DNA from: Candidatus Zhuqueibacterota bacterium
GTDB lineage: Bacteria; Zhuqueibacterota; Zhuqueibacteria; Residuimicrobiales; Residuimicrobiaceae
Direction: 5' to 3'
NCBI GenBank assembly: GCA_963169875.1
Contig: CAUJEL010000018.1
Span: 1-50,911, forward strand
Length of the DNA: 50,911 bases
Part shown: positions 1 through 50,911 of the stretch, piece after piece
How positions within the stretch are numbered: position 1 is the stretch's first letter
How the letters are laid out: each line of letters begins with the position of its first letter
The notes under the pieces: generated by a model
The model's database searches: none
What the model was told of the DNA's origin: nothing
The model's input: only the letters and a program-made list of their open reading frames with translations
Position numbers and translations under genes: made by a program

Positions 1-46
1 AACCTTCGCAAGGTTGCCTTTTGTGCACCAATCGCTCAATTTAGGA
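1..46. repeat. Interspersed repeat copy 1 (pairs with 36550-36595)
   Basis: These bases match 36550-36595 at all but two of 46 positions (differences at 30 and 42). The left end is the palindrome AACCTTCGCAAGGTT (six-base arms around CGC). Both copies are intergenic. The copy starts at the window edge, so its true left boundary is unknown. It is probably a dispersed intergenic element, function unknown. Confidence 0.8.
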
Positions 47-135
47 CTGAGATAGAATTCAAATTAAACTTGTTCCATCATCATAAAAGCAACTGCTCGG
101 CGGGCCGTGCGCGCTCGGCGGTTAATAAATAGATC

Positions 136-205
136 AGACCAAAAAGTAACAAAAAATTTACAAAATTTTTCCGCCAAATCAAATGGCATTTTTTGTTACT
201 GGTCT
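136..205. repeat. Long imperfect inverted repeat / hairpin
   Basis: Arms AGACC plus AGTAACAAAAAAT (136-140 and 145-157) are exactly complementary to 188-205, with a four-base bulge (141-144) and a roughly 30-base AT-rich loop. It lies downstream of the C25 protease gene on the minus strand, so it may stabilise or terminate that transcript. It could also be a small inverted-repeat element. The region 1-305 holds no gene that I can support. Confidence 0.55.
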
Positions 206-228
206 TCAGCAGAATGAGGAATAAGAGA

Positions 229-255
229 TCAGCGCATCAGGATGGCTTTTTGCAG
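229..255 (-). repeat. Duplicate of the last codons of the C25 protease gene
   Basis: These 27 bases are identical to 306-332, which encode the final residues LQKAILMR and the TGA stop of the neighbouring protease gene. The copy lies 77 bases further downstream on the same strand. Read on the minus strand, the intervening DNA leads in frame into the copy (…PEKKRVILQKAILMR-stop), but in a different frame from the protease gene. It looks like a relic of recombination between gene tails, or the tail of a lost paralogue. Confidence 0.75.
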
Positions 256-305
256 AATTACGCGCTTTTTTTCTGGTTCAATGACTGGGTTTTCTGAAAA
301 AAATA

Positions 306-3300
306 TCAGCGCATCAGGATGGCTTTTTGCAGGGCCTCGGCGCGATGCTCGCCGCTTTGTGCCAGCACGCGATAGAGATAAACACCGTTGGCGATGACAT
401 CGCCCTCCTCATCCCTGCCATCCCAGGGCACCTGATTAAAGCCTGGCGTCCTTTCCCCGGCTTCGAGCACGCGAATCAGGCGGCCGTTGACGGTGTAGAT
501 GCGGATGGAGATGTGCGCGGATTGGGTGAGATCAAACGTGAACGTCGTATTATCAATGAACGGATTGGGATAGTTGAGAGCCTCCAGCACCTGTAAATCG
601 CTGATCACTCTGAATGCAATGGTATAAGTATTCGCATTGCCGCTGGCATCGGCATAATAAATTTCCAGCCAGTGTTCTCCATCATTCAACAGCGGCGAGA
701 AGCGCAGGCAGGTTTTGCCCCCTGCGGTGGTCAACGACACCTGGCCGCTGCCAGAACCGGGCACGAAAGCGAGGCGCTTACCATCGAGTAAAACGTTAAT
801 CAAAAGGGTGTCCTGCACAGCCAGGGGACTGTTGTCCAGGATCATCGCCTCGATGACAGGTTGATTCGAGACCAGCTCCCCGCTGGTGATGGCACGGCCG
901 TCGAATGTGACATCCAGGTGCGGACGGGTTGTATCAGCGACGACGTGGACTTGAGCGGTGAGGACATTATTGGCCTCGGAGAGCTCATTAATAAAATTGT
1001 CCGCGTCGATGCGCACGGTGAGCAGCCGCAGCCCGGGCCGGCCGGAGGGCGTGTAAAGCTGCGTGATGGCAGCGGACTGATCGGACTCGAGTGGTTTTGT
1101 CAATGTCAACCGGGAAAAAATGCGTTCCTCCGCCCCGGCGATGGTTTCAGCGAAGGATATCTGTACGCTGTCCGCGGCGGCCAGCCCGATATTGAAGAGA
1201 TCCAGTTTGAGCACGACGTCTTCGCCGCTGAGTACGGAATCGGCGCTCAGGGAAAGATAGGCGGGGCTCACGGCGAGATCCGCCACAGGATCATGATATA
1301 CCCTCCAACTGCTGAGATTTGGCGTATGCAGGCGATCCAGGGAACGAAAGTTGGCGCGCAGGCGCAGGAATGGATAGAGTTGGGCCGGGATGGAGCTGAT
1401 GTCATGATTCTGATTGAGGGCGAGACGGGTGCGCAGGGTGTCCCATTGGGTGGTGTTGCGCCGTTGTCCGAGCACGTCGAGATCGAGGGTGCACTCGGCG
1501 GGGATATCGCCATCGGCGCGCAGGGAATGCCAGCGCGCGGCTGCGCCGATGCGGGGGGAGAGGAGGGTGCCGGAATCATTTAAAACCTCGATGGTATCAA
1601 CAGCAACCGCTGATCCTGTTCGAGATCTTGATAGTTTTTCTCGTACCGTTCCTTTTGCCGCGCCTTTTATTCCTACGATCGACCAGGAATCACGAGGGCT
1701 GACTAGTCTGCATAAATTGCTCCCAATACTCTCAAGAGCTTGAAAGGCAGATTCTGTCATACTTACAGAACCCTCATCCATGATTGCAGCTAACACATAA
1801 TCACCAAGTTCCACTTTTTCAATGAATTTGGCCATTCTATTAGCTGCTGATGAATCACTATACGTATCGAAGAGATTAGTCGATTTGAGCAGTCCTGTCT
1901 GAGCATCAACAACAGCAATATTATGCCCTCGATGTGGTTCTACTGCTGGATCGTTTTTTATTATTATTCGCGCAAAATTACCATCATTATAGCCTGCGGA
2001 TTCTGCGTATAATCTGATTTTGTTATTAGATAATACCGCTTCATCACTTGATTGCACATTTATAAAGATACCATCATTAAAATTATCCGTTCCATACTGC
2101 ATCCAACCGTATTCGTCAGAAAATGCAGTCGTAAATTTTCTTTCACGCCATATGTTTTTATGTTGAGACGAATCCAATGTTCTAACGAAATAAGATTGTC
2201 CTTCAAGGAGATCAAAAGGATTACAAGCAATCACAGGCCCTTGATCGTCCACTAATCGAAAAAACTGTAAAGCGGGACTCGTGAATGTTTTTGATGTATC
2301 AATTTCAATTTTATATATTTTTGTTGAGCTTAGACTGCTTTGGGAGTCTATCAACTTTATAGTCACGTTTTCAGCTGGTACGACTGAATACGAGGTTGGC
2401 ACAACAATATCGATTCTTCCAGCCATAACAAACGTTGTTCTCTTGGAAGTATTATTATCTTCAGAAAATTCATAAATTTTGTTTTCCGGATCAGCCGCGG
2501 CAATTATTTCCACGTTTCCAGCCATATTCCTGAGTGGCCATTTCACAATCACTGAATCCAAGCGACAAACAGGGCCAACGCGTAACCTCGGTGCTAAAAT
2601 CTGTCCCCCAATATTGGGATGTTGAGTAGATATTTGAACAGTGACACTATCAGAGGTTTTTAAACCAAAATTTCGCACATAAGCACATATCTGCGCTGAA
2701 GAATCAGCTTCGCTTGGAATTTCAGGTTGAACAAAAATTTCCGTTGCCTGAATAGTCAAATCTGGACGATCTGGGACAGCAAGTTGGACAGCCGGATCGC
2801 CGAGCAGGTTATATTGATAAACCATATCCAGGATATGCTTGTTGGCTGCGGCATCCTGCCACAGCCGCACTTTGGCTTTGGAGACCAGTTCCCCTAAATG
2901 GCGCACCGTATCCTGCAAAGCCAATGGAAACAATTTGCGCAAGAAAGTATAATCTTCGTAAGAGTATCCCCAGCCCGAAGTGCCCATAAAACCAATAGCA
3001 CCTTTTTCCGGCACCATAACAAAGTACTCGCCAAAAGAGGTTTGATTGGGTTCGGCAAAGCGGCCGGTATGACACGTCATGGAGGTGATAAACGGCAAGC
3101 GCGGATGATTGTCCAAGGCATCGATATCGACGTTATGAAACATCAAATCCCAGGTGCGGCTGCCGGCGTGACCGATAAAATTCACCCACGCCACCCCCTG
3201 ATCGATGGTATCCAGTATCTCCTGACGATGTTCACCCTCTTGATAGCCCTCACTGGATTTGTGCAGCAAGAGCCCGCTGCCGCAGGTTGGGGCCGATTCA

Positions 3301-5957
3301 ACGAAATCCGCAATCAGCCGTTTTGATTGTTGTCCGAATTGCCCCTGTTCGATAAAATCAAATCCCCCGCTGATGAAGAGAAAATTCTTTCGCCAATCTC
3401 CACTCGGTCCTTGTTCGAAGGCGACAATTTTTGCCACGCTCGCGGCCGCCTCCTCGGGTGATTTGACCGGAATTCTTCCGGGCCATAGGTCCGGCAGCAC
3501 ATCTTCCGGGCCATCGACACAGACAAACCAATTGTCGCTGACCGGACTGCCGTAAGTCGGTACGAATTCGGTCGGCGCCGTCACCTTGTAATTATTTTTG
3601 GGATCCCAACTGGCATCTCCAAAGAACAGGACAAAAGCCGGCGCAGGCTGGGCCCAGTTCTGGTAGGCATGTTGGATGAATTTTTTGAGAGCGTCGGGGC
3701 TGGCCAGCCCATCCGCGAATTCGTCGTAAATCGATTCGACATCGACAACCATTGTGCGCCAGCCATTGGTCCTGGCGCGATAATCGGCCAAGTGCTTCGC
3801 CTCTGTCAGAAAACGCGTATGGGTGATGAGAATATAATCCGCGCCCTGACCGCCGCTGCGCAGATCCTTGTCCTGATATTTAACCACGCGCAAAGGCTGG
3901 CGTGCGGCGGTCCCATCAAAAACGACCAGACGGGGAATCGCAGCAGCAGGTAACGGGACACGAACCGCATTGCTGGGGCCACCATCCCGGAAAAATAATT
4001 TGCTCTTGACAACGGCGGAACCGCTCTTGCTTTTCTGCAATACTTCCAACACACTGCCGGGCGTCTTGCCCTTCTCCCCAATCATGGCCCAGGAATCACG
4101 AACACCGAGTTCGCGAATGCGGCTGCTGCCAAGGTTCTCTAGAGCTAGCCTTGCAGATTCCGTTAATTTGACACTGCCCTCATCGCGAATTGAAGCAACA
4201 ACAAGAGCACCAACAGGCAACCGCTGAATCCAGACCGCCATACTATCTGACTGTTCTGATGATGCATAGGTATCAAATTTTTTCTGCTCAACTACACGAC
4301 CATCAACAGGGTCCAAATACCAAAGGTTGATGCCACGTGTACCGGTGGAAACTACCTGCCCTTCACGGAGAAAATACGCATAATCGCCATCCGCGTAACC
4401 CGCAGAACGAACCTCAATGCGGCTCAACCACATTTTGCCCATCGCGGAGATTGGATGCATTATTCCAGCGGCTGTATCCCAGACATGGGCGTCTTCACTG
4501 GTAAAACCGGAGACATAAACATCATGGCTTTTTTCAGGTGCAGCTATATCCAACCACCCGTCCTGCAAACGCGTCTGGCGCCTGTAATCCACTTTGATCC
4601 AATCAACGTAAATCTGCGACCGTTCAGAAGGCGTATCGCCCAATAACCGCACCGTCAATGCGTTGTCCGGCTTGCGCACAAGTTCTCGGGGAACCAGAAA
4701 ACGGAGTAGTTTTTCATCGCGATCATCAAACCACAATTCGTGCACCATGGTATTGTTCAAGGAAATTTGCACGTGATGGTCCGGAGATTGCGCATCCAGC
4801 GTAGTGCCGCGGATGCGCATGCGCAGCACCAGTGAATCCTGCTCCAGCGCTGCATCCGGCACCGCGAAATTAAACACAGCACTGCCATTGCGGCTGATGA
4901 CGGCCCATACCCAGCCTTCCCCGGAGACTTTTTCGCTGTTATGGATATCGCTGTCCGAATCGCCCGAATAAAAGGATATATCCTTCTCATAATGGAGCGA
5001 ATCGGCAAAAAAATCCACCAAGGCTGTGTTTTCTGGCGCTGCCATTTTTTCATATCGTTTTCCGGGAGGTCCGCCCCAGGTGAGCCAATACACCATGGTG
5101 TCGCTGTAATCATGGTAGAATTCGCCATGATCGCCACGACGCGCTCTTCCATAGAGTAGAATTCGATCCGTCGGATCGAGCCGGCCGTCTTCACAGCCAA
5201 CCAGTTCGATCGGCTGTTCCACACCATTGACAAAGAGCTGCAGCGTGGCTGGATCCACATCGGAAAGTGAAACCTCTGCTGATTCAACATCTGCGCCGCT
5301 CAACTGATACGGCCCTTCTTCGAGCAAATAGAGCTTTAAATAGGATTGCAGCGCCTTGCGCCACTGTGGCGGATCCGCGCGCATGGTAAGTTTTGCCAGG
5401 GGTTCTTGATTGATGCGGACGTGAATGCGCGCATAGCGCAGGTATCGAACGCTGGTGGAGGACTCTTGCCATTGCACCGGAAAAAGAGTCAACTGCAAAA
5501 TTTGAGTTTGGCGTGACGTGCCAAATGAGGATTGTAAAATTCTTTTCGGGAAGAACGCGTGTAATTCATCACCTGGCCTGGAGGCGGCAGGATTTTCCTC
5601 GGGGGAAAAATAGAGCGGTGCGGCTAACTCCTGGCGGACAAAAACGGTATCCGTCAAGGATATGCTGGCCCGCTGACCAGCCGGCAAGGTCAGGCTGAGG
5701 CTGATCATCGGCAAAACAGGGTACCCCGACTGCATCCACAGAAGGGTTGCGTTTGAATCGGGCATGAGGAAGGTTTTGCCGTCGGCCATGATCGTACGCC
5801 AGGCCCACTCCGGCGCCGTCCATTCGTATACTTTATGAGATGGCGTATCCTCCAGCAGCTGCAGAGTGGGTTGCGCCTGGGCTGATACTGAAGGGCAGAT
5901 AAAAAAAACTGCCCAAAGGCAGATAAATAAAATGATGAAAGATGCGTGACGGTTCAT
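306..5957 (-). CDS. Secreted gingipain-family (C25) cysteine peptidase, multidomain
   Basis: This 1883-residue protein has a signal peptide (residues 1-28, ending VSAQAQ). The peptidase C25 domain spans about residues 705-1050. It contains the catalytic pair His930 (IGHAGS) and Cys962 (SMTCHTGR), with spacing like that of gingipains. Two domains resembling the interleukin-like EMT inducer/FAM3 fold flank it, at about 510-655 and 1313-1457; each carries SAGY.DG, DEGSV, LTESA or MTESA, and RDSW. CARDB-like beta domains lie near 1063-1180 and 1555-1665. The last ~100 residues are a FlgD-like/type IX-style sorting domain (NYPNPF … GVYLYRV). It is predicted to be exported and to act outside the cell or on its surface, perhaps maturing other surface proteins (inference). 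It sits last in the polysaccharide gene run with its own upstream gap of 110 bases, so co-transcription is uncertain. Confidence 0.88.
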   Translation of the reverse strand: MNRHASFIILFICLWAVFFICPSVSAQAQPTLQLLEDTPSHKVYEWTAPEWAWRTIMADGKTFLMPDSNATLLWMQSGYPVLPMISLSLTLPAGQRASISLTDTVFVRQELAAPLYFSPEENPAASRPGDELHAFFPKRILQSSFGTSRQTQILQLTLFPVQWQESSTSVRYLRYARIHVRINQEPLAKLTMRADPPQWRKALQSYLKLYLLEEGPYQLSGADVESAEVSLSDVDPATLQLFVNGVEQPIELVGCEDGRLDPTDRILLYGRARRGDHGEFYHDYSDTMVYWLTWGGPPGKRYEKMAAPENTALVDFFADSLHYEKDISFYSGDSDSDIHNSEKVSGEGWVWAVISRNGSAVFNFAVPDAALEQDSLVLRMRIRGTTLDAQSPDHHVQISLNNTMVHELWFDDRDEKLLRFLVPRELVRKPDNALTVRLLGDTPSERSQIYVDWIKVDYRRQTRLQDGWLDIAAPEKSHDVYVSGFTSEDAHVWDTAAGIMHPISAMGKMWLSRIEVRSAGYADGDYAYFLREGQVVSTGTRGINLWYLDPVDGRVVEQKKFDTYASSEQSDSMAVWIQRLPVGALVVASIRDEGSVKLTESARLALENLGSSRIRELGVRDSWAMIGEKGKTPGSVLEVLQKSKSGSAVVKSKLFFRDGGPSNAVRVPLPAAAIPRLVVFDGTAARQPLRVVKYQDKDLRSGGQGADYILITHTRFLTEAKHLADYRARTNGWRTMVVDVESIYDEFADGLASPDALKKFIQHAYQNWAQPAPAFVLFFGDASWDPKNNYKVTAPTEFVPTYGSPVSDNWFVCVDGPEDVLPDLWPGRIPVKSPEEAAASVAKIVAFEQGPSGDWRKNFLFISGGFDFIEQGQFGQQSKRLIADFVESAPTCGSGLLLHKSSEGYQEGEHRQEILDTIDQGVAWVNFIGHAGSRTWDLMFHNVDIDALDNHPRLPFITSMTCHTGRFAEPNQTSFGEYFVMVPEKGAIGFMGTSGWGYSYEDYTFLRKLFPLALQDTVRHLGELVSKAKVRLWQDAAANKHILDMVYQYNLLGDPAVQLAVPDRPDLTIQATEIFVQPEIPSEADSSAQICAYVRNFGLKTSDSVTVQISTQHPNIGGQILAPRLRVGPVCRLDSVIVKWPLRNMAGNVEIIAAADPENKIYEFSEDNNTSKRTTFVMAGRIDIVVPTSYSVVPAENVTIKLIDSQSSLSSTKIYKIEIDTSKTFTSPALQFFRLVDDQGPVIACNPFDLLEGQSYFVRTLDSSQHKNIWRERKFTTAFSDEYGWMQYGTDNFNDGIFINVQSSDEAVLSNNKIRLYAESAGYNDGNFARIIIKNDPAVEPHRGHNIAVVDAQTGLLKSTNLFDTYSDSSAANRMAKFIEKVELGDYVLAAIMDEGSVSMTESAFQALESIGSNLCRLVSPRDSWSIVGIKGAAKGTVREKLSRSRTGSAVAVDTIEVLNDSGTLLSPRIGAAARWHSLRADGDIPAECTLDLDVLGQRRNTTQWDTLRTRLALNQNHDISSIPAQLYPFLRLRANFRSLDRLHTPNLSSWRVYHDPVADLAVSPAYLSLSADSVLSGEDVVLKLDLFNIGLAAADSVQISFAETIAGAEERIFSRLTLTKPLESDQSAAITQLYTPSGRPGLRLLTVRIDADNFINELSEANNVLTAQVHVVADTTRPHLDVTFDGRAITSGELVSNQPVIEAMILDNSPLAVQDTLLINVLLDGKRLAFVPGSGSGQVSLTTAGGKTCLRFSPLLNDGEHWLEIYYADASGNANTYTIAFRVISDLQVLEALNYPNPFIDNTTFTFDLTQSAHISIRIYTVNGRLIRVLEAGERTPGFNQVPWDGRDEEGDVIANGVYLYRVLAQSGEHRAEALQKAILMR

Positions 5958-6067
5958 AAAACGTCAAATCAGTCCATTGATTAACCACTGCTAAATGCCC
6001 GTAAAGTAGGAAACACGGTTATTATTCGCAAGCACTTTATCATGGCTTACAAAACTCGCTAATGCCA

Positions 6068-7048
6068 TCAGGGGAGCAATTGTCCCAGGAACTTGAAATC
6101 CGTGTGCATACCTTGGGCCAACAGGAACGCGAGGATGCCGAAAATCAGGCTCAGGCCTACCATGAATAACGCTGCACCGGGCTGACTTAATCCCAGTCTG
6201 ACCAGACGGTGATGGATATGTTCCCGGTCAGCATGGAACGGATGTATGCCCCGGCGTAAACGGCGGATGATGGCCAGGGTGGTATCAGTCAAGGGCAGTC
6301 CCAGCAACAGCAGTGGCACCATGATGGCCACGCGCCCCGGTGCCATGGTGGCTGTATGGAGGCTGAGCAGTGCCAGGATAAAACCGAGGGGCAGGCTGCC
6401 GGAATCCCCCATAAAGATGGAGGCCGGATTGATATTGTAACGCAGAAAACCGAGGACGGCACCCGCCAGCAGCATGGATATGACAATCACCAGTTGGTTT
6501 CCAAACATAGCCGAGATGCCGATGCAAACCAGGGCCACCACCAGGGCTATGCCGCTGGCCAATCCATCGAGGCCGTCGACCATATTGACGGCGTTGATGA
6601 CGCCGACGATCCACAGCATGGTGAAGGGATAAGAGAAATACCCCAGGGAAAGTTCGGCAAAACCCGGCAGGAGCAAGGTTTCGAAACGCCAGCCGCTGAC
6701 TGCGACCGCCAATGCGACGATCAGCTCAACAGTCAGTTTCAGATTACAATTCAGATCATACTTGTCATCAAAGGAACCGAGAATGAACAGGATGATTGTG
6801 CCAAAGAGCAAGCTGAGCAACATCAAGGATTTCTCAATGAGCTGCGGAGATTGCCAGTACAGGAAGAGCGCACTGATGACGAATGCGACGACTATGGATC
6901 CTCCCCCCCATTTTGGTACTGCGCCCTGATGCACCGTACGGTGGTTCGGGTAGGCGTAAATGCTGTACCGCATGGCGAGAAATCTCACCAGGGGTGTAAT
7001 TGCCAAAGCGATAGCCAGACTAAGGAAAAAATAGAGCCAGAGTTGCAT
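6068..7048 (-). CDS. wecA: Undecaprenyl-phosphate sugar-1-phosphate transferase (MraY/WecA family)
   Basis: This 326-residue integral membrane enzyme is predicted to transfer a HexNAc-1-phosphate (or a related sugar) from a UDP-sugar to undecaprenyl phosphate, the first membrane step of glycan assembly. Family signatures are visible: PNHRTVHQGAVPKWGG near the N-terminus, NMVDGLDGLASG (metal-binding aspartates), FMGDSGSLPLGF, and the HADREHIHHRL loop typical of WecA/TagO/RgpG rather than MraY. About ten hydrophobic helices span the chain. It follows the glycosyltransferases on the same strand after a 65-base gap, consistent with priming the polymer built by this locus. The exact sugar cannot be read from sequence. 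Confidence 0.9.
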   Translation of the reverse strand: MQLWLYFFLSLAIALAITPLVRFLAMRYSIYAYPNHRTVHQGAVPKWGGGSIVVAFVISALFLYWQSPQLIEKSLMLLSLLFGTIILFILGSFDDKYDLNCNLKLTVELIVALAVAVSGWRFETLLLPGFAELSLGYFSYPFTMLWIVGVINAVNMVDGLDGLASGIALVVALVCIGISAMFGNQLVIVISMLLAGAVLGFLRYNINPASIFMGDSGSLPLGFILALLSLHTATMAPGRVAIMVPLLLLGLPLTDTTLAIIRRLRRGIHPFHADREHIHHRLVRLGLSQPGAALFMVGLSLIFGILAFLLAQGMHTDFKFLGQLLP

Positions 7049-7113
7049 TCTAATAGTGCCTAATCAGATGAGTTAAGGTTTCTGCCCGCTTACTAGATGA
7101 ACTGGTGAACCAG

Positions 7114-8391
7114 TTATCTTTTTGCATCCTGTCCATTTCCTACTTGCATAACAGGTCTTAAACTGCCATGCTGCTTTGCCGGCGGATGCGACATCCTTTG
7201 GGTGCGTGTTGTCCCAAGCACCGTTTTCTTTGCCAACTTGTGGTATAGTCCTTCAATTCTTTTGACCATAACGGCTTTGTCATAATCATCGCCGACGAAT
7301 CGATGACCGGCGGCGCCCATTCGTCGGGCTTGCTGTGGATGCGAAACCAGATAAAAAAGGGCTTCGGTCATAGCCGTTACATCGCCGCGCGGTACGACAA
7401 AACCATTTTCACCGCCATGCACCACCTCGCACGCGCCTTCGGTATCAAAACAGACGATTGGTTTTCGCAGGGCCGCGGCCTGTACCAATACTTGCGGTAA
7501 TCCTTCCCATAACGAGGAAAGGACAAATACATCCATGCTGGCCATCACATCTTCGATGTCGTTTCTGTGTCCCAGAAAATGGACCTGCGAACTGATGCGC
7601 AGCGAGTGCGCCAGGGTTTGCAATTCCTGAGCAGAAGGGCCATCGCCGGCGAGGATAAAGTGTAGAGAGGGATACTCTTGCAACAGACGTTGTGCCGCCT
7701 CCAGAAAGTAATACTGCCCTTTTCGCGGTTCCAATCGGGAGGCAGAACCGATTACAAAGGCCGAGTCGGACAAGCCCAATTCCCGTCTGGTCTTTCTGCG
7801 CCGCAGGGCGATCTCTGCATCACTCAGTTTGAAACGCGCCAATTCAAATCCACTGCGGATCGTGATATATTGTTCCTCTTTTCCAATGCCAGCTGACACA
7901 TAGATATCGCGCAGGTTATCGCCGACTGTTACCAGCTTATCCGTCACCCTTGCAGCCAGTCGTTCGAGGAGACGATAGAAAAGTGCAGTGATGGCCGACA
8001 TGGTGCGATGAAAGGTGGCGCCGTGCAACGTGTGTATGATGATTGGCGTTCGCCCGATCACAGCGGCCAGACGCCCAAGGATTCCGGCTTTGGCTGTATG
8101 GGTATGAACAATATGGTACCGTTGTGACCGCACCAAGCGAATGAGCTGCCAGAGCGCTTTTAAATCCTTGCCCGGAGCGGGTTCACGAATCAACTCCGGT
8201 ATCATGATGATGCGGCATCCTTCCACCCGGCCGATCATATCTTGATCGGACAGACCGCCCACCACCAGGTCAATACGGAAACGGGATTTATCGAGCCCGA
8301 TTACCGTCTGTATGGTATTTTCATCCGCGCCACCGGGTATGAGCCTGGTTATGATATGAAGCACGCGAATCTTTTTATTGGTTTTTATCAT
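7114..8391 (-). CDS. Glycosyltransferase family 4 (GT-B)
   Basis: A cytoplasmic GT-B enzyme that should add a sugar to the growing lipid-linked repeat unit. The N-terminal Rossmann half starts with IRVLHIITRLIPGGADENT. The C-terminal half has the GT4 pattern GSASRLEPRKGQYYFLEA, then VFVLSSLWEGLPQVLVQAAALRKPIV with the donor-binding acidic motif. The open frame extends upstream to 8505, but the extra residues look non-coding; I prefer the ATG at 8391 (after GGGG) just before the family N-terminus, and the ATG at 8409 is an alternative. The donor and acceptor are unknown. Confidence 0.88.
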   Translation of the reverse strand: MIKTNKKIRVLHIITRLIPGGADENTIQTVIGLDKSRFRIDLVVGGLSDQDMIGRVEGCRIIMIPELIREPAPGKDLKALWQLIRLVRSQRYHIVHTHTAKAGILGRLAAVIGRTPIIIHTLHGATFHRTMSAITALFYRLLERLAARVTDKLVTVGDNLRDIYVSAGIGKEEQYITIRSGFELARFKLSDAEIALRRRKTRRELGLSDSAFVIGSASRLEPRKGQYYFLEAAQRLLQEYPSLHFILAGDGPSAQELQTLAHSLRISSQVHFLGHRNDIEDVMASMDVFVLSSLWEGLPQVLVQAAALRKPIVCFDTEGACEVVHGGENGFVVPRGDVTAMTEALFYLVSHPQQARRMGAAGHRFVGDDYDKAVMVKRIEGLYHKLAKKTVLGTTRTQRMSHPPAKQHGSLRPVMQVGNGQDAKR

Positions 8392-8841
8392 TTTCCCCGT
8401 CATTTTCATTCCATGCCTGTCATGCATGATATAACCCGCTGGAAAACCGGCATTGTGCGAGTTTGCACCATGCTGGTTTGTTTCAGACCAGCAAAAGTGT
8501 TTCAACCTGAATCATTTACAACGCTTATGGTGCCAGAAGGGCTGCTCAGATGCACGGTGTTAATCATAATGCAATAACCTTGCCAAACCTGCTAAACTGC
8601 AGGATACAGCATGTATGACACCGGCCATTCCAGATGTTGGCCTCCCCCCAGGATCAACCGAGTTAATCGGCCGCTGCTTGCTCCAGCTCTTTTGTGTATA
8701 ACGTAATCACCGCCCCGGCATTGCTTCGTTCTTGGGACGATCCAGTCCCGACACAATCTCGAGCATCGATTTCTGCAAACCCTATATGAGCGGCAGCAGA
8801 TGCACATGACATATTTTAATTCGAGTTTGGCTCATTAATTT
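8392..8841. other. Gene-free stretch between two glycosyltransferases
   Basis: I see no convincing gene here. A 50-codon minus-strand frame at 8660-8812 has a protein-like tail (NAGAVITLYTKELEQAAAD) but no ribosome binding site and no recognisable family. It may be the decayed end of a former gene. No clear terminator or promoter was found. Confidence 0.4.
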
Positions 8842-9936
8842 TTAGGATGAAACCATATCCTCATAGATCTGCATCAAGGCCTGCACATAGTTGCCAATAC
8901 CATGAGTAGTGCTGACGTACTCGAATCCGCGCTGTCGTAGTATTTGGTACATCTCGGCATCTCGCGATAGCATCCAGATATGGGAGGCCAGTTGGGCATC
9001 ATCATCAGGGTCAAACAACAGGCCGCGGTCCTGATCGAGCAGCTCGACAATGCCGTCCACCCTAGACCCGATCACAGGCAATCCGTGACAAAATGCCTCC
9101 AGGATGACAATGCCCAGCCCCTCGTGCAAGGAGGGTAAAACGAAAAGATCATGGGAAGCATAAAACACCTCCGGCGTCAAGGAAGCGCCGACCAACTCGA
9201 CACGGTGCGTCAGATCGCGCTTGATGATTTCATCCGCGAGCGCATCGGCCATCTTGCCTTCGCCAACGATGGTAAGGGTGACGGGGATATCCCGCAACCG
9301 TGCCACCGCGCGCAGCAGGCAGGGAATATTCTTTTCCGGCGCGAGCCGTCCGACATAGAGGATGCGAAACGGCACATGCGCCTCCCGTGGCAGACAGGGG
9401 GGCAAGGCATCCGGTACTTCAACGGCGTTGTAGAGCAAGGTTATTTTATCCGCAGCAATCCCCTCATTCATAATCAACATGTCACGCACACTTGCGGATA
9501 TGGCGATGATGTGAGAATTTTCAGGCAGCGACAGCCAGCGGTCGAGCCGGCGCACCATGGCGCAGTAGATTGATTTGCGCCAACGAAACCATTCTGTGCC
9601 GTGCGCGGTAGAAAAGATTTTCAAATCTTTTTTCTGGAACGGCAAAAGGGCGGCGATCCTGCCGTAGATATCCGCATGAATCAGATGGGTGTGAACCACA
9701 TCGATATCCCGTTCACGGATCAATTTCGCCAACCTGAACATCGTAAATAAATTGCGTTTGATACAGCGCGTTTCAACGCCTATGCCATCGAAAAGTGGCT
9801 GCATGGGCGCATAAGGATCAAAATATACGACAACAACTGAGGCTTTGCCCAATTTCAGTAGATGCTTGCAGGTTACATATAAAAGCTTTTCTGCCCCGCC
9901 ATAACGTAATCCCGTGATCAAATATGCTATTTTCAT
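8842..9936 (-). CDS. Glycosyltransferase family 4 (GT-B)
   Basis: This 364-residue GT4 enzyme begins MKIAYLITGLRYGGAEKLL, the usual GG-A-E start of the fold. The C-terminal half has FRILYVGRLAPEKNIPCLLRA and LFVLPSLHEGLGIVILEAFCHGLPVIGS, the E-x7-E type donor site. I take the ATG at 9936 because it matches the family start and overlaps the stop of the upstream methyltransferase gene as ATGA, which implies translational coupling. It has an AGGAA box upstream. It probably adds one sugar of the repeat unit; specificity is unknown. Confidence 0.9.
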   Translation of the reverse strand: MKIAYLITGLRYGGAEKLLYVTCKHLLKLGKASVVVVYFDPYAPMQPLFDGIGVETRCIKRNLFTMFRLAKLIRERDIDVVHTHLIHADIYGRIAALLPFQKKDLKIFSTAHGTEWFRWRKSIYCAMVRRLDRWLSLPENSHIIAISASVRDMLIMNEGIAADKITLLYNAVEVPDALPPCLPREAHVPFRILYVGRLAPEKNIPCLLRAVARLRDIPVTLTIVGEGKMADALADEIIKRDLTHRVELVGASLTPEVFYASHDLFVLPSLHEGLGIVILEAFCHGLPVIGSRVDGIVELLDQDRGLLFDPDDDAQLASHIWMLSRDAEMYQILRQRGFEYVSTTHGIGNYVQALMQIYEDMVSS

Positions 9937-10592
9937 GTAATTATTTTCCTGCCATAGAAATATACGCCACTCGCAAGTTGATGGACACGGCGCGCACCAG
10001 GCACAATTGCATCTAAGTATTTTATCCAAAATGTCAGCCACCCGACCAAAAATTCTAAAATAAGTCCATATACCGACTCCCCCAGTAAAAATCTTGGCAG
10101 TTTCCTGGAATACCAAGCAAACACAGAAAAAGGTCCTACACAAACACCACTATCAATTTTTTTAAACTTAGAAAAAACATTTTCCAGGCCCATTAAAGTG
10201 AAGCGACGGAAATCGTTCGGATGGGCATGAAAACCTTGCAGGAAAGGTACTTCAATGTATATCATCCCATCAAAAGCACAGCATCGCTCTATTTCAGCAA
10301 CTGCACTCTGAAATTCAGCCACATGTTCAAGGACAGCAGTTGAGATGATAAGATCAATACTATTTGAACGGAAAGAAAGATTAGATGCATCACAAATCAT
10401 ATTGACATTCTGATTTTTAGTAATATCAATTGATATCACTCTATCATGAAGGAATCTGCCACCATTACCCAAATCAATAATTCTTCTATTATCATTAACT
10501 GCGGTGGTAACAATGTCAAATAAAAACTTTCTGCGATAACTATATGACGGACTGGGGGGTTTTAATATCCGAAACAAATTTTTAATCTTCAT
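9933..10592 (-). CDS. Class I SAM-dependent methyltransferase
   Basis: A 219-residue methyltransferase of the Methyltransf_11 type. SAM-binding elements are visible: IIDLGNGGRF (motif I), VISIDI (acidic end of beta 2), and LSFRSNSIDLIISTAVLEHV (motifs II/III). The FHAHPNDFRRFT stretch is shared with the methyltransferase at 16357, suggesting a common subfamily of polysaccharide-locus enzymes. It lies 10 bases after the GT2 gene and overlaps the next GT4 gene by four bases, so all three are likely cotranslated. The substrate, presumably a sugar of the polymer, is inferred. It is AT-rich compared with the flanks. Confidence 0.8.
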   Translation of the reverse strand: MKIKNLFRILKPPSPSYSYRRKFLFDIVTTAVNDNRRIIDLGNGGRFLHDRVISIDITKNQNVNMICDASNLSFRSNSIDLIISTAVLEHVAEFQSAVAEIERCCAFDGMIYIEVPFLQGFHAHPNDFRRFTLMGLENVFSKFKKIDSGVCVGPFSVFAWYSRKLPRFLLGESVYGLILEFLVGWLTFWIKYLDAIVPGARRVHQLASGVYFYGRKIIT

Positions 10593-10602
10593 AATTTTAT
10601 TT

Positions 10603-11547
10603 TCATTTTTTTCTTGTATTAGGCAAGGTATGCACGAGATATATAAAAGCGCTTTTGTATGCTAAAGCGTAACCAGCATATCCTTCTCTGAACAACTTCA
10701 GAAAATAAAAAATCAAAAACCGCAAAGAAGTAAAAATTAGAAAAAAAAACCAAAGAAAAGTGCTTTTATGGCCATTATAATATTTATTTATGAAGTATAA
10801 TCTTGACTGAAAGTTCGAAATTAGTGCCTGTTCGCGGTTTTGAATCTGGCTCTTTCCCCCGATATGCACTATTTGTAAATTAGATGCGTACTTTATGAAA
10901 TATCCTTCCTTTTTTATCCTCAAGCATAGATCGACATCCTCAGCATACATAAACATCTTTTCGTCAAAACCACCTATTCTTTTTATTATTGTGCTTTTAG
11001 AAAACAAGCAACCACCTGAAACCCAATCTACTTCTTTAATCCTATATGGAAGCTTTAAATAAAACATTAATTTATTATACCAGCCACTTTTCAAAAACTC
11101 AAAAATTATGGTAAATACAGTAGGAGTTTTTCCAAAACCATATTGAAGTATGCCATTGGGCGTAATTAATCCTGGCCCAACAACTCCAATGGATTGGTTT
11201 TCAGCGAAGATATCAATAACTTCTCCTATCAAATCGTTTATTAATATAGTATCCGGATTTAAAAATAAAACTAACTCTGAATCAACCAGCGCTAGCCCAA
11301 TATTGTTTGCTTTACTAAAACCAAGATTTGTTTTGTTGAGAATAGCATTAATGGTTACATTCGGTTGTATAAAATTCGAGATAATTACAGCAGTTTGATC
11401 AGTAGAAGCATTATCAATAATCACAATCTTACCAATATGTGCTTGCGAATATCTAATAATGGATTGAAGACAATTAGTAATGTCCTCTTCCGAATTATAT
11501 GTTACAATTAATATATCACACTTTTTTTGTGAGTGATTTTTCTTCAT
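10603..11547 (-). CDS. Glycosyltransferase family 2 (rhamnosyltransferase-like)
   Basis: This 314-residue GT-A enzyme begins CDILIVTYNSEEDI and IVIIDNASTDQTA (nucleotide-binding region). It continues with NLGFSKANNIGL, a LVLFLNPDT segment (the DxD position appears as NPD, as in rhamnosyltransferase-like GT2s), and VSGGCLFSKSTIIKRIGGFDEKMFMYAEDVDLC. A C-terminal hydrophobic stretch may attach it to the membrane. It overlaps the end of the polymerase gene by 32 bases. Its codons are strongly AT-rich, as in the two genes upstream. Confidence 0.9.
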   Translation of the reverse strand: MKKNHSQKKCDILIVTYNSEEDITNCLQSIIRYSQAHIGKIVIIDNASTDQTAVIISNFIQPNVTINAILNKTNLGFSKANNIGLALVDSELVLFLNPDTILINDLIGEVIDIFAENQSIGVVGPGLITPNGILQYGFGKTPTVFTIIFEFLKSGWYNKLMFYLKLPYRIKEVDWVSGGCLFSKSTIIKRIGGFDEKMFMYAEDVDLCLRIKKEGYFIKYASNLQIVHIGGKSQIQNREQALISNFQSRLYFINKYYNGHKSTFLWFFFLIFTSLRFLIFYFLKLFREGYAGYALAYKSAFIYLVHTLPNTRKK

Positions 11548-12655
11548 ATTGATAATGCCCCAATGTTGATATAATTAACCCGAATAATAGTGCAATAAAA
11601 AATCTGAATTGAGAAGCAATATACCCCAAGAAAAAATTGACAATCATTACAATAAAAAAGTTTTTTAATCCCCAGTAAAACTGAATATGTTTCTTATGAT
11701 AAATTGGAACATGTAACAATATTGCCCAGCTGCTTATAATCATCAAAATAAATGTAACAAGGCCAAACAATCCTTCTTCTGCTGCAATTTGCAAAAAAGT
11801 ATTATGGACAGAGGTGACTTCAAGCGGCCCAATGCTAATACCTTGAAAACCATGCTGTATCATAAAATCAAATAAATTTAGAGCACCAATTCCCAAAATT
11901 GGACTTGACAAAAAAGCGCTCCATGCTAGTTTCATTAATGATATTCGCTCAATATTAGATGCATCCTCTACTGATAAAGCCGCACTTAACTTTATAAATA
12001 TATATGATTTTAATGGCTCTAAATTAAACGATATTAATAATAAAGCAATTATTACACTCAGTACGATTATCTTAGTCGATTTGTCAAATAGTTTAATTGA
12101 GTTAACAATGATAATTAAGGATGCTAACCAGGCACCGCGTGATAATGAAAAAAACGCAGAAACAATGCAAAGAAAAGCTAGAATCATTATCCAATTAAAT
12201 TTTCTTTTTAAAAAGGGTAGCAGTAATGCTAATGCGAAAGCAGCCTCATATCCAGGAAATATTCTATAAGATTTGAATTCGAAACTGCCGAATAAATATT
12301 GTATGATGATCTCAACGATAAATAAAAAACAAGATAGAAAGAGTATCCAATAGAATACTTTAAATCGATTAAAACTCTTCAAATAAAAAAACAACCCTAT
12401 TATTATTATGTCTATCTCTATCCATTTTACTCCATCCTTGATTACTAAATAAGGATCATAGGCAAAAATCATAGATGTGAATATTGAAGTAGTAAATAAC
12501 AACATGGATAGAAAAAAAAGTGCGTTATACTTTGTATAACGAATCCGTAGAGGTAGATTATGGTTAAAAAAATCGTGAAACAGACCTAATAAGAGAAAAA
12601 CCAGCATTGGTATTTCAAATAGATGTATATATGTTCCATATATGAGGATAAGCAT
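11516..12655 (-). CDS. O-antigen polymerase/ligase family membrane protein (Wzy/WaaL-like)
   Basis: A polytopic membrane protein of about ten to twelve helices with the Wzy_C/O-antigen ligase signature: SLSRGAWLA, then a large periplasmic loop followed by SVHNTFLQIAAEEGLFGLVTFI (His-Asn-x-x-Leu … Glu-x-Gly). It is expected to polymerise flipped repeat units or ligate the polymer in the periplasm. I choose the ATG at 12655, one base after the TAG of the upstream gene; the longer frame to 12781 would overlap that gene by 125 bases. Very AT-rich. Polymerase versus ligase cannot be decided from sequence. Confidence 0.82.
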   Translation of the reverse strand: MLILIYGTYIHLFEIPMLVFLLLGLFHDFFNHNLPLRIRYTKYNALFFLSMLLFTTSIFTSMIFAYDPYLVIKDGVKWIEIDIIIIGLFFYLKSFNRFKVFYWILFLSCFLFIVEIIIQYLFGSFEFKSYRIFPGYEAAFALALLLPFLKRKFNWIMILAFLCIVSAFFSLSRGAWLASLIIIVNSIKLFDKSTKIIVLSVIIALLLISFNLEPLKSYIFIKLSAALSVEDASNIERISLMKLAWSAFLSSPILGIGALNLFDFMIQHGFQGISIGPLEVTSVHNTFLQIAAEEGLFGLVTFILMIISSWAILLHVPIYHKKHIQFYWGLKNFFIVMIVNFFLGYIASQFRFFIALLFGLIISTLGHYQYEEKSLTKKV

Positions 12656-12656
12656 T

Positions 12657-13721
12657 CTAAATGTTATTCCTTTTGATGGACTGGTAACGATCGAAAACAA
12701 AAGAGATAGCTGGCAAGTATATTGGTAATGAAAGCATAGCAATTCTACCAACATTATATTCAACATTAACCATAAGAGCAATTAGGGTTAAAGAAACAAC
12801 ACCAAAAATATCTGTAATAAAAAAATACTTTCTTAGTAATTCATTATTTCTTAACTCAGCTATGAAAATTGATACAATGATAGATAAGAGAAACAAGGGA
12901 ATAACGATCAAGATAAATCCTTTAAATGAACAACACAAAGAAAGATTAATTAAAATATTGGGAAAATACTTATCTATTTGCATCTGGTACTCATTACCTG
13001 GAAATTGAAAGAATAATCGAGCTGATAAGTATAAAATAACAGCAGCGATTGAAACTAACAATTGATAGATTGATATTGAAAATTCCTTTGTAATGAAACA
13101 GGAATAACAAAACCTAAGAAAAAGAATTGAAAAAAATAAAATTAAGATCTTTTCATTTACAAATGTGGAAAAAATCAAAAGTAATGAAAAACGAAAATTA
13201 TCTTTAATATAATATATTAACATTGAAATTATTAATAAAGTAAAGGGATCAATTCCTACTCGGTGTATAAAACCAGAAAACAAAAATCCAATAAAACATG
13301 TAATAAGAGAAGCATTAAAGGATGCCCCAAGTCTTTTATAGGAAATCATGAAAATAAAAAAAGAACAACCTAGTATCGACAGATACGAAACTGCCATCAA
13401 TGCTTGTACCGCTTTATAATATTCAGAATCAATTTCACAAAGATTGGTAAATTTATAATTCGGCAACATATAATAAAAAGGTACAGCAACTAATACTGCT
13501 AAAATTCTATAAATGTATGGAGAGGGGGGAACCTCACCTTTTGTAGTCTCAACTATTTTTAGTAAAAAAGGTGCGTAATCATCACGTGGCATTGTATTAA
13601 ACGCGGCTTCTCTTAGAATCTGAAAATACAATGGATAAGTAATAAAAAAGATAAGTATTACAACACATATTAACTTAATATTTTTTGATAAACGAGTGTA
13701 CAATGCTTTTATACCTTTCAT
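12657..13721 (-). CDS. Polytopic membrane protein of the polysaccharide locus, unknown function
   Basis: This 354-residue, AT-rich, highly hydrophobic protein has about nine to ten membrane segments, starting with KLICVVILIFFITYPLYF. I do not recognise a family with certainty. The motif MPRDDYAPFLLKI followed by SPYIYRILAVLVAVPFYYMLP is reminiscent of EpsG-like or mannosyltransferase-like membrane proteins, where charged residues sit in the first loop. It precedes the Wzy-like gene by one base, so the two are cotranslated. It could be a second candidate polymerase or a GT-C type enzyme. Confidence 0.6.
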   Translation of the reverse strand: MKGIKALYTRLSKNIKLICVVILIFFITYPLYFQILREAAFNTMPRDDYAPFLLKIVETTKGEVPPSPYIYRILAVLVAVPFYYMLPNYKFTNLCEIDSEYYKAVQALMAVSYLSILGCSFFIFMISYKRLGASFNASLITCFIGFLFSGFIHRVGIDPFTLLIISMLIYYIKDNFRFSLLLIFSTFVNEKILILFFSILFLRFCYSCFITKEFSISIYQLLVSIAAVILYLSARLFFQFPGNEYQMQIDKYFPNILINLSLCCSFKGFILIVIPLFLLSIIVSIFIAELRNNELLRKYFFITDIFGVVSLTLIALMVNVEYNVGRIAMLSLPIYLPAISFVFDRYQSIKRNNI

Positions 13722-13943
13722 TTTTTTACATTATCAACTAAGAATGAGTCCACTCCAAAAGCTACAAATTTCACTGATTACACTAATGACAACAATCCTA
13801 ATATTATATAAAACAATTCGCTTAAATCTCTGTAATTCGTGATTGAAGTTTTTAGAATTGACTTAAAAATATAAAGATCGCATTCTTGAAAAAATCTCTT
13901 TCATACAAATAGCAAATATTCTATTTTTTTCAATATGCAATGC

Positions 13944-14630
13944 CTATAGCATTTTTTTTGGTCGCAACACAAATATGAACTGATTGGCAAACAATCGCGG
14001 ATATACTTGACACATCCGGTCCGTAATACCTCTGAACATTCGCCATTTGCCTATCACAAAATCAAATCCCGGCGTCGCCGCAATTTCTGCTACCACAAAT
14101 CCCAACTGCTCAAAAAATTCTACCGCCGTTTTCGGCGTATAAAAATGAAGATGCGTGCTATCGAGAATACCACTCCGGGTATATCGCCATTGCCCGAACA
14201 ACAACCGCAACCGGATTCTGATGTTGGCCACATTGGGGATCGAAACGAGCATAAAGCTCTCCGGCTTTAATCGCTCCTTCGCAATATCCACTATCGCTTC
14301 CGGATGGACAAGGTGTTCCAGCACATCAGCCATCACGATAACATCAAACATCCGGTTCTCAAATGGCAAGCCTTCCCGCTCAATGTCCGTCCGCACCGCA
14401 GCCGTTAACCGCTCTTTCGCCTGCTCAATGGCGCGCGCGGATATATCCACGCCATAAACCCGGCAATTTTTATCGCGTATCAACTTTTCGCCAAACCGGC
14501 CCGTCGAACAGCCCACATCGAGCACCTGGCTGCCCGCTGGTATGAACGCGAGCAGTCTCTCGTTGATGAACCGGTCATACATCGCCGTCTTGTTTTCGTA
14601 TCTCTCCTCAGAAGATTCCCATTGTCTCAT
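13944..14630 (-). CDS. Class I SAM-dependent methyltransferase
   Basis: This 228-residue enzyme has a textbook motif I, VLDVGCSTGRFGEKL, followed by VYGVDISARAIEQAKERL and FDVIVMADVLEHLVHPEAIV. It belongs to the Methyltransf_11/23 group common in polysaccharide loci, where members modify a sugar or the chain end and may control length (inference). The ATG at 14630 overlaps the stop of the flippase gene as ATGA. Base composition returns to that of the GC-richer flank, so the AT-rich block ends just downstream of this gene. Confidence 0.85.
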   Translation of the reverse strand: MRQWESSEERYENKTAMYDRFINERLLAFIPAGSQVLDVGCSTGRFGEKLIRDKNCRVYGVDISARAIEQAKERLTAAVRTDIEREGLPFENRMFDVIVMADVLEHLVHPEAIVDIAKERLKPESFMLVSIPNVANIRIRLRLLFGQWRYTRSGILDSTHLHFYTPKTAVEFFEQLGFVVAEIAATPGFDFVIGKWRMFRGITDRMCQVYPRLFANQFIFVLRPKKML

Positions 14631-16099
14631 AGCGATATATCTTTCTTCTTACCTGCAGCGAAAAATGTATCAACCACCGTCGCAATGGTATCCCGATTCA
14701 TGAGAATGACAATGATCGAGAAAAGTGCGATGAATAAGATGCTGCCCATCCATGGATTACCAACCAGAAAATGCACGCAAAAATATCCGCTGAACGACAG
14801 CAACACTATTTTGGCAATTATGTAAAGAAGATTTTTGTCATGATACTCCTGATAATAGGCATAGGCTGATAACATCACCAGGCAGAGACTGCTGATGCTG
14901 ACGGCTATGGCCGCTCCGATTTGACTTAAGAAGGGAATCAGCGCCACATTCAAAATCATATTGATACAAGTAGATACGATAAGCAGAAAGAGATACTTTT
15001 TCTGGCGTCCACTGTAGAGCATTGGACTCATAAAAATGGAATAGATAAAAGTCCCATACAATGACAAGGAGAGAAACACCAGACTATCTGCCGCATGGAT
15101 AAAAGACGCCCCATACACCAGCGTAATGATTTCCTTGTTAAGGATGAGAAGAGGAATAACCGTAACCCCACCCAAAAAGGTCAGAATCAATCCATATTTG
15201 CTGATCACTTTCACCATGCGTTCCGGCTCGAGAAAAAATTTGGAAAAATAGGGCGCAAAGGCAACCTGGATGAGCACGGTGACGCCGTTGAATAACAGAC
15301 AAATTTTATAAGCCGCCTGGTACCAACCCACCGCCTCGGGGCGGTCCAGAACGCCGAGCATGAACGTATCGAACGTATAATACAGTTTGATGACCACCAC
15401 CGAGGCGGCCATGACCATGGATTCCTTGAGAAATTGACGCCAATGCCACGGCAGCCAGGCGATCTGCGGCCGCAAACCCCGGCGCAGCATCCAGAAAGCC
15501 AGGATCACCAGCGTCAATGCTTCAGCGGCGAAGCGCAACAAGGGCACGATGCGCAATTGATCCCGGTCGATGATAAGCGCCAAAACCAGCAGCAACTGGA
15601 ACCCATGCACCAGCACGCGCCAGGCCGAAATCCCGGACATTTTTTCTTTGCCCTGAAATGCGAACTCGGGATTCAATGCCTGAGTGAACAATCCCAGCGC
15701 GCTGCCCCAGCACAGCCAGCGCATCTCGCTTGAAAGCGGCCAAAAATAGACTGCCATCGCGAACGGTATGGCAACCACGACGGCCAGGATCAAGCGCAGG
15801 CTGAAGATGGCGCCGCTGAAAAAATTGACCCGCTCCGGGTTACGGGCAATTTCGCGCGCGCCAAACGTGGACAATCCCATATCCATGAACAGCGTGAAAT
15901 AGACCATCATGGCCTGGACAAAGGCGAGGCGTCCAAAGCCCTCATCGGTCAGCCGCCGCGCCAGCAGGATGGTGATGACGAACGCCAGGGCGCTGGAAGC
16001 GGCCTCGCCGCTGAGCAGCGCGAATAAATTGCCGGTCAATCTGCGTACACTGTTCACGAAGAGATAGTAATCCTTTTGTTGGCTATGAAACGCCTGCAA
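14627..16099 (-). CDS. wzx: Polysaccharide flippase (MATE/MOP superfamily, Wzx-like)
   Basis: A 490-residue protein with about 14 membrane helices. It begins LTGNLFALLSGEAASSALAFVITILLARRLTDEGFGRLAFVQ, the usual start of RfbX/Wzx proteins. It should flip the undecaprenyl-linked repeat unit from the inner to the outer leaflet of the cytoplasmic membrane. It overlaps the downstream methyltransferase gene by four bases. A perfect hairpin lies about 30 bases upstream of the start. The family call is firm; the substrate is unknown. Confidence 0.9.
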   Translation of the reverse strand: MQAFHSQQKDYYLFVNSVRRLTGNLFALLSGEAASSALAFVITILLARRLTDEGFGRLAFVQAMMVYFTLFMDMGLSTFGAREIARNPERVNFFSGAIFSLRLILAVVVAIPFAMAVYFWPLSSEMRWLCWGSALGLFTQALNPEFAFQGKEKMSGISAWRVLVHGFQLLLVLALIIDRDQLRIVPLLRFAAEALTLVILAFWMLRRGLRPQIAWLPWHWRQFLKESMVMAASVVVIKLYYTFDTFMLGVLDRPEAVGWYQAAYKICLLFNGVTVLIQVAFAPYFSKFFLEPERMVKVISKYGLILTFLGGVTVIPLLILNKEIITLVYGASFIHAADSLVFLSLSLYGTFIYSIFMSPMLYSGRQKKYLFLLIVSTCINMILNVALIPFLSQIGAAIAVSISSLCLVMLSAYAYYQEYHDKNLLYIIAKIVLLSFSGYFCVHFLVGNPWMGSILFIALFSIIVILMNRDTIATVVDTFFAAGKKKDISL

Positions 16100-16131
16100 A
16101 TAACCAAAAATTAACCTGGAGCTGTTTAATA

Positions 16132-16153
16132 CAGTAGTGTTCCCACACTACTG
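16132..16153. promoter_or_regulatory. Perfect 9-bp hairpin upstream of the flippase gene
   Basis: CAGTAGTGT (16132-16140) and ACACTACTG (16145-16153) form a perfect stem with a four-base TCCC loop. It sits 33 bases upstream of the flippase start. There is no U-run on either side, so it is not a standard terminator. It could be an operator or a 5' leader hairpin. Confidence 0.4.
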
Positions 16154-16356
16154 AGCCTGTGTGAAAATTTAAAAAAACGGTCATTCTGAGAAACAAAGCA
16201 ATGAGGGAACTCATGCGTAAGCAAACATAATCTTTTAATTAATCTTAATCTGAATACCCTCGGCCTGCAAAAAACGCAGGTCTTAGAATGGCGTATTTGG
16301 CATTTTACGATAGTTTTGAAGTATTCTCCTGAGATTGGGAATAAGGTAAAATGTTT

Positions 16357-16962
16357 CTATTTTTCAGTCCATGCCCTAACAGTCAATAGCACCCTGCGCC
16401 TGAATCGGGTTTTACTATTTGTTCTTACATAGCTCCCAAGGGCTTCTCTAAATTTATTTTCCTGCAGCACCGAATCATCACCCTTACAAAATACTCCCAC
16501 AACCTCACCAGGCGATTTGTCAGGTCCAATCCCAATGGCAATGCCATGAAACTTCCTGAACAAATATTTCAATCCTTCGGGTGTATAGCGAAAATAGTCT
16601 GATGGATACTCGTGTATAGCAAAATAAAAGGGAACGGTAATAATAACAATTCCATCGTCGCATAACGAATCATAAATATTATTTATAAAAAGAAAAGGCT
16701 CGTTAACATGCTCCAATGTATCACAGCATATAATTGTGTTGGCTGGTCGAGGAAGCCCCGCTTGTGTAAAATCCTTCACTTCGTCCACCCCGCGGCCCGG
16801 CCGCATATCTATACCAACATATTCTTTGCCGGGAAATAGATGACGCAAATCAGAATAACCTTCCTGGCCCTCTACCTGCAGCGATCCAATTTCATAGATC
16901 GGGCCAGAGATCGGAAGATTTTCTGAACATAGCTTTACAAAATTCAAGACAATCCTCTGCAT
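16357..16962 (-). CDS. SAM-dependent methyltransferase-like protein
   Basis: About 201 residues, Methyltransf_11-like. Motif I is divergent (PIYEIGSLQVEGQEGYSDL), followed by YVGIDMRPGRGVDEV and TIICCDTLEHVNEPFLFI. The sequence FAIHEYPSDYFRYTPEGLKYL parallels FHAHPNDFRRFT in the methyltransferase at 9933. I take the ATG at 16962 because GAGGG lies seven bases before it; the ATG at 16980 has no ribosome binding site. It stands alone between gaps of about 260 bases, so it may have its own promoter. The modified substrate is unknown. Confidence 0.72.
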   Translation of the reverse strand: MQRIVLNFVKLCSENLPISGPIYEIGSLQVEGQEGYSDLRHLFPGKEYVGIDMRPGRGVDEVKDFTQAGLPRPANTIICCDTLEHVNEPFLFINNIYDSLCDDGIVIITVPFYFAIHEYPSDYFRYTPEGLKYLFRKFHGIAIGIGPDKSPGEVVGVFCKGDDSVLQENKFREALGSYVRTNSKTRFRRRVLLTVRAWTEK

Positions 16963-17226
16963 GATGTTTCCCTCTTTCATTGTTGGGGGGCTTTATCCAT
17001 AAAATCAAGTTATGAATGACAGAAAACCTGCGTATGTACCTATTATCAGACAGTTAATCCAAAAAAATATCACCATTATCCTGTTCTATTCTTAACGCAG
17101 CCTTATGGCTACAAATAAATTTTCTATTATGATCAGAGCATTTGCGCGAAAATTTTGCTAAAAACCAAAGATTCCTGGGGTAATAGAATAACAGATCATC
17201 CCAGAGTTAGGGTGCCGTGAATGCCG

Positions 17227-18957
17227 CTATTCATTCAATCCCAATCTCACCCCAACCTCATCCCGCTGCCCGGGATAACCGGAACCATGCGCCGCCCACT
17301 CCGCTTCAGAATGGCGATAATAGAAACGGATGGCACCATTGCGAATGATTTCACATCGCAGTGAAATCGTAAAATGGCTCACCGTGCGCAGCTCGCCATC
17401 GAGAAATTCAACGTATTCAGAGTCGGTCAAATAATTCCACGGCGTGTATAGGCTCCCGCCCGCATTCTCCCCAGCCGTATTGGCGCCATGGCGGATGCGC
17501 TCCCAGGCGGCCTGCAGCTGCCACATGAACGAGGGCCGGTAGGTCAGCTGCGTCAGCCAGCCATCGCTGTTTGGCCCGTACCGGTGCCCCAGATTGGTGC
17601 TGTACTGCTGAAAATTGGTCACGCCGTAATGCGTATAGGTGAACGGCCGGATGCGCGTGTACTCGCCGCGCAGCTCCAATCCTGGAACGCCCAGGACATC
17701 GACATGATAGGCGCCGAGCAAATAGGCGTATTTGTTGCCATAAAACGCGCTGCCCAATTTTCCCGTGGAGATATCATCAATCAGCAACTCGCCGTAGAGC
17801 CTGGTTCGAGCGCCCGGCAAAACAGTCACATCCAGCCCCATGGCGGCATTATCGCGGTCGCCCAGATAGTGCTCCGCGGAACGAAAGAACATCACCGGCA
17901 GTACATACGATGGCTCAAATTTGCGGTTGGCGAAAAACACTGCTTCATGCAAGCCAATGCTCAAAAACCGCCACGGCGCAAATTCGAGCCGGTGCGCCGC
18001 CAGATACTTTTCCTGATGGTTCCCGGTGAAATAATCATCCTGATAATGCTGCAGCACAGCCCATAAAGACGTGAAGCGCAGATGCTTGACCCCCAATTCA
18101 ATCTTGATCTGATCGTACGAAGTGGGTTGGCTGGAAATCAGCAATTGGCCGCTGCGGCCCGGCCCCCAGCTGTTGCGATCCTTGCCGAACTGCAGCGTCA
18201 ACAAGCCGCTTTGATAGACCACGCCGGCGACGGTTTCGTCATAATCCATCTGCCGTCCGTTGCCGCGGACGAAACCCAGCCCCTCGCGCGTGAAGTTGAC
18301 CACGCCGGGATAATCGCGCGTGCCCCATTCCTGATTATCGCGCACATCCGCATAAAAGCCCCAGTGACGGCCCACAGTGCCTCGCAACGCCAGCCCCTGC
18401 CTTTTATGATAAATCCTCTCAACACCCGCCACCGTATCCGCATGCGCCCACAAGGGAGAAAATACCATAACAGGATCTACAAAGATAGACAGTTCAGGCC
18501 AGATAAAACTGAGCATGTTGCGGCCATTGGCATAAAGTATATCGGGCGCCCAGGGATCGATCCATTTATGCCGCGTGAGGCGATTCCATCCGGTCTCCGG
18601 GGTGAACGGCTCCGCTCCCAACTGGCGAAATTCTTCCTGAAATTCGACGCGTAAAAAGTCCAGTGCTTGCTGATCCGTCCGGCTCAGCCCGGGGGTGTTT
18701 TCATGCAGCGGCAAGAGAGCGCGCGCGATATCGAGCCTGGTCATGGGGCGCGTCTGCGACAGACTCCGATCCAGCACGCCAACTGTCTCCAGGCGATCGA
18801 GGAAATCATAGGCCCAATGCGAGACCGGCACATAGACCGTCTGTGCAGACAGCGGCAAGACGGCCATGCAAATGCCCGCCAGCATGAGAAGGCATCTTAA
18901 CCGCGTATGTCCAGTCAAACCAGGCGTAGTACGTTCTCCTGAATCAATGTACACCAT
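17227..18957 (-). CDS. wzi: Outer-membrane capsule assembly protein (Wzi family)
   Basis: About 576 residues: signal peptide (CLLMLAGICMAVLPLSAQ), an N-terminal helical region (YVPVSHWAYDFLDRLETVGVL), then a beta-barrel with the Caps_assemb_Wzi pattern, e.g. FGKDRNSWGPGRSGQLLIS and SIGLHEAVFF. In E. coli, Wzi binds capsule at the surface; here it probably retains or guides the polymer at the outer membrane. The start is unsettled: the ATG at 18957 overlaps wecB by 14 bases, while AGGAGA just after the wecB stop could serve a non-ATG start nearby. It is cotranscribed with wecB. Confidence 0.85.
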   Translation of the reverse strand: MVYIDSGERTTPGLTGHTRLRCLLMLAGICMAVLPLSAQTVYVPVSHWAYDFLDRLETVGVLDRSLSQTRPMTRLDIARALLPLHENTPGLSRTDQQALDFLRVEFQEEFRQLGAEPFTPETGWNRLTRHKWIDPWAPDILYANGRNMLSFIWPELSIFVDPVMVFSPLWAHADTVAGVERIYHKRQGLALRGTVGRHWGFYADVRDNQEWGTRDYPGVVNFTREGLGFVRGNGRQMDYDETVAGVVYQSGLLTLQFGKDRNSWGPGRSGQLLISSQPTSYDQIKIELGVKHLRFTSLWAVLQHYQDDYFTGNHQEKYLAAHRLEFAPWRFLSIGLHEAVFFANRKFEPSYVLPVMFFRSAEHYLGDRDNAAMGLDVTVLPGARTRLYGELLIDDISTGKLGSAFYGNKYAYLLGAYHVDVLGVPGLELRGEYTRIRPFTYTHYGVTNFQQYSTNLGHRYGPNSDGWLTQLTYRPSFMWQLQAAWERIRHGANTAGENAGGSLYTPWNYLTDSEYVEFLDGELRTVSHFTISLRCEIIRNGAIRFYYRHSEAEWAAHGSGYPGQRDEVGVRLGLNE

Positions 18958-20029
18958 AAAATTCTTGCAGATGGCGCGCGATTTTTTCGGCCGCATGACC
19001 GTCGCCGTAATGATCATTCTGTTGCTGCGGCGGCGTAAAATGCTTGATCGCCGCGATGATTTTTTCATAATCCGCGCCCACCAGCACATTCCAGCCATCC
19101 TCAACCGTTTCCACCCATTCGGTCTCGTCGCGCAGGGTGATGCATGGCGTCTTGAAAAAATAGGCTTCCTTTTGCACGCCGCCAGAGTCGGTCACCACTT
19201 TTTTAGCGTGCTGCTCCAATTGGATCATGTCGAGATAACCCACCGGCTCGATCATGGCGATGTGCCGGTTTTGCTGCAGGGACTCCAGCAAACCGCTATG
19301 GCGCAGGAAACCACGCGTGCGCGGATGAACCGGGAACACAACGGGCTCCTGGCAGTCGATCAAGGCTGCGACGATCGCCCGCAGCGCATCTGCTGAATCG
19401 GTATTCTGCGGACGATGGCAGGTGGCCAAAATGAATGAACGCTCGTTGAGCTGCAACTGCTGCAGGATGTCCGATTTGTCTTTTGCCATTTCCGCAAAAT
19501 GCAATGCGGCATCGTACATGACGTCGCCGCTGAGGAACACGCCCGCGGTCATGCCCTCATTGTGCAAATGAGCCACGGCGGTTTGCGTGGGACAGAACAG
19601 CGTATCGGCCATGCGGTCGGTCAGAATGCGATTTATTTCCTCAGGCATAGCCCGGTTGAAGCTTCTTAACCCCGCCTCGACATGGGCCACGGGAATGTTC
19701 AATTTGGCGGCCGCCAGAGCGCCGGCCAGCGTCGAATTGGTGTCCCCATAAACCAGCACCACATCCGGTTTTTGGCTGCTGAGGATTTTTTCGATGGCGG
19801 ACAGCATCTGCGCGGTCTGCTCTCCATGGGGCGCCGAGCCGATCTCCAGATTCACATCGGGTGCAGGAATGCCCAGCTCGTCAAAAAAAAGCTGCGACAT
19901 GTTGGCATCGTAGTGCTGCCCCGTGTGCACCAGATATTCCTGATGATATTGCCGCAACTGCGCCGAGACCGGCGCGGCCTTGATGAACTGCGGTCTAGCC
20001 CCGACGATGGTTACGATTTGTAAGGACAT
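18944..20029 (-). CDS. wecB: UDP-N-acetylglucosamine 2-epimerase (non-hydrolysing)
   Basis: A 361-residue cytoplasmic enzyme interconverting UDP-GlcNAc and UDP-ManNAc, supplying an amino-sugar donor to the polymer. Family signatures are IVTIVGARPQFIKAAPV at the N-terminus, VHTGQHYD, VYGDTNSTLAGALAAAKLNIPVAHVEAGLRS, MPEEINRILTD, and VVTDSGGVQKEAYFFKTPCITLRDETEW near the C-terminus. The ATG at 20029 matches the family start and follows the acyltransferase stop by one base. A WbpI-like role, acting on a UDP-diacetamido uronic acid, is an alternative suggested by the acyltransferase next door. Confidence 0.94.
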   Translation of the reverse strand: MSLQIVTIVGARPQFIKAAPVSAQLRQYHQEYLVHTGQHYDANMSQLFFDELGIPAPDVNLEIGSAPHGEQTAQMLSAIEKILSSQKPDVVLVYGDTNSTLAGALAAAKLNIPVAHVEAGLRSFNRAMPEEINRILTDRMADTLFCPTQTAVAHLHNEGMTAGVFLSGDVMYDAALHFAEMAKDKSDILQQLQLNERSFILATCHRPQNTDSADALRAIVAALIDCQEPVVFPVHPRTRGFLRHSGLLESLQQNRHIAMIEPVGYLDMIQLEQHAKKVVTDSGGVQKEAYFFKTPCITLRDETEWVETVEDGWNVLVGADYEKIIAAIKHFTPPQQQNDHYGDGHAAEKIARHLQEFYGVH

Positions 20030-20030
20030 G

Positions 20031-20780
20031 CTATTCCCACCCCTGCTCTTCCAACAACTGCTCTTTGGGAACCTCGCGGAACACCCGCGCCGGACTCCCC
20101 GCGACGATGGTCCGCGAGGGCACATCACGGGTTACCACGGCGCCCGCCGCCACCACAGCATCTTCGCCAATCACTTTCCCGGGCAGAATCACCGCCTGTC
20201 CGCCGATGCGTCCGCCCTTTTTAATCGTGACGCCCTTGAAATGCTTGAAGCGCTCTGCCGTGCGGCCGAGGTAATTGTCGTTGGTGGTCGTGACGCCGGG
20301 CGCAATGAAGCAAAAATCCTCCACCTCCGAATAGGCCGTGATATAACAGTTGGTCTCCAGCTTGCATTTTTTGCCGATTTTGCAGAAATTCTCCACCGTT
20401 GCATTGCGGCCGATAATGGTGTAGGCGCCAATGGTGACATTCTCGCGCACCGCTGCACCATCAGCGACCAGCACGTGCTCATTAATTTCGCAGCCTGCAT
20501 AGATGACCACCTGGGCGCCAAACATGCAGTGATCTGCAATGCGCGTTGGCGGCAACGCCTTCTCGTCCTGAAAAATGCTGCGCTTGGAACGCATCGGCTG
20601 CTTGCCCACCACGGTGCAGGCATCGATGCGCACCTCATCACCAATCACAGCACCCGCATGGATCACCACATTGTGTCCGATGCGGCAATTTTTGCCGATG
20701 ACCACGTTCGCCTCAATGACCGTGAAATGGCCGATTTCCGTTTCCGCACCGATTTGCGCGGCGGGATCAATGTACTGCAT
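20031..20780 (-). CDS. Left-handed beta-helix N-acyltransferase (LpxA/WbpD-like)
   Basis: About 249 residues made almost entirely of hexapeptide repeats (e.g. VVIGKNCRIGHNVVIHAGAVIGDEV), forming a left-handed beta-helix trimer that uses acetyl- or acyl-CoA/ACP. It ends VVAAGAVVTRDVPSRTIVAGSPARVFREV, typical of sugar N-acetyltransferases such as WbpD/WlbB. An insert TTNDNYLGRTAERFKHFKGV probably forms the active-site loop. The ATG at 20780 is chosen because AAGGAG lies six bases before it. It probably acetylates an amino sugar nucleotide, with WecB acting in the same branch (inference). Confidence 0.85.
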   Translation of the reverse strand: MQYIDPAAQIGAETEIGHFTVIEANVVIGKNCRIGHNVVIHAGAVIGDEVRIDACTVVGKQPMRSKRSIFQDEKALPPTRIADHCMFGAQVVIYAGCEINEHVLVADGAAVRENVTIGAYTIIGRNATVENFCKIGKKCKLETNCYITAYSEVEDFCFIAPGVTTTNDNYLGRTAERFKHFKGVTIKKGGRIGGQAVILPGKVIGEDAVVAAGAVVTRDVPSRTIVAGSPARVFREVPKEQLLEEQGWE

Positions 20781-20836
20781 GACTGGCTCCTTGTTCATGA
20801 AAATCTCATTATTGAGCGGCGAGTTATGATGCATTT

Positions 20837-20864
20837 AAAAAATGCCGCAAAAGCGGCAAAAAAT
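20837..20864 (-). terminator. Intrinsic terminator/attenuator after the Wzz-like gene
   Basis: On the minus strand TGCCGC-TTTT-GCGGCA (20843-20858) is followed by six T residues: a short but complete rho-independent terminator. It lies between the Wzz-like gene and the acyltransferase gene. It would end or reduce transcription from the export promoter, so the genes below need read-through or another promoter. Confidence 0.75.
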
Positions 20865-20918
20865 CAATTACCCCTGTAAAAAGACCCTTGACTGACGCAA
20901 GCGAAGATGCCGCAACTG

Positions 20919-22157
20919 TCATCTCCTTTTTGGTCGCAACCAACTGCTAATTCGGCGGCCATCCTCCCGCAGACCTTGACCCAGCTCCACCCATTTGGCT
21001 TTTTCCTGGGGCCGCTGCTGCAAATTTTGCGCATAAACCTGCGCAAAAATGCGAAACAGCGTGATGAATGCGGCGATCAGGGCGAAAACCATCGCGAGCA
21101 TGATGCGCCGCGGCGAACTGGGATATAGAGGCGCCACCGCTGCATCCAGTACCTGAACCGTGGGGGTATCGCGCGCCTCTTCAATCTTGGCCTGATAGTA
21201 CTGCTGATTAAGCAGCTCCCAAACCGTTTCCTGCACCTTGACCTCGCGCAGCAGCTCTGCCAGCTGGATGCCCACCCGAGGCGCATCCACAAAGGCGGGA
21301 TAAAAATCAGCGTTCTCCGCGCCCTGCTCTCCATACTGTATGGCACTGTACCTCTTTTGCAGTTCGCGCACCTCGTTCTGCGCCCGGATCAACACAGGAT
21401 TTTCCGGTTTCATGCTCTGCTGCATCATCCCGATTTGTACCTGCCGCGCAATGATCTGCCCCTTCAATTCGCCGGCCTGCTGAATGGCAGCCCGCATCTG
21501 TTCTTCCAGCGCAACGGCGCGATGCCCACTCTGAAAAGCCGCCAGCTGCTCATTGACCTGCTTCATCTTGTCTTCTGTTTCCCGGAGCTGTGATTCGATA
21601 TAAACCCGCGAGTTTTTGGCCCGGGACACACTTTTGGACTGATTGACCTGATCCAATTCTTCCACATAGGCATTGGCAACATCCGCGGCCAGCTGCGCGG
21701 AATTCATCTCGGTTGTGATGGTGATAAAGCCTTTTTTGCTCAATACAAAAGTGGCGCGTTCCGACATCGCCAGCAGCCCGTCTTCAATATTTTCATACCC
21801 CAGCATATCGAGCAGCCGCAGGGAATCCTTTTCGAAGGCAAAAGTACGCAGCAGCACGCGCTCACCAACGCTACGGCTGCGCAGCAGCTCCAGAAACACA
21901 TCCGCTGGCGTGGCCTTGCCGGGCACGGAGACGCCAGGCACATTCACCTCAGCGAGAACACTGCTCATCGAAAAGCCGTCCTGTTCAGCCGGCGGCATCA
22001 GCGTCGTCACCGCGGTGTATTTCTTCGGCAGCAGAAAAGTGAGCAGGAAAATCGCCAGCGCCGTCATCGCCATGTTGCGAATAATACGCCAGCGCTGCCG
22101 GAAGACGATCAACACATAATCGAGAAGATGGATTTCGATGGTTTTATCTTGTATCAT
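20919..22157 (-). CDS. Polysaccharide chain-length determinant (Wzz/GNVR family)
   Basis: This 412-residue inner-membrane protein has an N-terminal Wzz domain (IHLLDYVLIVFRQRWRIIRNMAMTALAIFLLTFLLPKKYTAVTTLMPP) and a large periplasmic coiled-coil region (about residues 160-300). A second membrane helix near the C-terminus (RRIMLAMVFALIAAFITLF) follows VLDAAVAPLYPSSPRR, the GNVR-like motif. It lacks a C-terminal tyrosine kinase domain and no separate BY-kinase gene is seen, so it resembles kinase-independent PCPs. It starts three bases after the export gene stop and should work with it and the polymerase to set chain length. Confidence 0.88.
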   Translation of the reverse strand: MIQDKTIEIHLLDYVLIVFRQRWRIIRNMAMTALAIFLLTFLLPKKYTAVTTLMPPAEQDGFSMSSVLAEVNVPGVSVPGKATPADVFLELLRSRSVGERVLLRTFAFEKDSLRLLDMLGYENIEDGLLAMSERATFVLSKKGFITITTEMNSAQLAADVANAYVEELDQVNQSKSVSRAKNSRVYIESQLRETEDKMKQVNEQLAAFQSGHRAVALEEQMRAAIQQAGELKGQIIARQVQIGMMQQSMKPENPVLIRAQNEVRELQKRYSAIQYGEQGAENADFYPAFVDAPRVGIQLAELLREVKVQETVWELLNQQYYQAKIEEARDTPTVQVLDAAVAPLYPSSPRRIMLAMVFALIAAFITLFRIFAQVYAQNLQQRPQEKAKWVELGQGLREDGRRISSWLRPKRR

Positions 22158-22160
22158 GGC

Positions 22161-24104
22161 TCAATTCTTCGCATTTTGAATCACCAGAAAGATGGCCGCG
22201 ACCTGGCCCACGACCAGAATGGTATCGCGGAAGAGCTGCCAGTAATTGCGATCCGGTTTGCGCGGCACCCAGATGCGGTCACCAGGCCAGAAGACATCGA
22301 CGTCCTCATCATTGAGTATATCGCCGGCAGCCTTGATAATTTTGGTGCGACGGCCATCGGCATCCCAGGTGTGCCCGCCGGCCTGGGCCAGATAATATTT
22401 CAACCCGGCGCCCGGTTTGTACATGACGCCTCCCGGACGCGCCACACGACCGGTCACCATCACCACCCGCGGTGTCTTGGGTACAATGATCACATCACCA
22501 TCCCGCAGTACGATGTCCTGATTGGCATCCTTGTTCATGACCAAGCGGTTGAAATCGATGACGATTTCATTGACGCCGGATGAGTTTTGTTTCATGACCA
22601 GATAATCATATTCCAGCTTGCTCATCTCATCCCGGCTCATGGCGCGCAAACGCTCATACTCCTTATCCTCGATGACCGCTTCGCCCTTGCGGATGAGCTT
22701 GGCTTCGCTGATCAGAGCGTCCCTGGTGAAACCGCCGCATTGATCCAGAACTTCACTCAAACGGGTCGTATCTTCAACAATAGGATAGTATCCCGGAAAC
22801 ATCACTTCACCGCGCACTTCCACGACCGGACCGACTTGCCAGTCGGGTATGCGGCGGATGAAAACCTGATCGTCGGGACTCAGCACGATATCTGCCGCAT
22901 CCAGACCCTGGTACAACGCGCGCAGATCTACATGATACACCTGCGCCGGCTTGTTGGGCTGCACCTGGGCCACTTCCGCATCCTGGAGATAGGCGCTGCG
23001 CGTCAGACTTCCCGCCTTGAGAATAAGGTCGCTCAACTTCAGGTTCTCTTCCCAGTCGTACACGCCCGGTTTGTTGACCTCCCCCTGGATCGATACGATC
23101 TGACGCGGATACTGTTCCATGATGGAGTAGACATTAATATGGTCATTATTCGCCAACAGCGGATTGGAGACGCTGTCCTGAAGCGCTTGAAAATCATGAT
23201 AGGTTATGGAGCGCGAGCCGTCACCTTGCAAACGGCTCAATTCAATTTTGGACTTGAACGCAAAATCGGTCAATCCACCGGCCAGTTCGAGAATTTCATC
23301 AAGACGTTCCCTGGAACGCGGTGCCAATTCATAAATGGCAGGACGGTGCACCTCGCCTTCAATCTGGACGCGACAGCGGCTCGGCGCGACAAAAACACGA
23401 TCGCCGCCCTGGAGAAAAACATCCTGCGCTGAACCGGGTTTGAGCAGATAATCGTAGAGATCAACATGGAGCGTATCTCCGTCCCCGCGAAAAATCTGGA
23501 TGTCGCGCAGAGAACCGCGATCGCTGGGTCCCTGGGCCTGAGCCACCGCATCCAGCACGGTATTGAGCGCGCTCAAGGCATAGTTCCCCGGCGCCATGAC
23601 ATCGCCCACCACGGCCACGCGCACCATCTTGGGCGAAATCAGAACCACATCCAGCGTGTAATTTGCATAGAGACGGCGCAGATGAGAATCCAGCATGGTC
23701 TTGGCATGCGCCATGGTCAACCCCTGCACCGGCAACACGCCCACCGTGGGTAAGTAAATCTGGCCATCCGAGGTCACGACGGTCTCGAAATTTTCCTGCG
23801 CTTTGCCGCCCAGATGGATGCCGATGCGATCGCCGGCCCCGAGCACGTAGGATGGCGCGGCGGTAACGCCGGCCTGCTGCATATCCCTGGCAGAAGGATT
23901 AGCAAAAAAAGAACGGCCAAAAAGCGCCAGGGATACCGGCTGTGAAGAGTCGGGTGGCGGTTGCGCCGTGACTTGCATCGGATTCAATGTTGGCGCTGCC
24001 ATCTCCTGGGCAACAACAACCTGAATCGATAAAAATGCCAACGCAACAAGTCCAATCCCCTGAAAAAATCGATGTCCCGTAAATGTCCGCATATGCGCAG
24101 CCAA
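22161..24104 (-). CDS. wza: Polysaccharide export outer-membrane protein with SLBB domains (Wza-like)
   Basis: About 647 residues with a signal peptide (FFQGIGLVALAFLSIQVVVAQ). A Poly_export domain begins YVLGAGDRIGIHLGG, followed by several SLBB units, e.g. VAVVGDVMAPGNYALSALNTVLDAVAQAQG and VSIQGEVNKPGVYDWEENLKLSDLILKAGSL. A C-terminal hydrophobic helix (LVVGQVAAIFLVIQNAK) probably crosses the outer membrane, as in Wza. The start codon is TTG at 24104: GGGAGG lies seven bases before it, whereas the ATG at 24092 is too far from any ribosome binding site. It is the first gene of the transcript from the promoter at 24152-24180. Confidence 0.9.
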   Translation of the reverse strand: MAAHMRTFTGHRFFQGIGLVALAFLSIQVVVAQEMAAPTLNPMQVTAQPPPDSSQPVSLALFGRSFFANPSARDMQQAGVTAAPSYVLGAGDRIGIHLGGKAQENFETVVTSDGQIYLPTVGVLPVQGLTMAHAKTMLDSHLRRLYANYTLDVVLISPKMVRVAVVGDVMAPGNYALSALNTVLDAVAQAQGPSDRGSLRDIQIFRGDGDTLHVDLYDYLLKPGSAQDVFLQGGDRVFVAPSRCRVQIEGEVHRPAIYELAPRSRERLDEILELAGGLTDFAFKSKIELSRLQGDGSRSITYHDFQALQDSVSNPLLANNDHINVYSIMEQYPRQIVSIQGEVNKPGVYDWEENLKLSDLILKAGSLTRSAYLQDAEVAQVQPNKPAQVYHVDLRALYQGLDAADIVLSPDDQVFIRRIPDWQVGPVVEVRGEVMFPGYYPIVEDTTRLSEVLDQCGGFTRDALISEAKLIRKGEAVIEDKEYERLRAMSRDEMSKLEYDYLVMKQNSSGVNEIVIDFNRLVMNKDANQDIVLRDGDVIIVPKTPRVVMVTGRVARPGGVMYKPGAGLKYYLAQAGGHTWDADGRRTKIIKAAGDILNDEDVDVFWPGDRIWVPRKPDRNYWQLFRDTILVVGQVAAIFLVIQNAKN

Positions 24105-24151
24105 AAGGCAACCTCCCAGAAACCTGTCTAATTTTTGTACACTTAAATTGA

Positions 24152-24180
24152 AATATAACCAATAATTGGTTACAAGTCAA
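24152..24180 (-). promoter_or_regulatory. Sigma-70 type promoter of the export gene with a palindrome in its spacer
   Basis: On the minus strand TTGACT (24175-24180) and TATATT (24152-24157) are 17 bases apart, five of six matches to each consensus box. The spacer region holds the palindrome TAACCAAT-A-ATTGGTTA (24156-24172), eight-base arms around one base. A repressor bound there would block polymerase. The start site would be near 24145, giving a leader of about 40 bases. Confidence 0.7.
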
Positions 24181-24280
24181 CACATAATCCCACCACCAAA
24201 ATACGCGGTTTGCCCCTTATTCCCTGTGACACATCTCTCAATTTGCCGCATTCGTCGCACGCCGCATTTTCCGGCGGTTT

Positions 24281-24325
24281 AATAAAAAAACGCCGCAGTG
24301 CCCCTCCCAAGACACCCGGCGTTTC
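24281..24325 (-). terminator. Intrinsic terminator of the giant FN3-repeat gene
   Basis: On the minus strand AAACGCCG and CGGCGTTT (24317-24324 and 24288-24295) form the stem, followed at once by seven T residues. It lies 40 bases after the stop of the gene ending at 24365 and separates it from the polysaccharide operon. Confidence 0.8.
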
Positions 24326-24364
24326 CCGGCACGCACACAGGGCGTGCAGCTCATTTGCTACAGA

Positions 24365-27300
24365 TCATTTGATGTAGGTCATCTTGCGCGTCTGGGTAAT
24401 ATAGTTATCGCGATAGGTGACGCCGTTGCGTAACGCATCCTCCCATACTTCGAGGCGATAGAAATAGATGCCCGCGGCCACGGGAATTTCCTGCTCATTG
24501 GTACTATTCCACGTCAGGGCATGTACGCCAGCCGTCGCTTTGCCTTCATGCAGCACCTTGACCTGTCTCCCGAGGATATCGTAAATCACCAATCGCACCT
24601 GCTTGTCATAAGGCAGATCGAAACGAATGGTCGTCGATGGATTGAATGGATTGGGATAATTGGGCAGCAGCGCCACGCTCTCCGGCCGTAAAGCGCTCTT
24701 GCCTTTCAACTCTTCCAACTGCCCATTGGACAACGTGCGCGCAAAAGCGGGTTCCTGGAGAAGGACCACGTACATGCATTTGGCGCCGCGCGCCCCGGTG
24801 GCATTATTCCCGCCCATTACAATCTCACCCGCGGGGAAATAGCCGGCCCAGAGCTGCAACCGTTCACTGCTCTCTGACACGCCGATTTTCAAGTCCGTTT
24901 TGGTAAAGCGCGTTGACAGCCACGTCGGCGCCGAGGCGGCATTGGCGTCATAGCCCACATACACGACCGTCGCCTGACTCACCTGGATCGCCATGAATCG
25001 CGCTTCCGAACGTCCCTTGTCGCTGTTGGCTGTCATCACCATTTTTGTGCGGATCAAATCCTCCGGCGCAGAGGTCACCACATAGTTGCGGTCCACATAA
25101 TAGGGACTGCCAATTTCCAGAAAAGCCAGATTGCTTTCCGCGATGCCGCCAAGTGTGACCTGCAAGGACGGCAAAAAAGTATAGGCCATGACCACACCGT
25201 TGAGGGCCGTGCCGCTCTCCGCATCGCGCACATCGCTGATGCTGAGGGTATATGCCTGACCGGCTTTATGGCGCGACGTCACCAGGGTGACTTTGTTCTC
25301 CGCCTCCTCCAATTCCGCGCTGAGCACCGCGATGTCGTTGGAAATATGATAATTGCGGCGGTTCTCGGCGCTCCACTGTTCAAGTCTTTGACTGAAATAT
25401 ACCTCCACCAGCATCTCGCCCGCGGCTGCCACTCGCTGCACCGCCGGCGCTGAACCCGAATCTTTTTGCAGCATGTAAAAAAACGGCGAATTGGCAGCCA
25501 CCGTCAGATCGGGCCGGTCTGCGCGTCCCACCCGGCTGACCAGCAGCACATAGAGGCGGTTGACGGCATGGGCGGTCGTGGTCAACCACACCACGTTCTG
25601 CGCTGCCTCCAGACGCGCGGACTTGATCGTGACACCATCCTGAATGACATAGTTGGCCGGATTGGCCGCAGCGGCCTTGTCCAGCAGCATGCTGAAGGTG
25701 ACCTGAAGCTCGGTCTCGTTCACGACGTTCACCGAAGTCACGACCGGCAGGGGTTCAGCCGCCATCTGGCCATAACTGAAGGTATAGGAACTGTTGGCCG
25801 CCATGGTGTTGCCGGCCAGATCCTTGATATTATTGATCAGCAAAACATAGATCTGCCCGGACTCCAGCGCGGAGATTTCGAGAATGACCTGATGCGCGGC
25901 ACTGCCCGGTTGCACGGAAAGCACCTGCCCCTTGTTGAGGCTGTAATTGCCCGTCAGTTGCGCCGAGGCAGCAGTGACCGGTTCATTGAAGGAGATTTCC
26001 AGGTGCTGGATATCGCGCACCCGCACCATGGCGATGGCGGGCGCCACCGCATCCGCCGGCTCATAGATGTAGGCATAGCTGGAATTGGGCGCCACCACAT
26101 TGGCCTCCGCGCTTTCATCCTTGAGCCCGTTCACCCGTAACACGTAAAGCTTCTGCGCCACATGGGCGGACGTGGTGAGATGGACGATGCGACGGGATCC
26201 ATCCAGCTGCGCGGTCTTGACGTTGATATTGCCGTTGATGACATAATTGGTCACGGTCTCCGCCTCGGACTTGGCGATGCGTTCGCTGAACATCACCTCC
26301 AGATGTTCCGCGTCTTTGACGTTGATCAGACTGATCACAGGCCCGACGGTATCACTGCCTTCAAAGAGATAGCTGTAGGAACTGTTGCTGAGAATGGCGC
26401 GGCGATAGACTGTGGCATCGCGGACATTGTTGACGGTCAGGATGTAGACGCGATCCGCCTCATGGGGCGTGGTGGTGAGGGTGACCGAAGTAGCCGCTTC
26501 ATCAAGCACGGCCGACTGCACGATCCCGCCGCGGTTGAGCTGGTAATTCTCCGCTTTTTGCGCGCTGAGGCGTTCCAGCGGTTTGCTGAATTCCACGATC
26601 AATTGCGTGGCGCTCTTGACGTCCACCTTGACGATGGTCGGGCCTGCGCTGAACTCATCGCTGCCGAAGACATACGCATAAGAGCTGTTGGGCAGGATTT
26701 CATTGCCCACGGAAGTGGCATCCAGTACTGCATTGATCAGCAGGACGTAGAGCTGCCCGGAGATGTGCGTGGTCGTCTCCAATTCGACCTTTTGACCGGT
26801 GACGTCCAAAACCGCGGCCAGCACCCCGATGCCATCACTGATCTTGTAGTGCGACGCGTTCTCCGCGGTCGCGCGGTCCACGGTTTCATTGAAATGAACG
26901 GTGATGCGATTGGCATCCTGTATGATTACCTGGGTGATGGTGGGTCCCGTATGATCGACCGGCACAAACACATAGCCAAAGGCCGTGCCCGCAGCGATGG
27001 CGTTTTTGCGGGTGCTGTTGTCGCTGACATTGCGCACATTGAGCACATAAAGCTGATCGGGCAGGTGAGCGCTGGTCTGCAGCCGCACGATCTGTCCCGA
27101 GGCATCCAGCACCGCGGCCAATACCGTGAGGCCGCCCTGAATGGTGTAATTGCTTGCAGTCTCGGCGCTGGTCTTGTCCAGGGCCTCATTGAAAAGCACC
27201 TCCACCTGATCCATATCAGTGGCATTGACCAAGGTGATCATCGGTCCGATGGTATCGCCGGGATCATAGGAGTAGGCATGGTAGCTGTTGGGCAGGATCG

Positions 27301-28171
27301 GATTGAGCTGCGCCGAGCGATCCTTGACATTATTCACCGTGAGGGTGTAATTGACACCGGCACTGTGCTCCGAGGTGGTCAAATAGGCCACATTGCCTTC
27401 CGGGCTCACCGTCGCAGAGAGGACCGTGATGCCATTATTGATATGATAGTTGCCGGGCTGGATCGCCGAATTGCCATCCACCGGCTCGCTAAAAAAGACG
27501 GACAGAGTGGTGGCGTTGGTCAGGCGCGCCAGGGTGATCGTCGGCGGGGTGTTGTCGCTGTCCACCACGGCGCCGGTGGTATAGTTTTTGGCGCTATTGG
27601 CGGCGATGGAATTGCGCGGAATGCCGAGGTCGCGCACAGCGGAGATGGCGATCTGATAGGCGACGCCGCTGCTGTGGGCCGCGGTGGTGAGGACCACGGT
27701 CTTGCGGTCGCTTTGCAGAACCGCTTTTTGCACGGCAACCGACGGGGTGATGGTATAATGGCTGACCGTTTCGGCGCTGCTCTTGTCCAGCGCTTCGCTG
27801 AAGCCGAGGCGCAGCTCCGTCTGCCCGACGGCGACCACGGCCACGATGGCGGGCGCCTGGGTGTCGCCGGGCACCCCGTTGATCTCGGTCGAGAGCGCGC
27901 TCTCATTTTTCAAGGCATCGTAAGCCGAGAGGGCGAAAAAGTACTCCTTGTTGGCCTGCAAGCCGGTCAGGGTGAAGGCAGTTACATTTCCGGCATCGGT
28001 TTTTTGCGTATAGGTTTTGGAGGCTGTGCCGTAATGAATATAATACCCTGCCAGATCGGCGTCGCTGTTGGGCTGCCATTTCAGTTTGACATCAGCAGCC
28101 CATGTTGTTGAATATATGAGGCTTGAAACAAGCCCGAAAAACATCATCCACCCGTTCACCACACGATTCAT
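24365..28171 (-). CDS. Giant secreted protein: FN3 domain, nine Big_5-like repeats, FlgD-like sorting tail
   Basis: About 1268 residues. The ATG at 28171 is chosen because AAGGAG lies nine bases before it and it begins a signal peptide (MNRVVNGWMMFFGLVSSLIYSTTWAA). An FN3-like domain follows (GYYIHYGTASKTYTQ), then nine units of about 100 residues. Each unit has FSE-LD or a variant, 'SAE … NY.I', 'V.LTT..H' and 'Y.L.INNV.D', resembling SbsA/Big_5 Ig-like domains. Before the tail comes a unique segment (SNLAFLEIGSPYYVDRNYVV). The C-terminus (NYPNPFNPSTTIRFDLP … VYDILGR-like … YFYRLEV) is the type IX/FlgD-like domain. It is likely a long surface filament or adhesin that could contact the exopolysaccharide (inference). 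A candidate sigma-54 promoter lies upstream. Confidence 0.88.
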   Translation of the reverse strand: MNRVVNGWMMFFGLVSSLIYSTTWAADVKLKWQPNSDADLAGYYIHYGTASKTYTQKTDAGNVTAFTLTGLQANKEYFFALSAYDALKNESALSTEINGVPGDTQAPAIVAVVAVGQTELRLGFSEALDKSSAETVSHYTITPSVAVQKAVLQSDRKTVVLTTAAHSSGVAYQIAISAVRDLGIPRNSIAANSAKNYTTGAVVDSDNTPPTITLARLTNATTLSVFFSEPVDGNSAIQPGNYHINNGITVLSATVSPEGNVAYLTTSEHSAGVNYTLTVNNVKDRSAQLNPILPNSYHAYSYDPGDTIGPMITLVNATDMDQVEVLFNEALDKTSAETASNYTIQGGLTVLAAVLDASGQIVRLQTSAHLPDQLYVLNVRNVSDNSTRKNAIAAGTAFGYVFVPVDHTGPTITQVIIQDANRITVHFNETVDRATAENASHYKISDGIGVLAAVLDVTGQKVELETTTHISGQLYVLLINAVLDATSVGNEILPNSSYAYVFGSDEFSAGPTIVKVDVKSATQLIVEFSKPLERLSAQKAENYQLNRGGIVQSAVLDEAATSVTLTTTPHEADRVYILTVNNVRDATVYRRAILSNSSYSYLFEGSDTVGPVISLINVKDAEHLEVMFSERIAKSEAETVTNYVINGNINVKTAQLDGSRRIVHLTTSAHVAQKLYVLRVNGLKDESAEANVVAPNSSYAYIYEPADAVAPAIAMVRVRDIQHLEISFNEPVTAASAQLTGNYSLNKGQVLSVQPGSAAHQVILEISALESGQIYVLLINNIKDLAGNTMAANSSYTFSYGQMAAEPLPVVTSVNVVNETELQVTFSMLLDKAAAANPANYVIQDGVTIKSARLEAAQNVVWLTTTAHAVNRLYVLLVSRVGRADRPDLTVAANSPFFYMLQKDSGSAPAVQRVAAAGEMLVEVYFSQRLEQWSAENRRNYHISNDIAVLSAELEEAENKVTLVTSRHKAGQAYTLSISDVRDAESGTALNGVVMAYTFLPSLQVTLGGIAESNLAFLEIGSPYYVDRNYVVTSAPEDLIRTKMVMTANSDKGRSEARFMAIQVSQATVVYVGYDANAASAPTWLSTRFTKTDLKIGVSESSERLQLWAGYFPAGEIVMGGNNATGARGAKCMYVVLLQEPAFARTLSNGQLEELKGKSALRPESVALLPNYPNPFNPSTTIRFDLPYDKQVRLVIYDILGRQVKVLHEGKATAGVHALTWNSTNEQEIPVAAGIYFYRLEVWEDALRNGVTYRDNYITQTRKMTYIK

Positions 28172-28228
28172 GAACCTCTTCTCCTTGGCTGCATGTTCAA
28201 TAGTTGATAGTATTGTATCCATGAAGCA

Positions 28229-28245
28229 TACAAACCGCATGCCAA
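28229..28245 (-). promoter_or_regulatory. Candidate sigma-54 promoter (-24/-12) of the giant secreted protein gene
   Basis: On the minus strand the sequence is TTGGCATGCGGTTTGTA. It fits YTGGCAC-rNNN-TTGCW well, with GG at -24 and GT instead of GC at -12, separated by the required 10 bases. The start site would be near 28218, about 47 bases before the ATG. A sigma-54 activator gene is encoded 2.6 kb away. Confidence 0.6.
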
Positions 28246-28354
28246 AGTTTTTGTATTTGTTATTTATATATTTAAGTGCATTTTGAGGCTTGATTTGATT
28301 TCAAGAGTGATGCAGGGAATTACGGAATGGGAACAGGGCTAAAGGGATATAGGG

Positions 28355-28386
28355 GAATAAGGGCATAGAGGAATAAGGGCATAGGG
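28355..28386. repeat. Short 16-bp tandem repeat
   Basis: GAATAAGGGCATAGAG is repeated twice in tandem (the second copy ends GGGG), with a degenerate third unit on the left. It is intergenic with no visible function. Such arrays can vary in number by slippage. Confidence 0.6.
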
Positions 28387-28466
28387 GGCATGATAATTGT
28401 GCGGCAAGGCAGGATTTTTTGCAGGCCGTTTGTAGCGCGTGTCCTATGCGCAAATGGACTCTTTCT

Positions 28467-28497
28467 GTAGGAGCCCTCTCCAGAGGGCGACCTGGCG
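28467..28497 (+). repeat. REP-like palindrome copy 1
   Basis: It begins GTAGGAG and continues with the palindrome CCCTCTCCAGAGGG followed by CGACC. A 5' GTAG next to an imperfect palindrome is the hallmark of REP elements moved by RAYT transposases. A second copy starts 66 bases further on, and a related core occurs at 34656-34686. Confidence 0.55.
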
Positions 28498-28532
28498 ACA
28501 GAGAGCAGAGAGCACAGCAGGCAAAGGCCGTC

Positions 28533-28563
28533 GTAGGCGCCCTCTCCAGATGGCGACCTGGGG
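28533..28563 (+). repeat. REP-like palindrome copy 2
   Basis: It begins GTAGGCG and shares CCCTCTCCAGA-GGCGACCTGG with copy 1, with one arm base changed. It lies in the same orientation as copy 1, in non-coding DNA. No RAYT transposase gene is present in the window. Confidence 0.55.
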
Positions 28564-28992
28564 GCGCCGCGCGTATGCCCGGCCTTCTCATAGTTGGCGG
28601 TTGGCGATTGGCAGTGGACGCGACAACAGTGGGCAGGATACCGGGGACGCGAACAAATATAACGGCTTGAATAAATTTAAATGGAAAATTTGCTGGCCGT
28701 ATACGCAATTTTTATTGATTATTTGCATGAAAAGAGTATTTTATAACAACCGAAAAGCAATACGAGGACGCAGAGGTACGCAAAGGCAAGAAAAACATAA
28801 AAATGGCATCACTGGCAAATTTGATGAATGAGATGAAATTCGATGCAAAAATATCTCACCGAACATAATAAAAATAGCTTGGCGGTTTATGAATAGAACA
28901 GGATAGCAAACAAAAAAATCAAATCAAATGGATGGTCAACAAACTTTATAGCATGATTGATAATGTGATAATACTTATTGAGGCAAGATCAA

Positions 28993-30003
28993 ATGAGTCA
29001 AGATAAAAAAAATATCATCATATACAACACAGCTGATGGTAAAGCCTCGGTTTCCTTATATGCCAGGGATGGAAATGTATGGATGAATCAGAACCAGATC
29101 GCTGAACTTTTTGACACCTCCAAGCAAAACATCGGCCAGCATATTGCCAAGATACTGAAAGAAGGAGAGTTACGTGAGTCTTCAGTTATAAAGAATTACT
29201 TTACAACTAGCGCGGACGGCAAACAATACAACGTAGCCTTTTACTCCCTGGACATGATTCTGGCTGTTGGCTTTCGGGTGCGGAGCAAAAGAGGTACCCA
29301 GTTTCGTATCTGGGCCAATCGGAATCTCAAAGAGTACATGATCAAAGGCTTTGTCATGGATGACGAGCGCTTGAAGAATCCAGATGGACGACCGGACTAC
29401 TTTGACGAATTGCTGGAACGTATCCGGGATATCCGGGCCTCGGAGAAGCGGTTTTGCCAAAAGATCCGGGATCTCTTTGCCTTGAGCAGCGATTATGACC
29501 CCACAGACAGAGCAACACAGATGTTTTTTGCCGAAACTCAGAACAAACTGCTATATGCCGTAACCGGCAAAACAGTAGCGTAAATCATCGTATCCCGGGC
29601 GGATGCGTCAAAAAAAAACATGGCTCTCACTTCATGGAAAGGCTCGATCGTCCGCAAACAGAATATTTTTATTGCCAAGAATTATCTCAGTAAAGATGAG
29701 ATCGACACCTTGAACCGCCTGGTGGTTATCTTTCTGGAGACAGCCGAGTTACGCGCCAAAAACCGCCTGGATATCCCCATGTTCTTCTGGCAGGGTAATG
29801 TGGATCGCATTCTGGAATTAAACGATAAAAAGGTGCTTTCCGGTAAAGGCTCAATCTCCAATGCGGAAATGGAACAAAAAGTTAGAATGATTTATGACGA
29901 ATTTGATGAACGGAGAAAAGCCTATGAAGCTGATTTGGCAGACATACAAGATATTCAGGAAATTGAGGACACCATCAAGGAACATAAACAGCAATTCGAG
30001 TAA
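28993..30003 (+). pseudogene. RhuM-family protein gene interrupted by one in-frame TAA
   Basis: The ATG at 28993 (GAGG nine bases upstream) opens a RhuM-family ('virulence protein RhuM') frame. It has the typical start IIIYNTADGKASVSLYARDG and a DNA-binding-like segment, NQNQIAELFDTSKQNIGQHI. The frame stops at TAA 29581-29583 after YAVTGKTVA, then continues in the same frame as IIVSRADASKKN and MALTSWKGSIVRKQ to a natural stop at 30001. Read through, it has about 336 codons, the normal family length. One base change (GAA to TAA fits the missing Glu) explains the break. A reinitiating ATG at 29620 could still give the C-terminal half. The family's function is poorly known; it is often found on genomic islands. 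It is on the opposite strand to its neighbours. Confidence 0.85.
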
Positions 30004-30135
30004 TGATATCACCATGGAATTAGCTGGATAAAACCGCTGATCCTTTCCATTTCATCTCTATCGTATCTGGTTTTTTAATTCTTATTTTCACCTTTTGCGT
30101 TTTTAACAGTTAGGCCAGTCGTAAAGATGGAGGAG

Positions 30136-30182
30136 CCTCCGGCGCCCGTCGAGGAGGAGGAGAAAAAGCCGGGCGCCGGAGG
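30136..30182 (-). terminator. Strong hairpin after the small FN3 protein gene
   Basis: Arms of 13 bases (30136-30148 and 30170-30182, CCTCCGGCGCCCG and its complement) match perfectly around a 21-base loop. It begins five bases after the stop of the minus-strand gene ending at 30188. No clear T-run follows on that strand, so it may act as a 3'-end stabiliser or a factor-assisted terminator. Confidence 0.5.
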
Positions 30183-30187
30183 GGGGG

Positions 30188-30784
30188 TTAATGAATGAAG
30201 GTGAAAGGTTTGACGAGCATGTGTTTGCCGCTGTGCAGGCGCACATAATAAACGCCCGCTGCGAGAAACTGGCCGGCATCGTCGCGGCCGTCCCATGTTT
30301 TCTGATGATACCCCGGTGGCAGGGTGGCCGTGAGCAGCGTTTTGACCCGCTGTCCCAGGGTGTTATATACCGCCAATTCCACGTCCTGCTGCTCCGGGAT
30401 GCCATAACGGAAGGTGGTCATCTGGTTGAGGACAGCCGGATTGGGGAAGGCGCTCTCCAGCGTGAAGCGCCACGGGATGGCGGTTTCGCCCCCTGGCGTG
30501 GCAGATACTTCGGCTGAATAGACGCTCTCATTACCCCAAACATCCAAGGCGGTGACCGCAAAATAGTAATTGATCCCGGCGGTGAGATTCTGCACCGTGA
30601 ATTCGGTGACCAATCCGACGTCGATCTGTTTGGAGTACTGCCGCGATGCATGACCATAATGGATGCGATAACCAAGCAAATCGGATTCCCTGTTTCCCAT
30701 CCACCCCAACGTAACCGAAGAGTCATCCGCAAAACAAGCCGTTGTCAGCAGAGCAATACTAATAAAGAACCGGAAATTTCTCAT
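30188..30784 (-). CDS. Small secreted FN3 protein with FlgD-like sorting tail
   Basis: 198 residues: signal peptide (FFISIALLTTACFAD), one FN3-like domain (about residues 22-100; LLGYRIHYGHASRQYSKQ … NYYFAVTALDVWGNES), then directly a C-terminal FlgD/type IX-style domain (SAFPNPAVLNQMTTFRYGI … VYNTLGQRVKTLL … GVYYVRL). It is a miniature of the giant protein at 24365: same first and last domains, but no Big_5-like repeats. It starts 24 bases after the sigma-54 activator stop, so it is probably the second gene of that operon. It is likely exported to the surface; its role is unknown. Confidence 0.85.
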   Translation of the reverse strand: MRNFRFFISIALLTTACFADDSSVTLGWMGNRESDLLGYRIHYGHASRQYSKQIDVGLVTEFTVQNLTAGINYYFAVTALDVWGNESVYSAEVSATPGGETAIPWRFTLESAFPNPAVLNQMTTFRYGIPEQQDVELAVYNTLGQRVKTLLTATLPPGYHQKTWDGRDDAGQFLAAGVYYVRLHSGKHMLVKPFTFIH

Positions 30785-30808
30785 ATCTCTCAGATAAATT
30801 CAAGGTGA

Positions 30809-31894
30809 TCATGTTTCAGGCACAGCGTTCTTGCGCCAGCTGGAATGCGAAATTTTATATAAAGCGATTTTATAGTTCAAAGCGCGCGGGGAGATGCCCA
30901 GCAGGGCCGCCGCATCTTTTTGCACCCATTTGCTGCGCTGCAAGGCAATGGTGATCGCCGTTTTTTCCAACTCTTCAAGATTGAGCGTGTGCAGGTTGGG
31001 GCCGCGGCGTTCCTCGCGGCGGCGGTCGCGTCCGCCCGCTGCGAAATAATCCTTGCCCGTCAGGGCCAAATCCTTGGCCACGATCTCATGATTGGGATTG
31101 ACCACCAGAACCGCGCGTTCGACCAGATTGCGCAGCTCCCGGATATTGCCCGGCCAGGCGTGATGCGACAACAGCTGCCGCGTCTCCTCGTCAAAATCGC
31201 CGACCACTTTTTTGATTTCGCCGCCGAACTTGCGGCGGAAATAATCAGCCAGTATGAGAATATCCTCGGGCCGTTCGCGCAGCGGCGGCACATGCAAAGT
31301 GACGACGTTCAAACGGTAATAGAGATCGGCGCGAAACCGGCCCGATTCCATCTCTTCCCACAGCTCCTTGTTCGTCGCCGCGATGATGCGCACATCCACG
31401 TGAATCGTGCGCTGTCCGCCCACCCTGACAAAGGCCTGTTCCTGCAACACGCGCAGGATCTTCGCCTGGGTCGATGGATGCATATCGCCGATTTCATCGA
31501 GGAACAGTGTGCCGCCATCCGCCTGCTCAAACTTGCCCACATGACTGGAAACCGCACCGGTGAACGCACCGCGCTCATGTCCGAACAATTCGCTCTCCAG
31601 CAAATGCTCAGGCAGTGCCGCGCAGTTCACGGTCACATAGGGCTGCTGCGCGCGCAGACTCTGCGCCTGAATCGCGCCGGCGATCAGCTCCTTGCCCGTG
31701 CCGGTCTCGCCTTGAATCAAAACCGTGGCGTTGCTGCGCGCAATCTTGCTGATCAAGGAGTAAATTTTCTGTATCTCTGGACTTCGGCTTAACTTGGGGT
31801 AGTACGTCTCAAAGAAGGAAAGATCTGGTTTGCCATGCTGCTGGACTTCCTGCTCCAACTCGGCCAGTTGGAGATCATCCATGTAGTTAATCAT
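30809..31894 (-). CDS. Sigma-54-dependent transcription activator (PspF/NtrC-like, no receiver domain)
   Basis: About 361 residues. The AAA+ domain carries Walker A (GETGTGKE), the sigma-54 contact loop GAFTGA, Walker B (GGTLFLDEIGD) and RADLYYRLNVV. The C-terminal Fis-type HTH reads KDAAALLGISPRALNYKIALYKI. The N-terminal 45 residues are too short for a receiver, GAF or PAS domain, so activity must be set by a partner or by amount, as for PspF. The ATG at 31894 has GGAGG five bases upstream; longer starts do not. It probably activates its own operon (candidate site 31935-31950) and the giant secreted protein gene. Confidence 0.9.
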   Translation of the reverse strand: MINYMDDLQLAELEQEVQQHGKPDLSFFETYYPKLSRSPEIQKIYSLISKIARSNATVLIQGETGTGKELIAGAIQAQSLRAQQPYVTVNCAALPEHLLESELFGHERGAFTGAVSSHVGKFEQADGGTLFLDEIGDMHPSTQAKILRVLQEQAFVRVGGQRTIHVDVRIIAATNKELWEEMESGRFRADLYYRLNVVTLHVPPLRERPEDILILADYFRRKFGGEIKKVVGDFDEETRQLLSHHAWPGNIRELRNLVERAVLVVNPNHEIVAKDLALTGKDYFAAGGRDRRREERRGPNLHTLNLEELEKTAITIALQRSKWVQKDAAALLGISPRALNYKIALYKISHSSWRKNAVPET

Positions 31895-31934
31895 AATACC
31901 CTCCACCTCATTCATCCCTAACCTTCTAACTCTG

Positions 31935-31950
31935 TGCAAATATGTTGCCA
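31935..31950 (-). promoter_or_regulatory. Candidate sigma-54 promoter of the activator operon
   Basis: On the minus strand TGGCAACATATTTGCA has GG and GC separated by 10 bases and matches TGGCAC-N5-TTGCW at all but one fixed base. The start site would be near 31924, about 30 bases before the ATG at 31894. It suggests that the activator controls its own operon. Confidence 0.68.
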
Positions 31951-31968
31951 CAACCCATGAGGTGAGAT

Positions 31969-31980
31969 TGACCCAGGTCA
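31969..31980. promoter_or_regulatory. Palindrome next to the sigma-54 promoter
   Basis: TGACC-CA-GGTCA is a perfect dyad 19 bases upstream of the -24 element. It is closer than a usual enhancer site, so it could be a repressor site or a proximal activator site. Confidence 0.4.
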
Positions 31981-32170
31981 CAACCTTCGATTAAATATTC
32001 AGGCGATATCTTTTTATTTTTTAGTTAATTATATAATTGAAACCTGCCTGCCCCGAACCGGCATCTCCCGGCAAGCTATCAAGGCCGGTTTCATCTGTCC
32101 GGATTCAAGCCGGTTGTATTGTTTTCGAACATCCATTTTTTCAAATCATTTTGCATGATTCAAAATCGTC

Positions 32171-32225
32171 AGGAGACTCATCCCCGGACGGAAGAAGACC
32201 GCTTGGGCGCCGCGACGAGTCTCCT
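32171..32225. other. Long closed hairpin, possible structured RNA or terminator
   Basis: AGGAGACTC (32171-32179) pairs with GAGTCTCCT (32217-32225), enclosing about 37 GC-rich bases with smaller pairings such as CGG…CCG inside. On the plus strand TTTATT follows. It lies 118 bases after the ABC ATPase stop and 277 bases before the activator start (minus strand). It does not match any riboswitch I recognise. Confidence 0.4.
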
Positions 32226-32342
32226 TTATTAGGATGCAATCCCTTGCGTCTCCCCTTTCAGTCAGAAATCCGAAACAGTTGTTGCGCACAGGAAAAGGAA
32301 CCGTTATCGATTGAAGCAACCGGGCGCGGGCTATTTCCCGTC

Positions 32343-33185
32343 CTATCGATTCAACACGCGCAGCATTTCACGCCGGCTATTCACATCCTGCCAGGCCGCC
32401 GGCCACTCATCCCCATACAGCCGTCTTTGCTGCAAAAATGCCGGCATTTGAATGCAGCAGCGGTTCATCAATTCGGATTTCTCCCATAACGTCTGTGGTG
32501 ATCCATCGTAGACGATTTGTCCCATGGACATGACGATGACACGGTTGGCGACATCATTGACAAAATCCATATTGTGGGTCACCACCACCACCGAGGTCCC
32601 GCGCTGCTGCAGCATCTCGATGAACGACTCGACCTCGCGGATGCCGCGGGGGTCGAGACCGGCGGTGGGCTCGTCCAGCACAAGCATCTCCGGTTCCATG
32701 GCGAGCACGCCGGCGATGGCCACACGGCGTTTTTCGCCCTCGCTGAGTTGAAACGGCGAACGCGGCATGAAATGTGATGGATCCAGTCCGACCAGCCGCA
32801 AGGCGCGCTCTCTGGCGGCGGCAATGCGATCCGGCGGCCATCCCAGGTTCCTGGGACCGTAAGCCACATCCTCCGCCACGGTCTCCTCGAAGAGCTGCGC
32901 CTCCGGAAACTGAAATACCAGGCCGATGCGCTGGCGCAGCCGATTGAGATCGTATCCTCTCTTCCAGATATCTTCGCCATCGGTCAGCACCTGGCCGCTG
33001 ACCGGTTTGAGTAAACCGGTGAAGTGCTGAATCAGCGTCGTCTTGCCCGAACCGCTGGGGCCGATGATGGCTGTGCAGGATTTTTCATACAGTCGAACAT
33101 TGATCCCATCGAGGACGAGGCGATCCGAGGCGCCAATGCCGGTATAGCGAAAACAGACCTCACGCATTTCCAGATCAACTGCCAT
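32343..33185 (-). CDS. ABC transporter ATP-binding protein (CbiO/EcfA-like)
   Basis: About 280 residues. Walker A is IGPSGSGKTT, the Q-loop is VFQFPEAQLFEETVAEDVAYGPRNLG (characteristic of cobalt/ECF-type ATPases), the signature is QLSEGEKRRVAIAGVLAMEPEMLVLDEPTAGLDP, and the H-loop is VVVTHN. It would power import of a metal or vitamin with a membrane EcfT/CbiQ partner, but no such partner or substrate-binding protein is in the window. The ATG at 33185 (GGGAG upstream) overlaps the dgt stop by 11 bases, implying coupling. The C-terminal ~25 residues extend past the usual end. Confidence 0.87.
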   Translation of the reverse strand: MAVDLEMREVCFRYTGIGASDRLVLDGINVRLYEKSCTAIIGPSGSGKTTLIQHFTGLLKPVSGQVLTDGEDIWKRGYDLNRLRQRIGLVFQFPEAQLFEETVAEDVAYGPRNLGWPPDRIAAARERALRLVGLDPSHFMPRSPFQLSEGEKRRVAIAGVLAMEPEMLVLDEPTAGLDPRGIREVESFIEMLQQRGTSVVVVTHNMDFVNDVANRVIVMSMGQIVYDGSPQTLWEKSELMNRCCIQMPAFLQQRRLYGDEWPAAWQDVNSRREMLRVLNR

Positions 33186-34461
33186 GGTGCTCCCGCTTGA
33201 GGCGGTCGTATTGCGCCTCGGCATAGTTGTCGGTCATACCGGCGATATGATCGCATATGGTTCTGAGAAATTGAGGATTCTGTTGCATGTCGTGCAAGGC
33301 GGAGGCCGACTGGCCCGGATTGGCGGAAATTTCCTGACGCATCTTTTCATCGGCCGCGGCTCTGAGCCGGTAATCCGGCAGCAACTTGGGATATTGAAAA
33401 TACATTTTAACAAGCGAGCGAATGATGCGCCGGGCGCTGTCGTCGCCGCGCTCTTCCGAGGCGGTTTTTATAATTTCATTCATGATGAAGCGATCGAGTT
33501 CCTCCTGCAATGGATGGACGCGGTCGCTGAACCATATGATCTGGGCATCGAAATGTCCGCTGCGCTGCATCAGTTCCATGAAACGTTCGATGCGCGCCAG
33601 GCTCGCTTCCATGACATCGGTGACGAGGAAATTGATCAGCGCGCGGATCAGCGCATTGCGGTAGATAAAATCATCGGCAATCTGCATGCCGACATGCTGA
33701 TCCAATTCCTGGATGATCGGCAGCTGCCGCACCTGTTCCAGGGTGACGAAATTGGCGCGAATGCCATCCTCGAGATCGTGCGTGCGTTGGGCGATCTCGT
33801 CGCAGACCGCCACGATCTGGCCCTCGAGGGTGATGGCGTTATCGAGTTCATAGTGCAAACCCCGCGATTCAAAATCGGGGAATTGCAGCGCCTCGCGGCG
33901 CAGGCGCGTATGTTTGAGGATGCCTTCGCGCACGGCCGCGGTGAGATTGAGACCGTCCCACTGATATTTTTTTTCAAGCACGTCCACAACGCGCAGACTC
34001 TGATAGTTATGCTTGTATCCGCCGGCATGATGACCCGGCAGGACGCCGCTGAGCGTATCGCGTCCACTCATGATTTCGTGAAGAACCACCTCGCCGACAT
34101 GCCCAAAGGGCGTATGGCCGAGATCATGCCCCAGGGCAATGGCTTCCACCAGATCTTCGTTCACCCCCATGCTGCGCGCCATAGTGCGGGAAAGCTGTGC
34201 GACCTCGAGCGTGTGGGTGAGACGGGTGCGGTAATGGTCCCCCGATTCGGTGAGAAAGACCTGACGTTTGTGTTTGAGGCGCCGGAAGGCGCGCGAGTGA
34301 ATAATGCGGTCGCGATCGCGCTGGAACGCCGTGCGGTACGGGTGTTCGGGTTCCTGCTGCAGGCGCGATGCACCATGATCGCCGCTGAAGGCGGCGTACG
34401 GCGCCAGCGTGGAGCGCTCGATTTTTTCCAAATCATGCCGGGTTCTGAGAGAAAAACCCAT
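33175..34461 (-). CDS. dgt: Deoxyguanosinetriphosphate triphosphohydrolase (dGTPase)
   Basis: A 428-residue HD-domain enzyme that hydrolyses dGTP (or dNTPs) to the nucleoside and triphosphate, adjusting dNTP pools. Family features: PYRTAFQRDRDRIIHSRAFRRLKHKRQVF, TRLTHTLEVAQLSRTMAR (first metal His) and ALGHDLGHTPFGHVGE (HD pair). A C-terminal predicted helical region follows. AAGGA lies seven bases before the ATG. The length is that of the shorter Dgt-like (type 2) group. It is followed at once by the ABC ATPase gene, with overlap. Confidence 0.94.
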   Translation of the reverse strand: MGFSLRTRHDLEKIERSTLAPYAAFSGDHGASRLQQEPEHPYRTAFQRDRDRIIHSRAFRRLKHKRQVFLTESGDHYRTRLTHTLEVAQLSRTMARSMGVNEDLVEAIALGHDLGHTPFGHVGEVVLHEIMSGRDTLSGVLPGHHAGGYKHNYQSLRVVDVLEKKYQWDGLNLTAAVREGILKHTRLRREALQFPDFESRGLHYELDNAITLEGQIVAVCDEIAQRTHDLEDGIRANFVTLEQVRQLPIIQELDQHVGMQIADDFIYRNALIRALINFLVTDVMEASLARIERFMELMQRSGHFDAQIIWFSDRVHPLQEELDRFIMNEIIKTASEERGDDSARRIIRSLVKMYFQYPKLLPDYRLRAAADEKMRQEISANPGQSASALHDMQQNPQFLRTICDHIAGMTDNYAEAQYDRLKREHHGS

Positions 34462-34554
34462 TTTTGATCCTTTATTTATATATCAACCGCGCCTGCAAAC
34501 GCATCTGCAGTCTCCTGCAGAGGCCGATGCGCGACAAGACAGCCGCAGGAGCCC

Positions 34555-34615
34555 CTCTGTGTCTCCGTGCCTCAGTGGTGAAAAGGATTTACCACAGGGA
34601 CACAGAGACACCGAG
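34555..34615. repeat. Inverted repeat of 'gtgtctc' type
   Basis: The left arm (34555-34579) and the reverse complement of the right arm (34591-34615) agree at about 20 of 25 positions. They contain the 'cacagagacaccgag' type sequence seen in many bacterial intergenic repeats. It lies between the phosphatase and dgt genes and could form a hairpin. Confidence 0.5.
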
Positions 34616-34655
34616 AAAAAACAGCTGACGCTCCTTTACGGTATATGGTATGCCC

Positions 34656-34686
34656 ATCGCGCTCTGGAGAGCGTGCCTTTGTTACA
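34656..34686 (-). repeat. REP-like palindrome copy 3 (divergent)
   Basis: On the minus strand it reads GTAACAAAGGCA then CGCTCTCCAGAGCG (palindrome) then CGA. It shares the CTCTCCAGAG core, and a GTA at the 5' side, with the copies at 28467 and 28533. It lies just downstream of the phosphatase gene. Confidence 0.4.
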
Positions 34687-34692
34687 GCAAAA

Positions 34693-35514
34693 TTAGCGGG
34701 CTACGGCAGCATCGTGCAGCGGCACTGTTTTTTTTCGCCGTTGCGCCATTTGTACGGTGCCGGTAAATCCCAATTCCCGCAACCTGCTGCAGGTCGCCGC
34801 AAACGCCCAACCCACTTCGCGCGGATGATGGGCGTCGCTGCCCAGCATGACTGGAATGCCCATCTCCGCCGCCCGCTTCAAAATCTCTTCGGAGGGATAA
34901 AGCTCCCCCACCGGCTTGCGCAACCCTGCGGTGTTGACATCGAGGGCCAATCCGTGATCATGAATCGCCTGCAGGGTGGATTGAATTTCATCGTTCAGAT
35001 CGCCATGCGGCCGATGACCAAATTTTTTCGGCAGATCGAAATGCCCGATGCTATCGAACAGGCTGCTCGCAGCCGCCTGGCGAATCAGGGCGTAATAATC
35101 GCGATACACCGCATCCACTCCGTATTCTTCATAGCGGCTGATATAATCGGGGTGATCGAAATTCCAGTCACCCAGGAAATGAACGGATCCAATGACATAA
35201 TCAAAAGCGTACCCGGCGATGAACTCGGCGATATAATCGTGATGCTCCGGAAAATAATCCGCTTCCAGTCCCAGACGGATGCAAATCTGTGGATATTTTA
35301 CCCGCGCGGATTCGATCTGCTTCACATAGTAAGGGAATTCGCTGATGTGCATGCGTCCGGTTGGATCATAAATCTGCGGCATAGGAATATGTTCGGAAAA
35401 ACCGATTTCCTGCAACCCCATGGCCAGTGCGCTCTCGACATACTCCGCCACTTCCCCTTCGCCATGACGGCACAAGGCAGTATGGATATGATAATCGGGT
35501 GGTAAAATCCTCAT
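34693..35514 (-). CDS. Histidinol-phosphatase, PHP family (HisJ/HisK-type)
   Basis: 273 residues. PHP-domain metal ligands are visible: DYHIHTALCRHGEG (first HxH), EIGFSEHIPM, LGLEADYFP (acidic ligand), DYVIGSVHFLGDWNFDHP, IGHFDL, and GSDAHHPREVGWAF near the C-terminus. It is expected to dephosphorylate histidinol phosphate in histidine biosynthesis; other PHP phosphoesterase activities are possible since no his genes are near. It lies 12 bases downstream of the MEMO-family gene and is probably in one operon with it. Confidence 0.9.
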   Translation of the reverse strand: MRILPPDYHIHTALCRHGEGEVAEYVESALAMGLQEIGFSEHIPMPQIYDPTGRMHISEFPYYVKQIESARVKYPQICIRLGLEADYFPEHHDYIAEFIAGYAFDYVIGSVHFLGDWNFDHPDYISRYEEYGVDAVYRDYYALIRQAAASSLFDSIGHFDLPKKFGHRPHGDLNDEIQSTLQAIHDHGLALDVNTAGLRKPVGELYPSEEILKRAAEMGIPVMLGSDAHHPREVGWAFAATCSRLRELGFTGTVQMAQRRKKTVPLHDAAVAR

Positions 35515-35526
35515 CTCCCTATTTCC

Positions 35527-36372
35527 CTATATCCCGCTTCTTATGGCCAGACTCCCATATCCCACCACATACCCGCCTTTCTTCCCGGTGACATCCGCGG
35601 ACGTGGTGTGGTGCAGCAGTTCAATTTTTGCCGCTTTTTTTAGCGCAGCCGCCTGCAGCAGCGCGGCCACAGGACCGGCGCCGCACGCCTCGTATTTGCG
35701 CGCCGCATACCCGCGACAAAAACTTTCCGCATCACCGGCCATTATACCGCCCAGTGTTTGCTTGTCCGCCTCGAGACACTCTTCATAGGAATAGCCGTGA
35801 TAGAGGTCCGTGCTGGCGATGATCAGCGTCCGCTCATCAGCAATCGCTGCCAGGCCATCCCCCAGCGCACGGCATATTGGCCAGCTGTAATCATGAAACA
35901 CGGCGGCGATCATTTTGAAAGGCTGGTGCAATACCATCTGCAAAAAGGGCAACTGCACTTCCAGGGAGTGCTCCGCATCCTCTCCCCCGACACGGTGGCC
36001 ATCGCTGGAGAGGCGCAGCAGGGATGAAGTTTCTACCAGCCTCCGCGAACCTTCCCGGTCAATCGCTATCGCCCCCAGTGGCGTTTGATAGGCATCGCCT
36101 TCATAAACCGAGACTCCGCTCAAAAACGAGCTATGAGACGGCGCGATGACCACGACGGTGTCGATGGGTTGTGTGCCGATTTGCGCATAGCCAATCGCCG
36201 CGGTGGCGCCCGAAAAGACGTATCCCGCATGGGGTACGATCAACCCGAAAAGGTGCTGCCCCGGTTGGGGCGCAGGCGCTTGCTCCAGAAATGTTTTGAT
36301 CATGTCGCGTAAAGCATCGGGCTGCTCAGGATAAAAATGCCCGGCCCACGCCGCATGCCTGATAGTTTTCAT
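35527..36372 (-). CDS. MEMO1-family protein (AmmeMemoRadiSam system protein B)
   Basis: 281 residues, full length for the family: starts IRHAAWAGHFYPEQPDALRDMIKTFL, then LFGLIVPHAGYVFSGATAA (conserved HAGY), VVIAPSHSSFLSGVSVY, GGEDAEHSLEVQLPFLQMVL and IASTDLYHGYSYEECLEAD. MEMO proteins share the fold of extradiol dioxygenases (LigB) and in bacteria usually sit with AMMECR1 and radical-SAM partners; those are not visible here. The reaction is unknown. A perfect 14-base palindrome lies 48 bases upstream. Confidence 0.92.
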   Translation of the reverse strand: MKTIRHAAWAGHFYPEQPDALRDMIKTFLEQAPAPQPGQHLFGLIVPHAGYVFSGATAAIGYAQIGTQPIDTVVVIAPSHSSFLSGVSVYEGDAYQTPLGAIAIDREGSRRLVETSSLLRLSSDGHRVGGEDAEHSLEVQLPFLQMVLHQPFKMIAAVFHDYSWPICRALGDGLAAIADERTLIIASTDLYHGYSYEECLEADKQTLGGIMAGDAESFCRGYAARKYEACGAGPVAALLQAAALKKAAKIELLHHTTSADVTGKKGGYVVGYGSLAIRSGI

Positions 36373-36419
36373 AGCCTGATCCTCCTGCCCCCTATCTCTT
36401 TAATATTACTAATTTTTTT

Positions 36420-36433
36420 GCTTTGTACAAAGC
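36420..36433. promoter_or_regulatory. Perfect 14-bp palindrome upstream of the MEMO gene
   Basis: GCTTTGTACAAAGC is a perfect dyad flanked by T-runs, 48 bases before the MEMO-family start and about 200 bases before the divergent reductase. It suggests an operator for a dimeric regulator. The lack of a loop argues against a terminator. Confidence 0.4.
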
Positions 36434-36549
36434 ATTTTTTATGGCACCCGAAGCCAAACCCTGCGGAGCGATTTACTCTTTGGTTTGCAGGCCATTTTTA
36501 AGTATATTTATTTAAACTGAACGATTGCCTTCACCTTGCGAAAGTTCCC

Positions 36550-36595
36550 AACCTTCGCAAGGTTGCCTTTTGTGCACCGATCGCTCAATTCAGGA
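36550..36595. repeat. Interspersed repeat copy 2 (pairs with 1-46)
   Basis: 46 bases with two differences from 1-46, including the AACCTTCGCAAGGTT palindrome. It lies about 40 bases upstream of the aldo/keto reductase start, so it is part of that gene's leader or promoter region. Confidence 0.8.
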
Positions 36596-36632
36596 TTTTA
36601 AAAAAATCGAACCTCAAAGCAGGAATAGGACC

Positions 36633-37430
36633 ATGACCACCTTTCGCGAACCAGTCGTATTGGGCCGCACCGGCCTGAAAGTGGGCCGTCTGGGCATCTC
36701 CTCCAGTTTTGGCGCACCCAGCCAGGCACTGGAAGAAGCCTTTGAACAGGGCTGCAATTATCTCACCTGGGGCACCTTTATCAAAGGCCGCTCCCCGGAG
36801 ATGAAAACCGCGCTGCGCAACATCATCACAGCGGGAAAACGGGATCAGCTGGTCCTCTCCATGTACAGCTACGCGCATCACGCCTTTCTGACCGAACGCG
36901 GCTTTCGCAAAGGACTGCGCGAACTGGGCACCGATTATGCCGACGTCCTTCTATTGGGCTATTTCCCGCGGCGGCCCAGCCAAAGAGTCATCGACGGCGC
37001 CTTGCGCCTGAAAAAAGAAGGATTGGTGCGCTGCATCGGATTGACCAGTCACAACCGCGCCGTGTTCAAACCCATGATCGAAGAAGGGTTGTTCGATGTC
37101 CTGCACCTGCGCTACAATGCCGCCCATCGCGGCGCGGAAAATGAGATCTTTCCTTACCTCAACGTCCCCAACAAACCGGGCATCGTCAGTTTCACCGCCA
37201 CGCGCTGGCGCAAGCTGCTCGATCCTAAAAAAATGCCGCCGGGCGAAGCACCCGCGACCGCCGGCGATTGCTATCGCTTCGTGCTCTCCAACCCGCATAT
37301 CGATATCTGCATGATGGGCGCGCGCTCGCTGCAGGAGATGCGCGAAAACCTCGCCCTTCTCGATCAGGGCCCCATGGACGAAGCGGAACTGGCGCGCATG
37401 CGCCGCATCGGCGATCACGTTCATGGCTGA
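36633..37430 (+). CDS. Aldo/keto reductase family protein
   Basis: About 265 residues. It starts VVLGRTGLKVGRLGISSSFG, the standard AKR N-terminus, with RELGTDYADVLLLGYFPRRPS and VRCIGLTSHNRAVFKPMIEEGLFDVLHLRYN, as in the AKR barrel. It ends with a shortened cofactor region (CMMGARSLQEMRENLALL). The catalytic Asp-Tyr-Lys-His set is not clearly conserved: the usual DTA..YG segment reads YLTWGTFIKG, so activity may be altered or lost. The ATG at 36633 follows AGGA; the frame upstream is not family sequence. It is divergent from the MEMO operon. The substrate is unknown. Confidence 0.82.
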   Translation: MTTFREPVVLGRTGLKVGRLGISSSFGAPSQALEEAFEQGCNYLTWGTFIKGRSPEMKTALRNIITAGKRDQLVLSMYSYAHHAFLTERGFRKGLRELGTDYADVLLLGYFPRRPSQRVIDGALRLKKEGLVRCIGLTSHNRAVFKPMIEEGLFDVLHLRYNAAHRGAENEIFPYLNVPNKPGIVSFTATRWRKLLDPKKMPPGEAPATAGDCYRFVLSNPHIDICMMGARSLQEMRENLALLDQGPMDEAELARMRRIGDHVHG

Positions 37431-37620
37431 TGTTCTCTATCTCTTTTTTGCCATGTACTGCCGGTGAGAGTCCACAAAGCCAGCAGAACAAATAACCTGT
37501 TTTGTGAGAATGGCCTTGTCGTAATAAAAGACCGAAACAACCTGGTTTTATTTGACGTAATCAAGAATAAGCCCGGATTAGAACATCGTAATCTATTGTA
37601 AGCGGTATTTGCGTGACGAC

Positions 37621-40600
37621 ATGCATGCTCACCTGAATAAATACATCAGCCTCTGCACACTGACCCTGCTGCTCATCTTTGAAACAGCACAGGCCACCGA
37701 TGTGCCGCAGTTGAATTTCGAACAAATCTCAGTCGCCCAGGGATTGTCGCAGAGCATCGTAACCCGCATCATCCAGGACCGCCGCGGATTCCTGTGGTTC
37801 GCCTCCGAAGACGGTCTCAATCTCTACGACGGCTACGGTTTCACCGTGCTGCGCTCCGATCCGCAAGATCCCGCCAGCCTCAGCTACAACCAGGTCACCG
37901 ATATCTATGAAGATCGCGCCGGCATCATCTGGATCGGCACCTTCAATGGCGGACTGAACCGCTATGTGCTTAAAAAAGACCGTTTTGTCCACTACCGTTA
38001 TGATCCAGCCAATCCCCTCTCGCTCAGCAATGATATCATCAACTGCATCACCCAGGACAACAAGGAATCACTCTGGATCGGCACCAGCTACGGACTCAAT
38101 CAGATGATGCCGTTCCGCGATGGGGATCCCGTTGTTTTCATCCGGTACTACCATGACCCCAAAGATCCGCACTCGCTGAGTGACAATCAAGTGCGCGCCA
38201 TCGCGCGCGACAGCAGCGGCGCCTTGTGGATCGGCACGGACGCAGGTCTGAATTATCTATCAACCGATGAGGCCGGAAAAGACCGGCCGCATTTTATCCA
38301 TTACCGCCATGATCCGGAATCTCTCAACACCCTCAGTCACGATACGGTGCGCACCATTCACGTCGACCGCAAGGGCGTTGTATGGATCGGCACCGTGCAC
38401 GGCCTTAGCGGTTACATACCCGGGTTTCCAGGCGCGTTTAAAAACTATCATCACGATCCGCGTGATCCGGGCAGCCTCAGCAATGACCACATCTATGCCC
38501 TTTTGGAGGATAGCGCCGGCTCTCTGTGGGTGGGCACCGATGGCGGCGGGCTCAACCGTTTCGATCCGGTCACGGAAAAATTCATCCCCTACCGCCATAA
38601 TGATCAAAACGCCAACAGCCTGAGTCATGATGAAATACGTTCCCTGTTCCAGGATCGCTCCGGTTTGATGTGGGTGGGCACCTACGGCGGCGGCGTCAAC
38701 AAAGTGGATGCCGAGAAAAAACGCTTCACGCTTTTCCGGCCTGATCCGCAAAACACCAACAGCCTGTCCGCGCCCATTATATGGTCCATTTATGAAGATC
38801 CGCAAGGCATCCTGTGGATCGGCACCCATGGCGGCGGCCTCAACCGCTTTGACCGCCTAAACAATCGCTTCACCCGTTTTCGCGCCGATCCGGGTGATCC
38901 CAACAGTCTGAGTCATGATATCGTTCGCCTGGTACTGCCCGATCCGTCTGGAGATCTCTGGATCGGCACCCATGGCGGCGGCATCTGCCGTTTCAATCCG
39001 CAAAACGGCAAATTCATTCGCTATCTCCATGATCCTGCGAATCCATCGAGTCTGAGCCACAACGAGATCCGCGCCCTCTACCTCAACGACGACGGTCTTC
39101 TCTGGATCGGCACCTATGGCGGCGGCCTGGATCAGTTCGACACGCGCACATCAGGGACTCCCGGTTTTAAACACATCCGTCACGATCCGGGAAATTCCGC
39201 AGGCATCAGCAGCGATTACATCCGCGCCATCCTCAAAGATCACCTCGGACTTTTTTGGATAGCCACGCAGGGCGGCGGCCTGGAGCAATATGATCCAGAG
39301 CGAAATATTTTTATTCATCACCGCTTCGATCGCGCAGCCAGCGGCGCCATCAGCAGCGATTATGTTTTTTGCCTCCATGAAGACCGCCGTGGTGATATAT
39401 GGACAGGCACCTGGGGCGCCGGTTTGAATCGCTGGGATCGCATCAGCGGCAAGTTTGAGGCCTATACCACCCGCGACGGTTTGCCCAATAATGCCATCTA
39501 TGGCATTCTCGAGGACAGTCAGGGACGCCTGTGGTTCAGCAGCAATAACGGCCTCAGCTGTTTCGATCCGCAGACCAGATTGTGTAAAAACTATTCCATC
39601 AGGGACGGATTGCAAAGCAACGAATTCAATGGAGGTTCTTTTCATAAAAGCCCCGGCGGCGAGATGTTTTTCGGTGGCATCGAGGGATTCAACGCATTTT
39701 TCCCCGAACAGATCACAGACAACCCCCACATTCCGCCGGTTGTGATCACTTCATTTCGCAAACTGAATCGTGAAGTGCGGTTCGACCGCCCCCTTTCCGA
39801 GGTCGAGGAGATAACCCTGAGTCACCGCGACTATTATTTCACCTTTGAATTTGCCGCTCTTGATTATACGGCGCCGGATAAAAACCGCTATGCCTACAAG
39901 ATGGAGGGCCTCGACGCTGATTGGATCACCACCTCTGCGCAAAAACGCTATGCCCAATACACGACGCTGGCGCCAGGACAATACATCTTTCGCGTCAAGG
40001 GTTCCAACAACGACGGCGTCTGGAATGAAGAAGGCATATCCGTGGCCATCACCATCACGCCGCCCTATTGGAAGACCTGGTGGTTCCGCTCCTTGATGGT
40101 TCTGCTCCTCGGTGCGGCTGCTTTTATGGCCTATCAGAGGCGTCTGCGCATCATTCGTCTCCAGGCGGAATTGCGCACCGCCCATGATATGCAAATGGCC
40201 ATCATGCCGCAGCAAGATCCAATCCTGCCAGGCTATGATATTTCGGGGAGGTGTATTCCGGCCAACGAAGTGGGTGGCGATTTCCTCGATTACACATGGA
40301 TGGGGCGCAGTCAATCAAAATTTGCCATCATCATCGGCGATGTTTCCGGCAAGGCCATGCGCGCGGCCATGACCGCCGTGATGGCCAGCGGCATCATCTA
40401 TGCCGAGACCCGCGGCGGCCGCTCCGTGAGCGAAATCGTGACGCGCAGCAATGCCCTCCTCTTTCCGAAAACAGACCGGCGCAGTTTTACAGCCCTGTGT
40501 CTGGTGGCGCTCGATCCACACAACCATGAAGTGACCTTCACCAATGCCGGACTTCTGGAACCGATACTGAAATCCGGGGAGCAGTTACAGGTTTTGAAAT

Positions 40601-40896
40601 CAACGGGGGCATTACATCCCCTCGGATTGCTGAGCGACAACAAGTATGAAGAAAAACGCTTGCAGCTGCAAGCCGGGGATGTCCTCATTTTGCAGACCGA
40701 TGGCCTGTTGGACACCATGAATCACAGCCAGCAATTTTATGGCGAAGAAAGATTGCATGGGGTATTGCGCGTATTGGACATGGCTGCAATGAATGCGAGA
40801 GAGATACGGGATGCCATTCTCGCCGATGTGCAGGCGTTTTGCGGCAATGCCCATCGATTTGATGATATGACCATCGTGGTGGTCAAGGTGCTGTGA
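37621..40896 (+). CDS. Membrane sensor: 14-repeat propeller, Y_Y_Y domain, SpoIIE/PP2C phosphatase
   Basis: About 1091 residues: signal peptide or N-terminal helix, then 14 two-component-propeller repeats (LWIGT..GGLN type) forming probably two seven-blade propellers, a Y_Y_Y Ig-like domain (LDADWITTSAQKRYAQYTTLAPGQYIFRVKGSNNDGVWNEEG) and one transmembrane helix (SLMVLLLGAAAFMAY). A short helical linker and a SpoIIE-type PP2C domain follow, with NEVGGDFLDY, IGDVSGKAMRAAMTAV, LQTDGLLD and DDMTIVVV (metal aspartates). The outside half is that of hybrid histidine kinases (HTCS), but the output is a Ser/Thr phosphatase. It probably dephosphorylates an anti-sigma-factor antagonist (inference). ATG 37621 is used rather than TTG 37609. 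Confidence 0.92.
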   Translation: MHAHLNKYISLCTLTLLLIFETAQATDVPQLNFEQISVAQGLSQSIVTRIIQDRRGFLWFASEDGLNLYDGYGFTVLRSDPQDPASLSYNQVTDIYEDRAGIIWIGTFNGGLNRYVLKKDRFVHYRYDPANPLSLSNDIINCITQDNKESLWIGTSYGLNQMMPFRDGDPVVFIRYYHDPKDPHSLSDNQVRAIARDSSGALWIGTDAGLNYLSTDEAGKDRPHFIHYRHDPESLNTLSHDTVRTIHVDRKGVVWIGTVHGLSGYIPGFPGAFKNYHHDPRDPGSLSNDHIYALLEDSAGSLWVGTDGGGLNRFDPVTEKFIPYRHNDQNANSLSHDEIRSLFQDRSGLMWVGTYGGGVNKVDAEKKRFTLFRPDPQNTNSLSAPIIWSIYEDPQGILWIGTHGGGLNRFDRLNNRFTRFRADPGDPNSLSHDIVRLVLPDPSGDLWIGTHGGGICRFNPQNGKFIRYLHDPANPSSLSHNEIRALYLNDDGLLWIGTYGGGLDQFDTRTSGTPGFKHIRHDPGNSAGISSDYIRAILKDHLGLFWIATQGGGLEQYDPERNIFIHHRFDRAASGAISSDYVFCLHEDRRGDIWTGTWGAGLNRWDRISGKFEAYTTRDGLPNNAIYGILEDSQGRLWFSSNNGLSCFDPQTRLCKNYSIRDGLQSNEFNGGSFHKSPGGEMFFGGIEGFNAFFPEQITDNPHIPPVVITSFRKLNREVRFDRPLSEVEEITLSHRDYYFTFEFAALDYTAPDKNRYAYKMEGLDADWITTSAQKRYAQYTTLAPGQYIFRVKGSNNDGVWNEEGISVAITITPPYWKTWWFRSLMVLLLGAAAFMAYQRRLRIIRLQAELRTAHDMQMAIMPQQDPILPGYDISGRCIPANEVGGDFLDYTWMGRSQSKFAIIIGDVSGKAMRAAMTAVMASGIIYAETRGGRSVSEIVTRSNALLFPKTDRRSFTALCLVALDPHNHEVTFTNAGLLEPILKSGEQLQVLKSTGALHPLGLLSDNKYEEKRLQLQAGDVLILQTDGLLDTMNHSQQFYGEERLHGVLRVLDMAAMNAREIRDAILADVQAFCGNAHRFDDMTIVVVKVL

Positions 40897-40934
40897 GATT
40901 TAAGATTTCGGACGGGGGCCAGAAACGCTTGGTG

Positions 40935-40962
40935 CCGGCCAGGGAACAGATTCCCCGGCCGG
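40935..40962. terminator. Bidirectional hairpin between convergent genes
   Basis: CCGGCC-A-GGGAA (40935-40946) pairs with TTCCC-C-GGCCGG (40951-40962) around a four-base loop with one mismatch. It lies in the 116-base gap between the sensor phosphatase and the hydrolase genes. No T-run follows, so it is a probable rather than certain terminator for both. Confidence 0.5.
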
Positions 40963-41012
40963 TCATTGCAGGATTCCTGCTCTTTTGCGGAGGTGATACT
41001 TCAGGAAAAGGG

Positions 41013-42740
41013 CTACTCAATTTTCGGCGCGGGCATCTCTCTGCCGTTCTGGAAAAGGATGAGCCTGGCCACGGTGCCCGCTTCCTTGACGAATTCAATT
41101 TTTGCCTCGACAACCTTCAAGTAAAAAACGGACTCACTTTCGGGGTAGATCTCAAACTGCGGCTGCCCGGTGGCCTGGGCAAATATTTGCTTGTCCCGGG
41201 CTGTGATGGTGAGGATAAAGCCGGGCGCCAGCTGATATTTGCCGGCGTACTGCTGTAATATTTCTGCTGAAACCTCAGCGTCTTTTTTTTCTTCAACAAT
41301 CACGCCAAGATCCTTGAGCGCCTTGATGCCGCTCTGGCTTCTTGGATTCAACTCGAGTGATTTTTGATAATGAACAATGGCCCCCTCCTTGTCGCCGGAC
41401 TTGAGCAGCGCCTCGGCATAACTGTCATAGACATTGAACGATTTCGGAAAAGCTTCCACATTCATTTTGAAAACCGCGATGGCATCCGCTATTTTATTTT
41501 CGCCCAGATATTCATAACCCAGCTGATTCATTTCACCTTCCGACAAGGTGAATCGCAGCGTGTCCTTTTTTAATTCAGGAAATTTTTTGCTGGCCGCTTC
41601 GCTGCCTTCTTTGGCGATGATCTGCGCCATCTGTTGCGTCAGTGATTTGAGCGGCGGCTGTGCCTTTGCGCCATTCATAATGGCGATGATCTTGTCCGTC
41701 ATCTCGCCCAGAGGCGCGTCGCCGGCATTGCTGAACAAAATGACAATCTGGCCTTTCTCCGGAATGCGGTAATTGATCGTGTTGAATCCATTAATGCCGC
41801 CGCCATGACTGATCACATCATATTCTTTTTCACCGATTTTCTTTTTGTCGACCGCCCAGCCATATGCATATTGGCCTCCGAAAGCATCCACGCGTCCCTT
41901 GAAAATTTCATCCATATAGGTTTTGGGAAGCAGCTTCTCCGTCCGCAGCGCCTGGTCCCAGATGAAGAGATCCTCGACCGTGGCGTAGAGGGAGCCGGCG
42001 GCATAGGGCAAGGACATGTCGAGCCAGGGCGCATTTTTAAATCCAGTGGTGGTTTTATCATAGCCGGAGGCTCTTTTCTCAATGATGGACTGGTGCCAAT
42101 CGTAGCCGCTATGTTTCATACCCAGCGGTTGGAGAATGCGCGATGTCAGCACCGCTTCATAACTATGTCCGGTCACTTTTTCAATGATGGCGCCAAGGAT
42201 GAAATAGCCGCTGTTGTTGTAAAGGAATTTTTCCCGCGGCGCGAATTCCAGATCGCCGCTGCAGTATTCCTTGACGAAAGCATCCGGCTGGTAGAACGTT
42301 TTGCTCACCTTCTCAAAAAAATCAGGACGGCTGGTATAACTCGGAATGCCGGAGGTGTGGGTGAGCAGCATCTCGATGGTGATCTGATCGCCGGTGTCCT
42401 TGCGGTAGTACGGCAGATAATCGCTGAGTTTGCCATCCAGTTTGATTTTGCCTTCGGCGACGAGCTGCATGATCAGCATGGAGGTGAATTGTTTGGTGAT
42501 GGAACCGAGGCGGAATCTGGTATCGGGCGCATTGGGGATGTTCCATTCCACATTGGCCAGGCCGTAGCCCCTTTTAAAAATCACCTTATTATCATCCGCC
42601 ACCAGAGCGCTGCCGAAAAAAAGGCGATACTCATTGTACTTGGAGAGCAATTCATCGATTTGTTTGGCCTTGTTTTGGGCCAAGGAAGGAATTGTCAGGA
42701 TGAGACAGATTAGAAGCGTGAGACGGGTCATTTTTTTCAT
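41013..42740 (-). CDS. Secreted serine beta-lactamase-like hydrolase with TPR and C-terminal DUF3471-like domain
   Basis: 575 residues with a signal peptide (RLTLLICLILTIPSLAQ). The class C beta-lactamase/DD-peptidase domain (about 23-370) has S80-x-x-K83 (GSITKQ), Y174-N-N and SHGGGINGF in place of KTG. A TPR pair (NQLGYEYLGENKIADAIAVF … YQKSLELNPRSQ) lies at about 430-505, and a C-terminal beta domain of DUF3471 type (YAGKYQLAPGFILTITARDKQI) ends the chain. Such proteins are usually periplasmic esterases/peptidases, not antibiotic-resistance enzymes. Its substrate is unknown. It is convergent with the sensor gene. Confidence 0.92.
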   Translation of the reverse strand: MKKMTRLTLLICLILTIPSLAQNKAKQIDELLSKYNEYRLFFGSALVADDNKVIFKRGYGLANVEWNIPNAPDTRFRLGSITKQFTSMLIMQLVAEGKIKLDGKLSDYLPYYRKDTGDQITIEMLLTHTSGIPSYTSRPDFFEKVSKTFYQPDAFVKEYCSGDLEFAPREKFLYNNSGYFILGAIIEKVTGHSYEAVLTSRILQPLGMKHSGYDWHQSIIEKRASGYDKTTTGFKNAPWLDMSLPYAAGSLYATVEDLFIWDQALRTEKLLPKTYMDEIFKGRVDAFGGQYAYGWAVDKKKIGEKEYDVISHGGGINGFNTINYRIPEKGQIVILFSNAGDAPLGEMTDKIIAIMNGAKAQPPLKSLTQQMAQIIAKEGSEAASKKFPELKKDTLRFTLSEGEMNQLGYEYLGENKIADAIAVFKMNVEAFPKSFNVYDSYAEALLKSGDKEGAIVHYQKSLELNPRSQSGIKALKDLGVIVEEKKDAEVSAEILQQYAGKYQLAPGFILTITARDKQIFAQATGQPQFEIYPESESVFYLKVVEAKIEFVKEAGTVARLILFQNGREMPAPKIE

Positions 42741-43166
42741 AGTCAGCTCCAGGCGTTTTGTTGTTTGATCGGGTTGTTAAATCACCTCAAAAAGAATTTG
42801 CGTGTGAGCATCGAATTCATTTTGAGAAAATTTCTTCTTGGGATTGATAAAAGTGGACGCGTTACGCCATTAAATAACCATGCAAGGAATAAATCCTTTG
42901 TCTTGCTTTGTGATTTTTATGAAGGGCGTGCATGGATGACTTTTATACGAAGCTTTTGCAGCAAAGGTACACTTTTTTTAAAATTAGGAAGCATTCCTGT
43001 AAAATGAATTAATGGATACCGGGGACTGTGTCGATCGCCCGCGAATCCCTGCGGCAGTCGATTCTCAGGATGCGCCAGAGCGTACTCTGCTACTTCGGGG
43101 CTCTGCCCGAAAATCTCCGGCCTAAGAGTGGGGCAAGATACCCCTCCTGGTTAACCATCCTACAAT
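42741..43166. other. Gene-free stretch
   Basis: This region holds no gene I can support. The first half should contain the hydrolase promoter (minus strand) and the second half the end of the Fic gene transcript. Only small GC-rich hairpin potential (about 43036-43064) is visible. A plus-strand 80-codon open frame has no ribosome binding site or family. Confidence 0.5.
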
Positions 43167-44306
43167 CTATTCCTTAGTTAAGAGATTCAGATATTGAATA
43201 AAGGAAAATTGTCTGTTGCGCTTTTGTCCAGTGATTTCGGTTAATATTTTTAAATGCAAGAAATCCTTGACCAGATTGTTGGCGGTTGGTTTAGACAAGT
43301 CGAGTTCCTTTTCGATTGTTTGCACCGTGATGACCGGCCGGGAAAAAAGCAGGTTCAAAAGAAGATTGGCATTTTTAACTCTTTTCCCCAAGGATGGTAA
43401 TTGGTTGTTAACGATTTTTTCCTTCAGAAGCATAATTTCCTGTAAAGTCGTAACGGCGCTTTCGGCCGTCCTTTCAACCGCGACCAGAAAAAATTGCACC
43501 CACGACAGCAGATCGTTTTTTTCTCGTACAAAATTCAATTTATCATAATAGAGCGCTTTATTACGCTCAAAAAAATCAGAGGTATATAGAAGCGGCCGCT
43601 CCAAAACTTTATGGCTGACAAGATACAGGGTGATCAAGAGCCGTCCCATGCGGCCGTTGCCATCCAGAAAAGGATGGATCGTTTCAAATTGATAGTGAGC
43701 GACCGCAATTCTGACCAAATGCGGCACGTTGATCTCCGTATTGTGCAAGAATTTTTCCAAATCAGACATCAAATCCAGCATATGTTCCTGGGCCGGAGGG
43801 ATAAAAGTCGCTGTCGTTAAATCAGTCCCACCGATCCAATTCTGGCTTGTTCTGAAATTGCCCGGGGGTTTGGCCTTACCCCGCACGTGTGACAGTAGAA
43901 TTTTGTGGGTGTCTCTGATCAGGCGGCTTGATAAAGGAAGTTTTGACAGCCTTTTCAATGCATAATTCATAGCAGCCACATAACGATTCACCTCTGTCCA
44001 ATCGTCTCGATGCTCCGGGTTGATATCCAGTTCGTCCGAAAAGGCCTCCTCAATATTAGTGCGAGTTCCCTCGATCCGGCTCGATGTGACCGCCTCTTTC
44101 ATCACATAGGAACGGATGAACAAATCAATATCAGGCACAAACCTGGCAAAGGAGTTCAACTCCCCTAGTTTGATTGCGGCACTCTCCAATAATTCCTGAG
44201 TTTTGCTGTCATTAATAACAAACTCATGATTGATTGGTTCAGGCAAAAAATATTTGTATTCATAACCTTTGCGCCATAGTCCGGCTTTAAATTCGTCCAG
44301 TTTCAT
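43167..44306 (-). CDS. Fic-domain protein (AMP-transferase family) with C-terminal winged helix
   Basis: 379 residues. The Fic core motif is H211-PFLDGNGRMGR-222, complete, including the catalytic His. An N-terminal inhibitory helix carries S75-SRI-E79-G80, the (S/T)xxxE(G/N) motif of class II self-inhibited Fic enzymes; the N-terminal domain (residues 1-110) is of the Fic_N type. The C-terminal ~90 residues are HTH-like (TVQTIEKELDLSKPTANNLVKDFLHLKILTEI), suggesting DNA binding and autoregulation. It should transfer AMP (or similar) to a protein target. It is next to the integrase remnant and tRNA-Lys, so it may be accessory cargo. Confidence 0.93.
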   Translation of the reverse strand: MKLDEFKAGLWRKGYEYKYFLPEPINHEFVINDSKTQELLESAAIKLGELNSFARFVPDIDLFIRSYVMKEAVTSSRIEGTRTNIEEAFSDELDINPEHRDDWTEVNRYVAAMNYALKRLSKLPLSSRLIRDTHKILLSHVRGKAKPPGNFRTSQNWIGGTDLTTATFIPPAQEHMLDLMSDLEKFLHNTEINVPHLVRIAVAHYQFETIHPFLDGNGRMGRLLITLYLVSHKVLERPLLYTSDFFERNKALYYDKLNFVREKNDLLSWVQFFLVAVERTAESAVTTLQEIMLLKEKIVNNQLPSLGKRVKNANLLLNLLFSRPVITVQTIEKELDLSKPTANNLVKDFLHLKILTEITGQKRNRQFSFIQYLNLLTKE

Positions 44307-44327
44307 AGATTGTGCTCAATTATTGGG

Positions 44328-44393
44328 GTTTACTATCAATATTTTTAGTTAACTTTAGTCGTGTTTCGTTAATTATACAAAAATATAGTAAAC
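44328..44393. promoter_or_regulatory. Inverted repeat upstream of the Fic gene
   Basis: GTTTACTAT (44328-44336) and ATAGTAAAC (44385-44393) are perfect reverse complements, 48 bases apart, in an AT-rich region 22 to 87 bases before the Fic start. They could be paired operator half-sites, for example for the Fic protein's own winged helix (speculative). Confidence 0.4.
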
Positions 44394-44403
44394 TATGCAA
44401 GTA

Positions 44404-44554
44404 TTAACTGTTTTTATTAATCACCATTTTTTCATGGTACTCTTGGGTGCGCTTGATGGTTGTGTGTGTAAATCCCCAGGCTGGACAAGTTAGCGTGGCT
44501 GGTAATGGCTTGTAATCCTGCCAGATCGTTTTGGCTGGCCGCGTTAATGGCCAT
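44404..44554 (-). pseudogene. Probable tyrosine-recombinase C-terminal remnant (frameshifted)
   Basis: Two minus-strand frames join into one integrase-like tail: LAGLQAITSHANLSSL and GIYTH in one frame, then TTIKRTQEYHEKM in another. The pattern 'LQ.ITGH..L.SL.IYTHTT..R' is that of tyrosine recombinase C-termini (the last part of the catalytic domain with its Tyr). Adding one CA pair to the CACACA run at about 44461-44466 would restore a single frame. It lies about 180 bases from tRNA-Lys, a common integration site. Most of the protein is missing. The family call is by eye only. Confidence 0.5.
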
Positions 44555-44687
44555 TGAAGGGCAGTATTCTTCCCGGGGCTCAGCTTATATCCTTGCAGGA
44601 ATTGAAAGCCAGAGAAATGACACGTCTTCCGCCGAGCTGATATTAGCTGCACCAGAAACAGGCGCCGTATGTCCTTGCCTCAATAAC

Positions 44688-44730
44688 AAAAAAAGCCTCT
44701 GTAATCCATGGATTACGGAGGCTTTTTTTT
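44688..44730. terminator. Intrinsic terminator after tRNA-Lys
   Basis: AAAAAAAGCCTC-T-GTAATCCA pairs with TGGATTAC-G-GAGGCTTTTTTT almost perfectly, with a T-run on either strand, so it may work both ways. It directly follows the tRNA 3' end on the minus strand. Confidence 0.9.
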
Positions 44731-44733
44731 GAG

Positions 44734-44806
44734 TGAAGGTGGCGGGAATCGAACCCACGACCCACGGCTTAAAAGGCCGCTGCTCTACCGGCTGAGCTAC
44801 ACCTTC
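44734..44806 (-). tRNA. tRNA-Lys (anticodon TTT)
   Basis: The minus strand folds as a full cloverleaf: acceptor GAAGGTG/CACCTTC (perfect seven pairs), D arm from GCTC…GAGC, anticodon stem GCGGC/GCCGT (one G-T) with loop CTTTTAA giving TTT, and T arm GTGGG-TTCGATT-CCCGC (one wobble). The CCA end is not encoded; the discriminator is A. The total is 73 bases. A terminator follows at once. Confidence 0.95.
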
Positions 44807-44879
44807 TCCAAATAACTTTTTACAATGGACAATAATATATAAATTATTGAGAAAATACGCAATAAAAAAATCCGGAATT

Positions 44880-47057
44880 TCAGTTACCATTCAGATTAAA
44901 TACTTCACGCCAAAACTCCCATCCGTCCCGCGCCACATGCTTGTCCTTGGGCGGCCGGATGCCATGACGGCCGTTGGGATAGAGCATCAGTGTAAACTCC
45001 TTGTCCAAATCCTGCCATTTGTCCACGAGCTGCAGCGTGTTCTGCATATGCACGTTGTCATCCATCGTGCCATGACTGATATAGAGCGGCCCCTTGAGTT
45101 TGTCCGCATGCGTCAAAACCGAAGCAGCCGTATACCCGTCGGGATTCTCCGCAGGCGTATCCATGAAACGCTCCGTGTAGACACTATCATAAAGACGCCA
45201 ATCCGTGACCGAGAATTCAGCCAGCCCGTGGGTGAAATAATCAGCTGCGGCTGTCATCGCCATCAGCGTGGCATAGCCGCCATAGCTGCCGCCTGTGATG
45301 CCGATGCGCGTCGAATCGACAAAGGGGATGCTGCGCAGCCATTTCACCGCGGCGATGTAATCCTGCATCTCATATTTGCCCAGCTGGCGATGCATGAGAC
45401 CGGCTGCTTTTTTGCCAAAGTGCCCCGCGCCGCGATGATCCACACTGAAGACGATGATGCCCTGCTGCGCCATAAAGTGCGCGCTCAGACGTGGATAGGT
45501 ATGACTCACTGACGGCGCGCCCGGACCGCCATAGATTTGAAACAGGACCGGATACTTTTTATCGAAATCCAGATCCGGCGGCAAGGTCCATTTGGCCGGC
45601 AGATCGTAGCCATCCCCGGAGGGAATGGTGAACATCTCGGTCACACCCAGGTTGTATTCGTCCATCGCAGGCAATTTCTGATCGGCAATGGTGCGCAACA
45701 CCGCTCCCTTTTGCTCTTTGAGCACCATTCTGCCCGGCTGCGCAGCGCTGTTGTATGTGTCGATAAAAAAACGGCCGTGCGGAGAGACCGAACAAGTGTG
45801 CGCCCCGGTCTCGGCGGTCAACCGCCGCATATTTTTACCGCTGAAATCTATTCTGTAAAGATGCTTCTCCACCGGATTCATATCCGCCGCCGAGAAATAG
45901 ATCACCTGTTTTTTTTCATCCACATGCTCTATGCCGCGGACATCCCAGTTCCCCCGGGTGATCCGCCGGATCAATGTTCCGTCAACACGGTAATGATAGA
46001 GATGCGACCAGCCATCGACATTGCTGCGCAGCAAAAAACTCTTTCCGCCGTCAACAAAAGTGATATCCTCAAAAAACTCCACCCAGCTCGGCTGGCGTTC
46101 TTCATAGATCAGTTTTTTGACGCCCGTTTCCGGCACGGCGCTGTAAAGGACCAAATGATCCTGGCCCCGGTTCATCCATTGAAACAAGAGCTGCCTGCTG
46201 TCCGGCGTCCAGAACGGCCAGGCAAGGTAGTGATCCGCTTCCGCATCGGTGTCGACCCAGACGATTCGCCCGGTACGGACATGCGCGATCCCCAATCGCA
46301 CTTTCGGATTGGCATCGCCCGCCTTGGGATAGCGCTGTACTTCCAACTCGCCGTGGATGCCATCGGCCTTGACCAGGGTGAATACCGGCACGGTCGCATC
46401 ATCGAAACGCAGGAAAGCGATCATCTCACTGTTGGGCGACCACCAGAAGGCGCAGTACTGCGAGCGGCGGCCAAGAATTTCTTCGTAATAGACCCACGAA
46501 GCCCAGCCATTGAGAATGGTCGCAGAACCATCCAAAGTGAGTTGTTTCTCCACACCGGAAGTAACTCCGGTGACAAATAGATTGTTATCCCGGGTATAAG
46601 CCACCCACTGCTGATCCGGTGATAAACGCGGCGTGTTCTCTTTTGCCGGCGTACGGGTCAGCTGCTTGAGCTGTTGCAGAGAGATGTCGTAATAATAGAG
46701 ATCATCATCTTTTTCCAGCAGGGCCCTGTTTAAATCCGCACTGCGCGCCAGGGGACGCTCCAGCGACAGGCCCTTTGGCAATGAGGCAGAAAGCGCCTTC
46801 CAGTCCATAAAAGGCGTTTCCGCACCACTGCGAACATCAACTTTGTATAGGACGGCATTGCCGCGTCCTTCGCCCCCGGGATAAGCAAGATAAGTTTGAT
46901 CATCCAGCCATTTTTCGATACGCGGAAGTTGCGTCATCAGCCGCGGTTCACCGCGCAAAAAAGACTGCTGGAATGTCAGCGGTTTTTCACCGGCGACACT
47001 CACGGTGAAGGCAGAACAGAGCACCCATGCGCAGATTATTTTTCTCTTCAATTTCAT
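44880..47057 (-). CDS. S9 family serine peptidase (dipeptidyl peptidase IV-like)
   Basis: 725 residues with a signal peptide (KIICAWVLCSAFTVSVAG). An N-terminal eight-blade DPPIV propeller (about 40-470; e.g. TPRLSPDQQWVAYTRDNNLF) is followed by the alpha/beta hydrolase domain from about 490. The catalytic triad is Ser591 (GGSYGGYAT), Asp666 or Asp667 (HGTMDDNVH) and His698 (GRHGIRP). The propeller has YYEEILGRRSQY, carrying the Glu-Glu motif that binds the substrate N-terminus in DPPIV. It probably removes Xaa-Pro dipeptides in the periplasm. AAAGGA lies six bases before the ATG. Confidence 0.93.
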   Translation of the reverse strand: MKLKRKIICAWVLCSAFTVSVAGEKPLTFQQSFLRGEPRLMTQLPRIEKWLDDQTYLAYPGGEGRGNAVLYKVDVRSGAETPFMDWKALSASLPKGLSLERPLARSADLNRALLEKDDDLYYYDISLQQLKQLTRTPAKENTPRLSPDQQWVAYTRDNNLFVTGVTSGVEKQLTLDGSATILNGWASWVYYEEILGRRSQYCAFWWSPNSEMIAFLRFDDATVPVFTLVKADGIHGELEVQRYPKAGDANPKVRLGIAHVRTGRIVWVDTDAEADHYLAWPFWTPDSRQLLFQWMNRGQDHLVLYSAVPETGVKKLIYEERQPSWVEFFEDITFVDGGKSFLLRSNVDGWSHLYHYRVDGTLIRRITRGNWDVRGIEHVDEKKQVIYFSAADMNPVEKHLYRIDFSGKNMRRLTAETGAHTCSVSPHGRFFIDTYNSAAQPGRMVLKEQKGAVLRTIADQKLPAMDEYNLGVTEMFTIPSGDGYDLPAKWTLPPDLDFDKKYPVLFQIYGGPGAPSVSHTYPRLSAHFMAQQGIIVFSVDHRGAGHFGKKAAGLMHRQLGKYEMQDYIAAVKWLRSIPFVDSTRIGITGGSYGGYATLMAMTAAADYFTHGLAEFSVTDWRLYDSVYTERFMDTPAENPDGYTAASVLTHADKLKGPLYISHGTMDDNVHMQNTLQLVDKWQDLDKEFTLMLYPNGRHGIRPPKDKHVARDGWEFWREVFNLNGN

Positions 47058-47369
47058 GGCTTTTCCTTTCTCTGGATATTTCCAGATGAAAAATTACTAA
47101 AAAATGTTACAAGAACCAATATTTTTTGCAGCAGCGCATTTGCCAGGCAGCCGCAAAGGCTTTGCTGCCTCCTGGTACAGGTATTGCGTGTCTCGTCACA
47201 TTTTACGCAAATTTGAAAAATATCTATTGAAAATGAATAAAAAAGGCTTTATCTTTAACTAAAGGCTTCCGGGGCATCCAGCTATTTTCCTTCCGCTTTC
47301 GGTATGACATTGGACCCTTGCTAGGCATCTGGGTGGTTGGGCATACTTAACCGTTGATGAAGGTTTGCT
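47058..47369. other. Divergent intergenic region with a plus-strand promoter
   Basis: It separates the S9 peptidase from the plus-strand envelope genes. It contains a sigma-70 type promoter for the plus strand (47227-47255) and no gene. Confidence 0.6.
47227..47255 (+). promoter_or_regulatory. Candidate sigma-70 type promoter of the envelope gene cluster
   Basis: TTGAAA (47227-47232) and TATCTT (47250-47255) are 17 bases apart. The start would be near 47262, about 108 bases before the TTG start codon of the first gene. The match is moderate. Confidence 0.45.
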
Positions 47370-48635
47370 TTGAAGGGTATCGCCGTTTCTCTGTTATTAC
47401 TCCATGGAATTCTGCAACCACTCCATGCCGGTCATCTTATTTCGGATTCGGGTGCCCTTGAGTGCCTGCTGGAAAAACAGGGCTTCACAGCGGTTTATAC
47501 CAGCCATAGTGGTGACACCAAGTTAACCGTTTCCTATGAAAACAGGACCTTCAGGAATGAGGTATTGGCAGCGGGTGTCGTATTAGGCGCCATAAATGAT
47601 TTCGTCAGCGACTCCTGCCGCGTGGTTCTGATCCCTCATCGCAATGGCGTTGCAATGGGTTCAGTCGCTATTGATATATCAATATACCGTTCTTTCATAA
47701 CTGGCCAGACCGAGCAAAACGTTTTTGTTAAAAGTCTGGATTTTGACGACAAGGGTGACTTGTCAGCATTGGCGGCCAGCACTCTGAAGAGGAAGCGCCA
47801 ATTTCCCCTGGCAGACCTGCTCATCCATCCCAGCGTCACGATGCAGTTCGGCAACTATGATGACGTTGTGAAAGCGACGTTGGGATTGACGCCCGAACTT
47901 AATGTGGATGTCTGGCGCGGAGCAACACTGACAGCACGTGTGTTATTTCCGATGTACGATGAACTGGGCATTTATACGCTCGACCCGCGTTTGCTGCGTC
48001 TGTCACTTTTCCAGGCTTTTCGCCTTTCCTCGGACGATTTGTTTTTTGCCCAGATTGGCGTCTTCGAACCGGATCGCTGGGGAATTGCCGGGGAATGGGC
48101 GCACTCTCTCTACGGACGCCGTTTTTTGCTGGGCTGCATGGGCCAATACAGCGGTTTTTTTCTGCATCAGGAAGGCGTCATCAATTATTCTCCCTGGCGC
48201 ACCGGCACCGGACAAATTTACGGCAAATATTTTGCACCGCGCTATGATCTCATGATACAGCTGGCATATACAAAATATCTGTTCTCTGAAAACGGGCCGA
48301 GCATCCAGATCAGCCGCAAGTTCGCCGATCTCGAAATCGGATTGCTGGCGGCCAAAACAAACATCGACAAGTTTGGCGGTCTGGTTTTAAAAATACCATT
48401 ATCGCCGCAGAAATCAGGCAATCCACAAAAATTGCGGATGCGCTTGCCTGAGTACCATACCTGGAAATATGAATCCACTTCCCTGGCACATACCCAGGGG
48501 CAGACGGTTCAGACCGGTGTGATGGTCACCTCTGCGATGGAAGCGTTGGATTGGCTACACTTTTTTGTGCCGACATACATAAAAAACAATATTGCGCTCT
48601 GGAAAACAGCCAGGCAATACCTGGAGATGCAATAA
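47370..48635 (+). CDS. Outer-membrane beta-barrel protein, YjbH-like
   Basis: 421 residues with a signal peptide (AVSLLLLHGILQPLHAG). The start is TTG at 47370, with AAGG seven bases upstream and no suitable ATG nearby. After an N-terminal domain (residues 30-140; LIPHRNGVAMGSVAIDI), alternating hydrophobic strands such as TLTARVLFPMYDELG, ADLEIGLLAAKT and YGKYFAPRYDLMIQLAYTKYLF suggest a beta-barrel. It resembles the second half of YjbH-family exopolysaccharide proteins. The protein starting at 50376 looks like the other half, so this may be a split YjbH system. The family call is tentative. Confidence 0.62.
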   Translation: MKGIAVSLLLLHGILQPLHAGHLISDSGALECLLEKQGFTAVYTSHSGDTKLTVSYENRTFRNEVLAAGVVLGAINDFVSDSCRVVLIPHRNGVAMGSVAIDISIYRSFITGQTEQNVFVKSLDFDDKGDLSALAASTLKRKRQFPLADLLIHPSVTMQFGNYDDVVKATLGLTPELNVDVWRGATLTARVLFPMYDELGIYTLDPRLLRLSLFQAFRLSSDDLFFAQIGVFEPDRWGIAGEWAHSLYGRRFLLGCMGQYSGFFLHQEGVINYSPWRTGTGQIYGKYFAPRYDLMIQLAYTKYLFSENGPSIQISRKFADLEIGLLAAKTNIDKFGGLVLKIPLSPQKSGNPQKLRMRLPEYHTWKYESTSLAHTQGQTVQTGVMVTSAMEALDWLHFFVPTYIKNNIALWKTARQYLEMQ

Positions 48636-48694
48636 ATCGAGTAAAAAATATTAACTGGGATAATATCTTTTTACACATTTCACAGGAGGGTACC

Positions 48695-50284
48695 ATGTTA
48701 AAAAGAAGTCATTCTGTCCTGGGGCTCCTGCTGCTTCTGGCCACAACAACGTTGTTGTGGAATTGCAGCCTGCAACAGACCGACGATCCCCTTTCGGCAA
48801 CGAACTATCGAATCGACGAAATGAGTTCGTTGAGCACCGCGGCCAATATCGAGCGCGAACTTTTCTACCCGCGTGAAACCATCATCCTCTCCATGGAGAA
48901 ACTGGTGCCGCAGTGCCAGACACGCATTGAAATCATCCAGGTCGCATCAGACCAAGTCCTTCGCACACTTTTGGTTTTGTCCGATGAAAATGGCAACATT
49001 GTGAATTTGCCTGTGTGGTATAACATCGGCGTCAATGCCCAGGGTGATCTCGAAGATATGTCCGGTAATTATTACATCCATATCCTGCAGATGAACACCC
49101 GCGGTCTGTATAATAACCTGAAAATCCCGTTCACCGTGGCGCCCGCACCCGCCCCGTTTGCCATGATCTGGCCGTCGACGGCGGATGGTAAATTTCAGGG
49201 TGGCTCGGTGTTGACAGGCGGATCGCTCTATGCCGCCGGCAGCGGATTCGCAGCCAATGCGACCATTCATCTGTACGTGTGCAATAAAGTCACCGGATAC
49301 ACGGTTGGCGATCCCTTGAACGATGTTACCGGCGCCGCTGAAATGGTCACCACCGACGCAGCCGGCACGATTGCCCCCACGCAGGTATGGGCACCAGCAA
49401 ACACGCTGGGTATCTACGATCTGATCGCTGACAGCGAACCCTTTGGCCAATACAATGATGGCGATGTCATATTTAATCCTCTGCTGACGAGCCTGAGCGT
49501 CACCGAACCGCCTGCCTACACGGACATCATCCAGGATATCGCCTGCACGGCCTCCGGCGTATTCAGCGACCAGTTTGCGGACACAGATGCCATCTATGGC
49601 AAGGTCATTCCCGGCCGCCTCTCAGCAGCCTTGCAGGAAGAAGTGGCCATCTACGTCATGCTGCACAAGAATGTCTGGAACAGCGGTGATCCGTTGCTCA
49701 ATATTCTCACCGTCGGCAGTCTCTCTTCTCCGATTTATTGCCTGATGGATCCTACGTCCGGAGCCATCCAGCTTGTGGAGCTGCGCGGAGTTGCCAAAAA
49801 GAACGAGGCCGCTCCGGTACGCCTCTGGCCTTGTCAATACGACGTGATTGTGGACGTAAATTTGAACAGAGTCTATGATCCGGGTGTGGATATACTCGAT
49901 GGCGGCGCCCGTCCGGGCTTCCAGGTCGGCGACGGTGCCTGTTCGGGCGGCATCAAGATGATCTATGGGCATTATGGCGAATACTGGAATTGTGGTGTAG
50001 GCAACCAGATGGTGCGGGTGCAACTGATCGATGCCAACGGTCTGCCCATCACAGACGCCCGAGTCGTCTGGAAACTCGACAAGGGCACGGGACAAGTCGA
50101 TCCTTTGTATAGCTTTACAGATGACCAGGGATTTGCCGAATCCTATTTCTCGGGCGGCAGAATGGGCGACTGGAACCAGATTCGCGCCATTTATCTCTCC
50201 GGAAACAGGCAATATCAGATGCGCATCTATCTGTGGGGCAACCTCTGCTACACCCACAATCAGGGCGTTGTCGTTGGATATTAA
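48695..50284 (+). CDS. Secreted Ig-like (Big_1-type) protein of the YjbH-like locus
   Basis: 529 residues with a signal peptide (SVLGLLLLLATTTLLWNCS). A Cys at the end of the hydrophobic stretch suggests a lipoprotein, though WNC is a poor lipobox. A central region (WPSTADGKFQGGSVLTGGSLYAAGSGF … VCNKVTGYTVG) follows. A calcium-loop-like stretch (DVNLNRVYDPGVDILDGG) comes next, then a C-terminal Big_1/invasin-like domain (VRVQLIDANGLPITDARVVWKLDKG). The ATG at 48695 has AGGAGG six bases upstream; the longer frame to 48551 overlaps the previous gene. It ends at a strong terminator. Its function is unknown; it may be a surface adhesin or matrix protein. Confidence 0.75.
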   Translation: MLKRSHSVLGLLLLLATTTLLWNCSLQQTDDPLSATNYRIDEMSSLSTAANIERELFYPRETIILSMEKLVPQCQTRIEIIQVASDQVLRTLLVLSDENGNIVNLPVWYNIGVNAQGDLEDMSGNYYIHILQMNTRGLYNNLKIPFTVAPAPAPFAMIWPSTADGKFQGGSVLTGGSLYAAGSGFAANATIHLYVCNKVTGYTVGDPLNDVTGAAEMVTTDAAGTIAPTQVWAPANTLGIYDLIADSEPFGQYNDGDVIFNPLLTSLSVTEPPAYTDIIQDIACTASGVFSDQFADTDAIYGKVIPGRLSAALQEEVAIYVMLHKNVWNSGDPLLNILTVGSLSSPIYCLMDPTSGAIQLVELRGVAKKNEAAPVRLWPCQYDVIVDVNLNRVYDPGVDILDGGARPGFQVGDGACSGGIKMIYGHYGEYWNCGVGNQMVRVQLIDANGLPITDARVVWKLDKGTGQVDPLYSFTDDQGFAESYFSGGRMGDWNQIRAIYLSGNRQYQMRIYLWGNLCYTHNQGVVVGY

Positions 50285-50294
50285 TGGATTGCAG

Positions 50295-50336
50295 TAAAAA
50301 AAGGAGTTGCCGCCGCGGCGCGCAACTCCTTTTTTT
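50295..50336 (+). terminator. Intrinsic terminator after the Ig-like protein gene
   Basis: AAAAAAAGGAGTTGC and GCAACTCC-TTTTTTT form a perfect stem around CGCCGCGGCGC, with a T-run on the plus strand. It starts 11 bases after the stop at 50284, and the T-rich arm on both sides allows action in either direction. Confidence 0.92.
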
Positions 50337-50375
50337 ATGTGGATTTCTCCGGAACACGATCAAGGATGACAAGTG

Positions 50376-50911
50376 ATGAGATGGTCCCTGGTAATGATGC
50401 ACTGCAGAAATAAAGTACCAATCTGGATTATGGTTGGTTTCCTGACGATGGCCTATCTGCTGACCATAGCCCCCACCGCCAAAGGGCAATCGACTCTGCT
50501 TGGCATCAATGGCGCCATTATTACGCCGAATGCTTATTTGCAACCCGACGCCGCACTCGGCGTCGGCATCTCTTATCTCCCCCATCCTTATTATACAGTC
50601 GATCAAAAATTCCGCGATAACCGCATCATCCATGCCTCCATCACCTTTCTCCCCTTCATCGAAGTGGTGTTCGGGGTAGTGCAGCCCTACGGCGAAGTGT
50701 ATGGCATTGGCGACCGCACCGCGGCCTTCCGCTTTCGCGTGAAAAAAGAAGACCGTCGATGGCCGCAAATCGTCATCGGCACGCAGGATCCGTTTGGCGT
50801 GGCCGCGCAAGACTGGGCGCAGCGGTTTTGCGCCCTGTATATGGTTGGATCCAAAAGCTTCAAAATACCGTATCTGCAGCAGGTCAGTTTACACCTGGGC
50901 CACGGCGTGGA
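50376..50911 (+). CDS. YjbH-domain-like exported protein, N-terminal part (cut by window end)
   Basis: The first ~178 residues are visible. A signal peptide (IWIMVGFLTMAYLLTIAPTAKGQ) precedes LLGINGAIITPNAYLQPDAALGVGIS, then FLPFIEVVFGVVQPYG and RRWPQIVIGTQDPFGVAAQDWAQRFCALYMVGSKSF. The start 'GxxGlixxPnAxxxpdgxlgvg' and 'PxxxxGxqD' pattern fit YjbH-type outer-membrane proteins. ATG 50376 (AAGGA nine bases upstream) is used; GTG 50373 is possible. The rest of the gene lies beyond the window. The family call is moderate. Confidence 0.6.
   Translation, partial: MRWSLVMMHCRNKVPIWIMVGFLTMAYLLTIAPTAKGQSTLLGINGAIITPNAYLQPDAALGVGISYLPHPYYTVDQKFRDNRIIHASITFLPFIEVVFGVVQPYGEVYGIGDRTAAFRFRVKKEDRRWPQIVIGTQDPFGVAAQDWAQRFCALYMVGSKSFKIPYLQQVSLHLGHGV

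Follow-up and report, generated by a model that had tools for sequence, protein, structure and literature searches.

The window analysed here, the whole 50,911-nt stretch of contig CAUJEL010000018.1 from a Candidatus Zhuqueibacterota bacterium, carries a minus-strand gene (306–5957) that encodes a C25 cysteine peptidase of 1883 residues with two ILEI domains and a T9SS sorting tail, as defined by its open reading frame and profile matches. The features of this protein and of the gene cluster described below all lie on the minus strand. The protein starts with a probable Sec signal peptide (residues 1–27, MNRHASFIILFICLWAVFFICPSVSAQ; 5877–5957), read by eye, and a PorU-like N-terminal beta region (residues ~32–495; 4473–5864), which is delimited by conservation among homologues and is kept in all full-length homologues and in ILEI-less C25 paralogues. 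These are followed by the first ILEI domain (ILEI1, residues 515–653; 3999–4415), recognised by Pfam, by alignment with its duplicate and by a structural model and lying in a segment of the small domain that immediately precedes C25, and by the Peptidase_C25 domain itself (residues 708–1059; 2781–3836; Pfam). Behind the catalytic domain come a first CARDB domain (residues 1065–1171; 2445–2765; Pfam), a conserved domain called MID (residues ~1185–1314; 2016–2405), the second ILEI domain (ILEI2, residues 1317–1455; 1593–2009; Pfam and duplicate alignment), a conserved domain called LINK (residues ~1467–1590; 1188–1559) and a second CARDB domain (residues ~1594–1680; 918–1178; Pfam and family comparison). 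MID and LINK were delimited by family conservation, and the Pfam search of the protein gave no match for either; a FlgD-like domain was also among its Pfam matches. The tail is a T9SS type A sorting domain (NCBIfam TIGR04183, residues 1796–1869; 351–572), whose score of 26.9 bits against a cut-off of 23, in a genome that encodes a T9SS, places the protein among T9SS type A cargo.

A sequence-only reading had described an ILEI-like pair on both sides of the C25 domain, and the domain order (515–653, 708–1059, 1317–1455) bears this out. The flanking is asymmetric: ILEI1 lies ~50 residues ahead of C25 and ILEI2 ~250 residues behind it, with the first CARDB domain and MID in between. The second CARDB domain and the sorting domain had no place in that description and were found here by profile search.

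The gene is the last of a same-strand, Wzx/Wzy-type polysaccharide cluster that reaches to 24104. Immediately upstream lie a WecA-like polyprenyl-phosphate sugar-phosphate transferase (Glycos_transf_4; 6068–7048) and two GT4-type glycosyltransferases (7114–8505 and 8842–10143; together 7114–10143), all three being conserved neighbours. The rest of the cluster (9933–24104), assigned by domain matches, encodes a GT2 (10603–11547), Wzy_C (11516–12781), Wzx (14627–16099), a Wzi-like protein (17227–19104), a UDP-GlcNAc 2-epimerase (18944–20128), a hexapeptide transferase (20031–20834), Wzz (20919–22157) and a Wza-like protein (22161–24104). The WecA-like and UDP-GlcNAc 2-epimerase genes are compatible with a HexNAc-containing glycan. 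Positions 10001–14000, which cover Wzy, the GT2 and neighbouring genes, have a G+C content of 28–33% against ~52% around them, and were likely acquired recently as a serotype-like island. Positions 24365–28240, where the cluster has its other end, encode a 1291-residue fn3/Big_5 protein with a T9SS tail. This is a possible cognate cargo; a T9SS tail near the cluster is also expected by chance, because ~150 tails in 5 Mb amount to one per ~30 kb. Elsewhere in the window are a Fic/DOC-family protein with Fic_N and HTH domains (43167–44306) and a minus-strand tRNA gene (44734–44806).

The ILEI domains and their putative glycan contacts

The two ILEI segments were proposed in the sequence-only reading to be duplicates spanning residues ~510–655 and ~1313–1457, which was right to within a few residues: in an ungapped alignment, segments 515–653 and 1317–1455 share 41% identity and 63% positives (E 7e-34), a value that rules out chance likeness. 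Pfam matches PF15711 (ILEI) to both stretches (E 3.7e-49, 165.6 bits for the protein); scored apart, the copies reach 93.7 and 82.6 bits, far above the gathering cut-off of 27 bits. A profile search of the 5.0-Mb genome found no ILEI domain beyond these two. Against PDB sequences, both copies matched the POMGnT1 stem domain, FAM3A, FAM3B and FAM3C, with E-values of 3.6e-14 (5ggj) for ILEI1 and 4.7e-11 for ILEI2.

Structure prediction agrees with the profile matches, and both checks suggested in the sequence-only reading were positive. The ILEI1 model, built from 12 aligned copies (pLDDT 89.5), has as its best solved match in Foldseek the POMGnT1 stem domain 5ggj (TM 0.77/0.83, rmsd 1.7 Å, E 7.8e-12), followed by FAM3B, FAM3C, FAM3A and TMEM2; all top matches were POMGnT1, FAM3 or TMEM2. 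ILEI2 was modelled as part of the core (residues 470–1600), where it shows the same order of elements at a local pLDDT of ~67–92. The core model as a whole is poor (pLDDT 58.8), too poor to show how the ILEI domains lie with respect to the active site.

The bacterial copies thus share fold, sequence and, as set out below, R/D/R contact residues with the POMGnT1 stem/FAM3/PANDER/ILEI fold, and differ in being bacterial, in occurring as two copies in one T9SS-tailed protease and in mostly having no cysteine or one. The earlier view of ILEI as a domain best known from animals holds as far as the likeness to FAM3 and POMGnT1 goes, but animals are not its main home. A sequence search of phages with ILEI1 gave no match, whereas the fold search found the ILEI fold in many phage tail-fibre and receptor-binding proteins. 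These phage ILEI-fold (CBM_1) domains belong to structural adhesion devices and come with no C25 protease; in CBM_1 of TP-778L, the glycan-contact Arg/Asp are reported to be conserved (PMC9437275).

In POMGnT1, R129, D179 and R207 contact beta-linked GlcNAc (PMC9802357). By alignment, their equivalents are R541 (4335–4337), D592 (4182–4184) and R620 (4098–4100) in ILEI1, and R1343 (1929–1931), D1394 (1776–1778) and R1422 (1692–1694) in ILEI2. Across the family, the ILEI1 triad is kept at 32/33 (R), 33/33 (D) and 33/33 (R), and that of ILEI2 at 38/42, 36/42 and 37/42; the triad columns rank 11th, 12th and 14th of 140 by conservation. Both triads are intact in 24 of the 31 proteins with two readable ILEI copies, and at least one is intact in all 31. 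Some ILEI2 copies lack the triad (L045, L050, L078 and L079); such copies are mostly paired with an intact ILEI1, L078 and L079 being one-ILEI members. The earlier suggestion of glycan or surface binding gains support on the glycan side, because the POMGnT1 GlcNAc-contact residues are kept in both ILEI copies, and we infer from this residue conservation that the domains may bind glycan.

Other ILEI proteins were seen in the survey described below. In a genome of another phylum (G095), the neighbour of a glycosyltransferase gene encodes an 840-residue PMT_2-type mannosyltransferase (L080, 257–2776) with two ILEI domains in tandem, a bacterial glycosyltransferase–ILEI fusion reminiscent of POMGnT1. 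A second type, present in some relatives, is ~970 residues long and combines a single ILEI domain with a tail region of T9SS type (L082, 3763–6645; L083, 5619–8582; L084, 3299–6223), with CotH kinase and lamin-tail domains in addition in L082.

The C25 domain, PorU likeness and T9SS context

The Peptidase_C25 match is strong (E 5.9e-81, 273 bits against a cut-off of 23). By alignment, the catalytic residues are H930 (GHAGS; 3168–3170), matching the histidine of PorU GHGG, and C962 (MTCHTG; 3072–3074), matching the cysteine of PorU TATC. The histidine is present in 43/43 family members and the cysteine in 42/42 readable ones. Among solved C25 structures, PorU is the nearest in sequence (76.4 bits), against 43.3 bits for gingipain K. 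Gingipains RgpB and Kgp share the catalytic family and dyad, but are a weaker match than PorU, and the ILEI protein has extra domains and a polysaccharide-operon context.

Plain membership of PorU or PorU2 is rejected, as both curated cut-offs are missed: the PorU model (NF033707) scores 363.6 bits (E 1.9e-108; cut-off 420), and the PorU2 model (NF052324), the best NCBIfam match, 381.1 bits (E 1.1e-113; cut-off 450), with 361.9 for the one-ILEI member L072. With PorU (PDB 6za2) the protein shares the N-terminal region, the C25 His/Cys dyad, its own sorting tail and a surface T9SS context, to which it adds two ILEI domains, two CARDB domains, MID and LINK, and a location in a polysaccharide operon. 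With PorU2, a putative T9SS sortase, it shares the C25 and first CARDB domains (residues 685–1169 align to model positions 376–879 of 879), whereas the PorU2 model ends ahead of the ILEI2 region. Our literature search found no paper naming PorU2, which does not imply that there is none.

The genome itself encodes SprA, 36 PorV-family matches, ~150 sorting-tail matches, PorZ (306.6 bits; cut-off 260) and a separate canonical PorU (G000:C172; 886.7 bits; cut-off 420). Since canonical PorU and PorZ are already there, the ILEI protein is an additional PorU-like enzyme, not needed for basic T9SS sorting. The presence of PorZ also rules out that PorZ is missing and replaced by ILEI. A core T9SS component is an unlikely role, as the relatives G041 and G061 have SprA and PorV and no match to MID-ILEI2-LINK.

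Among 39 readable loci of the family, 34 have glycosyltransferase genes among the three nearest co-directional upstream genes and 23 have a WecA-like gene there, and intergenic gaps in the relatives' loci are often below 100 bases. Glycosyltransferase linkage also extends to forms with one ILEI. The genome's three C25 genes without ILEI served as a partial control: one of them is near sugar genes too, so such a neighbourhood is not confined to the ILEI form. That paralogue (L088, 6034–10968 of G000:C10) reaches 416.8 bits with the PorU model (cut-off 420), overlaps a 359-residue open reading frame that resembles PorV by eye, and has genes for a GT4, a PMT_2 protein and a UDP-glucose dehydrogenase close by; it is perhaps another glycan-linked sortase locus.

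Distribution and evolution of the family

The layout had been taken for an unusual architecture, and it is no lone oddity. It is a conserved family across much of the phylum, tied to polysaccharide operons and T9SS. We surveyed 99 genomes, the organism's own and those of relatives, many of them fragmented assemblies, and those named metagenome-assembled. ILEI was found in 55: the genome itself, 49 of 62 relatives of the same class or closer, 4 of 19 other genomes of the phylum and 1 of 17 from other phyla. As a rule, it is confined to one gene of the C25 kind per genome. Named public homologues carry labels that include candidate division KSB1 and Calditrichaeota, and one is from Actinomycetota. 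The order N-terminal region, ILEI1, C25, CARDB, MID, ILEI2, LINK, CARDB and tail recurs at ~30 loci, some cut by contig ends. A one-off architecture or an assembly error is ruled out, with ILEI1 and ILEI2 at kept spacing in intact frames in dozens of genomes. The initial observation is confirmed, and the evidence supports its reading and takes it further.

A second form, with ILEI2 only, is seen in ten further C25 proteins, and the segment that bears ILEI1 in the others is unbroken in them. In the C25 tree, which is rooted on very long outgroup branches, the one-ILEI proteins form a single clade (97/92) nested with two-ILEI proteins, while in the midpoint-rooted ILEI tree their copies fall outside a group (99/97) that unites every copy from two-ILEI proteins. 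The AU test does not reject a single origin of ILEI1 (p-AU 0.305; 0.531 when the other ILEI proteins are included). The one-ILEI state may be ancestral or reflect loss of ILEI1.

A search for the MID-ILEI2-LINK region in 18 genomes, nearly all without ILEI, gave no match in 13, so gain or loss often concerns the gene as a unit. Searches of 39, 132 and 17 genomes from three further phyla that have PorU found no ILEI above the cut-off, two of the searches being flagged as matchless throughout. One Bacteroidota relative, on a Runella plasmid, has C25 and CARDB domains, a sub-threshold sorting-tail match and no ILEI. A literature search on bacterial ILEI/GG domains found no paper, and the existence of such papers is not thereby denied.

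Possible roles at the cell surface

T9SS cargo anchoring is known mainly from Porphyromonas gingivalis. There, PorU removes the tail of the cargo, which it then links to an amino sugar of A-LPS (PMC10202324). The A-LPS is presented by PorZ, a carbohydrate-binding two-propeller protein (PMC8545088), on which PorU depends for this presentation. Building on the domains, the predicted ILEI1 fold, the glycan-contact and catalytic residues, the synteny, and the T9SS tail and genes, we tentatively favour, at somewhat below even confidence, a PorU-like C25 enzyme exported by T9SS. The enzyme would leave by T9SS to the outer surface with its own sorting tail, and its ILEI domains would hold a glycan that we take to be the polysaccharide made by the same operon. 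It probably acts on the C-terminal sorting domain of T9SS cargo. If it works as PorU does, the cut would leave an enzyme–cargo thioester, and the cargo would then be passed to an amine on the ILEI-held glycan, that is, by transpeptidation rather than plain proteolysis. The proposed role of ILEI resembles that of PorZ, in that a C25 sortase has its acceptor glycan held in place, but PorZ is a separate protein and the ILEI module would be part of the enzyme. Since glycan-contact domains and C25 are encoded together in the glycan's operon, glycan capture is suggested to be built into the enzyme. A more pointed version, in which the enzyme is a second T9SS sortase that works in parallel to PorU/PorZ in the same cell, captures the product of its own Wzx/Wzy operon with its FAM3/POMGnT1-type domains and couples cargo to that capsule glycan, seems to us somewhat unlikely. 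Counting against the favoured reading are the missed PorU and PorU2 cut-offs with canonical PorU and PorZ already in the genome, relatives such as G041 and G061 that have T9SS genes without the ILEI–C25 gene, the triad loss in L078 and L079, and the ILEI-less L088 near sugar genes.

The held polysaccharide could also simply keep the enzyme in the capsule. In the main rival reading, the protein is T9SS cargo and acts as a surface protease of gingipain type, digesting external proteins without transpeptidation and using ILEI only for retention in the cell's own capsule or exopolysaccharide. It draws on the same fold and synteny evidence, on C25 matches to gingipain structures too, and on the same cut-off and canonical PorU findings; but PorU is the closer match by sequence (76.4 against 43.3 bits), and a layout of ~1900 residues, conserved as a rule once per genome beside glycan genes, is more than one would expect a free protease to require. 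On balance we consider it somewhat unlikely. The ILEI domains may instead bind no glycan and serve as structural or protein-docking modules that place C25 in a complex at the surface, together with partners of the PorV/PorQ/PorZ type. FAM3 proteins are best known for signalling, and the triad-less ILEI2 copies indicate that the domain can persist without the triad. This is improbable, however, given how highly the triad columns rank in conservation, the intact ILEI1 that mostly accompanies triad-less ILEI2, the fusion of ILEI to a PMT_2 mannosyltransferase beside a glycosyltransferase gene in another phylum, and the occurrence of ILEI in phage receptor-binding and tail-fibre proteins. A further reading is a targeted adhesin-protease, in which ILEI would recognise foreign glycans of other cells or of plant or algal matter: the contact residues are retained in an ILEI-fold module from a phage adhesion device and the POMGnT1 stem can bind a number of saccharides (PMC9437275), and the predicted location of the protein is extracellular. 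We regard this as highly improbable, as the genes linked to it across genomes form an operon for polysaccharide synthesis and not a degradation locus.

To our knowledge, the role of the domain in human FAM3 proteins is still unclear; the present family places the FAM3/POMGnT1 domain in a bacterial setting in which the linked genes suggest a glycan as its ligand. If the ILEI domains of the PorU-like enzyme hold the acceptor glycan, the phylum would show another solution to anchoring, with capture placed within the enzyme and within the glycan's operon.
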